In this document: positions 1 to 64,000 of the stretch, in pieces
How positions within the stretch are numbered: position 1 is the first letter of the stretch
How the letters are laid out: every line of letters begins with the position of its first letter
NCBI RefSeq assembly: GCF_008329965.1
Contig: NZ_CP036150.1
Span: 1 to 64,000 of the forward strand
Origin: Oceanispirochaeta crateris
Lineage (GTDB): Bacteria; Spirochaetota; Spirochaetia; DSM-2461
Length of the DNA stretch: 64,000 nt
Reading direction: 5' to 3'
Notes under the pieces: model-generated
Told to the model about the DNA's origin: nothing
Database searches by the model: none
What the model saw: only the letters and a program-made list of their open reading frames with translations
Program-made: the position numbers and the translations under genes

Positions 1-1196
1 AAAATATTTTTGTCATGAGAGAACCTATCGGGAAATCCGGTTTCTCCATTAGTGACAGGAAGATGGAGGTTGAAACGGATAAACTACTTCGTTCTTTCGG
101 GATTGAAATTAATTCTTCACTTCCTGTTTTAAGTCTTTCAATAGCAGAAAGACAGCTAATTGAAATTATTAAAGCCATCAGATTGGATCCTAAAATCCTG
201 ATTCTTGATGAACCCACTTCCTCACTGAGTGATGAAGAGGTGAAAATCCTTTTTTCGATCATTGGACACTTAAAAGAAAAGGGATGTGCCATCATTTATA
301 TTACACATAAAATGTCTGAAGTTTTTACTATTTGCGATGAAGTGACTGTCTTCAGAGATGGTAAATATATTGGTACAGAGAAAGTTGAAAATGTTGATCA
401 GGCATCTTTAGTCAAAATGATGATCGGCAGAGATCTCCAGCATGCATTCCCTGAAATGGTGAATTCTATACAGGAGGATGATGCTCTCCGCGTTGAAAAT
501 CTGACAAATAACCCTTTTTATCATGATATTTCCTTTCATGTTAAAAAAGGAGAAATATATGGACTGTACGGTTTGGTGGGTTCAGGACGAACTGAGATCA
601 TGAAAGGTCTTTTCGGAGTTCTCCCGAAGAAAGAGGGGCGAATTGTTATTCATGGAAAAGAAATCAATGTAAATACACCTACTAAAGCAATAAACTCAGG
701 AATGGCTTTTGTTACAGAAAATAGAAAAGAAGAAGGTCTTATACTTACTTCATCCATAGAAGAAAATATTTCTATGGTATGTATTGATCATGTTATTCAG
801 CATGGATTTATAAACCGGAGAAAAGAATCTGAACTGGCAAAAAAACATGTAAAAGGGTTCAGAATAAAAACACCCAGCACTGACCAGATGGTTAACAATC
901 TTAGTGGTGGAAATCAGCAGAAAGTTGTGTTGGCTAAATGGTTTGAACATAATCCTGATATCTTTATCCTCGATGAACCCACAAGAGGTATAGATGTGGG
1001 AGCAAAATTTGAAATTTATCAGGTTATTCAGGAACTTGTGAAGACTGGTGTTGCCGTCATCCTTATTTCATCAGAACTGCCTGAGATAATGAACCTTTGC
1101 CATAGAGTTGGTCTGGTTCGAAATAATTCAATTATTCATGACATACAAACAGATAAAATTACTGAGGATCAGATTCTCATGAAATTAACAGAGTAG
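1..1196 (+). CDS. Sugar ABC transporter ATP-binding protein, RbsA/MglA type (5' end outside window)
   Basis: Cytoplasmic ATPase of a monosaccharide/polyol importer with two fused ABC domains. The reading frame is open to the left edge (codons from base 3 read NIFVMREP, resembling the ENIFxGREP segment of RbsA), so the gene starts upstream and the Walker A of domain 1 is missing. Visible in domain 1: a degenerate signature and Walker B (LILDEPTSSLS). Domain 2 has the degenerate P-loop typical of RbsA (GLVGSGRTE), the signature LSGGNQQK and Walker B FILDEPTRGIDVG. The permease gene follows after 12 bp. About 395 codons are present out of the usual 500. The periplasmic binding protein is probably upstream. 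Sugar specificity cannot be read from this subunit; the downstream kinase and GatZ-like gene suggest a tagatose-related sugar or polyol. Confidence 0.93.
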   Translation, partial: NIFVMREPIGKSGFSISDRKMEVETDKLLRSFGIEINSSLPVLSLSIAERQLIEIIKAIRLDPKILILDEPTSSLSDEEVKILFSIIGHLKEKGCAIIYITHKMSEVFTICDEVTVFRDGKYIGTEKVENVDQASLVKMMIGRDLQHAFPEMVNSIQEDDALRVENLTNNPFYHDISFHVKKGEIYGLYGLVGSGRTEIMKGLFGVLPKKEGRIVIHGKEINVNTPTKAINSGMAFVTENRKEEGLILTSSIEENISMVCIDHVIQHGFINRRKESELAKKHVKGFRIKTPSTDQMVNNLSGGNQQKVVLAKWFEHNPDIFILDEPTRGIDVGAKFEIYQVIQELVKTGVAVILISSELPEIMNLCHRVGLVRNNSIIHDIQTDKITEDQILMKLTE

Positions 1197-1208
1197 AAGG
1201 ATAGGAAT

Positions 1209-2168
1209 GTGAACATTAATCATAAGAATAGGTTCCTTAGAAATTATGGGGGAATATTACTAGCATTACTGTTGATAGCAGTATTTTTTTCATTATTGAG
1301 TCAGTATTTTCTGACCGTAAATAACCTGCTTAGTGTTTTGCTTCAGGTTTCAATCATATCTATTACTGCTTTCGGGATGACCTACGCCTTGATGATCGGT
1401 GGAATTGACTTATCCGTGGGATCCATTATTGCTCTTGCGGGCATGGTCTTTGCGATTACCCTAAATGCAACAGGAATACTCTTTGTTGCAATAGCTGCAG
1501 CCATCACGGCAGGATTGATTGTTGGATTTATTAATGGAATTATCATTGCCAAACTAGAAATCCCTCCTTTTATTGTTACTGTGGCAACTATGGGAATCTT
1601 TCGTGGAGTAGCATATTCATTTACTGATTCCAAGCCTGTACCCATTGAACTGCCAAGTGCTCTGGCTATTGGAAATGACAGGTTTCTGTTTATCCCAATT
1701 CCTGTGTGGATTGTTCTTGTTTTACTTATTATTTCTCATATTGTACTGGATAAAACGAAACTCGGTCGTCAAACTAAACTTGTTGGTGGTAACCGTGAGT
1801 CTGCAAAATATGCCGGTGTAAATACTGCAAAAATAGAAGTTATTGTCTTTATGATCACTGGTTTAGCATCAGCTGTCAGCGGTATTATTTTGACTTCCCG
1901 TCTGTATTCTGCTCAACCGAATGCCGCTTTAGGTTATGAACTTGATGCAATTGCTGCGGCAGTACTTGGAGGAACCAGTCTTTCCGGTGGATATGGTTCT
2001 GTAATCGGAACTTTTATAGGTGCCTTAATTATTGGAATTGTAAATAATGGTATGAACCTTTTGGGACTATCATACTTTTATCAACTGATCATAAAAGGAA
2101 TTATTATTCTCATCGCTGTTTATGCAGACATCAGAAATAAGAAAAAAATGTTAAAGGTAGAGGGTTAA
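1209..2168 (+). CDS. Sugar ABC transporter permease, RbsC/XylH family
   Basis: Inner-membrane permease of 319 residues, the usual length for the branched-chain/ribose permease family. It has about eight to ten hydrophobic segments and the conserved stretch GGIDLSVGSI near residues 62-71, followed by a GFINGIIIAKLEIPPFIVT segment. The start is a GTG: the ATG two bases earlier is followed directly by a stop in its own frame. An AGAAGGAT sequence lies about 7 nt upstream of the GTG. The stop codon overlaps the next start (TAATG), so the kinase is translationally coupled. Together with the upstream ATPase it forms the import channel of the operon. Confidence 0.93.
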   Translation: MNINHKNRFLRNYGGILLALLLIAVFFSLLSQYFLTVNNLLSVLLQVSIISITAFGMTYALMIGGIDLSVGSIIALAGMVFAITLNATGILFVAIAAAITAGLIVGFINGIIIAKLEIPPFIVTVATMGIFRGVAYSFTDSKPVPIELPSALAIGNDRFLFIPIPVWIVLVLLIISHIVLDKTKLGRQTKLVGGNRESAKYAGVNTAKIEVIVFMITGLASAVSGIILTSRLYSAQPNAALGYELDAIAAAVLGGTSLSGGYGSVIGTFIGALIIGIVNNGMNLLGLSYFYQLIIKGIIILIAVYADIRNKKKMLKVEG

Positions 2169-3091
2169 TGAAAAAAGTTCTTGTCATCGGTGAGATTTTA
2201 GTTGAAATAATGGCGAATGAGAAGGATCAGTCATTTCTGGACGCAGGGGATTTCTCCGGACCCTATGTAAGTGGTGCTCCAGCCATTTTTATTGATCAGG
2301 TCGCAAAATTTAAAGTACCTTGTTCTATTCTTGCAGCTGTAGGAGATGATGATTTTGGAAAAATGTGTCTTAAAAAATTGAAAGAGGACGGAGTCGATAT
2401 AACTAATATAAAAATTACTGCAGACGTTTCGACAGGCATAGCATTTGTCCGGTATAATTCCGATGGTTCCAGAAACTTTATTTTTCATTTAAAAAATGCC
2501 GCCTGCGGTACATTGAGAAGTGAAGACCTTGATACTATGTCATGGAATGATATTGCTGTGTTTCATGTTATGGGGTCTTCAATCTTTAATAAAGAGATGT
2601 TTTCAATTCACCATAAAGCGATTAAAATGATTCCTGATGAATGTCTTGTTTCGTTCGACCCTAATATACGGCCTGAAATTTTAAAAAGTGATCCTAAATT
2701 AAAAGAATTGATTCTTGATCTTTTTTCAAAGACTAAAATCCTATTTGTTACTGAAGATGAGTTAGAATTCCTTACTCAAAAGACGAGTCTGAAGCAATCT
2801 TTGGATTCATGTTTTACAAAAGGTATTCATACTGTAATTGTTAAACGTGGTAAAGCGGGGGCTTCGGTTTACACCGATAGTCAGTGCATAGACGCTCAGC
2901 CTATCTCTGTAGAAGAAGTGGATCCCACCGGTGCAGGAGATACCTTCGCTGGTGCATTTATAGCTGGAGTCATTCATCAGTGGTCCTTGGAAACATGCTT
3001 GCGAAGAGCAAACTATGCAGGAGCTTCAGCAGTCACAAAAAGAGGTCCAATGGAAGGAACAGTACTTTTTGATAACGTAATACATAAATAA
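2168..3091 (+). CDS. PfkB-family sugar kinase, possibly tagatose kinase
   Basis: A 307-residue ribokinase-fold kinase that phosphorylates the imported sugar with ATP. It has the N-terminal GEILVEIMA segment and the C-terminal PfkB signature DPTGAGDTFAGAF (about residues 255-267), which holds the catalytic Asp and the anion hole. Its start overlaps the permease stop by one base. The operon is transporter, kinase, LacI regulator, GatZ-like protein. An equivalent set in Agrobacterium has been reported to degrade altritol/galactitol through D-tagatose and tagatose 6-phosphate, so tagatose kinase is a reasonable guess. Fructokinase or KDG kinase activity cannot be excluded from sequence. Confidence 0.88.
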   Translation: MKKVLVIGEILVEIMANEKDQSFLDAGDFSGPYVSGAPAIFIDQVAKFKVPCSILAAVGDDDFGKMCLKKLKEDGVDITNIKITADVSTGIAFVRYNSDGSRNFIFHLKNAACGTLRSEDLDTMSWNDIAVFHVMGSSIFNKEMFSIHHKAIKMIPDECLVSFDPNIRPEILKSDPKLKELILDLFSKTKILFVTEDELEFLTQKTSLKQSLDSCFTKGIHTVIVKRGKAGASVYTDSQCIDAQPISVEEVDPTGAGDTFAGAFIAGVIHQWSLETCLRRANYAGASAVTKRGPMEGTVLFDNVIHK

Positions 3092-3110
3092 GTCATAAAA
3101 GGTTTAGATC

Positions 3111-4151
3111 GTGGGTATAGCAACTGGAAATAGAAAAGTATCATTAAAAGAAATTGCTAAAGTAGAACATGTCTCTATTGCTACTGTCTCAATGGCATTG
3201 TCAGGTAAATCAGGTGTTTCCAGAGAAGTTGCTGACCGAATAAAGAAGACAGCAGATCAAATGGGATATGTTCCTCCAAAGCGGGAAAAACGTGTTGAAA
3301 AACGCCTTGGTAGTATAGCTATTCTTCAGCCAATTGATGAATTCAGTATGCATTCTTGGAGTATCTTTACCAGAATAATCAAACAGATAGAACAAAATCT
3401 CATTAGTAATGATTTTTTTCCTGTAATTATACCTATCAATAACATAATAAGAACAGAGGATACTCTCCGTAAATTAATTGAAATGAATGTTCATGCTGTT
3501 GTTTCCATTCATCATATTGATGAATCTTTATTTCATGATCTTACTATCCGTGGTATTTCAGTTATTATTATCAATAATAGTTCTTTGGAAGATTCCTATA
3601 CATCAGTGCTTGTTGATGACTTTCAGGGTGCTTATAATTCTGCACTTGAGCTTGTTCATAACGGTCATAAGAGAATTCTTTATGTGGATTATCCTCGTTC
3701 AGACTTACCTAACATAACATTGGATAGGCGAATGGGGGTTCAGAAAGCATCCCTTGAATTTGCTTCTTCTGGTTTTGAGTTTAGTTTAATAGAACTTCCT
3801 AATTATGATATTGCATCGATAAAACAGGAGTTAACCATCATTCAGGAAAAAAATATTACCGCGTTATTGTCTCATGATGATTATATCGCTGCTAGTATTT
3901 ATATGGTTTTGAACCAAATGGGTTATTCAATTCCAGAGGATGTCTCCATGATTTCCACAGGAGGAGGGGTCCTTGATTATTCTATTGCTTCGACTCCTCA
4001 GCTGTCTGCTTATGAACTTGATGTAGACTTAATTGGTCAAATCGCAGGGGAAGAAATTCTTCGATTGATAAGTTCGGAAGAAAAGGATATTCGTGTATTA
4101 CGCACGAAACAGTTGTTTCGGGATAGATCGAGCATTAAAAAATATATATAG
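3111..4151 (+). CDS. LacI-family transcriptional regulator of the sugar operon
   Basis: A 346-residue repressor. The N-terminal helix-turn-helix and hinge occupy residues 9-35 (VSLKEIAKVEHVSIATVSMA), followed by a periplasmic-binding-protein-like sugar-sensing domain. The start is GTG with AAAGG 8 nt upstream. It lies inside the operon, 19 bp after the kinase, so it is co-transcribed with the genes it probably controls; its operator is expected upstream of this window. The coding sequence is notably AT-rich (a 60-base stretch at 3841 has 19 G/C), unlike the GatZ-like gene immediately downstream. The effector is unknown. Confidence 0.93.
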   Translation: MGIATGNRKVSLKEIAKVEHVSIATVSMALSGKSGVSREVADRIKKTADQMGYVPPKREKRVEKRLGSIAILQPIDEFSMHSWSIFTRIIKQIEQNLISNDFFPVIIPINNIIRTEDTLRKLIEMNVHAVVSIHHIDESLFHDLTIRGISVIIINNSSLEDSYTSVLVDDFQGAYNSALELVHNGHKRILYVDYPRSDLPNITLDRRMGVQKASLEFASSGFEFSLIELPNYDIASIKQELTIIQEKNITALLSHDDYIAASIYMVLNQMGYSIPEDVSMISTGGGVLDYSIASTPQLSAYELDVDLIGQIAGEEILRLISSEEKDIRVLRTKQLFRDRSSIKKYI

Positions 4152-4202
4152 ACTGCATTAATTTACTATAGAATCCAATCATAAAAAAAGTGGAGTTAAA
4201 AT

Positions 4203-5525
4203 ATGACAGCAACACGAGAATTTTTGAATCTTATGAAAAACAATAAAGCTGGTAAGGCTACAGGGCTATATTCAGTCTGCTCTGCCCACCCGGATGTAAT
4301 CAAAGCCTGTATGCTTCAGGCTAGAGACGACGGTTCAATCGTCCTTATTGAGTCTACAAGTAATCAGGTTGACCAGTTTGGCGGGTATACCGGTATGGTG
4401 CCGGCTGAATTTGTCAATTATGTCAAAGGTTTGGCTCAAGAATCAGAACTTCCCTTTGAGAAAGTCCTTCTAGGGGGGGATCATCTGGGACCAAACGCAT
4501 GGCAGGGTGAGCCGGCAGAAGAGGCCATGGCAAAAGCCCGTGACCTGATTGCCGCCTATGTCAAAGCTGGATACAAGAAAATCCATCTGGATGCCTCCAT
4601 GTTCTGCGCCGATGACAAGGGCGACAGGCACAAACCCCTGGCCGATGAAATTGTCTCCTCCCGGGCAGCAGAGCTCTGCAGTGTTGCAGAAAAAACCTTT
4701 ACCGAGAGCTTTGGCGGAGAATCAGACATCATCTATATCATCGGAACAGAAGTTCCCATCCCAGGGGGAGCCCAGGAAGAGGAAGAGACTGTCACTCCCA
4801 CACCCGCTTTGAATGCTAAAAACACAATTGCTGTTACCAAGGCCGCCTTTGAGGCCCGGGGTCTGCACAGTGCATGGAAACGGGTCATCGGCCTGGTTGT
4901 TCAGCCCGGAGTTGAGTTTGGAGATGATCAGGTCTTTCATTACGACAGTAAGGCTGCCGCCGACCTCAGTGCCATGATTGAAGGGAATCCCCAGTTTGTC
5001 TATGAAGCTCACTCTACCGACTACCAGAGTGAAACAGGACTTTCCCGCTTGGTGAAAGATCACTACTGCATCCTCAAAGTCGGTCCCTGGTTGACCTTTG
5101 CCTACAGAGAGGCTCTTTTTGCCCTGGAAAGCATGGAAATTGAGCTGCTTGGTCATCAAAGGGGGGTCAAACTCTCAGGTTTAAAAGCGACCCTCGAGAA
5201 GGTGATGCAGGAAAATCCGGGTTACTGGAAGAAGTACTATCCCGGTACAGCGGAGCAGCAGCATTTCAAACGGAAATACAGCTTCAGTGACAGGAGCCGT
5301 TACTACTGGCCCAATAAAGAGCTGCAGGCTTCTGTTGCCCTGTTAAAGAAAAATCTGAATGAGGGAGGTATCTCTCTTTCTCTGCTGAGTCAGTATATGC
5401 CGAATCAATATACGGCTGTGCAGGAGGGGCAGATCAAGCTGTCCGCCGAAGAATTGATTATCAGCCGTATCAGGGATGTGGCCGGAGTTTATGCCCGGGC
5501 TTGTGGATTTGGCAAGTGTTGTTGA
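4203..5525 (+). CDS. GatZ/KbaZ-like protein, candidate tagatose-6-phosphate 4-epimerase
   Basis: A 440-residue TIM-barrel protein of the GatZ/KbaZ family (Pfam name 'tagatose 6 phosphate kinase', a historical misnomer). Family landmarks: GGDHLGPNAWQ near residue 90, HLDASMFCADD, EAHSTDYQ, and GPWLTFAYREALFALE. In enterobacteria GatZ supports the class II aldolase GatY, but no GatY/KbaY gene is present here. Stand-alone homologues next to a tagatose kinase have been reported to epimerise tagatose 6-phosphate to fructose 6-phosphate, which fits this operon. The start ATG has GGAG 7 nt upstream. From about the 80th codon the gene is GC-richer than its four upstream neighbours (34 G/C in 60 bases at 4861). 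Confidence 0.88.
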   Translation: MTATREFLNLMKNNKAGKATGLYSVCSAHPDVIKACMLQARDDGSIVLIESTSNQVDQFGGYTGMVPAEFVNYVKGLAQESELPFEKVLLGGDHLGPNAWQGEPAEEAMAKARDLIAAYVKAGYKKIHLDASMFCADDKGDRHKPLADEIVSSRAAELCSVAEKTFTESFGGESDIIYIIGTEVPIPGGAQEEEETVTPTPALNAKNTIAVTKAAFEARGLHSAWKRVIGLVVQPGVEFGDDQVFHYDSKAAADLSAMIEGNPQFVYEAHSTDYQSETGLSRLVKDHYCILKVGPWLTFAYREALFALESMEIELLGHQRGVKLSGLKATLEKVMQENPGYWKKYYPGTAEQQHFKRKYSFSDRSRYYWPNKELQASVALLKKNLNEGGISLSLLSQYMPNQYTAVQEGQIKLSAEELIISRIRDVAGVYARACGFGKCC

Positions 5526-5543
5526 TTTTCAAACTTGAATTAT

Positions 5544-5588
5544 AAAAAAAACTCCGCCGGGCAGGAAGGATCAACTGGACCGACGGAG
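5544..5588 (-). terminator. Intrinsic terminator downstream of the zinc dehydrogenase
   Basis: Read on the minus strand, arms CTCCGTCGG (5588-5580) and CCGGCGGAG (5560-5552) form a 9-bp stem with one G-T pair, followed by eight T (5551-5544). It lies about 90 bp beyond the dehydrogenase stop and is oriented for that leftward gene. A second hairpin overlaps that stop codon itself. Confidence 0.7.
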
Positions 5589-5659
5589 ACAACCGGGAAT
5601 CGAAACCGGAGAAACTAATTGTGCTCCTGAATTCTCTTTCTGGCAAGTGTTCATTTACG

Positions 5660-5686
5660 AAAAAAGTGAAAGTCTTTTCACTTTTC
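5660..5686 (-). terminator. Hairpin overlapping the dehydrogenase stop codon
   Basis: An inverted repeat of the form GAAAAGTGAAA-AGAC-TTTCACTTTTTTC on the minus strand, running into T-rich sequence, overlaps the stop codon of the zinc dehydrogenase. It looks like a first intrinsic terminator, backed up by the GC-richer one further downstream. Stem composition is AT-rich, so efficiency is uncertain. Confidence 0.5.
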
Positions 5687-6850
5687 GGGAATGACAATTC
5701 CCTTGAGGTAATCCGTATCATTCATTTTTTTCAATGTACCTAGAAGGCCTTCCAGGTTTGTTCTGTGAGTGAACATTTTAGACAGTCCCAACGACTCATG
5801 ACGTTCAAGAATTCCAAAGGCTTTATTGAAGGCTGCCGGGTGGTTGGCGCTCATCCCCAGGATACGGGCGTGTTTGCTGCACACGAGTCTTGCCGGATCA
5901 AAGGAGACCTCCCGACCCTGGTTGACCATGTTGCCCACCTCAATAAAGGTCCCCATGCGGCGCATCATTTCAAGCCCGTCCACAAAGGTGTCCACGTTAT
6001 TGGAGCACTGAATGACCACATCGGCGCCGCCGGAAGTCAAATCCCGTACCATTTCTATGCGTTCCTTTCTGTCGTGCTGATGATAATCGATGATATGGTC
6101 GGCCCGGGCAATCTCTCTTGTCAGGCGCAGCCGGGTGTCCCGGCTTCCAATCATGATCACCTGGCGAGCTCCCATTAGCCTTGCCAGAAGAGCCGACAAT
6201 ACACCTACCTGACCGGAGCCTATAACGGCGACTCGTGAATCAGTTGTCAATCCTGCTTCCATGATACCCGGTCCTGTGAGGGTCAGTTCCAGGGCTCTCA
6301 TGGCCACAGCCATGGGGTCCAGGAGCACGGCAATGTCGGCGGGCATGGCATCGGGAACTTTCCACACATAGGTTTCTGGAAAAACATAGACATACTCTGC
6401 AAACCCTCCCATGAAGTAGGGCCAATGGCTGATATCTGAACTGATTGTTTCTTTGCCTTCCAGTCCCAGCTTGGAGTAGGGGACTCCATAGACAAAGGAG
6501 TTATCACAGACTGTGCAGGTTCCCGGACGGCTGGCCAGGCATCCTGCGCATTTACCGCAGGTAATCCAGGGATAGAGGACGATCCGGTCTCCCTCTGCCA
6601 GGGGACCTCCAAAGATGTTCAGGCTCTTATTGGCCTTTGAACCCATGGAGACGATTGTCCCAGTGACTTCATGGCTCATGATGGCCGGGTAGGGGGGCGT
6701 ATCCTGGATGAGGTGTCCGTCTGTGCCGCAGATTCCGGCAGCCTCCACCTTCAATAGAAGGCCGTCTTCTTTGACCTTGGGAATGGGGAGATTTTGAATC
6801 TCTATGTCATAAGGACCCTTCCAGACCGCGGCTTTTCCTGTTTGACTCAT
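5678..6850 (-). CDS. Zinc-dependent medium-chain alcohol/polyol dehydrogenase
   Basis: A 390-residue MDR-superfamily dehydrogenase that oxidises an alcohol or polyol with NAD(P). The GroES-like domain comes first, with catalytic zinc ligands C41 (GICGTDGHL) and H60-E61. Four cysteines at 98, 101, 104 and 112 (CGKCAGC...C) bind the structural zinc. The Rossmann domain carries VIGSGQVGVL near residue 205. The start ATG has AAGGAAG 6 nt upstream. It is convergent with the sugar operon on its left, so it may supply the ketose from a polyol (for example altritol, galactitol or sorbitol), but it is transcribed separately and the link is only positional. Two hairpins follow the gene. Confidence 0.9.
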   Translation of the reverse strand: MSQTGKAAVWKGPYDIEIQNLPIPKVKEDGLLLKVEAAGICGTDGHLIQDTPPYPAIMSHEVTGTIVSMGSKANKSLNIFGGPLAEGDRIVLYPWITCGKCAGCLASRPGTCTVCDNSFVYGVPYSKLGLEGKETISSDISHWPYFMGGFAEYVYVFPETYVWKVPDAMPADIAVLLDPMAVAMRALELTLTGPGIMEAGLTTDSRVAVIGSGQVGVLSALLARLMGARQVIMIGSRDTRLRLTREIARADHIIDYHQHDRKERIEMVRDLTSGGADVVIQCSNNVDTFVDGLEMMRRMGTFIEVGNMVNQGREVSFDPARLVCSKHARILGMSANHPAAFNKAFGILERHESLGLSKMFTHRTNLEGLLGTLKKMNDTDYLKGIVIPEK

Positions 6851-6908
6851 GTATTACTTCCTTAAAAGGGATTGATTTGTTCATTATCATATCCCACTGA
6901 GGACTCTG

Positions 6909-8153
6909 TCAATTATTTCCTTTTATGGCCAGCACGGCATTCTGCCCGCCGAAGCCGAAGGAGTTGGTCAGGGCTGCGGAAAATCGGAGCTCCCTGGCCT
7001 GGTTGGGAACAGTGTCCAGAGGACAATCAGGATCGGGGGTTTCCTGGTTGATGGTGGGAGGAATGATCCCATTATAAAGGCTTAAAATGGTGGCGGCTGT
7101 TTCTATTGCCCCTGCAGCGCCCAGGGTATGGCCAATCATGGACTTATTGGAGCTCACTGGAATCTTAGAACTCCTTTCGCCAAAGACGCCCTGAATGGCC
7201 CGGGATTCTGTTTTGTCATTGGCCTGAGTGGATGTTCCATGGGCGTTGATATACCCGATATCCCCGGGTGTTAAGTCCGCATCTGCAATGGCCAGCTCCA
7301 TGGCTCTACCCGACCACCTTCCGTTTTCATCAGGAGCGGCAATACTGGAGGCATCGGCTGTCATCCCAACCCCGGCCAGGCAGGCGTAAATACGGGCTCC
7401 TCGTTTTTCTGCGGCTCCTCGTTTCTCAAGAACAAGGGCGGCTGCTCCCTCGCCAATGACAAATCCGTCTCTATCCCTGTCGAAGGGGCGGCTGGCTTTT
7501 CGGGGATCTTCATTTCTGGTTGAGAGGACCCTCATGCATCCATAGGCATCCACCACCAGGGGGGTAATTGTCGACTCTGTTCCTCCGGCTATCATCACAT
7601 CCGCCTGATTCAGTCTGAGGATATGCATGGCCGAGGCTATGGAATGAATCCCTGTGGCACAGGCGGACAGGGCGGCCATGTTGGGACCGTGGAGACCCAG
7701 TTCTATGGCCACGTTTCCTGCTGCCATATTGGGAATGATTCTGGGGACTGCCAGAGGGTGTCCCTTGCCGGGACCCCGCTCGGTGAGAATAGCAAACTGT
7801 TTTTCCAATACCTCATAATCTCCCGCCGCAGATCCCATGATGCAGCCGGCTCTGACGGGATCAAAACTACTGAGATCCAGATGAGCATCCTTTACGGCTT
7901 CAAGAGAGGCACAAACCGCAATCTGTGAAAACCGTGACATTTTGCGGGCGTTCTTTTTATCCATGAAGTCAGAAGCTTTGAAGTCCTTGAGTTCACAAGC
8001 TATGGTTGTGGAAAAACCCTCCGGGGTGAATGCCTGTATAGGGGCCGCACCGGAAACTCCGGATATGAGATTCTTCCAGAAATCATCCTTGTTTAAGCCT
8101 ATGGGTGTTAACGTTCCGATACCTGTGACGACGATGTCTTCTTTGTTCTTCAT
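6909..8153 (-). CDS. fabF: Beta-ketoacyl-ACP synthase II (FabF)
   Basis: A 414-residue condensing enzyme of type II fatty-acid synthesis; it extends acyl-ACP with malonyl-ACP. The catalytic triad is visible: C165 (ALSACATGIH), H305 (NAHGTST) and H342 (IGHTLGAAGA). Length and motifs match FabF rather than FabH or FabB. The start ATG has AAGGAG about 8 nt upstream. The gene stands alone, diverging from an NPD-family flavoprotein across a 184-bp region holding two copies of a palindromic element that recurs before the acetyl-CoA carboxylase gene. No acpP or other fab gene adjoins it, so its control is probably through that shared element. Confidence 0.95.
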   Translation of the reverse strand: MKNKEDIVVTGIGTLTPIGLNKDDFWKNLISGVSGAAPIQAFTPEGFSTTIACELKDFKASDFMDKKNARKMSRFSQIAVCASLEAVKDAHLDLSSFDPVRAGCIMGSAAGDYEVLEKQFAILTERGPGKGHPLAVPRIIPNMAAGNVAIELGLHGPNMAALSACATGIHSIASAMHILRLNQADVMIAGGTESTITPLVVDAYGCMRVLSTRNEDPRKASRPFDRDRDGFVIGEGAAALVLEKRGAAEKRGARIYACLAGVGMTADASSIAAPDENGRWSGRAMELAIADADLTPGDIGYINAHGTSTQANDKTESRAIQGVFGERSSKIPVSSNKSMIGHTLGAAGAIETAATILSLYNGIIPPTINQETPDPDCPLDTVPNQARELRFSAALTNSFGFGGQNAVLAIKGNN

Positions 8154-8174
8154 GGGAGTACTCCTTCTTGTTTT

Positions 8175-8207
8175 TATATTGACATAAAAATCTAAAATGT
8201 CAATATA
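8175..8207. promoter_or_regulatory. Operator O1: perfect palindrome between fabF and the NPD flavoprotein
   Basis: TATATTGACAT (8175-8185), 11-bp spacer, ATGTCAATATA (8197-8207). The perfect symmetry extends to 13-bp arms (8173-8185 and 8197-8209). On each strand it contains TTGACA and TATAAA separated by 19 bp, so two divergent promoter-like sequences are superimposed on the palindrome. The same element with identical spacing is found at 42022-42054. On the fabF side the predicted transcript start would fall very close to the ribosome-binding site. Confidence 0.75.
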
Positions 8208-8226
8208 AACCTAGTGTATATGGACT

Positions 8227-8259
8227 ATTTATGACATATCTGTTTAAACTGTCAAAATA
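8227..8259. promoter_or_regulatory. Operator O2: second copy of the fabF palindromic element
   Basis: TGACA (8232-8236) and TGTCA (8250-8254) are separated by 13 bp exactly as in O1, with flanking arms ATTTATGACAT and CTGTCAAAATA. Its centre is 52 bp from the centre of O1, close to five helical turns. On the minus strand it reads TTGACA-18 bp-TAAATA, which could be the fabF promoter with a more normal leader length. The arms are less perfect than in O1. Confidence 0.55.
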
Positions 8260-8337
8260 ACGTTTACACTTTTACAAACATCCCGTACTATTCTGGTATT
8301 GAATTTAACAAAAGATCATAAGGATAAGGAGTCAGAT

Positions 8338-9774
8338 ATGGACCATCCAAAACTAATACAAGGCGGCATGGGTATTGCCGTTTCTAACTGGATTCTCGCT
8401 AGAGAGGTCGCCTTACGGGGACAGTTGGGAGTCATTTCAGGAACAGCCCTGGATGGTGTTCTTGCCAGACGCCTTCAAGATGGTGATCCCGGGGGCCATA
8501 TGCGACGAGCTCTGAAAGCCTTTCCCTTTCAGGAGGCGGCTAAGCGCATTCTGGACAAATACTTTGTTTCCGGAGGAACCGGGCGGAAGTATGCCCAGGT
8601 ACCCCTATTTAGTATTAACAACAATGATCGTCTGAATGAACTGACAGTGGCGGCCAATTTTACAGAAACATACCTTGCCAAAGAGGGGCATAACGGCCCC
8701 GTTGGAGTCAATTATCTAGCTAAAGTTCAGCTACCCACTCTTTCTTCAATCTACGGTGCTCTTCTGGCCGGAATTGATTATGTCATCGTCGGAGCCGGAA
8801 TCCCTTTGGAAATCCCCGGGATACTGAAACGTTTGTCCGAGAATCAGGATGCTTCGCTAAGACTCAGTGTTGAAGAGGCTGATAAATCAGACAGTTTTTT
8901 TTCTCACTTTGACCCGGCGGCTCTCTTCGGAACAAAGCTGCCGCCGTTGAAGCTTCCCCGTTTTCTTCCCATTGTATCTTCAAATTTTCTGGCGACCATG
9001 ATGGTGAAAAAGGCCTCTGGTCCCATTGATGGTCTCATCATCGAGAATCATGAGGCTGGAGGGCATAATGCTCCTCCCAGGGGAAAAATGATGCTGGATG
9101 AGGCGGGGGAACCCGTTTACGGTGATAGAGATGCAGTGGATACTGAAAAAATCAAGGAGTTGGGACTTCCCTTCTGGCTGGCGGGATCTTTTGGCACTCC
9201 TAGTGGATTGAAGGCCGCCTTGAAGGCGGGTGCCGCAGGCATACAAGCCGGGTCGGCCTTTGCCCTGTGCAGGGACTCTGGTATTTTTCCGGAACTGAGA
9301 AAAAAAATTATCGATGTTGTCAAAAATGGGGATAGCTCAGTTTTCACAGATGCTGAAGCTTCTCCCACGGGTTTTCCATTTAAAGTCTTGAAACTCAAGG
9401 ATACTATTGCAGAAAAAAGAGTCTTTGAAATGAGAAAGAAGATTTGTAACCTGGGATACCTGAGGCAGGCATATAAAAAAGAAGATGGAACCCTTGCTTA
9501 CCGCTGCTCTGCAGAAAACAAAGAGGCTTTTATCAAGAAAGGGGGAGATCCACAGGAAGCGGAACAGGGGAAGTGCTGCTTGTGCAACGCTCTGTTTGCT
9601 ACTGTTGGTATGCCTTCTGTCTATGCCGACGGAAGCATTGAAAAACCACTGGTAACACTGGGGTCCCATTTGGAAACATTGAAAGATCTGGTTCTAAGAA
9701 AAATTGACTTTTCCGCTGGAGATGTCATCGATTATATTCTAAAGGGACAAATGGAACCGGAGCCTCAAGTCTGA
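8338..9774 (+). CDS. NPD-family flavoprotein (nitronate monooxygenase / FabK-like)
   Basis: A 478-residue FMN TIM-barrel protein related to 2-nitropropane dioxygenase, FabK-type enoyl-ACP reductases and PfaD. Visible features: an N-terminal QGGMGIAVSNW, a GVNYLAKVQLPTL strand, IIENHEAGGHNAPP around the catalytic-His region, and GAAGIQAGSAFALC in the phosphate-binding part. A C-terminal extension carries several cysteines (CRCSAE-like and GKCCLCNAL). The ATG at 8338 is preceded by AAGGAG at 7 nt; a TTG 39 bp earlier is in frame but has no such site. It diverges from fabF through shared palindromes, so a role as enoyl reductase or in lipid metabolism is more likely than nitronate detoxification, though unproven. 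Confidence 0.82.
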   Translation: MDHPKLIQGGMGIAVSNWILAREVALRGQLGVISGTALDGVLARRLQDGDPGGHMRRALKAFPFQEAAKRILDKYFVSGGTGRKYAQVPLFSINNNDRLNELTVAANFTETYLAKEGHNGPVGVNYLAKVQLPTLSSIYGALLAGIDYVIVGAGIPLEIPGILKRLSENQDASLRLSVEEADKSDSFFSHFDPAALFGTKLPPLKLPRFLPIVSSNFLATMMVKKASGPIDGLIIENHEAGGHNAPPRGKMMLDEAGEPVYGDRDAVDTEKIKELGLPFWLAGSFGTPSGLKAALKAGAAGIQAGSAFALCRDSGIFPELRKKIIDVVKNGDSSVFTDAEASPTGFPFKVLKLKDTIAEKRVFEMRKKICNLGYLRQAYKKEDGTLAYRCSAENKEAFIKKGGDPQEAEQGKCCLCNALFATVGMPSVYADGSIEKPLVTLGSHLETLKDLVLRKIDFSAGDVIDYILKGQMEPEPQV

Positions 9775-9799
9775 AGAAGAAACTCCGGTTCTCATTTTT
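9754..9799 (+). terminator. Intrinsic terminator of the NPD flavoprotein gene
   Basis: Arms GAACCGGAG (9754-9762) and CTCCGGTTC (9783-9791) form a 9-bp perfect stem, followed by TCATTTTTC. The 5' arm lies in the last codons of the gene, so the terminator overlaps the coding end. It separates this gene from the convergent KDG kinase. Confidence 0.75.
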
Positions 9800-9812
9800 C
9801 TTTAGTAAGAGC

Positions 9813-10910
9813 TTAGCGGTCCACTCTGGCGCCGCCGCCTCCGACAATTTTTTCAACTTCGGCCAGTGAGACCATGGTTGTGTCTCCGGGGGTGGTCATG
9901 GCCAGGGCTCCGTGAGCCGCACCATAGTTGACTGCCTTATCGGCATCATTAAAGGTCAGAAATCCATAGATCAGGCCGGATGCGAAACTATCTCCTCCAC
10001 CCACTCTGTCCATGATTTCAAGATTGGGTCTGTGCTGAGCCTCAAAGATCTCTCCATCATACCAGGATATGGCACCCCAGTCGTTGACGGTTGCAGATTT
10101 CACCCCTCTTAGGGTGGTGGCGGTGGCCTTAAAGTTGGGGAATGCCGCTGTGGCTTTTTTGATCATCTTCTTGAAGCTTTCTGTTTCCAGGTCAGTGAGA
10201 TTCTCATCAGTTCCTTCTACTTCAAATCCCAAACAGGCGGTGAAATCTTCTTCATTACCAATCATGACATCCACATACTGGGCTATCTCCTTGTTGACTT
10301 CCTGGGCCTTCGCCTCACCACCGATGGCCTTCCAGAGGGAGGGGCGGTAGTTCAGATCATAGGATATGATTGTTCCATATTTCTTGGCAGCCTTCATGGC
10401 TTCGATGACCACAGCGGGTGTGGTTTCCGACAGGGCTGCAAAAATGCCTCCTGTATGAAACCATTGGACGCCGCTTGAAAAAATACCTTCCCAGTCGATG
10501 TCACCTTCTTTCAATTGGGATACGGCAGTATTTCCTCTGTCGGAGCAACCAACGGCTCCTCTTATACCAAATCCGCGTTCTGTGAAGTTCAGTCCGTTCC
10601 GGGTGTCCCGGCCACAGCCGTCGTACTTGTCCCATTTTATATGAGATGTATCCACGCCACCCTGGAGGATTAAGTCTTCAACGAGTCTTCCCACGGGATT
10701 GTCTGCCAGAGCTGTGACAACGGCGGCTCTCTTAGCAAAACAGCGTCTGAGTCCGCGGGCTACATTGTATTCTCCACCTCCTTCCCAGGCTGTAAACTGT
10801 CTGGATGTGTGAATTCTGCCTTCTCCCGGATCAAGTCGAAGCATGACCTCTCCTAAGGAAACTATATCGTATTTGCACTCTGAGGCTGGTTTTATATTAA
10901 GTTTTGACAT
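9813..10910 (-). CDS. kdgK: 2-dehydro-3-deoxygluconokinase (KDG kinase), PfkB family
   Basis: A 365-residue PfkB kinase converting 2-keto-3-deoxygluconate to its 6-phosphate with ATP. The C-terminal signature DRVGGGDSFASGLIYGF holds the catalytic Asp; the N-terminus has VSLGEVMLRLDPGEG, typical of KDG kinases. It is the second gene of a leftward pair, 60 bp after the KDPG aldolase, which uses its product. ATG with AAGGAG 8 nt upstream. It is slightly longer than the 310-340 residues usual for KdgK. The pair points to breakdown of uronates, pectin or alginate. The assignment rests mainly on the adjacent aldolase. Confidence 0.88.
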   Translation of the reverse strand: MSKLNIKPASECKYDIVSLGEVMLRLDPGEGRIHTSRQFTAWEGGGEYNVARGLRRCFAKRAAVVTALADNPVGRLVEDLILQGGVDTSHIKWDKYDGCGRDTRNGLNFTERGFGIRGAVGCSDRGNTAVSQLKEGDIDWEGIFSSGVQWFHTGGIFAALSETTPAVVIEAMKAAKKYGTIISYDLNYRPSLWKAIGGEAKAQEVNKEIAQYVDVMIGNEEDFTACLGFEVEGTDENLTDLETESFKKMIKKATAAFPNFKATATTLRGVKSATVNDWGAISWYDGEIFEAQHRPNLEIMDRVGGGDSFASGLIYGFLTFNDADKAVNYGAAHGALAMTTPGDTTMVSLAEVEKIVGGGGARVDR

Positions 10911-10970
10911 TTAATGACTCCTTCTCATTCTCCCTCTGAACTGATATCTTTGTCAGAGAGCCTTATTTTT

Positions 10971-11630
10971 TTAGTATTTTTTCGCCAGTTCGACTGCTTC
11001 TTTAACGATTCCAGAAATCTTGTCCCAATTTCCTGATTCTATGTCTGCCGCTTTCCCGACCCAGGTTCCACCGGCACAGGGAATCTGCGGGATACTCAGA
11101 TAGTCTCCGAGATTTCCTGTATTGACTCCGCCGGTAGGCATGACCTTGATCCCCATATGTTTGTAGGGACCAATGAAATTGGAGAGCATTTTAGTTCCGC
11201 CCATGGCTTCAGCTGGGAAAAACTTAACCATTCTGATGCCGAACTGCATGATCTGCTCCAGTTCTGAGGGGGTGCAGAATCCGGGAAAAAATGGATATCC
11301 GGACTGAACGGCTTCGGCGACAATGACGGGGTTGAAACCGGGAGCTACCGCAAACTGGGCTCCTGCATCGAAGGCCCTGTGCAGTTCTTCCAGGGTGAGA
11401 ACAGTTCCTGCTCCAAGGACCAGCTCTGGGAATTGCCGGGCCGCTTCTTTGATGATGCCTTCGGCTGCTTTGGTTCTGAAGGTGATTTCGGCGGCTTTCA
11501 AACCGCAGTCATTCAACACTTCACACATCTTGATACCATCTTCCACTTTTTCGATGGCCAGGACAGGTACGACTTTGACCTCTCCCAGTGCTTTGACAAT
11601 GGCGTCGCATTTTTCTTTGTATTGACTCAT
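10971..11630 (-). CDS. eda: KDPG/KHG aldolase
   Basis: A 219-residue class I aldolase that cleaves 2-keto-3-deoxy-6-phosphogluconate to pyruvate and glyceraldehyde 3-phosphate. Motifs: AAEITFRT (catalytic Glu near 48), GAGTVLT, Schiff-base Lys136 in RMVKFFPAE, and PTGGV. The ATG at 11630 has AGGAG 7 nt upstream; an in-frame start further upstream would overlap another gene and has no ribosome site. First gene of the eda-kdgK operon. A TATAAT lies at 11682-11677, and a KdgR-like palindrome covers the -35 position. Confidence 0.93.
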   Translation of the reverse strand: MSQYKEKCDAIVKALGEVKVVPVLAIEKVEDGIKMCEVLNDCGLKAAEITFRTKAAEGIIKEAARQFPELVLGAGTVLTLEELHRAFDAGAQFAVAPGFNPVIVAEAVQSGYPFFPGFCTPSELEQIMQFGIRMVKFFPAEAMGGTKMLSNFIGPYKHMGIKVMPTGGVNTGNLGDYLSIPQIPCAGGTWVGKAADIESGNWDKISGIVKEAVELAKKY

Positions 11631-11676
11631 TCTATACTCCTGTGGTTCTAGTGAACTCGTTGTTTCAATGGCAGGA

Positions 11677-11713
11677 ATTATACCATGAGATATTAAAATG
11701 AAACAGGGTTTCA
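11677..11713 (-). promoter_or_regulatory. eda-kdgK promoter with KdgR-like operator
   Basis: On the minus strand TATAAT occupies 11682-11677. Seventeen base pairs upstream, the -35 position (11705-11700) falls inside the palindrome TGAAAC-AGG-GTTTCA (11699-11713). That palindrome resembles the IclR-type KdgR box (TGAAACA...TGTTTCA) known from enterobacterial pectin genes. The site is correctly placed for repression. No KdgR gene lies in the window, so the binding protein is inferred. Confidence 0.6.
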
Positions 11714-11742
11714 AAAACAGAAAACAGGAATATTTTAACTTT

Positions 11743-12165
11743 TTAAGGGGTTTTGATCGAATATCCCGGACCATTTTTTTGGGTCAGGTCAACTAAGACC
11801 CTCTTGCCCTCATAGCCATGGAGAGTACACTTCGCCCGGATTTCTAGGTATCTCTGACCCTTTGGGAGTATCAGTCTTGTCAGGCTCCGTGTGAAGGGTT
11901 GTTCTTCCACATGAGGGTGAGTCAGAACTCTTGTACCCAGGACTTTTTCTGTTTCAGGGTCGACCACAATCCACTGGTCTGCGTAGTGATCCCAACCCTG
12001 GTCGTTATGCCTGAGAGTCGCAGAAATCGTCCATGTTCCATTGGATTGCAGCACTGCCTGAACTGACTCAACCTGGGCGTAGTTCAAGTTGTCATTGGCT
12101 TTGAATTCTTGAGCGGAAATACCCTGTAAAACCAGGAACATTAAAATTGGTAGGATTCTTATCAT
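11743..12165 (-). CDS. Small secreted protein of unknown function
   Basis: A 140-residue protein with a signal peptide (MIRILPILMFLVLQGISAQ, likely cut after SAQ), so periplasmic or exported. The mature part is beta-rich and has HNDQGWDHYADQW, HPHVEEQPFTR and YLEIRAKCTLHGYEG. I do not recognise a characterised family. Two ATGs are in frame; the one at 12165 is 7 nt from GAAGG, while the one at 12171 is only 1 nt from it, so the inner one is chosen. It lies just upstream of eda on the same strand, with 112 bp between them that contain the eda promoter. Confidence 0.75.
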   Translation of the reverse strand: MIRILPILMFLVLQGISAQEFKANDNLNYAQVESVQAVLQSNGTWTISATLRHNDQGWDHYADQWIVVDPETEKVLGTRVLTHPHVEEQPFTRSLTRLILPKGQRYLEIRAKCTLHGYEGKRVLVDLTQKNGPGYSIKTP

Positions 12166-12237
12166 TTTCATACCTTCATTTTAGTAGATTTCTGGACGAT
12201 TTGCCTTGAAAGAAGGGGTCTTATAAGAAATATTTAT

Positions 12238-12266
12238 CTTGACAATCCATCTTTGGTGTTTTAAAA
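12238..12266 (+). promoter_or_regulatory. Putative promoter of the fucU-ansA pair
   Basis: TTGACA at 12238-12243 followed after 17 bp by TAAAAC. The -35 is a consensus match and the -10 is weak. The position, about 60 bp before the FucU-like start and diverging from the secreted-protein gene, is appropriate. Confidence 0.4.
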
Positions 12267-12325
12267 CGCTAGATGGGCTGAAGTATACCCATGCCCTGAA
12301 TTCAAAAATTGACGGAGGACATCTT

Positions 12326-12760
12326 ATGTTAAAAAAAATACCAAAAATTCTTTCACCAGAACTAGTTAAGATACTCATGGAAATGGGCCATGCCGATGAA
12401 ATCATCATCGCAGACGGAAATTTTCCATCATCCACATGCGCTCAGAGGCTGGTTCGGGCCGATGGTCACAGCGGAACCGATATTCTAGATGCCGTGTTGG
12501 AACTTTTTCCGCTGGATCCCTATGGAGATGAATCCCCTGTATCCTTAATGGAGCTTGTCCCCGGAGACGATGTGAAAACGCCCATCTGGGAGGAATATAA
12601 GGGCATCGTTAAAAAACATAATGCCGATTTTGAGGATTTTAACTTTATTGAACGCTTTGAATTTTATGAAAGAGCCAAAAAAGCTTTTGCTGTCATTGCT
12701 ACAGGGGAAGGGGCTTTGTATGCTAATGTCCTAATCAGAAAAGGGGTTGTTGTCGACTGA
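12326..12760 (+). CDS. fucU: RbsD/FucU-family sugar mutarotase
   Basis: A 144-residue protein of the RbsD/FucU family, which interconverts anomers of fucose, ribose or similar sugars. The family hallmark MGHADEIIIADGNFP (catalytic His22, Asp30) sits near the N-terminus, and the length fits FucU (about 140). The ATG at 12326 is preceded by GGAGG at about 8 nt; an upstream in-frame start overlaps the promoter and is rejected. It is followed after 23 bp by an asparaginase, an unusual partner. Substrate assignment to fucose is by family only. Confidence 0.85.
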   Translation: MLKKIPKILSPELVKILMEMGHADEIIIADGNFPSSTCAQRLVRADGHSGTDILDAVLELFPLDPYGDESPVSLMELVPGDDVKTPIWEEYKGIVKKHNADFEDFNFIERFEFYERAKKAFAVIATGEGALYANVLIRKGVVVD

Positions 12761-12783
12761 TAACCCATTAAGGATCGCTGCTT

Positions 12784-13818
12784 ATGGATTCATCTTTGCT
12801 GCCTCGTATACTCATTCTGGATACGGGCGGGACAATCAGCCAAACCGCCGGAGCCGATGGCTCTCTTGTTCCCTGTTCTACCGAGTATATAGAAATGGTT
12901 CCCCGTTTGCATGACATTGCCAGGCTGGAGATCATGCGCTTAGAAAGGATGGACAGTTCCGACATGTCCTCCACACTCCGGATGGAGATGGCTCGTCTCA
13001 TCTATGAAAACTACGATGCTTATGATGGATTTGTTGTGATTCACGGTACGGACACAATGGTTGATACCGCGGCTGCTCTGAACTACATGGTTCAGGGTTT
13101 GGGGAAACCCGTGGTTCTCACAGGGGCGCAGCTTCCTATCTTTGCTCCCGGTCCGGATGGATTGAACAACCTGTACTATTCCGTACAGACCGCTTCCATG
13201 GATTTGGGAGAGGTGGTGATCTGCTTTGGAGACCGTATCCTTCGTGGAAACAGGAGCCTGAAAGAAAATGTGCATGGATTCAACGCCTTTCATTCCTTCC
13301 GGGTTCCCGCTCTAGGTGAATTAGGGGTGAACGTTCGTCTTCAGGATCACCGGATTCCCAGACGGGCTTCCCAGCCAAGGCTATTCCCAGTCTTGAATCC
13401 ATCGGTCTTCTATCTTCCCATGACTTCCGGCTGTTCCCTTTCTATTTTGGAGGCTGTGCAGGATCATCCCCGTCTGGCTGGGCTCGTCGTTGGTGGTTTT
13501 GGTTCTGGAAACCTGCCGGCCCATGAAATTTCAGGTCTTAAAAGGCTTCTAAGCAGGGGGATTCCCATTCTAGTGGTCACCACCTGTTTGAAGGGGAATA
13601 CCATTCTTTCTCTCTATGGGGCAGGCCGTAAGGTGTACGATGCGGGTGCCAGAGAGGGCTTGGATTTAACCGTTGCTGCAGCTCTTCAAAAAATGATGTA
13701 TGCCCTGGGCCGGATGGATACAGACCATCCCGAGTTCTCGGGACAAGAACGAATGGAGGCCGTTTACAATCTCCTCATGGAACCGGTGGGAAGAGACTTG
13801 GATTCCTCTCTCCTTTAA
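12784..13818 (+). CDS. ansA: Type I L-asparaginase
   Basis: A 344-residue asparaginase/glutaminase-family enzyme hydrolysing asparagine to aspartate and ammonia. Both catalytic signatures are present: DTGGTIS (nucleophile Thr14) and HGTDTM (Thr89-Asp90). No signal peptide is seen, so it is cytoplasmic, as in type I enzymes. ATG with AAGGA about 10 nt upstream; it follows the FucU-like gene by 23 bp on the same strand, so the two are probably co-transcribed. The next gene rightward begins 250 bp on and is the first of the ssnA-ygfM-xdhD cluster, which has its own leader. Confidence 0.92.
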   Translation: MDSSLLPRILILDTGGTISQTAGADGSLVPCSTEYIEMVPRLHDIARLEIMRLERMDSSDMSSTLRMEMARLIYENYDAYDGFVVIHGTDTMVDTAAALNYMVQGLGKPVVLTGAQLPIFAPGPDGLNNLYYSVQTASMDLGEVVICFGDRILRGNRSLKENVHGFNAFHSFRVPALGELGVNVRLQDHRIPRRASQPRLFPVLNPSVFYLPMTSGCSLSILEAVQDHPRLAGLVVGGFGSGNLPAHEISGLKRLLSRGIPILVVTTCLKGNTILSLYGAGRKVYDAGAREGLDLTVAAALQKMMYALGRMDTDHPEFSGQERMEAVYNLLMEPVGRDLDSSLL

Positions 13819-14068
13819 GGATAATCTAGTGTAAAATAAAAGATTATTGGATCAGAATCTACTATAATCAAGGGAGATGTTTTTTCAGAATATCTCCTAT
13901 TCCGTGCCGATACTTGGCCCAGTCAGTGACTTCAAGATGTCTGACATGACCGGATTCTGCCTTATGAAGAGAATAGGGGCATGGTATAGTTTGAAAATAT
14001 TATAGTCCTGTTCAACAGACAGTTTTGAATAACCGGAAACAATAGGATAGAAATTGAGGGAGTTTCCA
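13819..14068. other. Leader region of ssnA-ygfM-xdhD
   Basis: 250 bp without a convincing gene. A weak inverted repeat (GATAATCT / AGATTATT) just after the asparaginase stop could be a terminator, a TATAAT lies near 13862, and GGAGAT / ATCTCC can pair nearby. No known riboswitch was recognised. A 68-codon frame on the minus strand has no ribosome site or familiar sequence. Confidence 0.4.
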
Positions 14069-15439
14069 ATGAAAACAGTACTGATTAAACAATGCAGCCG
14101 CATATTTCAAAGCGCTGACAAGGGGATATTGAAAGACTGTGATATTCTAATTGAAGGTAATATCATTAAAAAAATAGGCAAGTTGTCTGAAACTCAGGCT
14201 GATCGGGTTATTGACGGCAGAGGCCGGGTCGTCATTCCGGGGCTGGTGAATTCACACCACCATTTTTATCAGACCTTTACCAGGAATCTGCCGGCTGTTC
14301 AGAATGCCGAGCTCTTTGAATGGCTGGTATATCTCTATGATATCTGGAAGCATCTGGATATTGATTCTGTGTATAATTCTTCTCTTTTGGCCATGGGAGA
14401 ACTTCTTAAGACTGGATGTACAACAGCTTCAGACCATCATTATCTCTATCCCCGGGATATCGATGGAGATATCATGGCTACCCAGTTCGCCGCTTCAGAA
14501 AAACTGGGAATGCGATTTTCACCAACCCGCGGTTCCATGTCATTAAGCAAAAAAGACGGAGGTCTTCCTCCCGACTCGGTTGTGCAGGATGAAAAAACGA
14601 TCCTTAAAGACTCGGAAAGAGTGATCAAGGCTTATCATGATGGAAGTGATTTTTCCATGAAGAAAATCGTTTTGGCCCCCTGCAGTCCTTTTTCGGTCAC
14701 AGAAGCCCTGATGAAAGACTCGGCGGCTCTGGCCAGAGAATACGGCGTTCGTCTCCATACTCATCTGGCGGAAACCAGGGATGAAAATGATTTTTGCCTC
14801 CAGGTTTATGGTCGACGCCCAATGCAGGTCATGGCCGATTGTGATTTCCTCGGAAAAGATGTGTTTTTTGCCCATGGGGTGCATTTTAATGATGAAGAGT
14901 TGGATGTCCTGGCTGAGACGGGTACCCATATTGCTCATTGCCCCACCTCAAATATGCGTTTGGGTTCGGGAATCTGCCGGGTGACGGAGATGATTCCAAA
15001 GAGCATCAATGTTGGATTGGCTGTTGATGGTTCCGCTTCCAACGACTCCTCTGATATGCTCGGAGAGGTTCGTAATTCTCTCTTGCTTCAGAGGGTTCAT
15101 TATGGTGCCGCCGCAGTCACTACGGCGGATGTCCTCAAGATGGGAACAGAAAACGGAGCCCGTTTGCTGGGCTACGAAAAGGTAGGCCGTCTGGAAGAGG
15201 GTATGGCCGCTGATATGGCCGTCTTTAATATGAATAAACTCGAGTATGCCGGTGCTTTGAGTGATCCAGTGTCAGCTCTGATTTTTTCCGGCTATAATCA
15301 TGAGGCTGAATATACTCTGGTCAATGGGGAAATTGCCGTTGACAAGGGCAAGCTGACCGGTGTGGATGAAGAGGAATTGAAAGAATCCTGCATGCGTCTG
15401 TCATCGGAATTATGGAAAAAGGGAGGAGTTCAGTTATGA
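14069..15439 (+). CDS. ssnA: SsnA-family aminohydrolase, selenium/molybdenum hydroxylase cluster
   Basis: A 456-residue amidohydrolase-superfamily enzyme (COG0402, related to 8-oxoguanine and hydroxyatrazine deaminases). Metal ligands visible: HHH at 63-65 (NSHHHFYQTF), HTHLAET, HGVHF and DGSASND. In E. coli ssnA lies with ygfK, ygfM and xdhD, a set associated with selenium-dependent molybdenum hydroxylases. Here ygfM and xdhD follow with ATGA overlaps, so the three genes are translationally coupled. The ATG at 14069 has GAGGGAG about 6 nt upstream. The product probably deaminates a purine-like substrate, with the hydroxylase acting before or after. No ygfK is present. A second paralogue lies at 31742-33136. 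Confidence 0.88.
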   Translation: MKTVLIKQCSRIFQSADKGILKDCDILIEGNIIKKIGKLSETQADRVIDGRGRVVIPGLVNSHHHFYQTFTRNLPAVQNAELFEWLVYLYDIWKHLDIDSVYNSSLLAMGELLKTGCTTASDHHYLYPRDIDGDIMATQFAASEKLGMRFSPTRGSMSLSKKDGGLPPDSVVQDEKTILKDSERVIKAYHDGSDFSMKKIVLAPCSPFSVTEALMKDSAALAREYGVRLHTHLAETRDENDFCLQVYGRRPMQVMADCDFLGKDVFFAHGVHFNDEELDVLAETGTHIAHCPTSNMRLGSGICRVTEMIPKSINVGLAVDGSASNDSSDMLGEVRNSLLLQRVHYGAAAVTTADVLKMGTENGARLLGYEKVGRLEEGMAADMAVFNMNKLEYAGALSDPVSALIFSGYNHEAEYTLVNGEIAVDKGKLTGVDEEELKESCMRLSSELWKKGGVQL

Positions 15440-16230
15440 GTGGTATGTTTTTAAAACCTCTGACAATAGAAGAAGCTGTAAGAATGAAATCCGAATATAC
15501 GGGTAGTCTGTATCTGGGAGGAGGAACGGAGATCAATAATCCTTTTTCCCGGTCTCATGGAGAAGTTTATATCTCTTTGGAAGCCCTGAATCTGAAGGCC
15601 TGTGTGAAGGGCCGGAATCATTATATTTTGGGCGGAAGCGCGACTTTTCAGGAGCTGATAGACTGGGATGAATGCTATCCTCCCCTCAGGGAAGCGGCCC
15701 TGTTTCTAAATTCCCGCAACCTTCGCAATCAGGCGACTTTGGGAGGTAATCTGGGGGCTCACCTGAAGGACTCCTACCTGGTTCCCATACTGATGGTGCT
15801 GGATGCTGATGTAGAACTGGGCAAGGGCGAGATTTTGCCTCTTGTGACTTATATAGAGGAAGAACGGAGAGACCTGATCATCAATGTGCGTTTTTCACAC
15901 AACAAAGGTCAGGCTGCGGTCAAGAATATCCTACGGAGTGCCGGCGGGCTTTCTGTTCTCTCCGTAGCTGTTTCCCTTCGTACCGAAAAACAAAAAATTA
16001 CCAAGGCAGCCATCGCTGTCAGTGGTCTGAATCATAAGATCATCCGTTTGAGCTCTGTGGAAGAAGCCCTCGTTGCGGGTACTGTTAAACCCGGTACAGA
16101 GCTGGAAGACGCTGTTAAGAAGGCCGTCATTACCGCAAGTGATCTCTGCGGATCTGCAGAATATAAAAAACAGCTCTGCGGAGTCACGGTTCAGGACTGT
16201 GTCGATCGTTGCCTGGAGGCCTCAAAATGA
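15436..16230 (+). CDS. ygfM: YgfM-type FAD subunit of molybdenum hydroxylase
   Basis: A 264-residue FAD-binding subunit of the xanthine dehydrogenase family (CoxM/XdhB fold). FAD-contact motifs: YLGGGTEINNP near residues 23-33 and RNLRNQATLGGNLG near residue 95. It would pass electrons between the XdhD hydroxylase and an acceptor. The start ATG overlaps the ssnA stop (ATGA) and is preceded by GGGAGGAG; an in-frame ATG 24 bp upstream lacks that spacing. Its own stop overlaps the xdhD start in the same manner. Length matches E. coli YgfM (about 259). Confidence 0.88.
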   Translation: MSGMFLKPLTIEEAVRMKSEYTGSLYLGGGTEINNPFSRSHGEVYISLEALNLKACVKGRNHYILGGSATFQELIDWDECYPPLREAALFLNSRNLRNQATLGGNLGAHLKDSYLVPILMVLDADVELGKGEILPLVTYIEEERRDLIINVRFSHNKGQAAVKNILRSAGGLSVLSVAVSLRTEKQKITKAAIAVSGLNHKIIRLSSVEEALVAGTVKPGTELEDAVKKAVITASDLCGSAEYKKQLCGVTVQDCVDRCLEASK

Positions 16231-19112
16231 ATATTGAATTTACCTTAAACGGAAAAACCCGGAGCCTGTATGTAGATGACTTTCAAAATGCCCAGGACTT
16301 TCTGACTCAACTGGGAATGATTTCTGTCCGGGACAGTGACGACCATGCGGGATTTACCGGGAGTGATACCATTCTTTTGGATGGTAAACCCGTCAATGCC
16401 GGACTTTTGATCGCTGCCCAGCTGGACGGGCATACCGTAGAAACGGGAGAGTCCCTTTCTGCCCATAATAAGATGGGTTTTTTACAGGCCGCCTTGGTAG
16501 ACGCCGGAGCCGTCCAATCGGGGTATAATGCCCCTGCTTCGGCTCTCATCCTTAAGGAGCTCCTGGAAAGGGTCGAGAATCCGACTGAGGCTGATATCCG
16601 GGATGCTTTTTCCGGCCTTTTTGTCAGAGATTATGGCTATATGCCTCTTTTTAAGGCCGTAGAACTGGCCTTAGAGTACAGAGATAATCCTCAATTTTCC
16701 CATGGTTCTGCAGAGGCAAAAATCGCCCCCGAGTTCCGGGAAGATCTCAGAGATGTGGGGACACCCAGACGTAAGGTGGACGGGGCACAGCTTGTTATGG
16801 GCCGTAAGGCTTATGTGGAGGACCGGGTTGAATCTGGCACTCTGCATATGAAACTCCTGAGAAGTAGTTTTGCTCATGCTTATATCACAAAAATTGATAC
16901 ATCCATGGCCGAGAGCCTTCCCGGTGTTGTGTCGATCATTACCCATGAAAACTGCCCTGATGTTTATTATGGTTCTGCCGGTCAGGGGTTTCCAGAGCCT
17001 TCACCCTATGATAAGAGGATGTTTAATCAGAAAATCAGGCATCATGGGGATAGGATTGCCGCCGTTGTTGCCGAGACAGAGCAGATTGCCCTGGACGCCT
17101 TGGCTCTTATCAATGTGGAATATGAGGCACTTCCTGTGGTTATGTCCATTGACGAGGCCAAGGCCGAGGGAGCTCCGATTATTCAAAATGGTTTAATCGA
17201 ATATGTGGTTGGTGCCCCTGATGATCTGGAGCAGCAGAACAGCAGCGCAGATCCCCGGGATGGAAAGGTCATTTATCAGTTCCCCATAGGAGGAGACCCT
17301 CACAGGAATATTGCCGCTTCTGTGGAAGGCGGTATCGGTGATGTCGAGGTTGGATTCAAGGAAGCAGATGTTGTTTTAGAACGGGTGTATGAATCTTCTC
17401 AAATTCAATGTACGCCTCTGGAGCCGCATACGGTCTTTACAAAAATGGAAGGTGACAGGCTCATCATCCATGCTTCAACTCAGGTTCCCTGGCACCTCCG
17501 GCGTATCGTAGCCCGGGTTTTGGGTATCAAAGAGAACAAAATCCATGTCATCAAGGAACGGGTTGGCGGTGGATACGGCTCCAAGCAGGATATCCTTTTA
17601 GATGAGTTAGCCGCCTGGGTCACCTGGCAAACAGGTCTGCCCGTATTTTATCAATTTACACGGGAAGAGGAATTTATTTCCTGTTCTACACGTCATGTCA
17701 TGAAAATCAAGGTGAAGATCGGTGCTAAAAAAGACGGTACCATGACGGCCATTGATATGACTGTGGACGCTAACACGGGACCCTTCGGGAATCACTGTCT
17801 CACAGTGCCCATGAATGCCTGCTCCAAGTCTCTGCCTCTTTTTCTCTGTGATCATTTTCATTTTGATGTGACCGCCTATTACAGCAATATTGCCCCCACT
17901 GGTGCCTACCAGGGGTACGGAGCACCCAAGGGGTCCTATGCCCTGCAGATGGCCGTGGCCGAACTGGCAGAGGCTCTGGGAATGGGCCCTCTGGCTCTCA
18001 TTGAGAAGAATAGGGTTCGTGAGGGGTCCATGCTGGAAATCCTTAAATGCCTTGGTGAAGGCCGGGAAGGCAAGGCCGCCCCTGTCATCAGTTGCGGTCT
18101 GGATGGATCTCTTAAAAAAGGAGCCCAGCTGATCGAATGGGGTAAGAAGGTCGAGTCTGGAGATCCTGATGTTAAAATCGGTAAGGGCGTTGTGATCATT
18201 CAACAGGGCTCCGGTCTTCCGGGACTGGATCACTCCAATGCGGAGGTTAAGCTGCTGACAGACGGAACCCTGCTGGTCCGCTCGGGAGGAGCCGACCTGG
18301 GAACCGGACTGGATACGGTTTGTGTGAAGGTCACCGCGGAAGTATTAAAGACTCCCATGGATGATATCGCCATCCGATCGGGTGATTCGGATGCCACCAG
18401 TTTTGATACCGGGGCTTATGCCTCCAGCGGGACATATTTTTCAGGTAATGCCGCACTGAAAGCAGCGGAAGACCTGAAAGTCAAAATCCTAAAAGCTGCT
18501 TCGGAGATGCTTTCTGAGCCTGAGGAAGACCTTGTTATCGAATACCCCTCAGTGGTGAAAGGAAAAAAAGGACAGGTCAGTTTTGAAGAGATCTCCCGGG
18601 ACAGCCTCACCGGTGAGGGGCGTGGACAACTCATTGGCTCCGCCTCCTATACGACGGAAGATTCGGCCTTTCCTTATGGGGCTCACTTCTGCCAGGTTGC
18701 CGTAAATGTCCGGAATGGATCTATCAAAATACAGAAGTATTATGCTCTTCAGGACTGTGGAACACCCATCAATCCCGAGCTGGCGCAGGGGCAGATATAT
18801 GGCGGTGTCATGAAGTCCATAGGTCATACCCTGTATGAAGAAATGGTTTTTGATAACAACGGATGTTGTATCAACCCTGACCTTAGGAGTTATGGAGTCC
18901 CCATGATGGGAGATGTCCCCGAGGACTTTCAGGTCCACATGATCTATACGGAGGACCCCTTCGGACCCTTCGGTGGTAAATCTATTTCGGAAATTGCTGT
19001 TAACGGAGCCGCACCTGTGATTGCCAATGCGATTCATGATGCCTGCGGTGTCTGGGTACGATCATGGCCGATCACACCGGAAAAGATCTTGAGAGGTCTG
19101 GGAAAAATCTAA
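16227..19112 (+). CDS. xdhD: XdhD-type molybdenum hydroxylase with degenerate [2Fe-2S] domain
   Basis: A 961-residue molybdopterin hydroxylase colinear with E. coli XdhD (about 956). Residues 1-140 are a fused two-part ferredoxin domain, about 165-280 the first Mo-subunit domain, and the rest the molybdopterin-binding domains (GGYGSKQD, GAYQGYGAPKG, SISEIAVNGAAP). The ferredoxin domain keeps its fold signature (DTILLDGKPVN, GAVQSGYNAPA, SGLFVRDYGY) but lacks the iron-sulfur cysteines: positions where xanthine dehydrogenases have CGFC and CRC read SGYN and VRD. As I recall it, E. coli XdhD shows the same loss. Electron transfer to YgfM must therefore differ from xanthine dehydrogenase. Purine or selenium-dependent substrate is inferred from the family. 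Confidence 0.92.
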   Translation: MNIEFTLNGKTRSLYVDDFQNAQDFLTQLGMISVRDSDDHAGFTGSDTILLDGKPVNAGLLIAAQLDGHTVETGESLSAHNKMGFLQAALVDAGAVQSGYNAPASALILKELLERVENPTEADIRDAFSGLFVRDYGYMPLFKAVELALEYRDNPQFSHGSAEAKIAPEFREDLRDVGTPRRKVDGAQLVMGRKAYVEDRVESGTLHMKLLRSSFAHAYITKIDTSMAESLPGVVSIITHENCPDVYYGSAGQGFPEPSPYDKRMFNQKIRHHGDRIAAVVAETEQIALDALALINVEYEALPVVMSIDEAKAEGAPIIQNGLIEYVVGAPDDLEQQNSSADPRDGKVIYQFPIGGDPHRNIAASVEGGIGDVEVGFKEADVVLERVYESSQIQCTPLEPHTVFTKMEGDRLIIHASTQVPWHLRRIVARVLGIKENKIHVIKERVGGGYGSKQDILLDELAAWVTWQTGLPVFYQFTREEEFISCSTRHVMKIKVKIGAKKDGTMTAIDMTVDANTGPFGNHCLTVPMNACSKSLPLFLCDHFHFDVTAYYSNIAPTGAYQGYGAPKGSYALQMAVAELAEALGMGPLALIEKNRVREGSMLEILKCLGEGREGKAAPVISCGLDGSLKKGAQLIEWGKKVESGDPDVKIGKGVVIIQQGSGLPGLDHSNAEVKLLTDGTLLVRSGGADLGTGLDTVCVKVTAEVLKTPMDDIAIRSGDSDATSFDTGAYASSGTYFSGNAALKAAEDLKVKILKAASEMLSEPEEDLVIEYPSVVKGKKGQVSFEEISRDSLTGEGRGQLIGSASYTTEDSAFPYGAHFCQVAVNVRNGSIKIQKYYALQDCGTPINPELAQGQIYGGVMKSIGHTLYEEMVFDNNGCCINPDLRSYGVPMMGDVPEDFQVHMIYTEDPFGPFGGKSISEIAVNGAAPVIANAIHDACGVWVRSWPITPEKILRGLGKI

Positions 19113-19129
19113 TTTCTTTTGAGCGAATT

Positions 19130-19162
19130 CCCTGATCCTTCACAGGATCGGGGATTTTTTTT
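19130..19162 (+). terminator. Intrinsic terminator of the ssnA-ygfM-xdhD operon
   Basis: Arms CCCTGATCC (19130-19138) and GGATCGGGG (19145-19153) with a 6-nt loop form a 9-bp stem with one T-G pair, followed by A and eight T. It lies 18 bp past the xdhD stop and closes the operon before the convergent LacI gene. Confidence 0.88.
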
Positions 19163-19205
19163 CTTTCCCATATGGCTAAGCGTAAAAGTAAACCGTTTTA
19201 TGCCG

Positions 19206-20216
19206 TTAAAATGAGACTGTTGATGCTCTTTGTACAATTTTAGGTATCAGTTGATAGCTACGGGGACTTGAGTTTACACCGCTGATTTGGTCCATGATGC
19301 TCCGGGCTGCCAACTTCCCCAGTTCCTGGGTCGGTTGAGCGATGGTAGTGAGGGGTATCTTGAATCTATCAGACATGGGGATGTCATCATAACCGACAAC
19401 CGAAACCTGAAATGGAACACCCACTCCGTGGTCATAGAGTGATGCGAGGACCCCCAGGGCCACATCATCATTGGTCGCGAATACGCCTAAGGGACCATCC
19501 GGGGGCAGGTGGTAATTGATCAGTTTTTCACCTATTTTGTACCCTTCTTCGTAAGTCCGAATATTTTCAATTATTTTTATATCTCTGCATTTTCCCTCTG
19601 CGGAAGATCGAACCGTATGGGATAAACCTTTTAATCTATTAAAGGTGCTTTGGTGAGGAAATCCCTGGAGACAGACAATGGATGTAGCACCGCTTTTGAG
19701 CAGAGATTGGCCCGCCAGTATACCGCCCTGGTAATCGTTGGTCCCTATGGAGGAGATATCCTCTCTTTGGGCATCAATATTTAATAACACAAAGGGCAAT
19801 GACCATTTTTCCAATAATCTGACCGATTCTGATTCCAATGATATGGGAGTTAAGATCACACCGTCCACTCTATTGCGTCGCAGTGCTCTGATAGAGGCTT
19901 CCTCACGGGACATCTCCCAGTTGGTGTTCATGGTGAGCATTAAATATCCGGCTTCTGTCAGTTTTTCTTCAACGGCCTGGGCTATTTCCATAAAGAAAGG
20001 GTTGGATGTGGTTTCCACAACCAGGCCGATGGTGTTTGTCCGGCTGCTGGTCAGGTTTCTTGCAATCTGATTTGGTTCATACCCATATTCTTTGATGATT
20101 TTTAAGACCTTATTCCGGGTGTCGGGTTTCACTTTTTCTGAATCAGCAAGGACTCTGGAAACGGTAGCCGTCGAAACTCCGGCCAGTTTTGATATATCCC
20201 TTATTGTAATATCCAC
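19206..20216 (-). CDS. LacI-family repressor of the ROK kinase/SIS operon
   Basis: A 336-residue LacI/PurR-type regulator. The DNA-binding helix-turn-helix is at residues 2-27 (ITIRDISKLAGVSTATVSRV), and the effector domain follows (IGLVVETTSNPFF, GYDDIPMSD). The start is GTG with AGGGG 5 nt upstream. It diverges from the ROK-kinase operon, and the shared 395-bp intergenic region holds two nearly identical LacI-type operators, so it very likely represses that operon and itself. The effector is probably a sugar or sugar phosphate handled by the kinase and isomerase. The gene ends about 90 bp after the xdhD stop in convergent orientation. Confidence 0.93.
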   Translation of the reverse strand: MDITIRDISKLAGVSTATVSRVLADSEKVKPDTRNKVLKIIKEYGYEPNQIARNLTSSRTNTIGLVVETTSNPFFMEIAQAVEEKLTEAGYLMLTMNTNWEMSREEASIRALRRNRVDGVILTPISLESESVRLLEKWSLPFVLLNIDAQREDISSIGTNDYQGGILAGQSLLKSGATSIVCLQGFPHQSTFNRLKGLSHTVRSSAEGKCRDIKIIENIRTYEEGYKIGEKLINYHLPPDGPLGVFATNDDVALGVLASLYDHGVGVPFQVSVVGYDDIPMSDRFKIPLTTIAQPTQELGKLAARSIMDQISGVNSSPRSYQLIPKIVQRASTVSF

Positions 20217-20361
20217 TTCATCCCCTGATAAATGATTTCCTTGAATTCCAGAATACTCTATTTCAGAATTTTTTTTATGATCTAAAGAAGAGGGAATTGA
20301 TCCCTAACAATCCAGTCCTTTTGATGGAATTCACCGAAAAAGATAAGAATATTTTGTAGGA

Positions 20362-20377
20362 ATGTAAACGGTAACAT
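20362..20377. promoter_or_regulatory. LacI-type operator 1
   Basis: The 16-mer ATGTAAACGGTAACAT is near-palindromic (6 of 8 pairs match) with a central CG, the form expected of a LacI-family site. It matches the second site at 20470-20485 in 15 of 16 positions. It lies in the divergent promoter region of the adjacent lacI gene, 108 bp from the second site. Confidence 0.75.
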
Positions 20378-20439
20378 AGCTGTCATAGCCTTTTACTTCC
20401 ATTATATAACGTATTTGAATGAAATATCTCTATTCTACG

Positions 20440-20485
20440 TTGACATAGTTGAAATCTTAGTCAATTAATATGTATACGGTAACAT
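20440..20485 (+). promoter_or_regulatory. ROK-operon promoter with LacI-type operator 2
   Basis: TTGACA at 20440-20445 and an AATTAAT-type -10 about 17-18 bp on are followed directly by the operator ATGTATACGGTAACAT (20470-20485), which would cover the transcription start. This is a classic repression layout. The two operators are 108 bp apart, a spacing compatible with DNA looping. Confidence 0.65.
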
Positions 20486-20611
20486 TTTGATTTTTATTTT
20501 AAAAGTCACAGATGATCCTCTTGTGATGAAAATGGATTCTATCGGAACCAGAGGAATAGAGGATACCTCAATACCTAATGTAAAAAAGTGATAAACCAGG
20601 AGAATGAAAGC

Positions 20612-21547
20612 ATGATAGAAAATCAGATTGTTGGAGTTGATATCGGAGGCACGAAGATTGCAGTGTTACGGGGAACTCCAGAAGGTCAGATTCTCGAGAA
20701 GATAAAATTTCAAACCCTGCCGGGCTGGGAACAGAACCTGGAAAAAATCGCCGATCTAATCTTGGAATTCAAAAGGAAAGAACAGGGGCAGTCGTTCCTG
20801 GCCATTGGTATCAGCTGCGGGGGACCTTTGAATGATAAAACAGGTGTCATCCATTCTCCTCCCAATCTTCCCGGTTGGGATGATGTCCCTGTCTGCAGAA
20901 TCCTCGAAGAGACTACGGGTATTCAGGCTTACCTGGAAAATGATGCCAACGCCTGCGCTTTGGCTGAATGGAAATGGGGTGCCGGTAGGGGATATGAGAA
21001 CCTTGTTTTTCTTACCTTTGGAACAGGATTGGGGGCCGGACTGATCCTAAATAACAGGCTGTATTCGGGAACTTCAGGACAAGCGGGAGAGGTCGGGCAT
21101 ATCCGATTGACCACTGACGGCCCCCTGGGGTATGGAAAGAATGGTTCCTGGGAGGGGTATTGCAGCGGTGGCGGTATGAGCAACCACTATAGGGATGTGT
21201 ACCATGAAGATCTGAGTGCAAAAGAGATCTGTTTACGGGCAAATCAAAAGGATCAGAAAGCCTTGAACATCATCAAGAGCTCATCCCAGCAGCTTGGTAG
21301 AGGACTTGCTATTCTGCTGGATGTGCTCAATCCGGAACTTATTATTATAGGGAGTATTTTTTCGAGGGATGAAAATCTTTTCAGGAGTCAGCTTGAAAAA
21401 ATACTGGCTGAAGAATCTCTGCCGCAGACATATGCCGACTGCAAGGTTGTCGTCTCCGAATTAGGAGAGTCTTTAGGGGATTTAGCGGCATTGGGTGTCG
21501 CCATGAAGGGTGTTCATCTCAAAACAAAACAAGAGGAATTAAAGTAA
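20612..21547 (+). CDS. ROK-family sugar kinase
   Basis: A 311-residue ROK-family kinase that phosphorylates glucose, an N-acetylhexosamine or a related sugar. The N-terminal phosphate loop VGVDIGGTKIAVLRG and the ISCGGPLN, ENDANACALAEW and TFGTGLGAGLI motifs are clear. The zinc-binding CxCG motif common in ROK proteins is not evident: after GHIRLTTDGP comes a segment with only one cysteine (EGYCSGGG). The ATG at 20612 is preceded by AGGAG about 10 nt upstream; an in-frame GTG 24 bp earlier lies before that site. First gene of a two-gene operon with the SIS isomerase, controlled by the divergent LacI repressor. Confidence 0.88.
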   Translation: MIENQIVGVDIGGTKIAVLRGTPEGQILEKIKFQTLPGWEQNLEKIADLILEFKRKEQGQSFLAIGISCGGPLNDKTGVIHSPPNLPGWDDVPVCRILEETTGIQAYLENDANACALAEWKWGAGRGYENLVFLTFGTGLGAGLILNNRLYSGTSGQAGEVGHIRLTTDGPLGYGKNGSWEGYCSGGGMSNHYRDVYHEDLSAKEICLRANQKDQKALNIIKSSSQQLGRGLAILLDVLNPELIIIGSIFSRDENLFRSQLEKILAEESLPQTYADCKVVVSELGESLGDLAALGVAMKGVHLKTKQEELK

Positions 21548-21549
21548 AT

Positions 21550-22197
21550 ATGGAATCCAATATGAAATTACAAAAGATGATAGAAGATTTTTTTCAGGAG
21601 CATGAGAACCTGAAAGTTTGCAGGAACGATTTCGAACAGGCCTTTCAGATCCTTCAGGAGTGTTACTCTAAAAATAAGAAGGTCCTTCTCTGTGGTAATG
21701 GCGGAAGTGCCGCCGATTCTGAGCATATTGTTGGGGAACTGATGAAGGGGTTTGTGAAAAAAAGGAAGCTCTCCGCTGATGAACAAGAAGCGCTTATCAG
21801 GATAGATCCGGATCATGGACACTATCTGGCCGAAAATCTTCAGGGAGCCCTGCCGGCCATTTCGCTCACGGGTCACCCCTCTTTATCGACAGCCTATTCC
21901 AATGATGTCGCCCCGGATATGATCTTTGCCCAACAGCTCTATGGATATGGGCTGGAGGGGGATACGCTCATTGGTTTAAGCACCTCTGGGAATTCAAATA
22001 ATGTCATCAATGCCGTGCTGGTCGCAAAAGCCCGGGGAGTAAAGACAATCGCTTTTACGGGTGAGCAGGGCGGAAAGTTGAAAGATTTATGTGATGTCTG
22101 TCTCAAGGTTCCCTCTGATGAGACATACCGTATTCAGGAATTTCATCTTCCACTCTATCATTTGCTGTGTCTTTTATTGGAAGAATCTTTTTTCTGA
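21550..22197 (+). CDS. SIS-domain isomerase, GmhA-like
   Basis: A 215-residue sugar-isomerase-domain protein. CGNGGSAADSEHIVGELMKGF (residues about 45-65) and GLSTSGNSNNV match the phosphoheptose isomerase (GmhA) subgroup rather than GlmS-type SIS domains. GmhA converts sedoheptulose 7-phosphate to a heptose phosphate for lipopolysaccharide, but this gene sits 2 bp behind a ROK kinase under LacI control, so a catabolic sugar-phosphate isomerase is equally likely. Start ATG has AGAGGA about 12 nt upstream; a second in-frame ATG lies 12 bp later. It converges with the ABC exporter operon. Confidence 0.82.
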   Translation: MESNMKLQKMIEDFFQEHENLKVCRNDFEQAFQILQECYSKNKKVLLCGNGGSAADSEHIVGELMKGFVKKRKLSADEQEALIRIDPDHGHYLAENLQGALPAISLTGHPSLSTAYSNDVAPDMIFAQQLYGYGLEGDTLIGLSTSGNSNNVINAVLVAKARGVKTIAFTGEQGGKLKDLCDVCLKVPSDETYRIQEFHLPLYHLLCLLLEESFF

Positions 22198-22238
22198 CAG
22201 ACTCTTTTGAAATTGGTGAAGTACAATGCTCAGACATA

Positions 22239-23348
22239 TTATTCAGATTTTCTATAACTCAGGATGGCCCAGGCGTTGAAAAACAGGGCAAAACCCGAAA
22301 GGGCCAGCAACTGAATAAGCAGATCTGAGAACTGGCTGCCCTTGAGGTAGACTTGACGGAGTACCTCGATCATATACCTCAAGGGTACAAAAAGGCTGAA
22401 ATACTGGGCCCACTGTTCCATGCTGCTCACCGGTGTATACAAACCGCTGAGAAAGATAAAGGTTATGATAAAAAAGAACATCATAAACATGGCCTGCTGC
22501 AGGGTCTTACCGTAGTTTGAAATGACAAGTCCGAATCCTGAGATTCCCAGTATAAAAACGGACGCAAAAACATAGATGGTTAGCAATGATCCTGCGGGAG
22601 ACAGGGAGTAGACGACCCGGGCAATTATAAAACAGAGGGTGAGAACCACAAAGCCGATGATCCAGTAGGGTATGAGTTTGGAAAGGATCAGGGTAAAGCG
22701 TTTGACCGGTGTTACATTGATCTGCTCCAAAGTTCCCTTCTCTTTTTCTCCCACAATATTCAATGCCGGAAGAAAACCGCAGATCATGGTCAAAAGCATG
22801 ACCATCAAGGCCGGAACCATAAACACAGGGTAACGCAGGTAAGGGTTAAAACGGTAACGGGGCAGGATCTCCACAGAGGGTATTATGCCCGTTCCCGAGT
22901 TGTTCCCGAGGCTATTTAATTCCGCTGTAAAATCCAGAATGATAGCAGACAGATAGGACGTTCCCAGGGCTCCTTTGGTCCCATTGACCGCATTGGCCGA
23001 AATATTGACATCTGCCGAATGTTCCCTCAGCAGTTTCCTTTCGAAGCCGGAGGGGATCACCAGCAGGGCATCAGAGCGATCCATTTCGATAGATTTCATG
23101 GCAACATCATAGTTCTCTGTCATTCCAGAGAGGATAAAATAACCCGAAGAGCTGACCTTTTGGATCAATTGGCCTGAAAGTCGGCTATGGTCATGGTCTA
23201 TGATCTCCAGGTTGATGTTCTTTACCTCAAAATTTGCCGCCAGAGGAATGAAGAGGAGTATCATCAATGGAAACATAATGATCATCCGGGGTAAAAATGA
23301 ATTTCTTCTGAGCTGTTTGAATTCCTTTTCAATGAGATATTTCAGCAT
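22239..23348 (-). CDS. ABC-2 type exporter permease, YbhR-like
   Basis: A 369-residue inner-membrane permease. One N-terminal membrane segment (residues 21-40) is followed by a large periplasmic domain (about 45-180) and five C-terminal membrane segments, the ABC-2/YhfR-YbhR layout. EKEKGTLEQINVTPV marks the conserved cytoplasmic coupling region. It is the last gene of the leftward exporter operon, 3 bp after its partner permease. The two permeases probably form a heterodimer. The substrate is unknown; the homologous E. coli YbhGFSR exports cationic compounds and antibiotics. Confidence 0.9.
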   Translation of the reverse strand: MLKYLIEKEFKQLRRNSFLPRMIIMFPLMILLFIPLAANFEVKNINLEIIDHDHSRLSGQLIQKVSSSGYFILSGMTENYDVAMKSIEMDRSDALLVIPSGFERKLLREHSADVNISANAVNGTKGALGTSYLSAIILDFTAELNSLGNNSGTGIIPSVEILPRYRFNPYLRYPVFMVPALMVMLLTMICGFLPALNIVGEKEKGTLEQINVTPVKRFTLILSKLIPYWIIGFVVLTLCFIIARVVYSLSPAGSLLTIYVFASVFILGISGFGLVISNYGKTLQQAMFMMFFFIITFIFLSGLYTPVSSMEQWAQYFSLFVPLRYMIEVLRQVYLKGSQFSDLLIQLLALSGFALFFNAWAILSYRKSE

Positions 23349-23351
23349 GTT

Positions 23352-24467
23352 TTACTCCAGTCTCAGTTTAAAGCGTTTTAGACTCACTGTGATCAGGACC
23401 AGGGCCATCACAGACAGAACAGCCAGTTCTCTTAAGATGGAAGAGAATCCAAGGCCCTTGATCATGATATTCTTGGCGGCGACGATATACCATTTAGCCG
23501 GGATGATTTGTGCAAACCATTGAAGAGCCAAAGGCATATTCTCTATGGGAAACATCATTCCTGAGAGATACATGGCAGGCATCATCAGGGCCATCCCCGA
23601 CAGGAGTAGGGCCATCACCTGGGATGAGGCTACTGAAGAGATGAGGAGCCCTATGGACAAAGAGACAAATATGTAGATCAGGGACACTGTCAACAGGGCG
23701 GCCATGCTTCCGGCAATAGGCACTTCTAGAAGGAATACAGCAAACAGGAGGATCGTCAGCAGGTTGATGCAGGACAATACAAAGTAGGGAACCGCCTTTG
23801 AAAGGATGATTAGCAGGGGTTTCATGGGGGAGACCAAAAGGATTTCCATGGTGCCAGATTCTTTTTCTCTGGCTATGGAAATGGAGGTCATCATGGCACA
23901 GATGAGCATGATGACCATTCCCATCACACCGGGGACAAAGTTGTAGGAGCTCTTCATCTCCGGGTTATAGATCAGGTTCGTGGTGATGTTGATCCTGCTA
24001 CTCGTTGCGGTAGAGTTTTGACCTGCCGGGAGCCGGTCTGAGAGTACTCTGGCAATGATAGCCGAGGCATAATTTGTAGCGGTTACAGCGGAGTTCGGGT
24101 CAGATCCGTCTGCCATCAGTTGTATCTGAGCCTCTCCCCGAAGTATGGAGGAGTAGAAATTGTCAGAGAATAGGACGATCAGACCCGTATCCCCCCTGCG
24201 GAACTCCTCTTCAATCTGAAAAGGTGAATCCAATATTTTAGAGAGGGTAAAGTACTCGCTGGATTCCAGTCTTCGGACGATCTCTTCACTTAGGCTGTCC
24301 TTTGACGGGTCATATATGGCTACTCTTACGTTTTTTACCTCTGTTGAGAGGGCATAACCAAAGAGAATCAGCATCAGAACCGGGAGGATCAGGAGGATGA
24401 TCATGGTCCATGTATCCCGGAAAATATGATGGAATTCCTTTTTAATAAAAGCAATGAACTGTTTCAT
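23352..24467 (-). CDS. ABC-2 type exporter permease, YbhS-like
   Basis: A 371-residue ABC-2 permease with the same layout as the downstream partner: one N-terminal segment, a periplasmic domain of about 140 residues, then five membrane segments. The coupling segment reads REKESGTMEILLVSPMKP. It is 1 bp from the ATPase gene upstream and 3 bp from the next permease, so the genes are tightly co-translated. It forms the membrane channel together with its paralogue, connected to the HlyD-type adaptor and TolC-type channel encoded earlier in the operon. Confidence 0.9.
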   Translation of the reverse strand: MKQFIAFIKKEFHHIFRDTWTMIILLILPVLMLILFGYALSTEVKNVRVAIYDPSKDSLSEEIVRRLESSEYFTLSKILDSPFQIEEEFRRGDTGLIVLFSDNFYSSILRGEAQIQLMADGSDPNSAVTATNYASAIIARVLSDRLPAGQNSTATSSRINITTNLIYNPEMKSSYNFVPGVMGMVIMLICAMMTSISIAREKESGTMEILLVSPMKPLLIILSKAVPYFVLSCINLLTILLFAVFLLEVPIAGSMAALLTVSLIYIFVSLSIGLLISSVASSQVMALLLSGMALMMPAMYLSGMMFPIENMPLALQWFAQIIPAKWYIVAAKNIMIKGLGFSSILRELAVLSVMALVLITVSLKRFKLRLE

Positions 24468-24468
24468 C

Positions 24469-25206
24469 TTAGTCTCCTGCTCTGACGGCAGTTCTGGCCA
24501 GTTTTTGAAAAACGGCGTTCATAGAATCACAACCGTAGAGGTTCCGTAGCTTCTTGGGACTGTCCATGGCGCTGATTTTGCCGTCTACCATGATGGATAC
24601 CCTGTTGCAGTACTCTGCCTCATCCATGTAGTGGGTCGTAACAAACACCGTGATTCCGCGTTCTGAAGCATCGTAGATCAACTCCCAAAATTGCCGTCTG
24701 GCTGCCGGATCAACTCCCCCTGTGGGTTCATCCAGAAAGACAAGCTTCGGTTCATGAAATATGGCGACCGAGAAGGACAGTTTCTGTTTCCATCCCAGAG
24801 GGAGAGATTTCACCAGGGTGTCCTTCTCGTTTAAGAAACCTAGGCGGGAGAGCATCTCTTTTGTTCTGGGAGCAATCTCTTTTTTATTGATGCCATAGAT
24901 TCCGGCAAAAAGACGTATATTTTCCGTCACCGTGAGGTCTTCATAGAGTGAGAATCTCTGGCTCATATAGCCAATGTTTTTTTTGATCTTTTCAGTCTCT
25001 TTATAAATATCAAATCCGGCCACCCGTCCTGTTCCGGATGAGGGGATGCTCAAACCGCAGAGCATGCGCATAGCCGTAGTCTTACCGGCTCCGTTGGCTC
25101 CCAGAAAACCAAAAATTTCCCCTTTTTCGATGGCAAAGCTGATGTGGTCTACTGCGGTAAATGACCCAAATTTTTTGCATAGGTTCTCAGCTGTAATAAC
25201 GCTCAA
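24469..25206 (-). CDS. ABC exporter ATPase (second of two)
   Basis: A 245-residue ATPase subunit of the drug-exporter type. Walker A GANGAGKTT, Q-loop, LPLGWKQKLSFS in place of a canonical LSGGQ signature, Walker B LVFLDEPTGGVDP, and the switch-region His. The signature differs from LSGG, as in the second half of YbhF-like fused ATPases. The start is taken as TTG at 25206, which overlaps the stop of the preceding ATPase (TTGA) and has GGGAGG 6 nt upstream; an in-frame ATG 36 bp earlier would lie inside the previous gene. In E. coli the two ATPases are one polypeptide (YbhF); here they are separate. Confidence 0.88.
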   Translation of the reverse strand: MSVITAENLCKKFGSFTAVDHISFAIEKGEIFGFLGANGAGKTTAMRMLCGLSIPSSGTGRVAGFDIYKETEKIKKNIGYMSQRFSLYEDLTVTENIRLFAGIYGINKKEIAPRTKEMLSRLGFLNEKDTLVKSLPLGWKQKLSFSVAIFHEPKLVFLDEPTGGVDPAARRQFWELIYDASERGITVFVTTHYMDEAEYCNRVSIMVDGKISAMDSPKKLRNLYGCDSMNAVFQKLARTAVRAGD

Positions 25207-26128
25207 TCCCGGCCTCCCTTTTCTGTGAGTTCCATGAAGCAATCCTCAATTCCTGCCGGAATGGTCTTGATTTCTATGCCTCTGTGGCCTTTATCTGCAA
25301 GATAGTTTTCGAGATCCTCAGGAGACAAACTCCCGGGGTTCAGGCTGACATGATGAGAATCACCAAAGGAGTAACAGCTCCGTATTTCTTTTCTCTCCCT
25401 TAGATCCTTAAGAAGGGCATACATGGAATCACTGCGGACAGACATGAGGTTCCGGTCATACCCTGAAGTGATATTCTCGGGTGTGTCGATCATGAGAAAA
25501 GATCCTTCCTGCATTAGGGCTATCTTGTCACAGCGCCCGGCTTCATCCATGTAGGGCGTGGATACGAGGATAGTGATTCCCTTTCTTTTGAGAGAAATCA
25601 GCATCTCCCAGAACTCTGCCCGAGAGACAGGGTCCACCCCCGTTGTGGGCTCATCCAGGAGGAGTATCCTCGGGAAATGTATGAGGGCACAACAAAGGGC
25701 CAGTTTCTGCTTCATTCCCCCGAGAGGGCTCCGGCCCTTCTTTTTTTGAAGGGTTCTATCTGGACATAAATATCCTTAATCAGGGAATAGTTTTCCTTGA
25801 TGGTTGTATTAAAAACAGTAGCAAAGAAATTCAGATTCTCCTCGACGGTCAGGTCCTGATAGAGGGAGAAGCGTCCGGGCATGTAGCCCAGGTGTTTTCT
25901 CAGTGTCCTAAAATCTCTGACCACGTCCATACCATCCATCATGACTTCTCCTCTGTCTGCCAGCAGTAAGGTTGCCATTATTCTGAATAGAGTCGTTTTT
26001 CCGGCTCCATCGGGACCGATGATTCCAAAAATTTCTCCCTGATCAACTTGAAAGTTCAAGTCTTTCAGGGCTGGCTGAGGTCCAAAATCCCTGGATACAT
26101 TCTCCACAGTGATCAGGGGCTTAATCAT
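25203..26128 (-). pseudogene. ABC exporter ATPase (first of two), frameshifted in the LSGGMKQ signature
   Basis: The N-terminal fragment (26128-25712, 138 residues) has Walker A (GPDGAGKTTLF) and ends ...GALSGE then stop. The C-terminal fragment (25715-25203, 170 residues) begins MKQKLALCCALIH and holds Walker B LLLDEPTTGVDP. The join is exactly at the ABC signature. The coding strand has five G (complement of 25717-25721); one more G, or a -1 ribosomal slip on the GGG codon, restores LSGGMKQK and a normal protein of about 308 residues. The two frames overlap as ATGA, so reinitiation is also possible. Alternatives are a sequencing error in the homopolymer or true inactivation. The rest of both fragments is well conserved, which argues against an old pseudogene. 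The start overlaps the HlyD gene end by 8 bp. Confidence 0.8.
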
Positions 26129-27023
26129 TGAGTCTTATTCCGCCATACATTCCGATTTTGAGGGTCCCGTCATTTGGAACCGCCACTTTGACAGCATAGG
26201 TCAGGTTGGCCCGTTCGTCCCTCGTCTGAACAGTTTTCGGCGTAAACTCAGCCTCCTCTGATATCCAGGTAATCCTACCTGTTAGCGCCTTGTATTCACC
26301 CTCTCCTAAATCGGAGAGTACCGTCACGGATTGTCCCAGTTTGACAAGGCTCAGCTGGCCTGCTGTTATGTAGGCTCTCAAATACATCTTGTTTAGATCG
26401 GCAACTTTGAAAAGAGATTTTCCCGGCAGAGCCAGTTCTCCTCTTTCTGCATATTTCACCAGAACAGTTCCCCCTATGGGACTGATAATACGGCCCTTAT
26501 TGATCTGGTCTTCCAGCTGGGACATCTGGCTTTCCAGGGCTTTTAATTCACTTTCTATTCCCTTATTTCCATTCTGAAGCGTTGTTTTCTGGGCCTCAAG
26601 TTGTCTCTCCAGCAGGATAAGCTGAGCATTGATATCATCCAGCTGTTTGGTATTCACCGCATCGGATTTCAGAAGGTTTTCGATCCTGGTTTTCTCCTTC
26701 CTGGCCGTTTGGATCTGCTGCTGCAAAGGAGCTGTCTGGATCTGAATATCCATCTTTTTGGATTTTATGCTATCTGATGTGGCCTCCAATTGCTCTTTTT
26801 TTAGTTTCAGCTGGAGTGTATCGATCTGTCCCAGAAGGCTTCCTTCTTCGACGGTATCTCCCTCCTGGATGTCTAGTTCCAGTATTCTGCCCGTTGTTTC
26901 CGAAGATACAAAGAGCTCTACCGCTTCAAAGGAGCCTGAGGCATCTATCATTGTCTCATCGTTTTGGCAGGAGGAGAATAAGAGCAGGGGGATTAAAAAG
27001 AGTGCTTGAGTCGTATATTTCAT
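26121..27023 (-). CDS. HlyD/YbhG-type membrane fusion lipoprotein
   Basis: A 300-residue periplasmic adaptor linking the ABC exporter to the outer-membrane channel. The signal peptide ends in a lipobox (LLLFSSC), so it is a lipoprotein anchored in the inner membrane. Biotinyl-lipoyl half-motifs (GRILELDIQEGDTVEEGS and GRIISPIGGTVLV) flank a long coiled-coil hairpin at about 65-165, and beta-barrel domains follow. Two ATGs are in frame; the inner one (27023) has AAGGA 6 nt away, whereas the outer one abuts it. The gene starts 10 bp after the TolC-like gene and overlaps the ATPase gene by 8 bp. Confidence 0.9.
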   Translation of the reverse strand: MKYTTQALFLIPLLLFSSCQNDETMIDASGSFEAVELFVSSETTGRILELDIQEGDTVEEGSLLGQIDTLQLKLKKEQLEATSDSIKSKKMDIQIQTAPLQQQIQTARKEKTRIENLLKSDAVNTKQLDDINAQLILLERQLEAQKTTLQNGNKGIESELKALESQMSQLEDQINKGRIISPIGGTVLVKYAERGELALPGKSLFKVADLNKMYLRAYITAGQLSLVKLGQSVTVLSDLGEGEYKALTGRITWISEEAEFTPKTVQTRDERANLTYAVKVAVPNDGTLKIGMYGGIRLND

Positions 27024-27032
27024 ATTCATTCC

Positions 27033-28292
27033 TTATTCATTCATCAAATAGTTGAGTTCATAGAGGGTCTGGAGCCGCTGTATTTCATGGAGGGACTTTT
27101 TCTGGCTGGCCATATTCTCCTCGTTTATCACCTTCAAAAGATCACTGACAGTGATCGTGCCATTTTCAAGTTGAATCTCCGCATCCTCCTTGATCTCTCT
27201 TCGAAATGAGATGATTTGACTATCCATTTCTATGAGTTGTTCTAGCCTTTCCAACTCGGATATTTGATCCTTGATCTGGAGTTCTATGTTGTAGAGAAAG
27301 GTCTCCAGCTGGGAGTTCACTTTCTGCTTTTCAATTTCAATAGACTTTAATTCACTGCCTCTCGAATAAAAGCTGTCTAAAGACCATTCCAGGGTGATTC
27401 CTGTGATGTAAAAGGGGCTGAAGCTGTTCTCCAGCATGTTCAATCCGGGCCTTCCGAATCCTCCCTGCACATAGGCTCCCAGCCGGGGCATGAGATTGGC
27501 ATGAATGATCTCGGTTTTGGCTTCGAGTACATCTTGTTTCGCCTGGTACAGATGGGCTTCCGGGCGGTTCATACCGACAGCTGAGCTGCTCTTTTTTGTG
27601 CCCTGTGGACGCAGTAATTCCGTGTCCTGTCCCAGGGTGAGACCGGTCATTTCAGACATCATGCTACGATAGGATTGCCTGGCAGATTCAAGTTCCGTTC
27701 GGGCTTGTTTCGCCTTCAATAACTCCACCTTGATGGAATTGAGATCGGAGTTTTGGGCCATACCGTAATCATACAGGGACAGAACTCTCGTATAATTCGT
27801 TTCGAGGTCTGAAATAAAAAGGCTATTCTGGTCTAGCTGTTCTTCCAGGAGGAGAATCCCGAAAAATAACTGGTTCACCCGGCTTTTCAGGGTGTAGAGT
27901 TCCACATCCAAAGTCTTTCTGTCGGCATGGGAGCTGGCGTTGATCAGCTGCTTTTGAGAGGCTGTCTTACCACCATCCCAAAGGGTCTGGTTAAGATTCA
28001 AAAGTACCTGGTATTGATCCTTTGACATCTCTTCAATGGAGACTCCCGGAAGGGAGAGGGGAAAAGCTGTGACATCTGACTGGTAAGATGCCTTCGCAGA
28101 CAGAATCAGCCGCGGGAGATATGTTGAGTCTGCAATGTCCAGGGAGCTTTCTCTGGCTTTTTCTATCAGACCCGTTTGCTGCCTCAAAGGATAGAGTTCC
28201 AAGGCCATTGTCTGGCATTCTTCCAGACTGACCTGAGCCTGAAGTGAGGCTGTGATCATCAGTATGATGATTGTATGGATCATTTTTTTCAT
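27033..28292 (-). CDS. TolC-family outer-membrane efflux protein
   Basis: A 419-residue TolC-like outer-membrane factor with signal peptide (first 20 residues, ending SLQAQ). Two repeated coiled-coil OEP units: the first around SLEECQTMALELYPL to LNQTLWDGGKTASQKQ, the second around RPEAHLYQAKQDVLEAKTEI to EWSLDSFYSRGSELKS. It forms the outer duct of the exporter. It is the second gene of the operon, 9 bp after the TetR gene. ATG with AGGAGG about 5 nt upstream. The E. coli ybh operon has no own TolC, so this arrangement is self-sufficient. Confidence 0.88.
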   Translation of the reverse strand: MKKMIHTIIILMITASLQAQVSLEECQTMALELYPLRQQTGLIEKARESSLDIADSTYLPRLILSAKASYQSDVTAFPLSLPGVSIEEMSKDQYQVLLNLNQTLWDGGKTASQKQLINASSHADRKTLDVELYTLKSRVNQLFFGILLLEEQLDQNSLFISDLETNYTRVLSLYDYGMAQNSDLNSIKVELLKAKQARTELESARQSYRSMMSEMTGLTLGQDTELLRPQGTKKSSSAVGMNRPEAHLYQAKQDVLEAKTEIIHANLMPRLGAYVQGGFGRPGLNMLENSFSPFYITGITLEWSLDSFYSRGSELKSIEIEKQKVNSQLETFLYNIELQIKDQISELERLEQLIEMDSQIISFRREIKEDAEIQLENGTITVSDLLKVINEENMASQKKSLHEIQRLQTLYELNYLMNE

Positions 28293-28301
28293 GCATTCCT
28301 C

Positions 28302-28925
28302 CTATTCGGGTTTTAGGCTATTCAAGATGGTTTGGATATTCTGGATCTTTCTCCTTTGGGCAAATTCATTGAATTGATCTTCCTTTAGATCAAGAACCTT
28401 GTTCATGATCGGATAAAGGAGAAAGGCCGATATATTCAAAGATACTATGGTCCAGAAGAGTTCCTGTGTTTCCATTTTTCTGATTCTGCCTTCCTTGATC
28501 GCTCCTTTCATATCTGAATCAAGGACACTGAACACAAGCCTTGCCTGGGGAGCAAATATTTCTTTTAAAAAATCAATTCGTGACGGATTTGTTGTCATCT
28601 CATTCAATATAAAAAAAGGCAGTCGTGGTGATTTGGATATCAGTTCAAAGTGGGTGTCAATAATCTTCTCGAGTTTTTCCTCAAAGGGAATGGACATCTC
28701 TCCGATTTCTTGAAAACTGGAGAGGAACAAGTTTATTTTTTTTTCAAAAATAGCCTGGAACAGTTTTTCTTTGGTTCTGAAGTAATAATGAACCAAGGTT
28801 TGATTGCACCCTGCTTTTCTGGCAATTTCAGTTGTGGAAGTCGATGCTGAGCCTTTCTCCAGGAAAAGTTCCTCAGCAGATTCGATAATGGCTTGTTCCA
28901 TTTGTTTTGTATCTTTCTGGATCAT
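28302..28925 (-). CDS. TetR-family repressor of the exporter operon (CecR-like)
   Basis: A 207-residue regulator with an N-terminal TetR helix-turn-helix (STTEIARKAGCNQTLVHYYF, about residues 30-49) and a C-terminal ligand domain. It is the first gene of the exporter operon, like CecR (YbiH) before E. coli ybhG, and so is autoregulated with the pump. Thirteen base pairs before its start is a perfect 42-bp palindrome that contains the -10 sequence. ATG with AGAGGG about 5 nt upstream. The inducer is unknown; it is probably an exported toxic compound. Confidence 0.92.
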   Translation of the reverse strand: MIQKDTKQMEQAIIESAEELFLEKGSASTSTTEIARKAGCNQTLVHYYFRTKEKLFQAIFEKKINLFLSSFQEIGEMSIPFEEKLEKIIDTHFELISKSPRLPFFILNEMTTNPSRIDFLKEIFAPQARLVFSVLDSDMKGAIKEGRIRKMETQELFWTIVSLNISAFLLYPIMNKVLDLKEDQFNEFAQRRKIQNIQTILNSLKPE

Positions 28926-28937
28926 AAAACCCTCTGT

Positions 28938-28990
28938 TTAATAGCATTATTTAATAGATCTATTAAATAATGCTATTAAGGGTTTGTCAA
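28938..28990 (-). promoter_or_regulatory. Exporter-operon promoter with perfect 42-bp TetR palindrome
   Basis: 28938-28979 is a perfect palindrome (21-bp arms, centre AGATCT). It contains TTAATAG at 28938 and 28951 and the inverted copies CTATTAA at 28960 and 28973, so the half-sites lie 13 bp apart in each arm. On the minus strand TTGACA (28990-28985) is followed after 17 bp by TTTAAT (28967-28962), putting the -10 inside the palindrome. Four half-sites suggest two TetR dimers binding together, as with QacR. Confidence 0.88.
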
Positions 28991-29033
28991 GGCCGGTTTG
29001 TTGTATTTTAGACTGGAGTGTGGATTTATAATT

Positions 29034-29065
29034 AAAAAAAGGGCAACCCTGATGATTGCCCTTTT
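29034..29065 (-). terminator. Intrinsic terminator of the CoA-disulfide reductase gene
   Basis: Minus strand: AAAAGGGCAA (29065-29056), 9-nt loop, TTGCCCTTTT (29046-29037), continuing into T. The 10-bp perfect stem lies about 20 bp past the stop of the large reductase gene and before the TetR promoter. Confidence 0.85.
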
Positions 29066-29086
29066 CCTGTGTTCTAAAATGAAGAA

Positions 29087-31555
29087 TCAGATAAACATGT
29101 TGGTCTGGGAATCATCTGCGGCGCCCAGGAAGGAGGCTACTCCCCCAATTTCTACACCGTCTATGAGTTCCTCTTCGGCTACTCCCATCACGTCCATGGA
29201 CATCTGGCAAGCCACAAGACGGATGCCGCTTTTCAGGGCTGTTTCCATCATCTGCTCAACACTGTCTACACCCAGAGCCTTCATTCTCATTCTCATCATT
29301 CTAGCACCCATTCCGCCCATATTGATCTTGGATAGACCCATCTTTCGGCTGCTGGAGGGGAGCATCATGGCGAACATCTTACCCATAAAGTCTTTTTTGA
29401 CCCGTGGTGCCTTCGCTTTTTTAAGGAATGAAAGACCCCAAAAAGTGAAGAACAGGGTGACTTCTTTCCCAGCAGATATGGCTCCGTTGGCAATGACCAT
29501 AGCCGCCAACGCCTTGTCCAGATCGTCAGAAAAGAGGATCAGGCTGGTTCCTTTTTGAGGACCACCGCCCATTCTGGAAGGAGTGGGGGCTCCTCCTTTC
29601 TTGAGGACTGCAATGACCTTAGGACCCTTCTGGTCTACAGAGACCACACTGTTTCCTGTCATTTTAGCCCAAGCATAGACGTCCCTGGCAAAACCGGGAT
29701 CTGTGGCAGTTTCCTGGATCATCTCTCCGGGTTTAAGGGCTTCCATTTCTTCTTTGAGTTTCAATACAGGACCGGGACACTGGAGGCCGCAGGCATCCAC
29801 TTCAATGGTCTTAATGTCGCCAATGACTGTATGAATATGGGGATCACTCTGATAAATGTTGTCATCATGACCGATAAAATCTTTCTCGAAGATATCTTCA
29901 TTGCTTTGCTGCTGGGTGGATAGGCTGTAAGTTTTCATACCCCCCGACAGGTTATAGACATCTTCCAAGCCGTTTTGCCGGAGTATTCTTTCAGCCATAT
30001 AGGCTCTTTTTCCCACACCGCAAAAGAGAATGACCTTCTTGTCTTTGGGGATCTCTGCGATTCTGTTGCGGATTTGTGGCAAAGGAATATTCACGGCACC
30101 ATCCAGTGTTTCGATTCCATATTCATCCTCTGTTCTTACATCAATGAGAATACGTTCTTCCCTGGGGATGTCGTTCATCTCATTCCAGTGGAGGTGGTGA
30201 GAAGAACCGTTGAGGATGTTTTCTGCAACAAATCCCGCTATGTTGACAGGATCCTTGGCAGATGAAAAGGGTGGTGCATAGGCATGTTCTATCTCCTGGA
30301 GATCATCGATTGTACCCGCATGACCCAGGATGACCGCAAAGAGGTCAATCCTCTTATCGACTCCTGAATAGCCCACGATCTGAGCTCCCAAAAGCTGCCT
30401 TTCCTTGTTGAATATAATCTTTATTGTCATGGGATCGGCATCAGGATAATACCCTGCATGGGAAGTGGCATGGATAATCAATCTCTGGTACTCCCTGTCC
30501 ATTCTCAGAAGCTGCTTTTCCGAGAGCCCTGTAGAGGCGACTGTCAGGTCAAATACCTTGGCAATGCCAGTGGCTATGGTCCCTCTGTAACTTCTTTTAT
30601 TCCCCATTATGATATTGTCAGCGACCATCCGGCCCTGTTTATTAGCTGGACCTGCCAGGGGGACTCTTAAAGGGTCTCCTGTGATGGGATTCGGATACTC
30701 TGTTGCATCTCCCAGGGCATAGATATCCTTGTCGTTGGTCATGAGGTGGCTGTCAATTTTAATACCCCCAGTGGTGCCTATTTCAAGGCCGGATTCTACA
30801 GCCAGCTTGACATCTGGTTTCACTCCGATTGAGAGGATAACCAGATCCGCTTCGATGACCCGGCTGCTCTGAAGGGCGATATGAACACTGTCTCCTTTAT
30901 CTGTAAAGGAGGAGACACCATCTTTCAGGTAGAACTCAACGCCCTTGACCTTGAGGTGCTGGTGAACTTCGGCAGCCATCTCATAGTCTAGGATGTTCAT
31001 TACCTGCTCAGCCGCTTCTACAATGGTGACAAAGATTCCCAGCTGATGGAGGTTCTCGGCCATTTCCAATCCGATGAATCCTGCTCCAATGATGACCGCT
31101 CTGCGGGGCTTGTTTGCATCCACAAAGGTTTTGATATGATCCGTATCAGGAACGTTTCTCAGTGTAAAAATTTTATCTGAATCGATTCCGGGAATCCCTG
31201 GTCTCAAGGGCTCTGCGCCAGGAGAAAGTACCAGTTTATCATAGGGATCTTCAAAGACTTCATCTGTATCCAGGTTTCTCACAGAGAGGGTTTTCCTGTC
31301 TCTATTGATAGAGATAACATCGTGTTTGACCTTCACATCTACATTCAGAAGTTCGGTAAAACTCTCAGGCGTTTGAACAAAGAGTCTGTCTCTTTCTGCT
31401 ATGGTCCCTCCAATATAGTAGGGAAGTCCGCAGTTGGCATAACTGATGTAGGCTCCTCTTTCATAAATCCTGATCTCCGCTGATTCATCCAGCCGCCTGA
31501 GTCTGGCCGCGGTGGTGGCCCCACCGGCAACACCTCCGATAATCAATACTTTCAT
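29087..31555 (-). CDS. CoA-disulfide/persulfide reductase fused to rhodanese, TusA and DsrE domains
   Basis: An 822-residue four-domain sulfur enzyme. Residues 1-445: FAD/NAD(P) pyridine nucleotide-disulfide reductase with IIGGVAGGATTAARLRR (4-20), the single redox cysteine in SYANCGLPYYIGG (about 43) and a second Rossmann motif IIGAGFIGLEMAENL (about 152). About 455-555: rhodanese with active-site Cys in ILFCGVGKRAY (about 510). About 580-655: TusA with ACGLQCPGP (about 586). About 670-822: DsrE-like with VACQMSMDVMG (about 778). These relay persulfide sulfur or reduce CoA and protein persulfides. ATG with AGGAGA upstream. Similar fusions are known in anaerobes and bacilli. The gene appears monocistronic. 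Confidence 0.92.
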   Translation of the reverse strand: MKVLIIGGVAGGATTAARLRRLDESAEIRIYERGAYISYANCGLPYYIGGTIAERDRLFVQTPESFTELLNVDVKVKHDVISINRDRKTLSVRNLDTDEVFEDPYDKLVLSPGAEPLRPGIPGIDSDKIFTLRNVPDTDHIKTFVDANKPRRAVIIGAGFIGLEMAENLHQLGIFVTIVEAAEQVMNILDYEMAAEVHQHLKVKGVEFYLKDGVSSFTDKGDSVHIALQSSRVIEADLVILSIGVKPDVKLAVESGLEIGTTGGIKIDSHLMTNDKDIYALGDATEYPNPITGDPLRVPLAGPANKQGRMVADNIIMGNKRSYRGTIATGIAKVFDLTVASTGLSEKQLLRMDREYQRLIIHATSHAGYYPDADPMTIKIIFNKERQLLGAQIVGYSGVDKRIDLFAVILGHAGTIDDLQEIEHAYAPPFSSAKDPVNIAGFVAENILNGSSHHLHWNEMNDIPREERILIDVRTEDEYGIETLDGAVNIPLPQIRNRIAEIPKDKKVILFCGVGKRAYMAERILRQNGLEDVYNLSGGMKTYSLSTQQQSNEDIFEKDFIGHDDNIYQSDPHIHTVIGDIKTIEVDACGLQCPGPVLKLKEEMEALKPGEMIQETATDPGFARDVYAWAKMTGNSVVSVDQKGPKVIAVLKKGGAPTPSRMGGGPQKGTSLILFSDDLDKALAAMVIANGAISAGKEVTLFFTFWGLSFLKKAKAPRVKKDFMGKMFAMMLPSSSRKMGLSKINMGGMGARMMRMRMKALGVDSVEQMMETALKSGIRLVACQMSMDVMGVAEEELIDGVEIGGVASFLGAADDSQTNMFI

Positions 31556-31720
31556 ATGCAGTTTATCTCCTGATCATTCGTTTAAAATTTATAGATATAT
31601 AAATACGTATATATTAAATAGCATATGACAGCTTGTTTATTCAAGCGTAATCGTCCTTTTTTTATCATTTAAAATACTAAAGTAGATAAAGAGTGTTTGC
31701 AGGGAAAGACTCGTCAGATC

Positions 31721-31739
31721 AAAAAGGCATTCCTGCCCT
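31721..31739 (-). terminator. Short intrinsic terminator after the second SsnA-like gene
   Basis: On the minus strand AGGGCA-GGAA-TGCCTT (31739-31724) forms a 6-bp stem with one G-T pair, leading into TTTTT. It begins 2 bp beyond the stop codon. The short stem makes it weaker than the others in the window. Confidence 0.55.
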
Positions 31740-31741
31740 GC

Positions 31742-33136
31742 TTATAGTATGTTTTTCCCATAGACTGCACATCGGTCCCGGATAGAGCTGTTACATGCTT
31801 TTTCTGCTGCATTGAAAAGATGTTTTTCGTCTATTCCGGTGAGTTCACCCTCTTTGAAAACCACTTTCCCGTTAATCATTGTGAGATAGACTTCTCCGGT
31901 CACACCCGCCCTGGCTAGGAGGTTTGCCGGATCATGGGTTGTTCCGGCCATTTCCAGGCGGGAGACATCTACCATGAAGAGGTCTGCGGCCTTCCCTTCT
32001 GCCAGACTGCCAAAGTCGTTTCTTCCCATCATTTTTGCTCCCTCAATACTAGCCATTTTAAGCATCTGGTAAGGGGAAGGGCTACCGCCCCGCTCTTTAC
32101 TGTGAAAACACTGCATCAGATAGGCCATCCGCAGGCTGTCTAGAAGGTTGGAACTGTCGTTTGTGGCAGAGCCATCACAACCCAGACTCAATTTCATTCC
32201 GGCTCTCCGCATTCCAGGAATGTCAATGATGGGAAATCCTCCCAGTGTTGCCGGAGCAGGGCAGTGTGACAGGCCTGTTTTACTGTCAGCCATTGTCTTA
32301 TACTCTTGGGGAAGAAGTTCCCATCCGTGTGCATACCAGACATCTTCTCCGATAAATCCAATCTCTTCACACCAATCCAAAGTCCTTTTTCCCCATCTCT
32401 GAACCATTAGTTCATTTTCTCCTTCTCCCAGATGGGTGTGAAGGAGTACAGACTTGTCTCTGCCCAGGGCGGCGGACTCAATAAAAGTCTCTTTGTAGCA
32501 GTTCACCGGCTGGCAGGGGGCTATCACAATCTGGCTCATGCTGAAGGGAGCAGGATTATGATACAGATCAATCAGCCTCTCACAGTCAGAAAGAAATTCA
32601 TCTGTGGTTTCAAGCATTGAGGATGGTATAGTGCTGCCCTTTTCTCTGGGGAGAGTATTGGCTCCCCGACCAGCGTGAAAACGGATGCCCAGAAGGGACG
32701 CCGCTTCCATCTGACGGTCAACTAGTTTCTTGTCTGTTGTATTTGGAAAACAGTACTGGTGGTCAAAGGCTGTTGTACAGCCATGCTTTATCAGATCTGT
32801 CATGGCCGCAAGTGAGGAGTAGTAGATTGCGTCAGAATCTATCATTTTAAATATTTCGTAAATCTCATCCAGCCATTGGATGACCGTGATATTGGGATAG
32901 TCCACAGCCATCAGGTTCCGGGCAAATGTCTGGAAAAAATGGTGGTGAGTATTCACAAGACCCGGGTATATGAATTTACCCTGAGCGGATATGATTTCGG
33001 CATCGGGATCTGCCAATCCTTTTCCAATTTCCATAATTTCCGGTCCCTGAATGAGAATATCACAGTCTTTATACACACGGTCTTTGGAATCACAGCTGAC
33101 AATGGCTGATGCATTTTTGATGATTGTACGTTTCAT
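31742..33136 (-). CDS. SsnA/8-oxoguanine deaminase-like amidohydrolase (paralogue)
   Basis: A 464-residue amidohydrolase-superfamily deaminase (COG0402). Metal ligands: THHHFFQTFARNL near residue 63, HTHLGEGENE, HGWEL and DGSATNDSSNLL. It resembles the ssnA product at 14069-15439 throughout, but its HHHFFQTF and PAPATLGG motifs are closer to characterised 8-oxoguanine and hydroxyatrazine deaminases. It probably deaminates an oxidised purine or related heterocycle. ATG with AGAGGAAAG 6 nt upstream. It lies 37 bp downstream of the PII-like gene on the same strand, so it could be the third gene of the DUF1538 operon; no terminator separates them. Confidence 0.86.
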   Translation of the reverse strand: MKRTIIKNASAIVSCDSKDRVYKDCDILIQGPEIMEIGKGLADPDAEIISAQGKFIYPGLVNTHHHFFQTFARNLMAVDYPNITVIQWLDEIYEIFKMIDSDAIYYSSLAAMTDLIKHGCTTAFDHQYCFPNTTDKKLVDRQMEAASLLGIRFHAGRGANTLPREKGSTIPSSMLETTDEFLSDCERLIDLYHNPAPFSMSQIVIAPCQPVNCYKETFIESAALGRDKSVLLHTHLGEGENELMVQRWGKRTLDWCEEIGFIGEDVWYAHGWELLPQEYKTMADSKTGLSHCPAPATLGGFPIIDIPGMRRAGMKLSLGCDGSATNDSSNLLDSLRMAYLMQCFHSKERGGSPSPYQMLKMASIEGAKMMGRNDFGSLAEGKAADLFMVDVSRLEMAGTTHDPANLLARAGVTGEVYLTMINGKVVFKEGELTGIDEKHLFNAAEKACNSSIRDRCAVYGKNIL

Positions 33137-33173
33137 GGTCTTTCCTCTGGATACGTTTTATAAAAAAAGTATA

Positions 33174-34256
33174 TCATGCGTGAGAAAAAGCAGCCTGTAC
33201 TTCTAATGTTTCAATCGTCAGAACCTTGCCTGGATTTTCAATACCGTACTGGAAAATTTTATCGGTGATGCTGTCTGAGATCTTCTCTGGGACAAGTGCT
33301 ACTACGCGCTCCCATGCCGCAGTATTACCGCTCTTTTCTCCCTGTGCCAGATGTTGAACCCTTGAAAGAGTCGCCCCTTTTGCTCCTGCATTCATAGCAC
33401 AATCGGCTATGTTTCCAGCAGAGCCTTCAGGACAGTACACTGTAATTTCCTTCTGTTTGCGAGTAAACCTGACACGACCTTTTTTGACTTCCAGACTTCT
33501 TTTCCGCCAGCCAGTATCTCCTTTAAGCTCGTCAATGGCTGCAATCATCTGATCTATACTGGCAGAATGAGCCTGTCTACCAATGACCATTTTATTGTCA
33601 AGATGTGCCGAACATACAGGTGTTGTATACACAAAACCGCCTCCGGGCCGGTCTATATCACCATGTTCAATGAGTATTTTCAGAATATTGTCTGAATCGT
33701 ACCGGGAGACCACTAAGTGCACAATCTCTTTTTGCGGGGGAATTGTAATACGCAGAAGTCCCAGAGAATCTCTTAGTCCAGTTCCTTCTCCCAGAGACAC
33801 TACGGGCACCCCTAGACCATAGTCTAAGGCGATAGCAGCAAGCTGGTCTCCTGCTTTTGGGAGTGACAAAATTGCAGTTATCTGGGACATTTGATGTTTA
33901 CAGGCTTTAAACTCTTCGGCAGGATTCTCTTCATTCCTGCCTTCATAAACAGAAATATCCTGCATCAGCAAACTGCCGTGTCCCGGGATATCAAGACCTA
34001 CTTTCTCATATATTTCTGCAGCCAGGGCCTCTGCTTTACTGCTCTCTGTGGTGATGTAGTATCGGTCTCCTGGCCATTCAACAGGGATCTTTTTTTGGCC
34101 AGGGAAGGAGAGCTTTCTCTTCCTATCTTGTCTCCGGACAGTACGACAGGACTCAAAGAATACTGAGAGAGATGGTTTTTCGGATAGAAGGTTTTGCATC
34201 GTTTCTCTCAGGCTAAAATGTAGGCTGCAGGTAATGCGTGTATTATTTTGATTCAT
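33174..34256 (-). CDS. Protein of three tandem PII-like units, partner of DUF1538 membrane protein
   Basis: A 360-residue cytoplasmic protein. Three segments each look like one PII-type ferredoxin-fold unit: about 6-104 ending near GLDIPGHG (87-94), about 125-214 with LVVSRYDSDNILKILIEHGD then DIDRPGGG (200-207), and about 269-353 with EITVYCPEGSAGNI then GIENPGK (338-344). Since PII works as a trimer, this may be a trimer in one chain. The start ATG at 34256 lies inside the end of the DUF1538 gene (14-bp overlap) and has AGGAGAG 7 nt upstream, indicating coupled translation. PII-like genes next to DUF1538 genes are seen elsewhere; function is unknown. The three-repeat reading is my inference from the sequence. 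Confidence 0.75.
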   Translation of the reverse strand: MNQNNTRITCSLHFSLRETMQNLLSEKPSLSVFFESCRTVRRQDRKRKLSFPGQKKIPVEWPGDRYYITTESSKAEALAAEIYEKVGLDIPGHGSLLMQDISVYEGRNEENPAEEFKACKHQMSQITAILSLPKAGDQLAAIALDYGLGVPVVSLGEGTGLRDSLGLLRITIPPQKEIVHLVVSRYDSDNILKILIEHGDIDRPGGGFVYTTPVCSAHLDNKMVIGRQAHSASIDQMIAAIDELKGDTGWRKRSLEVKKGRVRFTRKQKEITVYCPEGSAGNIADCAMNAGAKGATLSRVQHLAQGEKSGNTAAWERVVALVPEKISDSITDKIFQYGIENPGKVLTIETLEVQAAFSHA

Positions 34257-36348
34257 TTGTACTCTCCTGTTCAACCGCGGCCATTGATTTATTACGTTTG
34301 AGTGAAAGCATAAAACCATAGATCTGGACCGATAGGATAGGAAATACTGAGGCTAAAGCAAGGATGCCAAATCCGTCAGCCTTTCCCATTGCTCCGCCTA
34401 TTCCTAGCCCGAGAGAGAGGACTAGAGGTACTGTTATAGGTCCAGTGGTGACTCCGCCGCTGTCCCAGGCAATTCCTGTAAATTCTTTACTACTGAATAT
34501 TGTCAGTAGAATAAGAAGGAGATAAGCAGGGATGAGAAGCCAGGCCATGGGTATATTGTATATGATTCTCAAAACACCAATCATCAGCCCCAGGCCTACT
34601 CCAATAGAAACAGCTCTGATAACTCCTGTTTTTGAGACTGTTCCGACTGTAATTTCTTCAACATTTTTTCCAAGAGCATTTAGGGCAGGCTCTGCCAAGG
34701 TTGAACCATAACCAAGGCCAAATGCAAAGAGGAGGACAAAGATCATTCCCATTTTGGTCATTCTTCCTGTAAAAAGAATGGGAGTTCTTCTTACATGGGT
34801 ATATACACCGCTCTGTTTGTTGTATTGTCTGGAAATAAAGGGGACATGCTGTATTTCTCCAGATGCATTCATAAAAGCAAATATTTCAGACTTATTTCCA
34901 TCAGTGTCTACAGCCTTCTGAATCAGTGAAAGATCAAAATTGGGTATCTCAATGATCTTTTCATTTTCCTGGGCTTCATAAACTCGTGGGAGCTGCTGAC
35001 CCACTGTATCACCCAAGGGGACAAGGCCATATCTGAGCCCTGTTGTCAGTAGAATCATACCCAGTATTGTGATGACTATACCAAGGATAAATTCGTCGAT
35101 GTGGCGGGGATACTCTCTGAGAATCAGCAGAACTACTGCCAAAAGTATCCCTATTAGAGGAATGATGGCTCGTATAGCCATGGTTGTCTCATTTTTAATA
35201 ACTTCGGATATAGTGGTTGGTATCTGTACTGCATCGGGGACTATATTTTCCGTGCTTATTCCTAAGACCTTTTTTTCACTCTCAGACGCCCGTAATGCCC
35301 ACCATATGTCCGGACTCATTTCAGAGAGAATCTGGTTTTTATCGCCATCGGATAGCTCTTTGAGGGCGGCTATATACTCCTCTTCATTCCCGTAGAAAGC
35401 GGCCCTGGCTTCCTGGGTTCCCTTCTCAAAGGCAAAGGATTCAAGGGCCTTCTCTCCCTCTAGCATCTTAACAGCATCTGTTCTGTTCTCTATTGAGAAA
35501 AACTCTGCTTCCTCCATTTCTGAAGGCAATGTAAAAAAAAGAGCTAATGAGAAGATCATGACTCCCAAAATTGGAAGGAGTGAAGCCATCGCAATACTTC
35601 CAAAGCCTCCGGTAGATCCCTGCCTATCCCCTGAGGCTCTGGATACTCCGATACCCAGGGCCAGGACAAGAGGTACTGTGACAGGTCCTGTAGTGACCGC
35701 TCCAGTGTCCCAGGCCAGGCCTATAACAGCACGAAGCTGAGGGTTGAGTGAAAATAGAAGTGTTAGTGCCAGAAGGATCGGCACGGATATTAAAATGAAA
35801 GGTTTTAGGGATATGCCCTTATGATACCTGTACAGGCTGAGAGCAACTGCCAGAGCGACTCCTCCTCCCACGGAAGCTATGAATCCTTCCTGATAAATGC
35901 CAAGAAGAGAATAGAGCAATGGATTTTCCCAAGGAGTGACTCCGCGCCCTGCAGAACGCAAGGTGCTTATTGCCGGTTCTGCCAGAGTTGATATAAATCC
36001 CACGATGAGGCCGAAGAATATTATCTGATAGAGTCTGACTTTGACAGGAAGCTTGAGTCCCACATATTCACCCAGGGGCATAAGCCCGAGAGCGAGGCCC
36101 TCCATAAAGAAGGCGAGTCCCAATACTACCATGATTATCCCGAGGAGATTCTGGAGACTGAATGCTTCGGGTGATCTGACAACCAGGAGTTGAAATACAA
36201 GGAGATACGCCACTATAAAAGCCAAAGCTCTGGCTTGCTCGGATATCTTTCTACCAATATAGTTGCTGATCATTGAAAATGCCGCCCGGGGAGGCATTTT
36301 AATGACAGGTCGTGACGCAGCTTTTTCTTTTTTATACCCTTTTACCAT
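34243..36348 (-). CDS. Double DUF1538 integral membrane protein, putative transporter
   Basis: A 701-residue inner-membrane protein with two DUF1538 halves. Shared motifs: PLGEYVG (about 91-97) and PLGDTVG; STLAEPA at 120-126 and again near 549; AWDTGAVTTGPVTVPLVL (212-229) and near 626 AWDSGGVTTGPITVPLVL. The repetition is typical of transporters built from duplicated units. A charged soluble loop (about 275-390) joins the halves, and another insertion of about 70 residues precedes the second STLAEPA. The start ATG has only a distant AAGGTG; an inner ATG at 36297 has none. Its end overlaps the PII-like gene. The substrate is unknown. Confidence 0.85.
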   Translation of the reverse strand: MVKGYKKEKAASRPVIKMPPRAAFSMISNYIGRKISEQARALAFIVAYLLVFQLLVVRSPEAFSLQNLLGIIMVVLGLAFFMEGLALGLMPLGEYVGLKLPVKVRLYQIIFFGLIVGFISTLAEPAISTLRSAGRGVTPWENPLLYSLLGIYQEGFIASVGGGVALAVALSLYRYHKGISLKPFILISVPILLALTLLFSLNPQLRAVIGLAWDTGAVTTGPVTVPLVLALGIGVSRASGDRQGSTGGFGSIAMASLLPILGVMIFSLALFFTLPSEMEEAEFFSIENRTDAVKMLEGEKALESFAFEKGTQEARAAFYGNEEEYIAALKELSDGDKNQILSEMSPDIWWALRASESEKKVLGISTENIVPDAVQIPTTISEVIKNETTMAIRAIIPLIGILLAVVLLILREYPRHIDEFILGIVITILGMILLTTGLRYGLVPLGDTVGQQLPRVYEAQENEKIIEIPNFDLSLIQKAVDTDGNKSEIFAFMNASGEIQHVPFISRQYNKQSGVYTHVRRTPILFTGRMTKMGMIFVLLFAFGLGYGSTLAEPALNALGKNVEEITVGTVSKTGVIRAVSIGVGLGLMIGVLRIIYNIPMAWLLIPAYLLLILLTIFSSKEFTGIAWDSGGVTTGPITVPLVLSLGLGIGGAMGKADGFGILALASVFPILSVQIYGFMLSLKRNKSMAAVEQESTNESK

Positions 36349-36395
36349 AATCTTAGTATATTCACCTTACGTGTTTTGTTGTAGGTCAAAATCTT

Positions 36396-36433
36396 CATAA
36401 AAAAATCCCCGGCAGGGATAAAAACCGGGGATT
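36396..36433 (-). terminator. Intrinsic terminator of the acetyl-CoA carboxylase gene
   Basis: Minus strand: AAATCCCCGG (36433-36424), 11-nt loop, CCGGGGATTT (36412-36403), then further T to 36397. A 10-bp perfect stem 19 bp past the carboxylase stop. It insulates the downstream DUF1538 operon. Confidence 0.88.
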
Positions 36434-36451
36434 TGAGAAACTATTTAAAAG

Positions 36452-39400
36452 TCAGAGCTTCATGCCCTCTTCTATTGTTTGAATCAGGTAGGGCCTGATG
36501 TCTTTCGGGTTGACAATATCGTCGATTGAACCCACCTCTTTTGCTCTGTTTACCGAATGAATCTGGTCAAACTTTTGTCCTAAAGCGGTTTGCTTCTCAT
36601 TGTAGATAGAACTGTAGAGTTCATCATACTCTTTCTGTGAACAGTTCTTCTTGTTCAATTGTTCGACGCATTCGGCTATTCTAGGATCAGAGAATGTCTC
36701 TTTTTGTACTTCCCTTGGAAAGACAACTGCCGCGGCGGGAGCTCCACCCAAAACGGAAGCAAAGGAGCCTTCCAGAGCGGCTGCCCTGAGGTTGGGATTC
36801 AGCGCTTTGGAGAAGACCACGTAGGCCCCGCCGTGATACCGTGCCACCACTAGGAAGGCAATGGGTCCCTTGAAGTTGACGATGGCGCGTCCGATTTCCG
36901 CTCCGTATTCCAGCTGGAGGTTGCGGAGGCTCTCGGGGGAACCGTCAAAACCTGAAAGATTGGCCAGAATCATTAAAGGCATCCTTCCTGAAAAAGCATT
37001 AATTCCACGGGCGACCTTTCTGGAGGACTGGGGGAAGAGAGTACCACCTGTCCAGTTTTCTGGTCCATCATGTGGAATGGCCCCCATTCTGTTTAGTGGG
37101 CGGCTTTCTATGCCGATCATTCCTGTGGCGATACCACCCACTCTGGTTTCCCAGATGATCGAAGTATCCGCATCTTTCATCCTCTGCCACCGCTCAAAAT
37201 ATCCGGCATCTCGGTCTATGATAGACTCCATGACCTGACGGATATCAAAGGGCTTTTTCCTTTCCGGATTCTTCTCCATGCTGAATATATCACCGATGGT
37301 CTTGAATCCCTGATCCAGAAAGTCATTGTATTTGTCCTTGGTAATATCCCTGTCTCTGGGATCATCCGTTTTTGTCCGGGGGGGATGCTTTGTTCCGGCT
37401 ATTTTATACGTGTAGGCATAGTGGTTTAAGAGGATGCTGTAGGCTTCTGCCAAGTTGCGGGCTCTGATCTGAGATTGCCCATTGGGACCCATAATCTTCT
37501 CAGCTCCTCCAATATCCAGATTGGTTTCTCCCGATACTGAACCGGAAAAATCCAAAGCCCTTTTTCCCGTGAGGAGCATAGAGGCCTCATCTGTCATAAT
37601 CAGAAGTCCCCGGGTGTGCATCAGCATCGTTGCTTCGGCATTCCAGTAGGATTGGGCTCCAACATTGACCCCCGGAACGATGATATTGATTTCGCCTCCA
37701 TTTTGGGTAAAATTGATGATCCGTTTGAGGGCCGATGCCGTCCAGTCCAGGTTTTCTGTGCCGGTTTTCATATCTATTTTGGCACCCGAAGAGATGGGAA
37801 GCCATTCTACGGGAATATCCTTTTCTTCGGCCAGGTCCAGGGCGGCTATGACCCTCCTGCATTCCGGTTCTGACAGAGAACCAAGGTCCTTTGTGGGATC
37901 AGAGAGGATGATGACCCTTTCGAGGGTTGTTGTTTGGTCTATATGAGGGTGACGGATCAGTCCGAAAATCATGTTGGACTCATTTTCGCCATAGTTCCGG
38001 TCTTTCACTGACACAGGACTCTGGGTTCCGTCACTGTTGATTTTGATATCATACTCTTCAAAGTCACCCCGGGGAAATCCCTTGTACAGGGGGAGTCCCG
38101 CATAGGTGATCATCTTGATAAACTCATAGGGATAAACCATGTTCCGCTGACGGGCCCGCACAACCTTGCTTGTGTAGAGGTCCTGGGTGAGCAGATTGTT
38201 GGATTGTGGTTTTCGAGAACGCATGGTGAACTGGTCCTGGGACATGTTGGACATGATGAGTTCCAGTTCCCTGATGGCGTCTTCGCTCCAACGTTTTCGT
38301 CGGGTGTAAACCACTATCTTTTCAAGGCCTAAATCATGGGTCATGGGCAGGATCTTCTGTCCGTATTCCTGCATTTGTATTAGCTTCAGGTTTTGGAGTG
38401 AGCGGTTATGAAGGATGATCCTGTTCCATTGGAGGCGGAATTTATACCGGGCCTGGACAGATCTCATGGCATAGACGCAGTCCATAAAGACCGACTCAAA
38501 CATGACCATCCGGCTAATGGAAGCATTTGACCATTCCGGTTTCGGGTCTGAAAAACTGCCCAGGGCAAAGAGCCTCTTATCCTTCGGATTGCTTTTTTCT
38601 GTCGATTCTAAGAGGGTCACCGTATCCGACTTATAGAGGATCTTATGATCAAAATTCTGCAGACGAATGACTCTCAGTTCCCTGAATTCCAGGGGATTGA
38701 ATCCTCTGTAGAGCTTTTGTTCAACCCATCCCTCTGCTGTGATTTCATAGGAGCGGTAGAATTTGCTTTCTGTGGGACAGAACCATCCCAGACGGAAAGC
38801 CAGGACTCTTTCATCTGTTAGCCAGGGAGCCTTATTCAGATAGTCTGTATCGGCGGGTTTCTGTGAAATAATCAGACAGTTTATCTTGATTCCACTGTGT
38901 TTCCCCAGATCGGCAATGTCCCTGATCAAGCTGTCACAAAGGTCTGAATCTCTGATGACTGTGGTTATATTCTTATGAACGATATCCAGATCCAGATTTC
39001 GGCTCTCGCAGTAGTATCCCCAGTATGTGCCGGATTTCAGGAGTTTGCCTGTGATAAACTCTCTATCTCTGTTCATCCGCCTGCCCAGGGCCTCCATACC
39101 CAAGGCTCTTCCCGTGTCATCATCGCTCAGGGCCAGTTCGCAGAGTCTATCCATGATCTCCGCTGAGGAGTCGATGATCGTCTGCATGTCTTCTGAAATC
39201 TTACTCTTAGACGATCCGTTTTCTGTGAGTTCTCTGAGCATGCTTTCAATTGCCTGACTCTGACGTTCTCTCATTTGTGATACTGTCAATGCATCGATGA
39301 TCTTGTATCGGGCAAAGAGGGCCGCATCGGCGGTGGAAAGGTCTTTGGTTTGGGTGAGTTCGATAATCTGACTGATCAGTACGGACAATCGGCTACGGTC

Positions 39401-41947
39401 CTGGGAGGTCAGCTCCATGTTCTGAAGGGAGAAGAAGATCCTTTTCAAAACTTCCAGTTTCTTGCTTAACCTTCCATGGGACTGAAATATCCTATAAAGG
39501 GCCCGGTTCTTCTCATCCTGCGTGGCTTCTTCCTTGTGGTAAAAACCGGTACAGGTCTCAAGGTCATCAACAAATATTTGGGGGAGACCCTTCTTCTTTT
39601 CCTCATGTCTGAGGAAGTAATGTGTCAACATTTCCTGGTAGCTGACGGGCCGGGCATAGCTGTCTGAATTGATTTCTATGGTTGTAAAGAGCTTTTCCAC
39701 CGCACAGAAGCTGGCCATGATTCTGAGAACCTCTGAAACCACTTTGGGACTCTCTCCAGGATTTTCATCCAGGTGGTTGAGTATCTCCTGAAAGTTTCCT
39801 TTGGCGGACTCCCCATAGTCATATCCTCTAAATAGTGCGTCCAGTTCTGCCAATATCCTCTTAGTTTTATCCTCTACTGTTTCGCTTTCTAGAGGAAAGT
39901 TTACCGGTTCAGAACCTGAGACCTCGTTCTGCTGTTCCTGATCCTTGATATCCAAAAGAACCAGAGGCTGTCCCGCCGTAATCTGGGCTCCTCCTGAGAT
40001 GCAGATCTCACTGACGATTCCATCTGCGGGAGATTCTACCAGCATTTCCATCTTCATGGCTTCCAGGACAACCAGGACATCCCCTTTTTTTACTTTGTCT
40101 CCTGTTTTTGCCTGTATGGAAAGGACTATGGCTGGAGAGGGAGACTTGACATATCCTCCGGATTCACTTTCAAGCATCACAGGAAACCCATCCACTTCGC
40201 ATTGAAGCATGTCCGCTCTGTTCACCATCAGGATGTTGTAACGTTTTTCCTGAAATATCAGGAGAGATTCCTGATTCCCTTTCATATAGGTGCAAATCAG
40301 ATCCTCTCCCTCATAGTTAATATGATAGGAGCTATTTGCCACACAGCGAACCTGAAATTTATAGCTGTTGCCGTTGTTAGACAGGATTATTTCATATCCC
40401 TTGGCGTCTGAGAGGGTCCTGGGCCTGCCGATACGGTTGATTTCTTCTTCAAAGTTCATATAATCCGTGCGGAATTGGGTAAGATAGAGTTCTACCGCAG
40501 CTGCCAGTAAGGCGGCTCTTGTTTTTTCCACGTGAACTTGAGCCGTTCTTGTTTCCAGAAGTTCCTCAACAAAACCAGTGTGGATTCCTCCCTGTTTTAT
40601 TTGGGGCAGACTCAGGAGTTCCAGGAGAAAGGCTCTGTTTGTTGTTCCATTATGTATATTGATTTTTAGTGAATTCAGGGCCTGCTCCAGCCGAGCCAGG
40701 GCTTCTGGACGGGTGGGGCCATGGGCAATGATTTTGGCAACCATGGAATCAAAGTCAGATGGAATTTCACTTCCTTCTTCTATTCCGGAATCCACGCGGA
40801 TACCAGGGCCGGCGGGAGCCCTGAACAGCTTCACATACCCCGGTGCAGGGCTGAAGTCTCTGTCTGGGTCTTCAGCATTGAGCCGGACTTCCGCAACGGC
40901 TCCGTTGGGTTTTCTGTCCCGAAGGTCAACCTTTAATCCCCTGGCAACGTCTATCTGTCCTTTCACAAGATCGACGCTGTAGAGAGTCTCTGTGATAGGG
41001 TGTTCTACCTGAAGCCGGGTGTTGACTTCCATGAAGTAGTACTCATTTCGTTTCAAGTCAAAGAGGTATTCTACTGTACCGGCTCCCACATATTCTGCTG
41101 CCGTAATCAGTCTTTCCGCGGCTTTTTCCATGTCTTTTAACATGGTTTCGGGGAGTCCTACAGGTGGAGTTTCTTCGATGATTTTCTGGTTTTTACGTTG
41201 GGCTGAGCAGTCTCTAACACCAAAAGTGTTGACTGTTCCATGGCTGTCGGCGAGGCATTGAACTTCCAAATGACGCCCTTTTTCTACAAGAGCCTCGATG
41301 AAGACGATGTCATTGCCTGTGATCCGGAGGGTTTCTTCCTGTGCCGATTTGAACTGGGTAGCCAGCTCTTCCGGGGTTCTGACAAAACGGATTCCCCGGC
41401 CGCCGCCTGCATTTGAAGCCTTTACAATGACGGGATAACCGATCTTCTGAGAAATCTTCTCCGCATCAGCCAGGTCTTTGACGGCTTTCCGACTCCAGGG
41501 AAGGATGGGAACATCCGCCTTTTCAGCCAGGTCTTTGGCCTGGATTTTATCACCCAAAAGGGCCATGGCTTCACTTCCCGGACCCAGAAAGGACAGGCCG
41601 AGGGCTTCTATTTTTTCTATAAAGGGGGCATCTTCTGAGACGAATCCCCAGCCGACCCAAAGGGCGTTACATTTCATTTTTTGTATACCCTGAATCATCA
41701 GTTCATGATCAAGATAGGGTGATTTCTGTTTGCCCGGATATTCGGCTAAGTCTGACAACAGAAGAACATCATCTGCCATTTTGACAAAGGGAGCATCCAT
41801 TTCCGCTTCTATATAGAAAGCGACTGTCTTTAAATCAGTTCCATGGAGGCTGTTATACTCTTTGACAGCTCTTATAAAACGCAGGGCTGCCTCACCTCTG
41901 TTAATGATTCCGATTCGGGCATTTTCTTGTAGGATTACCTTCTGCAT
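36452..41947 (-). CDS. Single-chain multidomain acetyl-CoA carboxylase (eukaryote-like architecture)
   Basis: A 1831-residue enzyme making malonyl-CoA for fatty-acid synthesis. Biotin carboxylase is at 1-460, with the ATP-grasp loop SNAGGGRGIRF near 176 and EVNTRLQVEHP near 306. The biotin carrier follows, with Lys632 in EAMKMEM. Residues about 700-1250 form a poorly recognised central region. The carboxyltransferase is about 1270-1831, with SSGAKI near 1384 and, in its second half, GGIATGMIGIESR and PLMILANLSGFDG. Most bacteria use four separate subunits; this order (BC, BCCP, central, CT) is that of eukaryotic cytosolic ACC, which is about 2200-2300 residues. ATG with AAGGATGG 6 nt upstream. 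Its promoter region carries the palindrome shared with fabF. Confidence 0.93.
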   Translation of the reverse strand: MQKVILQENARIGIINRGEAALRFIRAVKEYNSLHGTDLKTVAFYIEAEMDAPFVKMADDVLLLSDLAEYPGKQKSPYLDHELMIQGIQKMKCNALWVGWGFVSEDAPFIEKIEALGLSFLGPGSEAMALLGDKIQAKDLAEKADVPILPWSRKAVKDLADAEKISQKIGYPVIVKASNAGGGRGIRFVRTPEELATQFKSAQEETLRITGNDIVFIEALVEKGRHLEVQCLADSHGTVNTFGVRDCSAQRKNQKIIEETPPVGLPETMLKDMEKAAERLITAAEYVGAGTVEYLFDLKRNEYYFMEVNTRLQVEHPITETLYSVDLVKGQIDVARGLKVDLRDRKPNGAVAEVRLNAEDPDRDFSPAPGYVKLFRAPAGPGIRVDSGIEEGSEIPSDFDSMVAKIIAHGPTRPEALARLEQALNSLKINIHNGTTNRAFLLELLSLPQIKQGGIHTGFVEELLETRTAQVHVEKTRAALLAAAVELYLTQFRTDYMNFEEEINRIGRPRTLSDAKGYEIILSNNGNSYKFQVRCVANSSYHINYEGEDLICTYMKGNQESLLIFQEKRYNILMVNRADMLQCEVDGFPVMLESESGGYVKSPSPAIVLSIQAKTGDKVKKGDVLVVLEAMKMEMLVESPADGIVSEICISGGAQITAGQPLVLLDIKDQEQQNEVSGSEPVNFPLESETVEDKTKRILAELDALFRGYDYGESAKGNFQEILNHLDENPGESPKVVSEVLRIMASFCAVEKLFTTIEINSDSYARPVSYQEMLTHYFLRHEEKKKGLPQIFVDDLETCTGFYHKEEATQDEKNRALYRIFQSHGRLSKKLEVLKRIFFSLQNMELTSQDRSRLSVLISQIIELTQTKDLSTADAALFARYKIIDALTVSQMRERQSQAIESMLRELTENGSSKSKISEDMQTIIDSSAEIMDRLCELALSDDDTGRALGMEALGRRMNRDREFITGKLLKSGTYWGYYCESRNLDLDIVHKNITTVIRDSDLCDSLIRDIADLGKHSGIKINCLIISQKPADTDYLNKAPWLTDERVLAFRLGWFCPTESKFYRSYEITAEGWVEQKLYRGFNPLEFRELRVIRLQNFDHKILYKSDTVTLLESTEKSNPKDKRLFALGSFSDPKPEWSNASISRMVMFESVFMDCVYAMRSVQARYKFRLQWNRIILHNRSLQNLKLIQMQEYGQKILPMTHDLGLEKIVVYTRRKRWSEDAIRELELIMSNMSQDQFTMRSRKPQSNNLLTQDLYTSKVVRARQRNMVYPYEFIKMITYAGLPLYKGFPRGDFEEYDIKINSDGTQSPVSVKDRNYGENESNMIFGLIRHPHIDQTTTLERVIILSDPTKDLGSLSEPECRRVIAALDLAEEKDIPVEWLPISSGAKIDMKTGTENLDWTASALKRIINFTQNGGEINIIVPGVNVGAQSYWNAEATMLMHTRGLLIMTDEASMLLTGKRALDFSGSVSGETNLDIGGAEKIMGPNGQSQIRARNLAEAYSILLNHYAYTYKIAGTKHPPRTKTDDPRDRDITKDKYNDFLDQGFKTIGDIFSMEKNPERKKPFDIRQVMESIIDRDAGYFERWQRMKDADTSIIWETRVGGIATGMIGIESRPLNRMGAIPHDGPENWTGGTLFPQSSRKVARGINAFSGRMPLMILANLSGFDGSPESLRNLQLEYGAEIGRAIVNFKGPIAFLVVARYHGGAYVVFSKALNPNLRAAALEGSFASVLGGAPAAAVVFPREVQKETFSDPRIAECVEQLNKKNCSQKEYDELYSSIYNEKQTALGQKFDQIHSVNRAKEVGSIDDIVNPKDIRPYLIQTIEEGMKL

Positions 41948-42019
41948 ATTCCATCCTTAATCTTTGTTGCGTTGGACTGTCAGGGTCCGTTCAGAGAGCG
42001 TATGCTCCAGAATACTGCC

Positions 42020-42054
42020 TTTATATTGACACTTTATTGAGAAATGTCAAGATA
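42020..42054. promoter_or_regulatory. Operator O3: fabF-type palindrome in the acetyl-CoA carboxylase promoter
   Basis: TATATTGACAC (42022-42032), 11-bp spacer, ATGTCAAGATA (42044-42054): the same arms and spacing as O1 at 8175-8207. On the minus strand it contains TTGACA (42050-42045) and TATAAA (42025-42020) 19 bp apart, placing a transcript start about 65 bp before the carboxylase ATG. The extended 5' arm (TTTATATTGACA) is identical to that of O1 over 12 bp. Confidence 0.75.
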
Positions 42055-42183
42055 CAAGAAGCTAGGGATAGGCCAAAAGAGGGATCTTTTCTCTTTGGTT
42101 TAAAGGCTGATGATTCCCTTATCATATGGTCAATTATGAAAAAAAGCTGGTTTTCTTCAGGTCTATTTCTTAGAATGATACTC

Positions 42184-43389
42184 ATGAAAAAATCCATATC
42201 CTATTACGATTATATCATCATTGGAGCCTCCAAAGCGGGACTAACGGCGGCTACTGTATTAAGAGAGATACAGAAAGACGCAGCAATTCTCATTATAAAC
42301 GGAGAAGACAGGCTTCCTTATAAAAGAACCCATTTAACCAAATTTCTAGCTAGGGGTTTTGACACCGATGATTTTGCTTTGGAAAAGAGGGCTTGGTTTC
42401 AGGAACAGTGTATTGATCTATTGGACTCTCCGGCTCAAAGCATCGATAGTAAAGAAAAGTCCCTTCGTTGTGCGGATGATAAGAAATATTTCTGGGGGAC
42501 TCTTCTCCTGGCTACCGGTGCCGTACCAAAAGAGTTGTCCATACCGGGCCATCAATGGTTAAGTCATCTGAGAACTGCCCGGGATACAGAATCTATCAGA
42601 GCCAAGCTGCTTCAATGCAAAGACGTTCTGGTTCTGGGACAGGGCGTAGAAGGGGTGGAGCTGGCGGAGCAGTGTTCCCGCTTGGGGCTGACTGTGACCC
42701 TCATCGGCCGGGATGACAGGTTGATGAAGCGTTGGTTGGATGAATCTCAATCAGCCAGACTTCTGGCGCTGCTAGAACAAAAGGGTGTCCGTTGTATTTT
42801 CGGACAGTCTCCCTGTGAAATCGGTAAAGAAGGGGAGGGGTATACCATGAAATGTGACAATCAACAGTTCCATGGGGATATGATTCTCTCTTCCACAGGC
42901 ATTTGTGGAAATCCTGTGCTGGCGGAAGACCTGGGAATCTATGCTCAGACTGGTGTGCCTACAGACCTGTATTGCCAGACTGAAATTCCCGGAATATATG
43001 CGGCAGGCGATGTTGTTCAGACACCCCCCGGATGGCCTACAGGCCTCTGGCACTGGGCAGAGTATTTGGGTACTGTCGCAGCGATGAATATGGGCGGTCA
43101 AAAACAGATGATGGAAAACAGGCCCACCAGGCTCAAGAGTGAACCCTTTGGAAGTTTTTATTATTCCATGTCCTATCAGGAAGTGCAAAGCTCAGACAAA
43201 TCTGATGTGTTTATGGACAATGACCGCGGCTATGTGAGGATTTTTTCCCGCGAAGGCAGGAGTATCTCTGCTCTCATGACGGGATTAGGGAAAGGCATTT
43301 CAAAAATCCTTGATGCAGGAGTCAAAATAGGAAAAGCTCCCGGAAAAATATTTGCTACCATTGAAGAGGCGATGAAGGACGGAGAATGA
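42184..43389 (+). CDS. FAD-dependent pyridine nucleotide-disulfide-type oxidoreductase
   Basis: A 401-residue flavoprotein of the rubredoxin/ferredoxin reductase and NirB-N-terminal type. FAD motif YIIIGASKAGLTAA near the N-terminus, a GTLLLATGA segment, NAD motif VLVLGQGVEGVELAEQ near residue 155, and the C-terminal FAD motif PGIYAAGDV. No redox-active CxxxxC pair is seen. The start is uncertain: the ATG at 42184 gives the family-like N-terminus but has a weak ribosome site, and an in-frame ATG exists at 42136. It diverges from the acetyl-CoA carboxylase gene. A DUF4395 gene follows 62 bp on. The electron acceptor is unknown. Confidence 0.85.
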   Translation: MKKSISYYDYIIIGASKAGLTAATVLREIQKDAAILIINGEDRLPYKRTHLTKFLARGFDTDDFALEKRAWFQEQCIDLLDSPAQSIDSKEKSLRCADDKKYFWGTLLLATGAVPKELSIPGHQWLSHLRTARDTESIRAKLLQCKDVLVLGQGVEGVELAEQCSRLGLTVTLIGRDDRLMKRWLDESQSARLLALLEQKGVRCIFGQSPCEIGKEGEGYTMKCDNQQFHGDMILSSTGICGNPVLAEDLGIYAQTGVPTDLYCQTEIPGIYAAGDVVQTPPGWPTGLWHWAEYLGTVAAMNMGGQKQMMENRPTRLKSEPFGSFYYSMSYQEVQSSDKSDVFMDNDRGYVRIFSREGRSISALMTGLGKGISKILDAGVKIGKAPGKIFATIEEAMKDGE

Positions 43390-43451
43390 AAATATTATAA
43401 ATAAGATAATATATATTGATAAATACTAGTAAACCTACTATATTACTAGGC

Positions 43452-43910
43452 ATGAATATTTTAAGCATTCCCCAAAAAGTAAATTCTAATGTGGTACGGC
43501 TGGTAGGAGGGCAGGTATTTCTCCTCTCTATTGTTTATATTCTCCTAAGACAAGCTGTTATTCCTGCATTTTTACTGTTGGATTTTATGATCCGTGCCGC
43601 AGGACGGCCCCGATTCAGCATCCTGGCTCAGGTGGCAGTCCTTCTGGCCAAAATATTTGGCCTCAAAGAAAAACCTATCTTCTTCTCCCCTAAGAGATTT
43701 GCCGCCGGGATTGGTGTGGTTTTGACCGCGTCCACTCTCATTGCCTTCATGGCCGGCGCAGTGAGCTTAAGCTTGGGGATCATCTCTATATTGGGTATTT
43801 TTTCATTCTTGGAAGGGGTTTTTGGATTTTGTGCGGGTTGTAAAATCTATGGTTTCTTGATGATGAAAAACATAATTCCCGACAGATTTTGTGAAGTTTG
43901 TGCACACTAA
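43452..43910 (+). CDS. DUF4395 membrane protein
   Basis: A 152-residue integral membrane protein of the DUF4395 family. It has about four membrane segments and the conserved FGFCAGCKIYGFLM near the C-terminus, with a CxxC pair, plus a terminal CEVC pair. The family often occurs beside thioredoxin-like or rhodanese genes and may take part in membrane redox or sulfur chemistry, but no function is established. The ATG at 43452 is chosen because homologues begin near the conserved RLVGGQ; its ribosome site is poor. It follows the FAD reductase on the same strand. Confidence 0.78.
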   Translation: MNILSIPQKVNSNVVRLVGGQVFLLSIVYILLRQAVIPAFLLLDFMIRAAGRPRFSILAQVAVLLAKIFGLKEKPIFFSPKRFAAGIGVVLTASTLIAFMAGAVSLSLGIISILGIFSFLEGVFGFCAGCKIYGFLMMKNIIPDRFCEVCAH

Positions 43911-43916
43911 GGGATG

Positions 43917-43942
43917 GATGCCCTGCCGTAGGGAAGGGCATC
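43917..43942. terminator. Hairpin between convergent DUF4395 and glnK genes
   Basis: GATGCCCT (43917-43924) and AGGGCATC (43935-43942) form a perfect 8-bp stem with a 10-nt loop. It lies 6 bp past the DUF4395 stop and 19 bp past the end of the glnK gene on the other strand. Neither side has a long T run, so it may be a modest bidirectional terminator. Confidence 0.45.
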
Positions 43943-43960
43943 TGACACTTTCCTTATTAA

Positions 43961-44302
43961 CTAACCAATGGCGTCCTGACCTCTTTCTCCGGTTCTGATA
44001 CGGACGCACTCCTTTAACTCGGTGACAAAGATCTTTCCATCCCCGATGTTACCCGTCCGCGCTCCCTTTATAATGGCATCGATGGTAGGTTCTAAAAACT
44101 CTTGGTTGACGGCAATTTCTATCTGGAGTTTGTTTCTGAGAACGATTTCAGAATGAACACCTCTAAAAGACTCATCATATCCTTTCTGCTGGCCGCATCC
44201 CTTGGCTGAAGTCACTGTCATTTTATGAACATCAGCTTCAAATAGAGCCTTTTTAACATCTTCAAATTTTTGCGGTTGAACCAAAGCGGTAATTATAAAC
44301 AT
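43961..44302 (-). CDS. glnK: PII signal protein (GlnK/GlnB) paired with AmtB
   Basis: A 113-residue PII protein that senses ATP/ADP and 2-oxoglutarate and gates AmtB. The T-loop region is [19 protein letters not shown], and the C-terminal [12 protein letters not shown] is the conserved PII signature. The uridylylated Tyr51 of E. coli is Ser here and Tyr46 is Phe, so control by GlnD-type uridylylation is not possible at the usual site. It follows amtB by 12 bp, the classic amtB-glnK operon in reversed gene order relative to E. coli glnK-amtB. Only one canonical PII gene is seen in the window. Confidence 0.93.
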
Positions 44303-44314
44303 AGTTTGTCTCCC

Positions 44315-45643
44315 TTATTCTATTATCTGGAATCCCGTATATGATTCCAATCCGTGTTCTCCAATATCCAGGCCAAGATTTTCTTCATCCTTGGACACCC
44401 GGAGGCCTATGGTCAGATCTATAACCTTGAAAATCGTTCCCATTGTGACCAGGACGAAGGAAATGATGGCGATGATGCCCAAAAGTTGAATTCCAAGTTG
44501 GGAAAATCCACCTCCATACAGCAGACCATCTGAGGGGAGGCCCAAGGCTGATTTTCCAAAGATACCAATGGAGATCGTTCCCCATATCCCGTTCACTCCA
44601 TGGACTGGAAACGCACCAACAGGGTCATCAATCCTGATTTTATCAAGTCCGATAGACGCTAGAACGACAATTATCCCTCCAATGGCTCCAATCACGATGG
44701 CTGCCCAGGGATCTATGAAAGCACAGGGTGCGGTCACGGCCACCAACCCCGCCAAGGCTCCATTGAGTGCCATGGAAAGGTCAGGTTTCCCTGAAACCAT
44801 CCAAATGGTGATCATCGCGGTGATTCCACCAGCAGCGGCGGCAAGGTTGGTATTGATGGCAATTCTGGCTATGAGATTTCCATCGCCCACAGAGAGTGTA
44901 GACCCCGGGTTAAATCCAAACCAGCCAAACCAGAGGATGAATACACCCAATGAAGCCAGGGGAATGTTGTGACCGGCAATCATTTTGATGGTTCCGTCGG
45001 GTCTGTACTTTCCCATGCGGGGTTTGAGAAGGATTGTTCCTATCAGGGCGGCAACACCACCGGTTGTATGGACAACTCCAGACCCAGCAAAGTCGTTGAA
45101 ACCGATGGATGCCAGCCAACCGCCTCCCCAGACCCAATGGCCGATAACGGGATAGATGAAGGCTGAAATTAGGAACGAGTAGATAAGGTAGGCCTGAAAT
45201 TTCATCCTCTCAGCCATTCCTCCGGCAACAATTGTCGCCGCGGCACCACAAAAGGCTGCCTGAAATAGCCAGAAGGCAAAAAGAGGAACATCCGCCGCAC
45301 TCTCCGCTCCTATGAGGAACCAGCCACTGAGTCCCAGGAATCCGTTCCCCTTTCCAAACATAAGGGCATAGCCAAAGACGAAGAATCCCAGAGAAGCCAT
45401 ACAAAAATCCAAAAAGTTCTTGGTCAGAATATTCGTTGTATTCTTGGCTCTGATAAAACCTGCTTCTACCATTCCGAAACCGGCCTGCATGAAAAAGACC
45501 ATGAAAGCAGCCATTAAAACCCAGAAGGTATCCAGTCCGGCTATGACTTCACTCAGGTCATCACCGTCTGCCCAAATTCCAGAGAGGGGCATGAGCAGAA
45601 GGAGGGCCGTAAGACCTCCTTTTTTGAAGGATAATTTGTTCAT
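44315..45643 (-). CDS. amtB: Ammonium transporter (AmtB)
   Basis: A 442-residue inner-membrane ammonium channel with a signal-peptide-like N-terminus (ending near IWADG) and 11 membrane segments. Motifs: FWLFQAAFCGAAATIVAGGMAER, VHTTGG with the first pore His, GWFGFNPGS, and FPVHGVNGIWG with the second pore His. The C-terminal tail is the PII-binding region. The ATG at 45643 gives the usual N-terminus; an in-frame start 45 bp upstream overlaps the predicted transcript start. GGAG lies about 12 nt upstream. It is followed by glnK. A sigma-54-like promoter precedes it. Confidence 0.95.
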   Translation of the reverse strand: MNKLSFKKGGLTALLLLMPLSGIWADGDDLSEVIAGLDTFWVLMAAFMVFFMQAGFGMVEAGFIRAKNTTNILTKNFLDFCMASLGFFVFGYALMFGKGNGFLGLSGWFLIGAESAADVPLFAFWLFQAAFCGAAATIVAGGMAERMKFQAYLIYSFLISAFIYPVIGHWVWGGGWLASIGFNDFAGSGVVHTTGGVAALIGTILLKPRMGKYRPDGTIKMIAGHNIPLASLGVFILWFGWFGFNPGSTLSVGDGNLIARIAINTNLAAAAGGITAMITIWMVSGKPDLSMALNGALAGLVAVTAPCAFIDPWAAIVIGAIGGIIVVLASIGLDKIRIDDPVGAFPVHGVNGIWGTISIGIFGKSALGLPSDGLLYGGGFSQLGIQLLGIIAIISFVLVTMGTIFKVIDLTIGLRVSKDEENLGLDIGEHGLESYTGFQIIE

Positions 45644-45683
45644 ATTTATTATGTACTCCAATTGATTAAGTTGAAAATTAGTA

Positions 45684-45699
45684 AGCAATTGTTGTACCT
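45684..45699 (-). promoter_or_regulatory. Sigma-54-type promoter of amtB-glnK
   Basis: Minus-strand AGGTACAACAATTGCT matches the -24/-12 consensus TGGCACGN4TTGCW at the invariant GG and GC with the correct 10-bp interval, and also at A, C and TTGCT. Transcription would start near 45674, 31 bp before the amtB ATG. Nitrogen control through sigma-54 fits the operon. No NtrC-type enhancer site was recognised upstream. Confidence 0.65.
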
Positions 45700-45968
45700 G
45701 AATATTACAAAAAGGTAAAAAACAAAAGATTAAAATTTTAAAATGATATATGGCAATAAATTGGTCAATGTTAAATAAAATACCTATATGTAAAAAGTAT
45801 TTATACCCAGTCTTGCCATCCCAAAAATCATACGGAATTGTCGATAAAATTTCATAAGTTACACAATTGTGAGCAAGAGGTGGTGAAGGTTAAAGTCTCA
45901 TAGGCCGATAGATAGAGGAACAAGAACAAATAAGGATTAAACCCTCCGGACAATACAGGATTTTACTG

Positions 45969-46775
45969 ATGAATGATCCCCAGAATCATGTTGATGAAAT
46001 ACATGAACAGTTAGATAAGATGCTGAATCATAAATTGTTCCGAGGGGCGAAGAGATCATGCAGTTTTCTACTCTATGTGAGCAACAAGGTTCTGTCTGGA
46101 CAGGGATACCAGATCAAGGAGTTTTCTATTGCCGTTGATGCTTTTGGTCTGGAAACCACCTTTGATCAGCAAATTGATCCCAGGATTAGAGTGGAGGCAA
46201 AACGCCTGAGAGACAGGCTGAAACAATACTATGAAGGTCCCGGAAGGAATGATGATGTCATTATATCCATGACAAAAGGATCCTATATTCCTCAGTTTCA
46301 TTTCAGATCGGATCAACAACAGATGGCCCTTTCCTCAAGCGAAAAGGGCTCCTCTGCAGGTTCTCCCACAGGAAGCCCTCTCTCTATCCTCATAGATAAG
46401 CGCTTCAATCTGCAGCTTCTTTTCCTAATGGATTCTCTCTGTGAATCTTCTAAAGTAAGCTTACAATCTTTTCACTACCTCCTGGTAGACCTTCTTTTTC
46501 AAAGTAGTAAGTTTGAGGCGGCAACGCTGTCTTTGTCGGAGATAGTCTCACAACAAGAGAAGGTCTTTTCATTGTTGTGGGAAATCCAGGCGTATCCTCA
46601 GGGAGATTGTTTTATGCTGAATATGAAACTCCTGTTGGAATCTTCTGGCATCCTAATCCGGAATTTTCAGAGGAAACTGAATCAAGCCGATCTCGTGGAT
46701 GAGGAGTCTCTCTTTGAGGCAGCCCGAGATCTAGTTCAGGATCAGCTTGACTTTTGCAGGAGATTAAAATCATGA
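45969..46775 (+). CDS. Protein with cyclase-associated N-terminal DNA-binding-like domain
   Basis: A 268-residue protein. Residues about 8-112 (LDKMLNHKLFRGAKRSCSFL..., YQIKEFSIAVDAFG, DPRIRVEAKRLRDRLKQYY, ISMTKGSYIPQF) match the N-terminal module common in rhizobial and other adenylate-cyclase/TPR proteins, often annotated as a regulator. No cyclase or TPR domain follows; residues 113-268 are not recognised and are predicted helical. It precedes a hybrid histidine kinase by 22 bp on the same strand, so it is probably a partner in that signalling pathway. ATG with AGGA upstream. Function unknown. Confidence 0.7.
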   Translation: MNDPQNHVDEIHEQLDKMLNHKLFRGAKRSCSFLLYVSNKVLSGQGYQIKEFSIAVDAFGLETTFDQQIDPRIRVEAKRLRDRLKQYYEGPGRNDDVIISMTKGSYIPQFHFRSDQQQMALSSSEKGSSAGSPTGSPLSILIDKRFNLQLLFLMDSLCESSKVSLQSFHYLLVDLLFQSSKFEAATLSLSEIVSQQEKVFSLLWEIQAYPQGDCFMLNMKLLLESSGILIRNFQRKLNQADLVDEESLFEAARDLVQDQLDFCRRLKS

Positions 46776-46797
46776 AATATGAAAGGAAGGCTTTGCT

Positions 46798-48378
46798 ATG
46801 ATATTGGATCATTCAAGAATTCTAATAGTTGATGATAACGAGAATATCCGGGATGTATTAGAAGAAATTCTTGTCCTGGAAGGGTATGAAGTCTACAGCT
46901 GTAGCCATGCTGAAGAGGCTCTCGACCAGGCTAAAACTGTTCTTCCCGATTTGTTTCTCTTAGATATTCGATTGCCCAATATCGATGGTATTGAGTTATG
47001 CCGTATTCTGAAAAAAGATCCGACCACCAGTTCTATACCCATTATTTTTATAAGCGGACTATTGGGTATGGAAGAGAAAGTTCGGGGATTTAATGCGGGT
47101 GCTGCAGATTATATCACCAAACCATTTCATAATCTGGATGTACTCATCAGGGTCAATACACACCTTATGCTTAGGAAGAATACTTTACAATTGAAATCTA
47201 TGAATGATGATTTGGAACAAAAAATTCAAGAGAGAACCGCAGAGTTGCGGGTAGCTCTGGATATGGCAGAAGAAGCTAATGATGCAAAATCCGATTTTCT
47301 ATCCAATATCAATCATGAAATGCGCACCCCCTTAAACGGTGTTTTGGGTATGCTGAAATTGATGGGCACACTGCCTATGGACGATGATATGGAAATGTAT
47401 CATAGCTTAGCTGAATTCTCGGCCCGTCAGCTATCGGCAGTCATCTCGGACATTCTTGAGTATACACAACTGGACGCAGGATCCATGAAGCTCCGGTATA
47501 CCTCATTCTCTCTTTATGAATGTCTGAATAAGGTCTGTTTACTTCAGAAAACCCATGCAGAAAACAAAGGACTCGATCTGTCCTGGACACTTCCTGATGC
47601 TCCCGCTTTTTTTGTAAGCGATGAAATACGCCTCGTCCAGATTGTAAGCAACCTCTTGATTAATGCCATAAAATATTCAGTTAGTGGAGCCATAACACTG
47701 CGTTGCACCCTCACAGAAGTACTGAAAATTGAAGTAAGAGACCAGGGGCCGGGGATTCCTGAATCCAGGATAGAGGATATATTCAAACCTTTCATACAAC
47801 TTGAATCTCCCTACACAAAGGAACACAACGGTACAGGTTTAGGTCTGGCCATTTGCCGGAGCCTGTCTCTGGCCCTGGGTGGGTCTTTGGAATTGGAATC
47901 CCGGGAAGGAGAAGGAAGCTGTTTTACCCTGGTTTTACCCCGTCAGAAAGAAGAGCCGGGGAAAACTGATCAACAGAGTAAAGACATCCTTCCTTTAGAA
48001 AGACCGCCCCTTATACTGGTGGTAGAAGATGATACGATCAACCAGTACCTTCTGGAACAGATCCTGGAATCCAGAGGATGGGAGGTTTTGCAGGCGATGA
48101 ATGGGGAAGAGGCCCTGGAGGAATTAAACAGTTCACAGCCGGATCTTATCCTGTTGGATATGGGATTGCCTAAAAAGAGTGGATATGAAGTCCTCAAGGA
48201 GGTCAGAAGCATGGGTCAGTATGACGATCTGCCGATCGTTGCGGTGACAGCCTACTCTCACAAGGAAGACCTCGAACGTTTTGAAGCGGCAGGAATCAAT
48301 GATGTCATAACAAAACCAATTTCAGAAGAGGCCCTCTTTCAGTCTATCTCTAGGCTGCTGGCATTAGGAAAACACTGA
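46798..48378 (+). CDS. REC-HisKA-HATPase-REC hybrid histidine kinase
   Basis: A 526-residue cytoplasmic signalling protein with no membrane segment. N-terminal receiver at about 5-122 (phospho-acceptor Asp in LFLLDIRLP), then a coiled linker. The dimerisation domain has phospho-His in NINHEMRTPLNG (about 175). The ATPase domain has N-box NLLINAIKYS, DQGPGIPE and GTGLGLAIC. A C-terminal receiver occupies about 400-520 (LILLDMGLPKKSG). This layout passes phosphate from an unknown input receiver to an output receiver. ATG with AAGGAAGG 8 nt upstream. A separate CheY-like gene follows 100 bp on. Confidence 0.93.
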   Translation: MILDHSRILIVDDNENIRDVLEEILVLEGYEVYSCSHAEEALDQAKTVLPDLFLLDIRLPNIDGIELCRILKKDPTTSSIPIIFISGLLGMEEKVRGFNAGAADYITKPFHNLDVLIRVNTHLMLRKNTLQLKSMNDDLEQKIQERTAELRVALDMAEEANDAKSDFLSNINHEMRTPLNGVLGMLKLMGTLPMDDDMEMYHSLAEFSARQLSAVISDILEYTQLDAGSMKLRYTSFSLYECLNKVCLLQKTHAENKGLDLSWTLPDAPAFFVSDEIRLVQIVSNLLINAIKYSVSGAITLRCTLTEVLKIEVRDQGPGIPESRIEDIFKPFIQLESPYTKEHNGTGLGLAICRSLSLALGGSLELESREGEGSCFTLVLPRQKEEPGKTDQQSKDILPLERPPLILVVEDDTINQYLLEQILESRGWEVLQAMNGEEALEELNSSQPDLILLDMGLPKKSGYEVLKEVRSMGQYDDLPIVAVTAYSHKEDLERFEAAGINDVITKPISEEALFQSISRLLALGKH

Positions 48379-48478
48379 ATCCCTTCCCGGCATCTGTAAC
48401 AGTAACATCTCTCAGTTTACTTCATGTTTTTTAATAAATTCTTTAATCTCCTCCTATGTATAATAAATGGAGATTCAT

Positions 48479-48841
48479 ATGAAAACAGTTATGGTTGTAG
48501 ATGATTCAAGAGCTGTCAGGGAATCCCTCAAGTTTTTCTTAAAAGAAGAGGGGTATTCTGTTCTTGAAGGACAAAATGGTCAGGAAGGATTGGAAGTCCT
48601 TAGTGAAAACGATGCGGATCTGATTCTGACAGATGTCAATATGCCCGTTATGGACGGCTTGACTATGATCAGTGAGGTCAGGAAGACGGAGAAGCATAAA
48701 TTCACACCCATTTTGGTTCTTACCACGGAGTCTCAGCAGTCTGTCATGGAAAAAGGACGTGAACTGGGAGCCACAGGATGGATTGTAAAACCCTTCAACA
48801 ACGAGAAGGTCTCCAAGGTCTTAAAAAAAGTACTTGCTTGA
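48479..48841 (+). CDS. CheY-like single-domain response regulator
   Basis: A 120-residue receiver domain with no output domain. Acidic pair DD at residues 8-9 (MVVDDSRAVRESL), phospho-acceptor Asp in LILTDVNMPVMDG, Thr in LVLTTESQ and Lys in WIVKPFNNEK. The ATG at 48479 has GGAG 6 nt upstream; an in-frame ATG 12 bp earlier overlaps that site. A TATAAT-type -10 lies in the 100-bp gap before it, so it may have its own promoter. It could be the phosphate sink or motor-linked output of the hybrid kinase before it. Confidence 0.92.
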   Translation: MKTVMVVDDSRAVRESLKFFLKEEGYSVLEGQNGQEGLEVLSENDADLILTDVNMPVMDGLTMISEVRKTEKHKFTPILVLTTESQQSVMEKGRELGATGWIVKPFNNEKVSKVLKKVLA

Positions 48842-48860
48842 AATATACCCTGGGATACAG

Positions 48861-51629
48861 TCACTGGTTCATCAGTCTGGAAATGGCATCATTCATGTCC
48901 TTGAGGCTGTAAGGCTTTTGAAGGTACACGATATGATCGTTCTTCAGAATCTCATGCAGCTCATTCTTGGGACTGTAGCCGCTTGATAAAAGTATAGGCA
49001 AATCGGGTTGGATCTCGGTCAATTTCTGATAGGTTTCCAAGCCACCCATCCCGGGCATTATCATATCAAGTATAATCAAATCGAAGGAAGATTGAGTCTC
49101 CTTGAAGGCATGGATGATTTGTTTCCCTCCCTCAAAAAGTGCGACCCTATGACCTGCTTCCAGGAGGGACTGGCTTAAAAAGTCCCGGATCATCTGTTCA
49201 TCATCAACAATGGCAATTCTTAGAGAGGAGGGGACGATTTTCTCCTGCTTGGTTCCTTTGACCCCGTCATTATAAGGCAAGGGTATTTCACAGGGGAAGT
49301 AGAGCTTGAAGACTGTTCCTTTCCCAACCGTGGTCTGCACCGTCACATTGCCGTGATGATCTTTTAGCGTACCGTAAACCATGGCTAATCCCATTCCGGT
49401 TCCCTGTTCCTCTTCTTTTGTTGTGAAAAAGGGTTCGAATATCTTGTCCCTGACCTCTTTGGTCATGCCTTCCCCGGTATCCTCTATGGAAACCACAAGA
49501 TAGGGGCCCTTTTCGATGGAATATCCCTGTAGGGCAACCATTTTATCATCTGCCATGATTTTTTGAGTTGAAATATACAAGGAACCCTTTCCATGCATGG
49601 CATCCCGGGCATTCAAGGCTATATTGAGAAGTGCATTCTGGATCAGATTCGGGTCTCCCTGGATCGTAGAGTCTTCAGCCATGTCGGTAAAGGAGATGAA
49701 GACCTGTTTCTCCAGGGTGTGTGACAAAAGATCAATCAGCTCTAGGATCAGATCATTCATATGTACGTTTGTTATTTCTTTTTTGCCCTTTCTACTAAAG
49801 CTCAAGAGTTGTTTTGTCACTTCCGAGGCTCTTTCAATGCCGTCATGCAGCTTTTTGGCATACCTTTCCAGCCTGGGGTCAGTTATGCTCTGAGTCAGAA
49901 GATCGGCATACCCCATGATTCCAGACAGCTGGTTGTTAAAGTCATGAGCGATGCCTCCCGCCAGCTCTCCTATGGCCTGCATTTTCCGGGACTGGTTGAG
50001 CTGCTCCTCTTTTGTCCGAGCTTCGCTGATATCAAAGGCAATGCCGCCTATCAGTCTTTTTCCATTACTCAATAGAATGGGGAAATGGGTTAGTCTAATG
50101 AGAGTGCATGAATGGGATGAAAGCAACTCAATTTCATATTCGAAGTCCTCGGAAAAAGACTGTCCGGTCAGCAATCTTTGATCGGCTTCTCTTATCATTT
50201 CAAGTAATTCAGGAGTCTTGATAAAATCTTCTATTTTTAGAATTTCCTTTCCCTTGTTTAACATGGAAAGAGCTGTGGTATTGGCATAAATATAGGTCCC
50301 TAGTGGATCTTTGATATAGGTTCCGGCAGGAATATTATTCATGAAGCTGATGAATTTCTCTTCACTCTCTTTGAGAGCATTCTCCATCCTGATTCCGCCA
50401 GTCAAATCAACACCTAAACAGATCATCTCCTTAGGCTTGCCTTCTCCGCCGGAGATCCTGTCAAAGGACCACTGTATATGAAAACTGTTTTCCCCGGTTG
50501 TTATTTCATTGATGAGTTCTGTCTGGGCCAGAGTATCCGTATTCATCAGATTATTCAAAGTTAAACCAGGGGGAAGGAGTTTGAGATCAAATATATTTTT
50601 CTGCAGAACCTCATACTTTCTCAATCCCAGGAGTGAGAGCCCAAAATCATTGCAGAAAAGGATCGTCCCGTCAGAGCTGATGCGCAGGATGATGCTTTTC
50701 AATTGCTGGACAAGAGATCTGTAACGGGATTCCTTCTCTTTTATTATCTGGGTCCTTTTTTTGATGAGTCTTCTAAATAGATTGTTAAAATATAAGATGA
50801 GGAGGATGAGGGATAGGGTTGTGGCCAGAAGTCCTTTCATCCAAAGGGGGATTCTTTCCTGCCTCAGCTCTTCCGGGGCCATCCAGAATCTGACCGTTTG
50901 ATAATAAACTGAATCCTTCTCTTTCTTCCATTCCCCAATAAGGGTATCGATGTCATTGAGAAGGTCGCTATTTTGTCCGTCCTTGCTGGCAAAGTAGATG
51001 GAGAATGGAGAAAAAAGGATATTTGTCTCTATCAGATCATATTCTTTAAGGTGATGAATCCCAAAATAATGGGGTGCGACTCCCGCATCCACTTCGCCTT
51101 CCTCTATGGCGGTCATGACATCATGATGGGTTGGGTATACTACCGGTATGTATTGTATCTCAAGAGAAGACACTGTTGTGGCCAGATTTCTGCCGATGAT
51201 ATCATCTTTCATGATTCCCACAGTTTTCCCATGGAGATCAGTGATTTTTAAAATTTGACTATCAGCGGTTGTAAAGACTTGTCCCAAGATGTTTGTAATG
51301 GATTCACTAGTGAAATCCATGGTCCGGGAGCGCTCATTGGACCAGGCGATGGATGGCATCAGGTCAATCTCATCATTCTGCAGTCGTTCAAGTCCTTCGC
51401 TAAAGGTTCCTTCGATATAGCGTACTTTCCAGCCTGCATCTTTCGCTATTTCATCTATGAGAGAAGGGTAGAGACCGGAGGGTCTCCCCTGGTTATCAAT
51501 GAAGTTCATTGGTTCAAGGGAAAACATACCTATTCTGACTTCCTTTGCAGTGGTCTGTCCATAAAGGCAGTTTAAAGAGATCACAAACAGGGCCAGAGAA
51601 AGGTATTTGAATTTCATATTGTGATTCAT
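48861..51629 (-). CDS. Hybrid histidine kinase with periplasmic solute-binding sensor
   Basis: A 922-residue membrane sensor. Signal peptide (residues 1-25), periplasmic SBP_bac_3 domain at about 28-245 (RIGMFSLEPMNFIDNQGRPSG), one membrane segment at about 263-285 (LLATTLSLILLILYFNNLF), and two PAS domains at about 300-540. HisKA has phospho-His in AGGIAHDFNNQLSG, the HATPase has DTGEGM and GTGMGLAMVYGT, and a C-terminal receiver has acceptor Asp in LIILDMIMPGMGG (about 860). It probably senses an amino acid or similar small ligand. It converges with the CheY-like gene at its 3' end (20-bp gap). The start region has only a weak ribosome site. Confidence 0.92.
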   Translation of the reverse strand: MNHNMKFKYLSLALFVISLNCLYGQTTAKEVRIGMFSLEPMNFIDNQGRPSGLYPSLIDEIAKDAGWKVRYIEGTFSEGLERLQNDEIDLMPSIAWSNERSRTMDFTSESITNILGQVFTTADSQILKITDLHGKTVGIMKDDIIGRNLATTVSSLEIQYIPVVYPTHHDVMTAIEEGEVDAGVAPHYFGIHHLKEYDLIETNILFSPFSIYFASKDGQNSDLLNDIDTLIGEWKKEKDSVYYQTVRFWMAPEELRQERIPLWMKGLLATTLSLILLILYFNNLFRRLIKKRTQIIKEKESRYRSLVQQLKSIILRISSDGTILFCNDFGLSLLGLRKYEVLQKNIFDLKLLPPGLTLNNLMNTDTLAQTELINEITTGENSFHIQWSFDRISGGEGKPKEMICLGVDLTGGIRMENALKESEEKFISFMNNIPAGTYIKDPLGTYIYANTTALSMLNKGKEILKIEDFIKTPELLEMIREADQRLLTGQSFSEDFEYEIELLSSHSCTLIRLTHFPILLSNGKRLIGGIAFDISEARTKEEQLNQSRKMQAIGELAGGIAHDFNNQLSGIMGYADLLTQSITDPRLERYAKKLHDGIERASEVTKQLLSFSRKGKKEITNVHMNDLILELIDLLSHTLEKQVFISFTDMAEDSTIQGDPNLIQNALLNIALNARDAMHGKGSLYISTQKIMADDKMVALQGYSIEKGPYLVVSIEDTGEGMTKEVRDKIFEPFFTTKEEEQGTGMGLAMVYGTLKDHHGNVTVQTTVGKGTVFKLYFPCEIPLPYNDGVKGTKQEKIVPSSLRIAIVDDEQMIRDFLSQSLLEAGHRVALFEGGKQIIHAFKETQSSFDLIILDMIMPGMGGLETYQKLTEIQPDLPILLSSGYSPKNELHEILKNDHIVYLQKPYSLKDMNDAISRLMNQ

Positions 51630-51665
51630 TATAGACTATCTCTTGGCAATTAGAGGAGGCTAATA

Positions 51666-51860
51666 CTATTCTTTTTCTTCTATATAGTCATTATTCCGGG
51701 AGATATCACCGTTATCATCATCTAAATTTGAAGATTCATCATCAATTTCGACTCTATTATTCAAAAGCAGATTTTTACAAGATGGGCAAATTCCATGGGA
51801 AATGGGGCCCTCTATTGAGTCGTCAATGATATGACCACACCAAGCGCATTTTATTATCAT
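51666..51860 (-). CDS. Small zinc-ribbon protein
   Basis: A 64-residue protein. Two CxxC pairs (CAWCGHII and GICPSCKNLL) form a zinc ribbon in residues 5-30, and the C-terminal half is very acidic. The SHGICPSC segment resembles short zinc-ribbon segments found near PAS/kinase proteins. No clear ribosome-binding site is seen. A Fur-box-like palindrome lies 17-35 bp before the start codon. It shares a strand with the large hybrid kinase 36 bp downstream, so the two may be co-transcribed. Function unknown. Confidence 0.65.
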   Translation of the reverse strand: MIIKCAWCGHIIDDSIEGPISHGICPSCKNLLLNNRVEIDDESSNLDDDNGDISRNNDYIEEKE

Positions 51861-51872
51861 TCTAAGGATAAT

Positions 51873-51905
51873 AATTGATATTGATAATTATTATCCATAT
51901 CAATT
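51873..51905. promoter_or_regulatory. Fur-box-like palindrome
   Basis: GATATTGATAATTATTATC (51877-51895) matches the 19-bp Fur consensus GATAATGATAATCATTATC at 17 positions. It sits within a larger inverted repeat AATTGATAT (51873-51881), 15 bp, ATATCAATT (51897-51905). It lies between the zinc-ribbon gene and the chemoreceptor gene, closest to the former. The regulator could be Fur, PerR or Zur. Confidence 0.6.
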
Positions 51906-52108
51906 AAAATGTTACTGTAACACATTCCTTCTGTTTCCATGAATATTGAAGTATTCTTATTTCCTGGCTATGAATGTGAAAAATACTGGGGATCGATGAA
52001 ATATAATGCTGGAATAAATCTCTGTATCCGTTTATGCTATATCTTACCAATAAAATATAGAAATATACAATTGAATGAATATGTCAAAAGAATCGTTTAG
52101 GAGTCCTT

Positions 52109-53707
52109 ATGGATTTACTCTCATCAGCATATGAAAGTGCCAGCTATGAAGTCAGAATGAAGGCTTCTGTTAACTTCCTAATACAGTTGATTGTTACTGT
52201 GCTGATGATTCCTCTGGGAATCATTCAGGTTTTAGAAGGTCGTATCACTACTGCGGTAGTTCTATTTATTCTTTCCTTCCTGTTTGTTTTCACATTGATT
52301 TTGTTGAAAAAAGGTCATTTTGATCTTTCGTCCTATGTTTTCTCTATCTCGATGATGCTCCTCCTCATTTTGTTTACATGGCTGAACGGCTATAAAGGGG
52401 AACGATCTATTTTCCAGTATGCCTTGAACCTGCTTTTGGCCTTGCTCATCGCCTCATTTCAAATCAGAAACAAAAAGCATGTACAATATTTGGGAATTGC
52501 CTCGATCCTGTCCTATTGGCTGTTTGTCCTTTTTGTAATCATCACCGGAGCCTATAAAAACTCTGAAATTACACTCATGAATCAGTTGTCCTCTGTTTCC
52601 TTTGTGTACATGGTGTCTGCCTTCATTATTATCTCCAATAAAAATATCTTCTATATGGTTACCGAAGATGTTCTAAATAAATTCAATGAAAGTGAAAATC
52701 ACAGTCGGCGTATGATCTCTCTGGTAGAAACTGTGTCAAAACAGATTGACCGAGCCGTTGGTTTAAAAGAGAGTGCAGAAGAAACGGGGATGGCAGTGAC
52801 TCTCATCGAAAACAGGGTGGAGAAAATCCTGGAATCCGTTGAGAATCTTAAGGGTGGTTTTTCTAACACAGGTCAGGCTCTGGAGGCCATCGGTAGTAGT
52901 TTGGATGAGCTCAAGGATAAGGCTCAGGATCAATCGGCCAATGTCGCAGAATCCAGTGCGGCCATTGAAGAGATGGTCGCTTCCATTAAGAGTGTGTCTC
53001 AAACCATTCAGGTCAGGAAGAAGAATGTCGAAAGCCTGCTCCTTACCTCCCAAAATGGTGAAGAGGTCATCAAACAGACCGAGAGTTCCTTCAATGGCGT
53101 GATCGACCAGATTAGTACCATCCGGGATATGACCAGCCTTATCAGCGGTATTGCCGCTCAGACGAACCTCTTGGCCATGAACGCGGCGATTGAAGCGGCT
53201 CATGCCGGAGATGCGGGACGGGGGTTTGCCGTGGTGGCTGATGAAATCAGAAAGCTCGCCGAAAACAGCTCAGGAAATGCCAAGAAAATTTCTGAAAATC
53301 TAAAGACCATGATCAATTCCATTGAAAAAACCGGTTCTCAGGTCAAACAGTCTGGAACTTCCTTCGGAGAAATCCGGGAAGAAATTGATTCAGTAGTTCG
53401 AGCCATGGATGATATTTATTCCAGCACGGAAGAGTTGAACACGGGAAGTACGGAAATCCTGCGTACCACGACCAGTCTGAACGAACTGACAAGCAGTGTC
53501 ATGGAAAGTGTGAATGAGGTAGCTCAGGACAAGAGCACCATTGACACCAATCTGGCGAGAAACAAGCAGTTATCCATAGACTTGGGCCATGTTGCGGAAG
53601 ACATTAAACGAGATTCTGATGAAATCAGAGTCTCATCAGATAAGGTCCTTGATATGGCCGAGACATTGGCAGAACAGTCTGAGACGCTAAAAAAAGAGAT
53701 TGTCTAG
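52109..53707 (+). CDS. Methyl-accepting chemotaxis protein with six-helix membrane sensor
   Basis: A 532-residue chemoreceptor. The N-terminal 200 residues form about six membrane helices with almost no periplasmic loop, so it senses something in or near the membrane. There is no recognisable HAMP domain. The cytoplasmic signalling domain has the hairpin tip [16 protein letters not shown] and [17 protein letters not shown], where CheA and CheW bind. ATG with TAGGAG 6 nt upstream. The stop overlaps the convergent phosphatase gene by 4 bp. It may be linked to the preceding two-component genes, but no che genes adjoin. Confidence 0.93.
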
Positions 53708-54324
53708 GGGTTGTGAATAAAGTCTTTGCTGTTTCCCAGGAGCAGTGACTCGATGGAATGTTCCACACCAAGCCCTTTATAATGGACCTTCCATATTTCT
53801 CCATTGTTTGGAAATCCGCTGGGGTAGGCCGGGAGTGTATTTTCCAGGACTGCCCTGATTAGACGGAATGTCACAGCATGGGTCACGATGAGGATATTGT
53901 CCTGACTTTCGGGATCGAGGGAGGCAAAGAATGACTGAACCCTCCGGGCAATCATTTCATAAGACTCTCCGCCACCTTGAGGAATCCAGTTCCATCTATT
54001 CTGAGTGTTCATTTCGTAAAGGGGTTCTTCCTTGACCTGATCATAGGTCATCCCCGAATATATCCCAAGATCCTGTTCTGACAGGCGTTCATCCTCTTCG
54101 CACTCAATACCGAACACCCTGGAAAATGAAGCGGCTGTTTCTATTGCCCTGACCAAGGGGGAAGAGATGATCCTCTGAATCGTTACGGACTGTGAGAGCT
54201 GTGACGCGATGAGGTCTGCATCCGCTTTTCCTGCCTTAGTGAGAGGAAAGGGAAGGCGGCTGGCCATAATCCTTTGACTGTTCGCTTCGCTTTGGGCGTG
54301 TCTTATCAGAAATAAATATCCCAT
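53704..54324 (-). CDS. Histidine phosphatase (phosphoglycerate mutase-like) family protein
   Basis: A 206-residue phosphatase of branch 1. The catalytic motif is [11 protein letters not shown] (His near 9; the usual RHGE/RHGQ is RHAQ here), with second His in [10 protein letters not shown] and an intervening EQDLGIYSG. It removes phosphate from an unidentified small molecule such as a sugar phosphate or nucleotide. Start ATG with GAGAGG about 9 nt upstream. It is the last of a leftward run (acyl-CoA synthetase, small membrane protein, cupin, phosphatase) with gaps of 11-27 bp, so the four are likely one operon. Confidence 0.88.
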
Positions 54325-54336
54325 TTTCTTTGCCTC

Positions 54337-54666
54337 TCAAAGATGGGGGGCACAGGCCCAGGCTGTGACAGATTGGATTGTTCCTATGTTCACTGTATAG
54401 TGGGGTTCTCCCTGTGGAATTAGGATGCAGTCTCCTTTCTGCAGTTCATGAACTTCATCCAGGCCGGTCAGGTGGACGGCAATATGCCCTTCAATGACAT
54501 AACAGGTTTCATCTGCATCTTTGTGACCCTTGTCCAGGCAGGCTTTCTGTCCGGGAAGGAGAGTGCTCGTAGCAAATATAAGCTTGTCCGTATGGCAGTA
54601 GACCTTGGTGAATTCATCACCTTCCAAAAGATTCCTTGTATCGTTATATCTAATTACTTTTGTCAT
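54337..54666 (-). CDS. Cupin-domain protein
   Basis: A 109-residue single cupin barrel. Metal-binding motif 1 is recognisable around PGQKACLDKGHKDADETCYVIEG (one His, with Asp and Glu), and motif 2 around LIPQGEPHYTVN. It may bind a small molecule or metal, and no enzymatic role can be assigned. It lies 12 bp upstream of the phosphatase in the same leftward run, with GGGGAGAAG before the ATG. Possible isomerase or sensor of a sugar, but this is only a guess. Confidence 0.82.
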   Translation of the reverse strand: MTKVIRYNDTRNLLEGDEFTKVYCHTDKLIFATSTLLPGQKACLDKGHKDADETCYVIEGHIAVHLTGLDEVHELQKGDCILIPQGEPHYTVNIGTIQSVTAWACAPHL

Positions 54667-54693
54667 AAAAATTCGCTTCTCCCCATAATTTTC

Positions 54694-55089
54694 CTAGGAT
54701 TCTAAGTCATGAATCCTTTTCTCAATGTTGATCACTTTTCTGTCAATCTGGTTCACCTTGTATTCAATGGAATTGAGTATCCAGAATTGAAAGTGATTCA
54801 CCTTGTGGGCGCTGTTCATCATCCAAATGATTTTGATTGAAAGGAACAACAAGCCCACTTCAAGAGAGACAAAGGACGGTAAAAAATGAGTGGTCAACTC
54901 CAGTATAAAAAATCCCAACACCACCACGGCAAAAGCCATGTTTATCATTTTATCTCTGCGGGCAATTTTTGTTCCGCCCAGGCTGCCCAGGATCTTCTTA
55001 ACCCGTTCTTTCTCCTTTTTGAAGTCATCAAGTTCTTGGATGAGCTCTTTCTCCATCTCTGTCAATGGTCTCTTTTCTTCTGAAGTCAT
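54694..55089 (-). CDS. Small membrane protein with two helices and coiled-coil ends
   Basis: A 131-residue protein. A charged N-terminal helix (residues 7-45, rich in E and K) is followed by two membrane segments (about 50-68 and 74-92), and a C-terminal coiled-coil-like stretch (YKVNQIDRKVINIEKRIHDLE). No known family is recognised. It lies 11 bp after the acyl-CoA synthetase gene and is probably co-expressed with it. ATG with AGGATAG about 4 nt upstream. Function unknown. Confidence 0.7.
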   Translation of the reverse strand: MTSEEKRPLTEMEKELIQELDDFKKEKERVKKILGSLGGTKIARRDKMINMAFAVVVLGFFILELTTHFLPSFVSLEVGLLFLSIKIIWMMNSAHKVNHFQFWILNSIEYKVNQIDRKVINIEKRIHDLES

Positions 55090-55100
55090 ACACTATCCTG

Positions 55101-57065
55101 TTATTTTTTCTTTTTTTTAACTTTTTTTCTAATCTTGTCGGTATCTTCATTGAGTCGGTTTAAGAGAGACTTATATTTTTCTTCTATGAACTGCCTCTTT
55201 ACCTTAAGGGTCTGTGTGAGCTCCTTCCCAATGGAAAAATCATTCCGGACAGGAAGGATCTTCGTCACGAATTCGAAGGGTTTAAATCCCTGCTCTCTTG
55301 AAATGAGCTGATTGACCTCTTTCATGATGACCTCATAGATATGATCCTGCTCAATGGAGTCTTTACCGCTCATTTGAACTTCAAAGTCTTGTAGTTTCAA
55401 TTCCTGAGCCAGCTTCATCAATTCTTCTTCATTCACGGCCACAATGGCCGACAGCTGTTTCTGGTCCTGCCCAAAGACGACGGCATGATCTATGAATAGA
55501 CTCTCTTTCATCTTATCTTCTATGGGTTCAGGTTCCACGTTCTCACCGCCCATGAGGACAATCGTATCTTTGGCACGTCCCACGATGATTACTTCTCCAT
55601 TCTCAGAACGAACAGCCAGGTCTCCCGTGTTCATCCAGCCCTGATCATCCAGCACGGCTTTGGTTGCCTCAGGATTCTTATAGTACCCCAGCATGACCTG
55701 AGGACCTCGGGCGAAAATGATCCCTTTTTCCCCTATATCGGTTTCACTGCCATCGGCTCTCCGTATCTGTACTTCCGTGTTGTCAAAAGGAACTCCTGTG
55801 GTCCCAAATGTATTGCGTCCAAAAGTCCTGGACAGAATTCCCGGGGCACATTCTGTCATACCATAGGCATTGGCTATATTGATTCCGATAGAGTTGAATA
55901 GTTCATCCAGATATTTGGGAAGGGATCCTGCTGCAGAAGTCGCACCTCTAAGATTCCCACCTACTTTTTCTCTAAATGGTTTGAACAGGACCTGTGCCAG
56001 AAGGTGTCCGGGAGTCATGCTGATCCAGCGGCAGAAATGAAATACCATGGCGGCTCCTTTGTGGAAGGAGGACCGTTTTTTCAGGGATATATAACATCCC
56101 TTCATATAATTTCCTGAGCTCAGATACATTTGATTAATTTTGATGAATGAAAAAATCAGATACCTCTTAAAAGCAGGCATTTGGCTTATGGTTCTGATCA
56201 TTTTCTGATAAATGGATTCCCAGATTCGTGGAACGGATATAAGAATCTCTGGCTTTTCTTTGATGAGATCCGAGGCAAAGCGACCCGCAGAGGAGTAGAC
56301 CAGGGTCAGAGCTGTGGATAAACCGCAGTATTCAAAGGCTCTCTCATAGACATGCCAGGAGGGAAGCATAACTACTGTCTTCTCCTCCTTGGAGGAATCT
56401 ATTTCCAGTCGGGGAGTGTTGGCCACCACGTTTTGAATAAAGTTCCCGTGTGTCAGCATCACACCCTTAGGATTCCCTGTTGTTCCCGAAGTGTAGACAA
56501 TGGTGACAAGGTCATCTTTGTTAATCTCCTTCATCAGCCTTTCGATCTGAAGAGGCTCCTTTTCAAGTTCTGATTCACCGGCTTTTAGAACGTCTTTGTA
56601 ATAGCAGGTCTTGCCTGTTAATTCATCAGGAAAGGCTTGATCATCTTTACAGTCCAGAATAAAAATCCTCTTGCATTTCTCCCAGTCTTCCTTTGTGAAA
56701 ATGGGTAAGAGATCCTTAAGCTGTTTTTGATTTTCGAGTATGATAAATTCCGAGTCTGAGTGATTATAAATGAATTGTACTTCCCGCGGTGTCGTGTCTG
56801 ATCCTCTGGGAACAGATACAGCTCCCAGGGCCATAAGAGCCATATCGGTAGCCATCCATTCATAGCGGTTATTCATGAAGAAGCCCACATGGTCTTTTTT
56901 TCTTATGCCAAAGTGTTCAAATCCGGCAGTCAGAATCCTGATATACCGGGCAAATTCTGCAAATGTCAGGCTGTGTGTTCCTGACTTATCTGTGTACTTG
57001 TGTGATATTCTATGAGGGAACTGTAATGCTGTTTGAAAGGGTATTTCCAGAAGGGAATTGTACAT
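55101..57065 (-). CDS. Long-chain acyl-CoA synthetase (AMP-forming)
   Basis: A 654-residue ANL-superfamily ligase that activates fatty acids to acyl-CoA via acyl-AMP. P-loop motif TIVYTSGTTGNPKGVMLTHG at about 188, NAYGMTECAPG, and the C-terminal GRAKDTIVLMGGENVEP. The length and inner region match the long-chain FACL family found in spirochaetes and other bacteria. The C-terminus ends in a lysine-rich tail. A palindrome (ACTTTGTC-GTAAA-GACAAAAT, 57108-57128) lies before it. ATG with AAGGAC about 8 nt upstream. It heads a probable four-gene operon. Confidence 0.92.
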   Translation of the reverse strand: MYNSLLEIPFQTALQFPHRISHKYTDKSGTHSLTFAEFARYIRILTAGFEHFGIRKKDHVGFFMNNRYEWMATDMALMALGAVSVPRGSDTTPREVQFIYNHSDSEFIILENQKQLKDLLPIFTKEDWEKCKRIFILDCKDDQAFPDELTGKTCYYKDVLKAGESELEKEPLQIERLMKEINKDDLVTIVYTSGTTGNPKGVMLTHGNFIQNVVANTPRLEIDSSKEEKTVVMLPSWHVYERAFEYCGLSTALTLVYSSAGRFASDLIKEKPEILISVPRIWESIYQKMIRTISQMPAFKRYLIFSFIKINQMYLSSGNYMKGCYISLKKRSSFHKGAAMVFHFCRWISMTPGHLLAQVLFKPFREKVGGNLRGATSAAGSLPKYLDELFNSIGINIANAYGMTECAPGILSRTFGRNTFGTTGVPFDNTEVQIRRADGSETDIGEKGIIFARGPQVMLGYYKNPEATKAVLDDQGWMNTGDLAVRSENGEVIIVGRAKDTIVLMGGENVEPEPIEDKMKESLFIDHAVVFGQDQKQLSAIVAVNEEELMKLAQELKLQDFEVQMSGKDSIEQDHIYEVIMKEVNQLISREQGFKPFEFVTKILPVRNDFSIGKELTQTLKVKRQFIEEKYKSLLNRLNEDTDKIRKKVKKKKK

Positions 57066-57107
57066 GGTATCGTCCTTTTTACAAAAAGTGATTTATCCTA
57101 TTTTATT

Positions 57108-57128
57108 ACTTTGTCGTAAAGACAAAAT
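57108..57128. promoter_or_regulatory. Palindrome upstream of the acyl-CoA synthetase gene
   Basis: ACTTTGTC (57108-57115) and GACAAAAT (57121-57128) are inverted with one mismatch around GTAAA. It lies 43 bp before the acyl-CoA synthetase start. The half-site differs from the fabF-type TTGACA element, so a different regulator or chance is possible. The remaining sequence to 57317 shows nothing else clear apart from the AGGAGG site of the M50 gene. Confidence 0.4.
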
Positions 57129-57317
57129 AAAAAACCACTCCATCTATTTTAATCTGAATTCGTAGAAAGAGACAGGATATATATTCCTTTTTTCTCCATC
57201 TTTTCTGTAGCTGTATTTAATCCTGTGGTATGATTCTGTCTCATATTGTTCTCTCCATGACTTCTTGAAATTGTTTTTTTGTGAGACGATGACGCTATTC
57301 ATCTAGGAGGAATCTTC

Positions 57318-57971
57318 ATGATTTTCGAGCTGTCCATACAGGAGATTGTTTTCCTGGTACCCATATTGCTATTAAGCCTGTCGGTTCATGAGTTTGCCCA
57401 TGGATGGGTCTCTTCCCTTTTGGGAGATAAGACTCCCCGAATGGAAGGACGCTTGACGCTCAATCCTCTGCGGCATCTGGATCTTTGGGGGACGCTGATG
57501 CTTCTGACTGTTGGTTTTGGATGGGCGAAGCCTGTTCATATCAATATTGACAGTTACAAGAAAAAATATCAGGGTCTGGTGATGACTTCTCTGGCAGGTC
57601 CTCTCTCTAATCTGCTGATTGCCATCGTTTTTACCTTTTTTCTCAGAATCATCATTATGACAGAATCTTTGGCATTTTTGCAGGTTGGAGCCGTGATTAC
57701 GGTCATCCAATATGTGCTGATAATCAATGTTCTCTTGTTTGTATTTAATTTGATTCCAATTCCGCCTCTGGACGGGTCCAGAGTGATCACGGCCATTTTC
57801 AATAAAAAGCAGAATTTCATAATGAATTATAATCGTTTGGGAGTCTATCTCCTTCTGGGTATTTTATTGATCAACCGTGTGATGGATGTGGAAATTCTTC
57901 CCATCGGTCGCTTGATGGGCGGCATACTTACTCTGATGATCAAGCTCATTATTCCCGATATAGCCGGATAG
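57318..57971 (+). CDS. Site-2-protease-like M50 family metallopeptidase
   Basis: A 217-residue membrane zinc peptidase. Zinc site HEFAH at residues 24-28 in the first membrane helix, a conserved GRLTLNPLRHLDLWGTLM segment, and IPPLDGSRV with the third zinc ligand Asp. About five membrane segments. No PDZ domain, so it belongs to the short YwhC/rhomboid-length M50 group rather than RseP. The substrate is unknown, perhaps a membrane-bound regulator. ATG with AGGAGG 8 nt upstream. It stands alone, diverging from the acyl-CoA synthetase. Confidence 0.9.
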   Translation: MIFELSIQEIVFLVPILLLSLSVHEFAHGWVSSLLGDKTPRMEGRLTLNPLRHLDLWGTLMLLTVGFGWAKPVHINIDSYKKKYQGLVMTSLAGPLSNLLIAIVFTFFLRIIIMTESLAFLQVGAVITVIQYVLIINVLLFVFNLIPIPPLDGSRVITAIFNKKQNFIMNYNRLGVYLLLGILLINRVMDVEILPIGRLMGGILTLMIKLIIPDIAG

Positions 57972-58020
57972 GTTTTTCGTTTCAAGAAAAGGCTTTATCG
58001 TGGTTTTATGATTTCTCCGA

Positions 58021-58051
58021 CATCAAACTTGCCATTCTGGCGAGTTTGATG
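58021..58051. repeat. Strong 13-bp hairpin between the M50 and small-protein genes
   Basis: CATCAAACT (58021-58029) pairs with AGTTTGATG (58043-58051), extended inward by T-G and GCC/GGC pairs to a 13-bp stem with a 5-nt loop. There is no T run on either side, so it is not a standard terminator. It lies 50 bp past the M50 gene stop. Confidence 0.5.
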
Positions 58052-58114
58052 ACTCCTAAATACAAACTTTTCATAAATCTGATGATTCTGATATTTAAAT
58101 AACGCAAATTCAAC

Positions 58115-58120
58115 TATAAT
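58115..58120 (+). promoter_or_regulatory. TATAAT -10 box of the small BON-like gene
   Basis: A consensus TATAAT lies 44 bp before the ATG at 58165. No good -35 hexamer is found at 16-18 bp upstream, where the sequence is AT-rich (ATTTAA). Confidence 0.45.
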
Positions 58121-58164
58121 GGTTCATGCTCCGAAAAAATTCAAATGGAGTAAAAGGAAAAAAA

Positions 58165-58410
58165 ATGGCTTCAAAAATGGATACGCTCAAGAATAAAATC
58201 ATGGATGCTATTAAGGCTGATGCCTCAAATATCGTTACGACGGGTATGTTGGTCAGTGTCGTCAAGAAAGGGAGTTTTTTCGCATCGACCATGGAAGTTC
58301 AGCTTTCCGGACGAGTCGATCTCAAGGGAGATGTTGAGAAAATTGGAAAGATTGCCACTGAGGTAGCAGGAGGTACTCCTGTTGTAAATTCTCTTCGTTT
58401 CAAAGCTTAA
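58165..58410 (+). CDS. Small BON-like protein
   Basis: An 81-residue protein without signal peptide or membrane segment. The C-terminal half (VQLSGRVDLKGDVEKIGKI, then VAGGTPVVNSLRF) resembles a BON domain, which binds lipids or peptidoglycan in other proteins. The N-terminal half is helical (TLKNKIMDAIKADASNIV). The ATG at 58165 has AAGGA 6-7 nt upstream; an in-frame ATG 39 bp earlier sits too close to the TATAAT box. It is monocistronic. A 9-bp hairpin (TTCCGGTCC / GGACCGGAA, 58419-58449) follows. Function unknown. Confidence 0.72.
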   Translation: MASKMDTLKNKIMDAIKADASNIVTTGMLVSVVKKGSFFASTMEVQLSGRVDLKGDVEKIGKIATEVAGGTPVVNSLRFKA

Positions 58411-58418
58411 GCGCTCTC

Positions 58419-58449
58419 TTCCGGTCCAGATTTATTCTCCGGACCGGAA
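58419..58449 (+). terminator. Hairpin after the BON-like gene
   Basis: TTCCGGTCC (58419-58427) and GGACCGGAA (58441-58449) form a perfect 9-bp stem with a 13-nt loop, 8 bp past the stop. Only a mixed TAATCTTC follows, so the U-tract is poor. The remaining 280 bp to the next gene hold nothing I recognise apart from a strong GGGGGGAG ribosome site before 58730. Confidence 0.5.
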
Positions 58450-58729
58450 TAATCTTCATCTGCGACTGTGGTATCTGCTCCTCATTTCATCCCAGTCGAG
58501 CTTTCACTGCGAATATGATAAATAGGGCAGACTGGAATTCCCAATGACAAGCTCCTTTTGTCTTCGTTTTCCAAGTTTTGTCTGAATCCAAACATATAAC
58601 AATCGGGCATCCTGGGCCGCTTGGCAAAAACTTCTCAAAGGAGGCTATATTTTTTTATTTTATGATATTAAAAAACAGCATTCTGAGGCAAAATATTCAA
58701 TATCAGAAGAAATTGGGGGGAGCTATACC

Positions 58730-59971
58730 ATGAGTGAAGGATTGAACAGGGAGAATCCCTTGTATGACTACTTGAAAGCTTTGTATGAGGGAAATCGGAG
58801 TCGTGAGGGATACGATCAATACAGTTCCCTTCTAGAGACGGCCACACCCTGGCAGGTCAATATGGCCATTGATGCACTCCTGAGAGACAGCAGTGATTTC
58901 AGCAGGATCGAGAATACGGTGGCCCGGTTCATACGAGCCTGCAGCAAGGGGCTCGATGCACAGCCCCCAGTTCTGGTCGAAAAAGATCATTTTCTGGCAC
59001 ACCTCCTTGAGGAAAATCAAGCATTGACAGCCCATAAGAACAGCTTGTCTTCCCTGTTTAAGGACTTCAGTACATCCTTCACTTCCACCGGCCCCAATGC
59101 AGATTGCAGGGATAGACTTTTGGAAGAGTTGAGAGCTCTTGCAGAAATTAACATCCATTACCAAAAGATCGAATACCCTCTGTCATCCGCTCTGGAGGAC
59201 TGTCTGTCCGAGTACAGATGCACAAAGCTGATGTGGCACATCCATGATATTGTTATCACGGGACTCAAACAACTGATCCTTGAACTGGAGCTTTCTACCC
59301 GGGCTGAGCGGGACTGGAAAGAATTCAAAAGGGTGTTTGGCGATGTTTTTCTGAAGCTCTCGGCCATGATATATCGGGAGAGGTATATCCTTTTTCCTGT
59401 AGCCCTCAGAGCTATCCCCCAGGAACGATTTATGAAAATGAATCAGGAGCTGCACGACTTTGGCTCCTCCTTTGGTGTTGCCATTCCGGAAGGGACCATC
59501 AGGGATACCACTGTTGTCAAGGCAGATGATAAACCCCAATCCACCGACACCCAGGACGGAGACAGCGTTGATCTTTCCGTGGGGAAATTGCTGCCCTCCC
59601 AAATTGACTTGATGCTTAAGAATCTTCCTCTGGATATCACCTATGTGGATGAAGAGGACAGGGTTCGGTATTACAGTCAGGGCAAGGAAAGGATCTTCCC
59701 CCGTTCTCCTGGCATCATAGGGAGGGATGTTCAAAATTGTCATCCCCCCAGCAGTGTTCATGTGGTTCAGAATATTGTCGATGATTTTAAGGCCCGGAGA
59801 CGGGACTCTGCAGAGTTCTGGATTCAGATGAAGGGACAATTCATTCATATCCGTTATTTTCCGCTTTTTGAAGGAGATACTTATAAGGGTGTCATTGAAG
59901 TCAGTCAGGATATTGCCCCCCTACGGGCCCTGGAGGGAGAGAAAAGGCTTCTGGATGAAGATTCTCTTTGA
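58730..59971 (+). CDS. DUF438/PAS domain protein with hemerythrin-like region
   Basis: A 413-residue cytoplasmic protein. N-terminal DUF438-like helices (about 8-70), a hemerythrin-like middle (about 135-245: INIHYQKIEYPL, MWHIHDIVI, YRERYILFPVAL), and a C-terminal PAS domain (about 295-395: LDITYVDEEDRVRYYSQGKERIFPRS, IIGRDVQNCHP). Such proteins are thought to sense oxygen, NO or redox state in anaerobes. The MIYKEENILFP of typical members reads MIYRERYILFP. ATG with GGGGGGAG 8 nt upstream. The next gene, an FAD dehydrogenase, begins 38 bp on and may be co-transcribed. Confidence 0.82.
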   Translation: MSEGLNRENPLYDYLKALYEGNRSREGYDQYSSLLETATPWQVNMAIDALLRDSSDFSRIENTVARFIRACSKGLDAQPPVLVEKDHFLAHLLEENQALTAHKNSLSSLFKDFSTSFTSTGPNADCRDRLLEELRALAEINIHYQKIEYPLSSALEDCLSEYRCTKLMWHIHDIVITGLKQLILELELSTRAERDWKEFKRVFGDVFLKLSAMIYRERYILFPVALRAIPQERFMKMNQELHDFGSSFGVAIPEGTIRDTTVVKADDKPQSTDTQDGDSVDLSVGKLLPSQIDLMLKNLPLDITYVDEEDRVRYYSQGKERIFPRSPGIIGRDVQNCHPPSSVHVVQNIVDDFKARRRDSAEFWIQMKGQFIHIRYFPLFEGDTYKGVIEVSQDIAPLRALEGEKRLLDEDSL

Positions 59972-60009
59972 GACTGGATTGGGAATATAAATACAAAAGG
60001 AGTTCATCC

Positions 60010-61485
60010 ATGGAGACCGCAGATGTTCTGATTATTGGCGCTGGCGTCGTTGGCTGCGCCCTGGCACGGCAACTGAGCCGGTATAAGTTAAAAATTCTCC
60101 TCCTGGATGCATCAGACGATGTGGGGACTGGGGCGACAAGAGCAAACTCCGGGATTGTCCATGGAGGATACACGGCAAAGGCCGGAACCCTTAAAGGGGA
60201 TCTCAGTATCAAGGGAAACCGGATGTATGATCGGCTTGAACAGGAGCTGAACTTTGGATTCAGAAGGACTGGTTCTCTTGTTCTGGCCTTTGTACCCGAG
60301 GATTTGATCACCCTTCAGAAATTGCTCGAGAACGGAGAACGCAATGGAGTCAGAGGATTAAAAATCCTTTCGGCGGAAGAGGCTTTGAAACACTCCCCAT
60401 CGTTGAATCCCGATCTGGCCGGAGCCTTGTACTGTCCGGAAACGGGAATTGTCTCTCCCTATGAATTTTGTATTGCCCTGGCTGAGAATGCCATCGAAAA
60501 CGGTGTCTCTCTCCATCTGAATACTCCTGTTCATTCCATCCTAAAAGAAGAAACTGGATTTTATGTCAAAGGCAATGATAGGGAATTCCGTTCCACTTTT
60601 GTAATCAATGCCGCCGGAGCCGGTTGTGCAGAGGTGGCCGGCCTGGCAGGGGCTGCTGATTTTTCTATTCTACCTCGGAAAGGGCAGTATTTGCTTCTTC
60701 GCCGGGGAAGTGCCGATTTGATGAACCTTGGTATGGTGATTTTTCAACCGCCCACTGAGAAAGGAAAGGGCATTTTGGTAACTCCCACGATCTGGGGGAA
60801 TCTCCTCATTGGTCCAAACGCTGAAGAAGTTCAGAGTTCTGAGGACCTTGGCACCGATCCGGAGACCCTGGCATCCATATTTAAGACGGCCTGTCTCTCG
60901 GTTCCCTCCCTGGATCCCAAGCTGTCCATCCGAATGTTTTCCGGAATACGACCCCGGGGGGATAGGGGAGACTTCATTATTGAAGAGTCCTCAGTGGAAG
61001 GATTTTTTAATCTGGCCGGCATAGAGTCTCCGGGGTTAACCTCATCACCGGCCATTGCTCTTAAGGTTGAAGAGCTTCTCAAAGAAAAAGGACTGTCTTT
61101 CTCTCTCAAAGACGATTTTAATCCCCATCGTAAACTCCTGTGCACTCCCGGGGACCTTAAGGCTCCGGCCCTGGCTGCCAAGGAGGCTCAGCGTCCCTAT
61201 GGAGACCCGGAGCGCCTGGTTTGCCGTTGTGAACAGGTGAGTGAGTCGGTCCTTAAGGATGCTTTATCCAGGGGGATTCCCCTGGGCTCTCTGGATGCCG
61301 TCAAAAGGCGGACACGGGCAGGCATGGGGGCTTGTCAGGGAAGGTTTTGCGGACCCAGAGTGAAAGAGTACCTGATTCGGGAACAGGGGCTGAATGAATC
61401 GGGAATCCCAGGGCCATCCCGAGATCCGCAATGCATCAGAGAGACCCTCAATCGGGTCTTAGAGATTTTAAATGTAAATTTTTAA
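60010..61485 (+). CDS. GlpA-like FAD-dependent dehydrogenase with C-terminal BFD-like [2Fe-2S] domain
   Basis: A 491-residue flavoprotein. DAO-family FAD motif VLIIGAGVVGCALAR (residues 6-20), a GATRANSGIVHGGY motif near 44-57, and the C-terminal GIESPGLTSSPAIA. Residues about 400-455 form a bacterioferritin-associated-ferredoxin-like domain with CRCEQV and GACQGRFC, giving four cluster cysteines. This is the architecture of anaerobic glycerol-3-phosphate dehydrogenase (GlpA-like) and of L-2-hydroxyglutarate oxidase relatives; the substrate is uncertain. The ATG at 60010 has AAGGAG 8 nt upstream; an in-frame start inside the previous gene is rejected. The usual partners (GlpB-like, DUF1667) are absent. 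Confidence 0.88.
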   Translation: METADVLIIGAGVVGCALARQLSRYKLKILLLDASDDVGTGATRANSGIVHGGYTAKAGTLKGDLSIKGNRMYDRLEQELNFGFRRTGSLVLAFVPEDLITLQKLLENGERNGVRGLKILSAEEALKHSPSLNPDLAGALYCPETGIVSPYEFCIALAENAIENGVSLHLNTPVHSILKEETGFYVKGNDREFRSTFVINAAGAGCAEVAGLAGAADFSILPRKGQYLLLRRGSADLMNLGMVIFQPPTEKGKGILVTPTIWGNLLIGPNAEEVQSSEDLGTDPETLASIFKTACLSVPSLDPKLSIRMFSGIRPRGDRGDFIIEESSVEGFFNLAGIESPGLTSSPAIALKVEELLKEKGLSFSLKDDFNPHRKLLCTPGDLKAPALAAKEAQRPYGDPERLVCRCEQVSESVLKDALSRGIPLGSLDAVKRRTRAGMGACQGRFCGPRVKEYLIREQGLNESGIPGPSRDPQCIRETLNRVLEILNVNF

Positions 61486-61750
61486 ATCAAAAATAATTAT
61501 AATCTATCTATATTCATCAGAATCCTTTGTTTCTCAAGTGGAATAAAACTAAAATTAAAGTTGGATTTTCTGCAAAACCACCTCTCATCTTTTGGGGCTC
61601 TTTTCTAGTAATTTCGATATGGTTCCAGGTTATTCCTGATTATAAAAAAATAAGTTAAATAAACAGTCAGATATTGTAACTATTGATATTGATTTTGTTA
61701 TGAGTACAGGGTATACCCCTGTTTATTATTTTACCTACTAAGGTTGGTTT
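61486..61750. other. AT-rich intergenic region
   Basis: A 265-bp gap between the FAD dehydrogenase and the OmpA-type lipoprotein. It is AT-rich and holds several possible -10-like sequences, but no convincing promoter pair, hairpin terminator or RNA gene was recognised. AAGG lies 8 nt before the lipoprotein start. Confidence 0.5.
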
Positions 61751-64000
61751 ATGAAAAAAGTGAAGATGACTCTCATTTTCGGTTTACTTGTTTGGGGGCT
61801 TTCTGGATGTGCTACATTTGAAGGAAGCATCCCCCTCGAGTCAGAAGGGAAAGATCTGTATCTCTCTCCCAAAAACAATGACGGTATCATGGATACCGTT
61901 TCTATTCCCATGAATATCCCTGATACGAAGGGGCTCAAGATTCAGGGGTATTCTATTGAGATCCGTTCAGCCCTGGATGATGTTGTTTATTCAAAAACCT
62001 TCAAAGACGAACCCGGGGGGATTCTCAAGAGGAAGCATCCGGTGATTGTCCCGGGAGAAATTCTCTGGGATGGGAAAACTTCAGATGGAACATGGGCGGC
62101 CGATGGGACGTATTCTTTGACTGTCAATGTCAATGATTATAAGGGAAATACCGGTTTTTTCGGCCCTGTAAGGATCATTGTTGATAACACTGCACCCTAT
62201 GCCCAGCTCTACTTTCCCTATTCCATATTCTCTCCCAACGGAGATGGCAGTCAGGATTCTCTGGATATACATCAGCAAGAGGCCAGTGCTGAGGCTCTTT
62301 GGGTCGGTACAATTAAGGATAGTAACAACGAGCTGGTCCGGACATTCCGATGGAGTGGGGTTCCAGCTCTTTTTTCATGGAATGGCAAGACAGAAAATGA
62401 TGAACTGAGCCCTGAAGGTTCGTACTCATACACTCTGGAATCTATAGATGAGGGCGGCAATAGTTTCCGTTTGGGCTATGATCAGATTGTCATCGACAAC
62501 ACCGCTTATCCTGTTCAGATGAGACTTTTGAGCGCTGATCAGTTCAGCCCTAACGATGACGGCGTCATGGATACGGTTCGTATAGAGGTAGAGGCTGCTG
62601 AAAGATCCAGAATCAACTCATTGAAACTGAAGATTATTAATGCTGCTGGGGACCTGGTTAAGGAACTGAAAGAAGAGTCTCCGGGGATTTATGTCTTTGA
62701 CGGTAAGAAATCTGGGAAAACTCTTCCCGAAGGGTACTATTATGCCGGTCTGGAAGTTCAGTATAATAATGGAGCCCTCCAAAAAGCCGTATCGGGAAAG
62801 CTCAAACTAGATTTGACCGCACCTACTGCGGTCCTCAAAGCCTCTCTTCCCGTATTTTCTCCCAATAATGATGGCCGGAAAGACTCGGTTGAAATCTTTC
62901 AAAGCAGCAGTGCTGAGACTGTCTGGACCGGACAGATCATGGCCGATAAGAGGGTGATTAGATCCTGGAAATGGAATGAACGGGTTGTTCCTGTCCTCTG
63001 GGACGGACTGGATGCCTCCGGTCTTCTTGTCGCTGATGGTCTTTACCAGTACAGGCTCAATGCCACAGATGCCGCAGGAAACTCAGCTGTCTTTCTCTCC
63101 AGTCTCTTTTCTGTAGACACAAAGGCGACTCCTGTTCAACTGACTCAATCCATCAATGTTTTCAGTCCCAATAGCGATGGTCATTCGGATGTTGTCATGT
63201 TTTATCCCAGACCCCTGGTCAAGGAGGGCATCGCCTCCTGGACCTTCTCTGTTCTTGATGAGTCTGAAACCCGGGTTTTTAAGGTCTCAGGCATGAACAG
63301 TCTTATTCCCGAGACCATTTCCTGGGATGGACGAAATACGGGGGGGGCCATCAGTGAAGGACTCTTCCGAGGAGAGTTGGAAGTTGAGTATATCAAGGGA
63401 AATTATGAGAAGAGAGGGGCCGTTCCAGCTGTCAGAATTGACCTGACCGAGCCGGATATTAACCTTTCTACATCAAAACTGCCCTTTTCTCCTGACGGAG
63501 ATGGTGAGAGTGATATTCTGACAATTCAAATAGATCCCCAGGACCCTTCGGGTATTGAGAGTTGGTCTGCAAGGATTCTTGACCCTGCAGGATCATTGTT
63601 CTTCACACTCAATCCCATGAACTTCATAAATGGTTCCTATCTTTGGAATGGAAAAGACAAGAGGGGTGAGCTGGTTCAGTCTGCCTCAGATTATATTCTG
63701 GAAGTTGAGGCCGTTGATGGAGTCGGGAATCGTAATTCTGTGAAAAAGACAATTCCCATTGATATTCTGGTTCTTAAAGACGGTGATAAGCTGAGGATTA
63801 GTATCTCAAGCATCTATTTCAAGCCATTTACAGCAGATTATCTTTCCATCGACCCGGAATTGAAGAGCCGTAATCTGAAAACTCTGGATCGTCTGGCAGA
63901 GATTCTTATGAAGTACGGCCAATACAATATTCAGCTGGAAGGGCATGCCGTCCGTATCCTGTGGAAAGATGAGAAAAAGTGGATGTCTGAGGAAGAAGAT
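61751..64000 (+). CDS. OmpA-family lipoprotein with six FSPNxDG repeats (3' end outside window)
   Basis: 750 codons are present and the frame is open to the window end. Signal peptide with lipobox (GLSGC, Cys about residue 17), so lipid-anchored in the periplasm or outer membrane. Six repeat units of about 105 residues each start with a LSPKNNDG/FSPNGDG-type motif (near 61862, 62227, 62541, 62851, 63160, 63484), followed by D[TS]V-like strands and a WDGK/WNGK-type turn, as in FlgD-like immunoglobulin folds. The aspartate/asparagine-rich motif may bind calcium. The final visible 80 residues begin an OmpA-like peptidoglycan-binding domain (ISSIYFKPFTADYL, ILMKYGQYNIQLEGHA). It probably links the outer membrane to the cell wall. 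Confidence 0.88.
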   Translation, partial: MKKVKMTLIFGLLVWGLSGCATFEGSIPLESEGKDLYLSPKNNDGIMDTVSIPMNIPDTKGLKIQGYSIEIRSALDDVVYSKTFKDEPGGILKRKHPVIVPGEILWDGKTSDGTWAADGTYSLTVNVNDYKGNTGFFGPVRIIVDNTAPYAQLYFPYSIFSPNGDGSQDSLDIHQQEASAEALWVGTIKDSNNELVRTFRWSGVPALFSWNGKTENDELSPEGSYSYTLESIDEGGNSFRLGYDQIVIDNTAYPVQMRLLSADQFSPNDDGVMDTVRIEVEAAERSRINSLKLKIINAAGDLVKELKEESPGIYVFDGKKSGKTLPEGYYYAGLEVQYNNGALQKAVSGKLKLDLTAPTAVLKASLPVFSPNNDGRKDSVEIFQSSSAETVWTGQIMADKRVIRSWKWNERVVPVLWDGLDASGLLVADGLYQYRLNATDAAGNSAVFLSSLFSVDTKATPVQLTQSINVFSPNSDGHSDVVMFYPRPLVKEGIASWTFSVLDESETRVFKVSGMNSLIPETISWDGRNTGGAISEGLFRGELEVEYIKGNYEKRGAVPAVRIDLTEPDINLSTSKLPFSPDGDGESDILTIQIDPQDPSGIESWSARILDPAGSLFFTLNPMNFINGSYLWNGKDKRGELVQSASDYILEVEAVDGVGNRNSVKKTIPIDILVLKDGDKLRISISSIYFKPFTADYLSIDPELKSRNLKTLDRLAEILMKYGQYNIQLEGHAVRILWKDEKKWMSEEED

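Follow-up and report, generated by a model that had tools for sequence, protein, structure and literature searches.

In the window, which is the whole 64,000-nucleotide stretch of Oceanispirochaeta crateris DNA analyzed here, two overlapping genes encode a DUF1538 membrane protein and a PII-like partner. On balance, the pair probably comprises a cation/H+ antiporter and a PII-like sensor that controls it from the cytoplasmic side, the sensor being a pseudo-trimer within a single chain and having one dominant conserved site. The two genes would constitute one regulated ion-transport unit. Gene coupling, domain content, residue conservation, and the correlated evolution of architectures were observed directly and carry the argument.

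Both genes lie on the reverse strand, as do the domains, units, linkers, codons, and Shine-Dalgarno sequence described below. The DUF1538 gene (34243..36348) encodes a 701-residue protein in which an UmpA-like and an UmpB-like half are fused, as identified with Pfam, NCBIfam, and AlphaFold2. The partner gene (33174..34256) encodes a 360-residue protein with three PII-like units, identified from an AlphaFold2 model, a PII-family profile, and VIA-align. The partner begins with an ATG at 34254-34256, before the DUF1538 gene ends at 34243; the resulting 14-nt overlap (34243..34256) suggests translational coupling and confirms the first-pass annotation, which had placed the pair at 33174-36348 and located the partner's start codon within the end of the DUF1538 gene. 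A Shine-Dalgarno sequence, AGGAGAG (34262..34268), also within the DUF1538 gene, stands upstream of the partner's ATG with a spacing of 5 nt. The mechanically called open reading frame of the partner is 381 residues long; homologs start at the 360-residue site instead, and because they and the Shine-Dalgarno sequence agree on it, we adopted the 360-residue version.

Pfam recognizes two copies of DUF1538 (PF07556) in the 701-residue protein, with 370.7 bits against a gathering threshold of 22.6 and an E-value of 2.2e-111. Half 1, UmpA-like, is encoded at 35545..36216, and half 2, UmpB-like, at 34312..35154. The motif STLAEPA of residues 121-127 recurs at 550-556, and AWDxGxVTTGP of residues 212-222 recurs at 627-637, so that the duplication proposed from the letters alone holds for the motifs and the Pfam domains alike. 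Over 147 homologous transporters, the only polar residues conserved in more than 80% are E124, R174, D214, E553, and D629, that is, a Glu and an Asp in each half together with a single Arg. E124 (codon at 35977..35979) and E553 (34690..34692) belong to the AEP motifs of halves 1 and 2, respectively, and D214 (35707..35709), kept in 147 of 147 homologs, and D629 (34462..34464) belong to the corresponding WD motifs. The AlphaFold2 model of the protein (pLDDT 91.7, pTM 0.90) places E124 at a helix break and D214 shortly ahead of a helix, as is usual for ion sites. That only these five polar residues are conserved over the 147 transporters is what a cation/H+ site would lead one to expect, and the Glu and Asp of each half are read as the putative cation/proton site.

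Each half should have about seven helices, the number predicted for UmpA and UmpB, and the same model shows two additional elements. The first, at residues 272-379 (35212..35535), is an acidic domain that links the halves, with 23 D/E versus 10 K/R and several short helices; the second is a beta-strand insert in half 2 (residues 460-522; 34783..34971). This helix number, the positive charge of the N-terminus, and the acidity of the linker suggest that the two homologous halves have opposite orientations and that the linker and the beta insert lie outside the cytoplasm, a topology deduced from charge. Comparison of the DUF1538 fold with the PDB gave no convincing match (the best Foldseek hit has an E-value of 4e-3 at TM 0.13, and the best VIA hit a Z of 5.6), a null result that does not establish a new fold because the query was the whole 701-residue chain.

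The function of DUF1538, which the first-pass annotation took as not established, has in fact been demonstrated for one system: in Halomonas zhaodongensis, the DUF1538 proteins UmpA and UmpB form a heterodimer that acts as a Na+(Li+,K+)/H+ antiporter (PMC5484666). UmpAB was active in E. coli, and no partner gene was reported (PMC5484666), so basal activity does not require a partner. The window protein shares with UmpAB the Pfam family, two homologous halves, and the same conserved acids; unlike UmpAB, its halves are fused in one 701-residue chain with the linker domain and beta insert. It also differs from UmpAB in its NCBIfam scores. The UmpA model matches residues 33-268 (E 1.3e-65) and the UmpB model residues 535-684 (E 4.3e-52), at 221 and 177 bits against equivalog cut-offs of 490 and 500 (NF041627 and NF041628). 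By sequence, the protein classifies as a DUF1538 relative from which the UmpAB equivalog label is withheld, and because of these scores its substrate may differ. It is conceivable, if unlikely, that the same pair handles another substrate, such as bicarbonate or another anion together with Na+, and that the partner, like SbtB, is a sensor of carbon status. SbtA-SbtB offers the precedent of a PII-like pair devoted to Na+/bicarbonate transport, unit 3 of the partner resembles SbtB and PstA (Z ~5.8, rmsd ~2), and the missed UmpA and UmpB cut-offs and the lack of a match to any solved transporter fold point the same way. What weighs against another substrate is that the sole member assayed, which has the conserved acids, exchanges cations for H+ (PMC5484666), that the four acids E124, D214, E553, and D629 are kept across all layout classes of the family, umpA-umpB included, and that DUF1538 appears, alongside Mrp, Trk, and Kdp proteins, in a list of pH-linked families from a study of pH adaptation (PMC13255231). 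We favor a secondary transporter of the fused UmpA+UmpB type, most likely one that exchanges a monovalent cation for H+.

The partner is built of three PII-like units. Its AlphaFold2 model, computed from 24 sequences, shows three consecutive beta-alpha-beta-beta-alpha-beta units with a pLDDT of 86.7, and the pTM of 0.85 indicates that their mutual arrangement is defined. Unit 1 (residues 2-105; 33942..34253), delineated by the model, structural alignment, and conservation, carries a conserved GxG turn at residues 92-94. Unit 2 (residues 123-214; 33615..33890), delineated by the model, conservation, and hhalign, is the most conserved of the three and is connected by a helical linker (33495..33563), recognized by its conserved A232, Q236, D242, W250, and R251, to unit 3 (residues 268-353; 33198..33455), which has no conserved PG turn and was delineated like unit 1. 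VIA-align superimposes PII on unit 1; on unit 3 it superimposes SbtB, PstA, and PII-like structures (Z ~6, rmsd ~2 Å). These structural matches cover units 1 and 3, and unit 2 is assigned from secondary structure and profile homology. All three units are homologous to one another by hhalign (97-99%), and unit 2 corresponds to the first of the stand-alone PII-like genes that other bacteria have (99.94%). Those VIA matches to PII that span units 1 and 3 are not taken as evidence of packing, which alignment ranges by themselves do not prove.

As a single sequence, the partner reaches 13.6 bits against a cut-off of 25 for the Pfam P-II family (PF00543), so routine annotation would miss it. Ten of 24 family members match P-II by their own sequence, and the profile of the 24-member family matches PII structures with an E-value of 1.5e-4; some relatives exceed the P-II cut-off, such as L234 with 38.3 bits and L125 with 45.5 bits. 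The sub-threshold match and a third PG turn that is not conserved could suggest that the three units, or their coupling to DUF1538, are an artefact of chance motif matches; the family profile, the fold prediction, and about 150 distinct loci refute this reading and reduce its probability to almost nothing. Three PII-like units per chain, as first proposed, is where profile, fold, and homology agree, and the structure prediction of the 360-residue protein returns three complete ferredoxin-like units, not fewer.

The three units are not equivalent. In 65 three-unit homologs, conservation amounts to 0.33 for unit 1, 0.52 for unit 2, and 0.37 for unit 3, which bears out the earlier description of the units as non-identical. 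Unit 2 conserves GxGxGxRD (156-163), PxKE (174-177), and LDxPGxGF (201-208), unit 1 retains R38 and the GxG turn, and unit 3 retains GAxG (291-294) without a PG turn. The first-pass annotation had assigned a PG-type turn to each unit, and two of the three stand in the 65 three-unit homologs: GLDIPGHG (G92 in 91%, G94 in 97%) and DIDRPGGG (P204 in 97%, G205 in 89%, G207 in 100%) are conserved, but GIENPGK is not. We attribute this third motif to chance because it is not conserved; unit 3 itself is real. A set of three equivalent PG sites finds no support, since such a site is missing from unit 3 and the conserved residues gather in unit 2 and the linker behind it. Judged from conservation, the partner appears to have one dominant site, formed by unit 2 and the linker, and two degenerate ones, rather than three comparable sites.

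In the canonical PII B-loop, GDGKIF, the lysine contacts ATP. In unit 2 of the partner this lysine is replaced by phenylalanine (PGxGF, with F in 91%), and units 1 and 3 have no conserved equivalent Lys; ATP binding is therefore not to be assumed. With its sub-threshold P-II score and missing B-loop lysine, the partner does not read as a canonical GlnK. PII-like and CBS modules both often bind adenine nucleotides, and because nearly all layouts of DUF1538 loci include PII-like modules and one class a CBS module, our best guess for the effector is an adenylate signal. The DAC domain of c-di-AMP cyclases is present in genome G000 and missing from 11 of 16 genomes with a DUF1538 system. For that reason c-di-AMP was rejected as a general ligand; it is a possible ligand of this particular system.

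The association between DUF1538 and PII-like genes extends far beyond the window. In a phylum survey of 393 genomes, DUF1538 was found in 145 and a partner match in 109, and a scan of 84,980 species genomes provided 79 more loci, from Spirochaetota, Bacteroidota, Verrucomicrobiota, Pseudomonadota, Gemmatimonadota, Bdellovibrionota, Chlorobiota, Campylobacterota, and others. Among the 154 systems with enough downstream sequence, the order of Marinospirillum having been added, one or more PII-like genes adjoin DUF1538 in 151 (149 by script; L177 and L231 by inspection), and only L041, L044, and L061 have none adjacent. The search for DUF1538 neighbors across genomes thus shows a pair conserved in many phyla. 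Its genes come in four layouts. In the first, split umpA-umpB genes or a short fused DUF1538 gene precede a single PII-like unit and a CBS-domain gene; the latter is present in 17 of these 18 loci and beside no other class. The second has a fused DUF1538 gene and two separate single-unit genes, the third a fused DUF1538 gene and one two-unit gene, and the fourth, that of the window, a fused DUF1538 gene and one three-unit gene. UmpAB-like split genes are likewise followed by a P-II-like gene, the difference being that umpA-umpB loci encode one P-II-like and one CBS protein and the window a three-unit chain.

Mapped on the transporter tree, in which some deep joins lie on long branches, the partner architecture changes 9 times versus 77.3 times when shuffled, and none of 200 shuffles was as low. 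Two nominal two-unit cases within the three-unit clade, L112 and L065, are contigs cut by their ends. Since the layouts track the transporter tree, sensor and transporter have been inherited as a set. PII proteins have soluble targets too, and the partner might act elsewhere, on an enzyme or transcription factor, with the operon coupling expression only; adjacency in 151 of 154 systems, an architecture inherited with the transporter, and the lack of any relative of its window neighbors (carboxylase, amidohydrolase, Amt, GlnK) at the related loci make this quite improbable. We retain the transporter as the expected target. The nearby AmtB-GlnK genes, in which the first-pass annotation saw a striking parallel, lend it no support. 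GlnK (43961-44302) and Amt (44315-45688) are 7.6-9.7 kb from the pair, and a carboxylase gene and opposite-strand genes stand between. Neither Amt or GlnK nor relatives of the neighboring carboxylase or amidohydrolase were found near 139 related DUF1538 loci (1.29 Mb), and the proximity was rejected as a functional hint and is regarded as incidental.

Within its own order, the pair is patchy. The DUF1538 and partner genes were not found in 25 relatives of the same order, 5 of them from the same genus, and the nearest transporters in the tree belong to other spirochaete families, Bacteroidia, and Verrucomicrobia. Undated horizontal transfer or repeated loss of the pair is likely, and the absence from the 25 relatives makes the pair probably a transferred module. 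The GC contents of the two genes (0.456 and 0.452) match that of the window (0.455) in this 4.01-Mb genome, and recent acquisition, as would be signaled by an odd base composition, was rejected. A plasmid search using the partner gave no matches.

Some of these partners already carry the automatic label P-II family nitrogen regulator, as does the one beside DUF1538 in Vescimonas fastidiosa, which has the same operon layout; the annotated partners have one or two units, versus three here. Our search of an open-access library found no paper that connects DUF1538 with PII.

Known systems suggest how the partner may work. PII proteins directly gate AmtB, SbtA, and NrtABCD, and the targets on record for such gating are a few trimeric transporters (AmtB and SbtA) together with ABC nitrate and urea systems (PMC10710835). 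The pair resembles GlnK-AmtB in that a transporter gene is coupled to a PII gene and cytoplasmic block or release is expected. Unlike GlnK-AmtB, the transporter is unrelated, UmpAB being a heterodimer and AmtB a homotrimer that fits a PII trimer, and the PII component is a single chain with degenerate ligand residues. SbtB-SbtA is similar in that a PII-like protein regulates a secondary transporter through adenine nucleotides, and unit 3 has an SbtB-like fold; SbtA is a trimeric bicarbonate carrier, and SbtB, unlike the partner, is a separate single-unit protein. PstA/DarA, a c-di-AMP-binding PII-like protein, also matches the fold of unit 3 (Z 5.9, rmsd 2.0) but differs in being without a known transporter partner, and its ligand's cyclase is missing from 11 of 16 DUF1538 host genomes, as noted above.

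On these grounds, we infer the substrate of this member, direct contact, the ligand, the sign of regulation, and the pseudo-trimer packing as follows. The partner would be a PII-like signaling protein with three subunits in one chain, most likely folded into one pseudo-trimer. A small cytoplasmic effector, with an adenine nucleotide as the best guess, would bind mainly at unit 2 and the linker between units 2 and 3. As GlnK does with AmtB and SbtB with SbtA, the partner would attach to the transporter from the cytoplasmic side and block or release transport through the latter's oppositely oriented halves. A rather unlikely alternative is that no trimer forms within the chain and that like units of different chains stack instead (three layers, nine units), or that the chain is an open scaffold. 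Assembly between chains is obligatory for the two-unit class and is how stand-alone PII proteins trimerize, but the isolated partner chain has a high pTM, and the strong divergence of its units (0.33, 0.52, and 0.37) suits different roles around one ring better than three rings. Packing may differ between classes, because a two-unit chain alone cannot make a trimer. For the window's partner we prefer the intra-chain pseudo-trimer. With its unequal faces, such a chain could sensibly suit a target like UmpAB, which is a heterodimer and not a trimer. The fuller proposal, that a PII pseudo-trimer has arisen naturally within a single chain, is no longer bound to three-fold symmetry, and regulates 1:1 a non-trimeric transporter of perhaps unsolved fold, falls a little short of an even chance.

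According to a 2023 review, the use of PII seems limited to transporters able to work as trimers (PMC10710835). DUF1538 is a large transporter family with near-universal PII-like units, yet its tested member is a heterodimer. Its partners, with one unit (plus CBS), two, or three, fused or separate, form a natural series from homotrimer to asymmetric single chain. The distribution of these partners suggests that the published UmpAB assay examined the antiporter in the absence of its regulators. If true, the proposed mechanism would break the reported rule of trimeric PII-controlled transporters, define a widespread family of nucleotide-gated cation/H+ antiporters, and give monovalent cation/H+ exchange a direct metabolic switch.

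A locus from another genome, L216 (G492:C31:145000-157000), holds DUF1538 systems in tandem in a single row (4142-9103), in the order PII-like, umpA, umpB, PII-like, CBS, fused DUF1538, PII-like, CBS, where umpA and umpB are the split DUF1538 genes and CBS a CBS-domain gene. L065 (G172:C158) displays a back-to-back, divergently transcribed pair of DUF1538-PII operons (3631-9908) that belong to different transporter clades. Two transporter classes adjoin each other at L079 (G329:C78:3000-15000): in a single row at 3866-8573, a DUF1538 gene of the long type and its neighbouring three-unit partner gene are accompanied by another DUF1538 gene, of the short type.

In the window, the DUF1538/PII-like pair lies downstream of a same-strand gene (36452-41947, -) whose 1831-residue product unites a biotin carboxylase, a biotinyl and a carboxyltransferase domain in one polypeptide; this adjacency is not conserved. 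The window also encodes an 822-residue fusion (29087-31555, -) of pyridine nucleotide-disulphide oxidoreductase, rhodanese, TusA and DsrE-like domains. The same genome (G000) contains two clear GlnB/GlnK genes and three additional, weak P-II-like genes (C1:2858587-2858856, 2932969-2933277 and 2412257-2412538).

Among the 154 DUF1538 systems judged, only L041, L044 and L061 yielded no PII-like neighbour, and these three loci provide a comparison set for the contribution of the PII-like sensor to the DUF1538 transporter.
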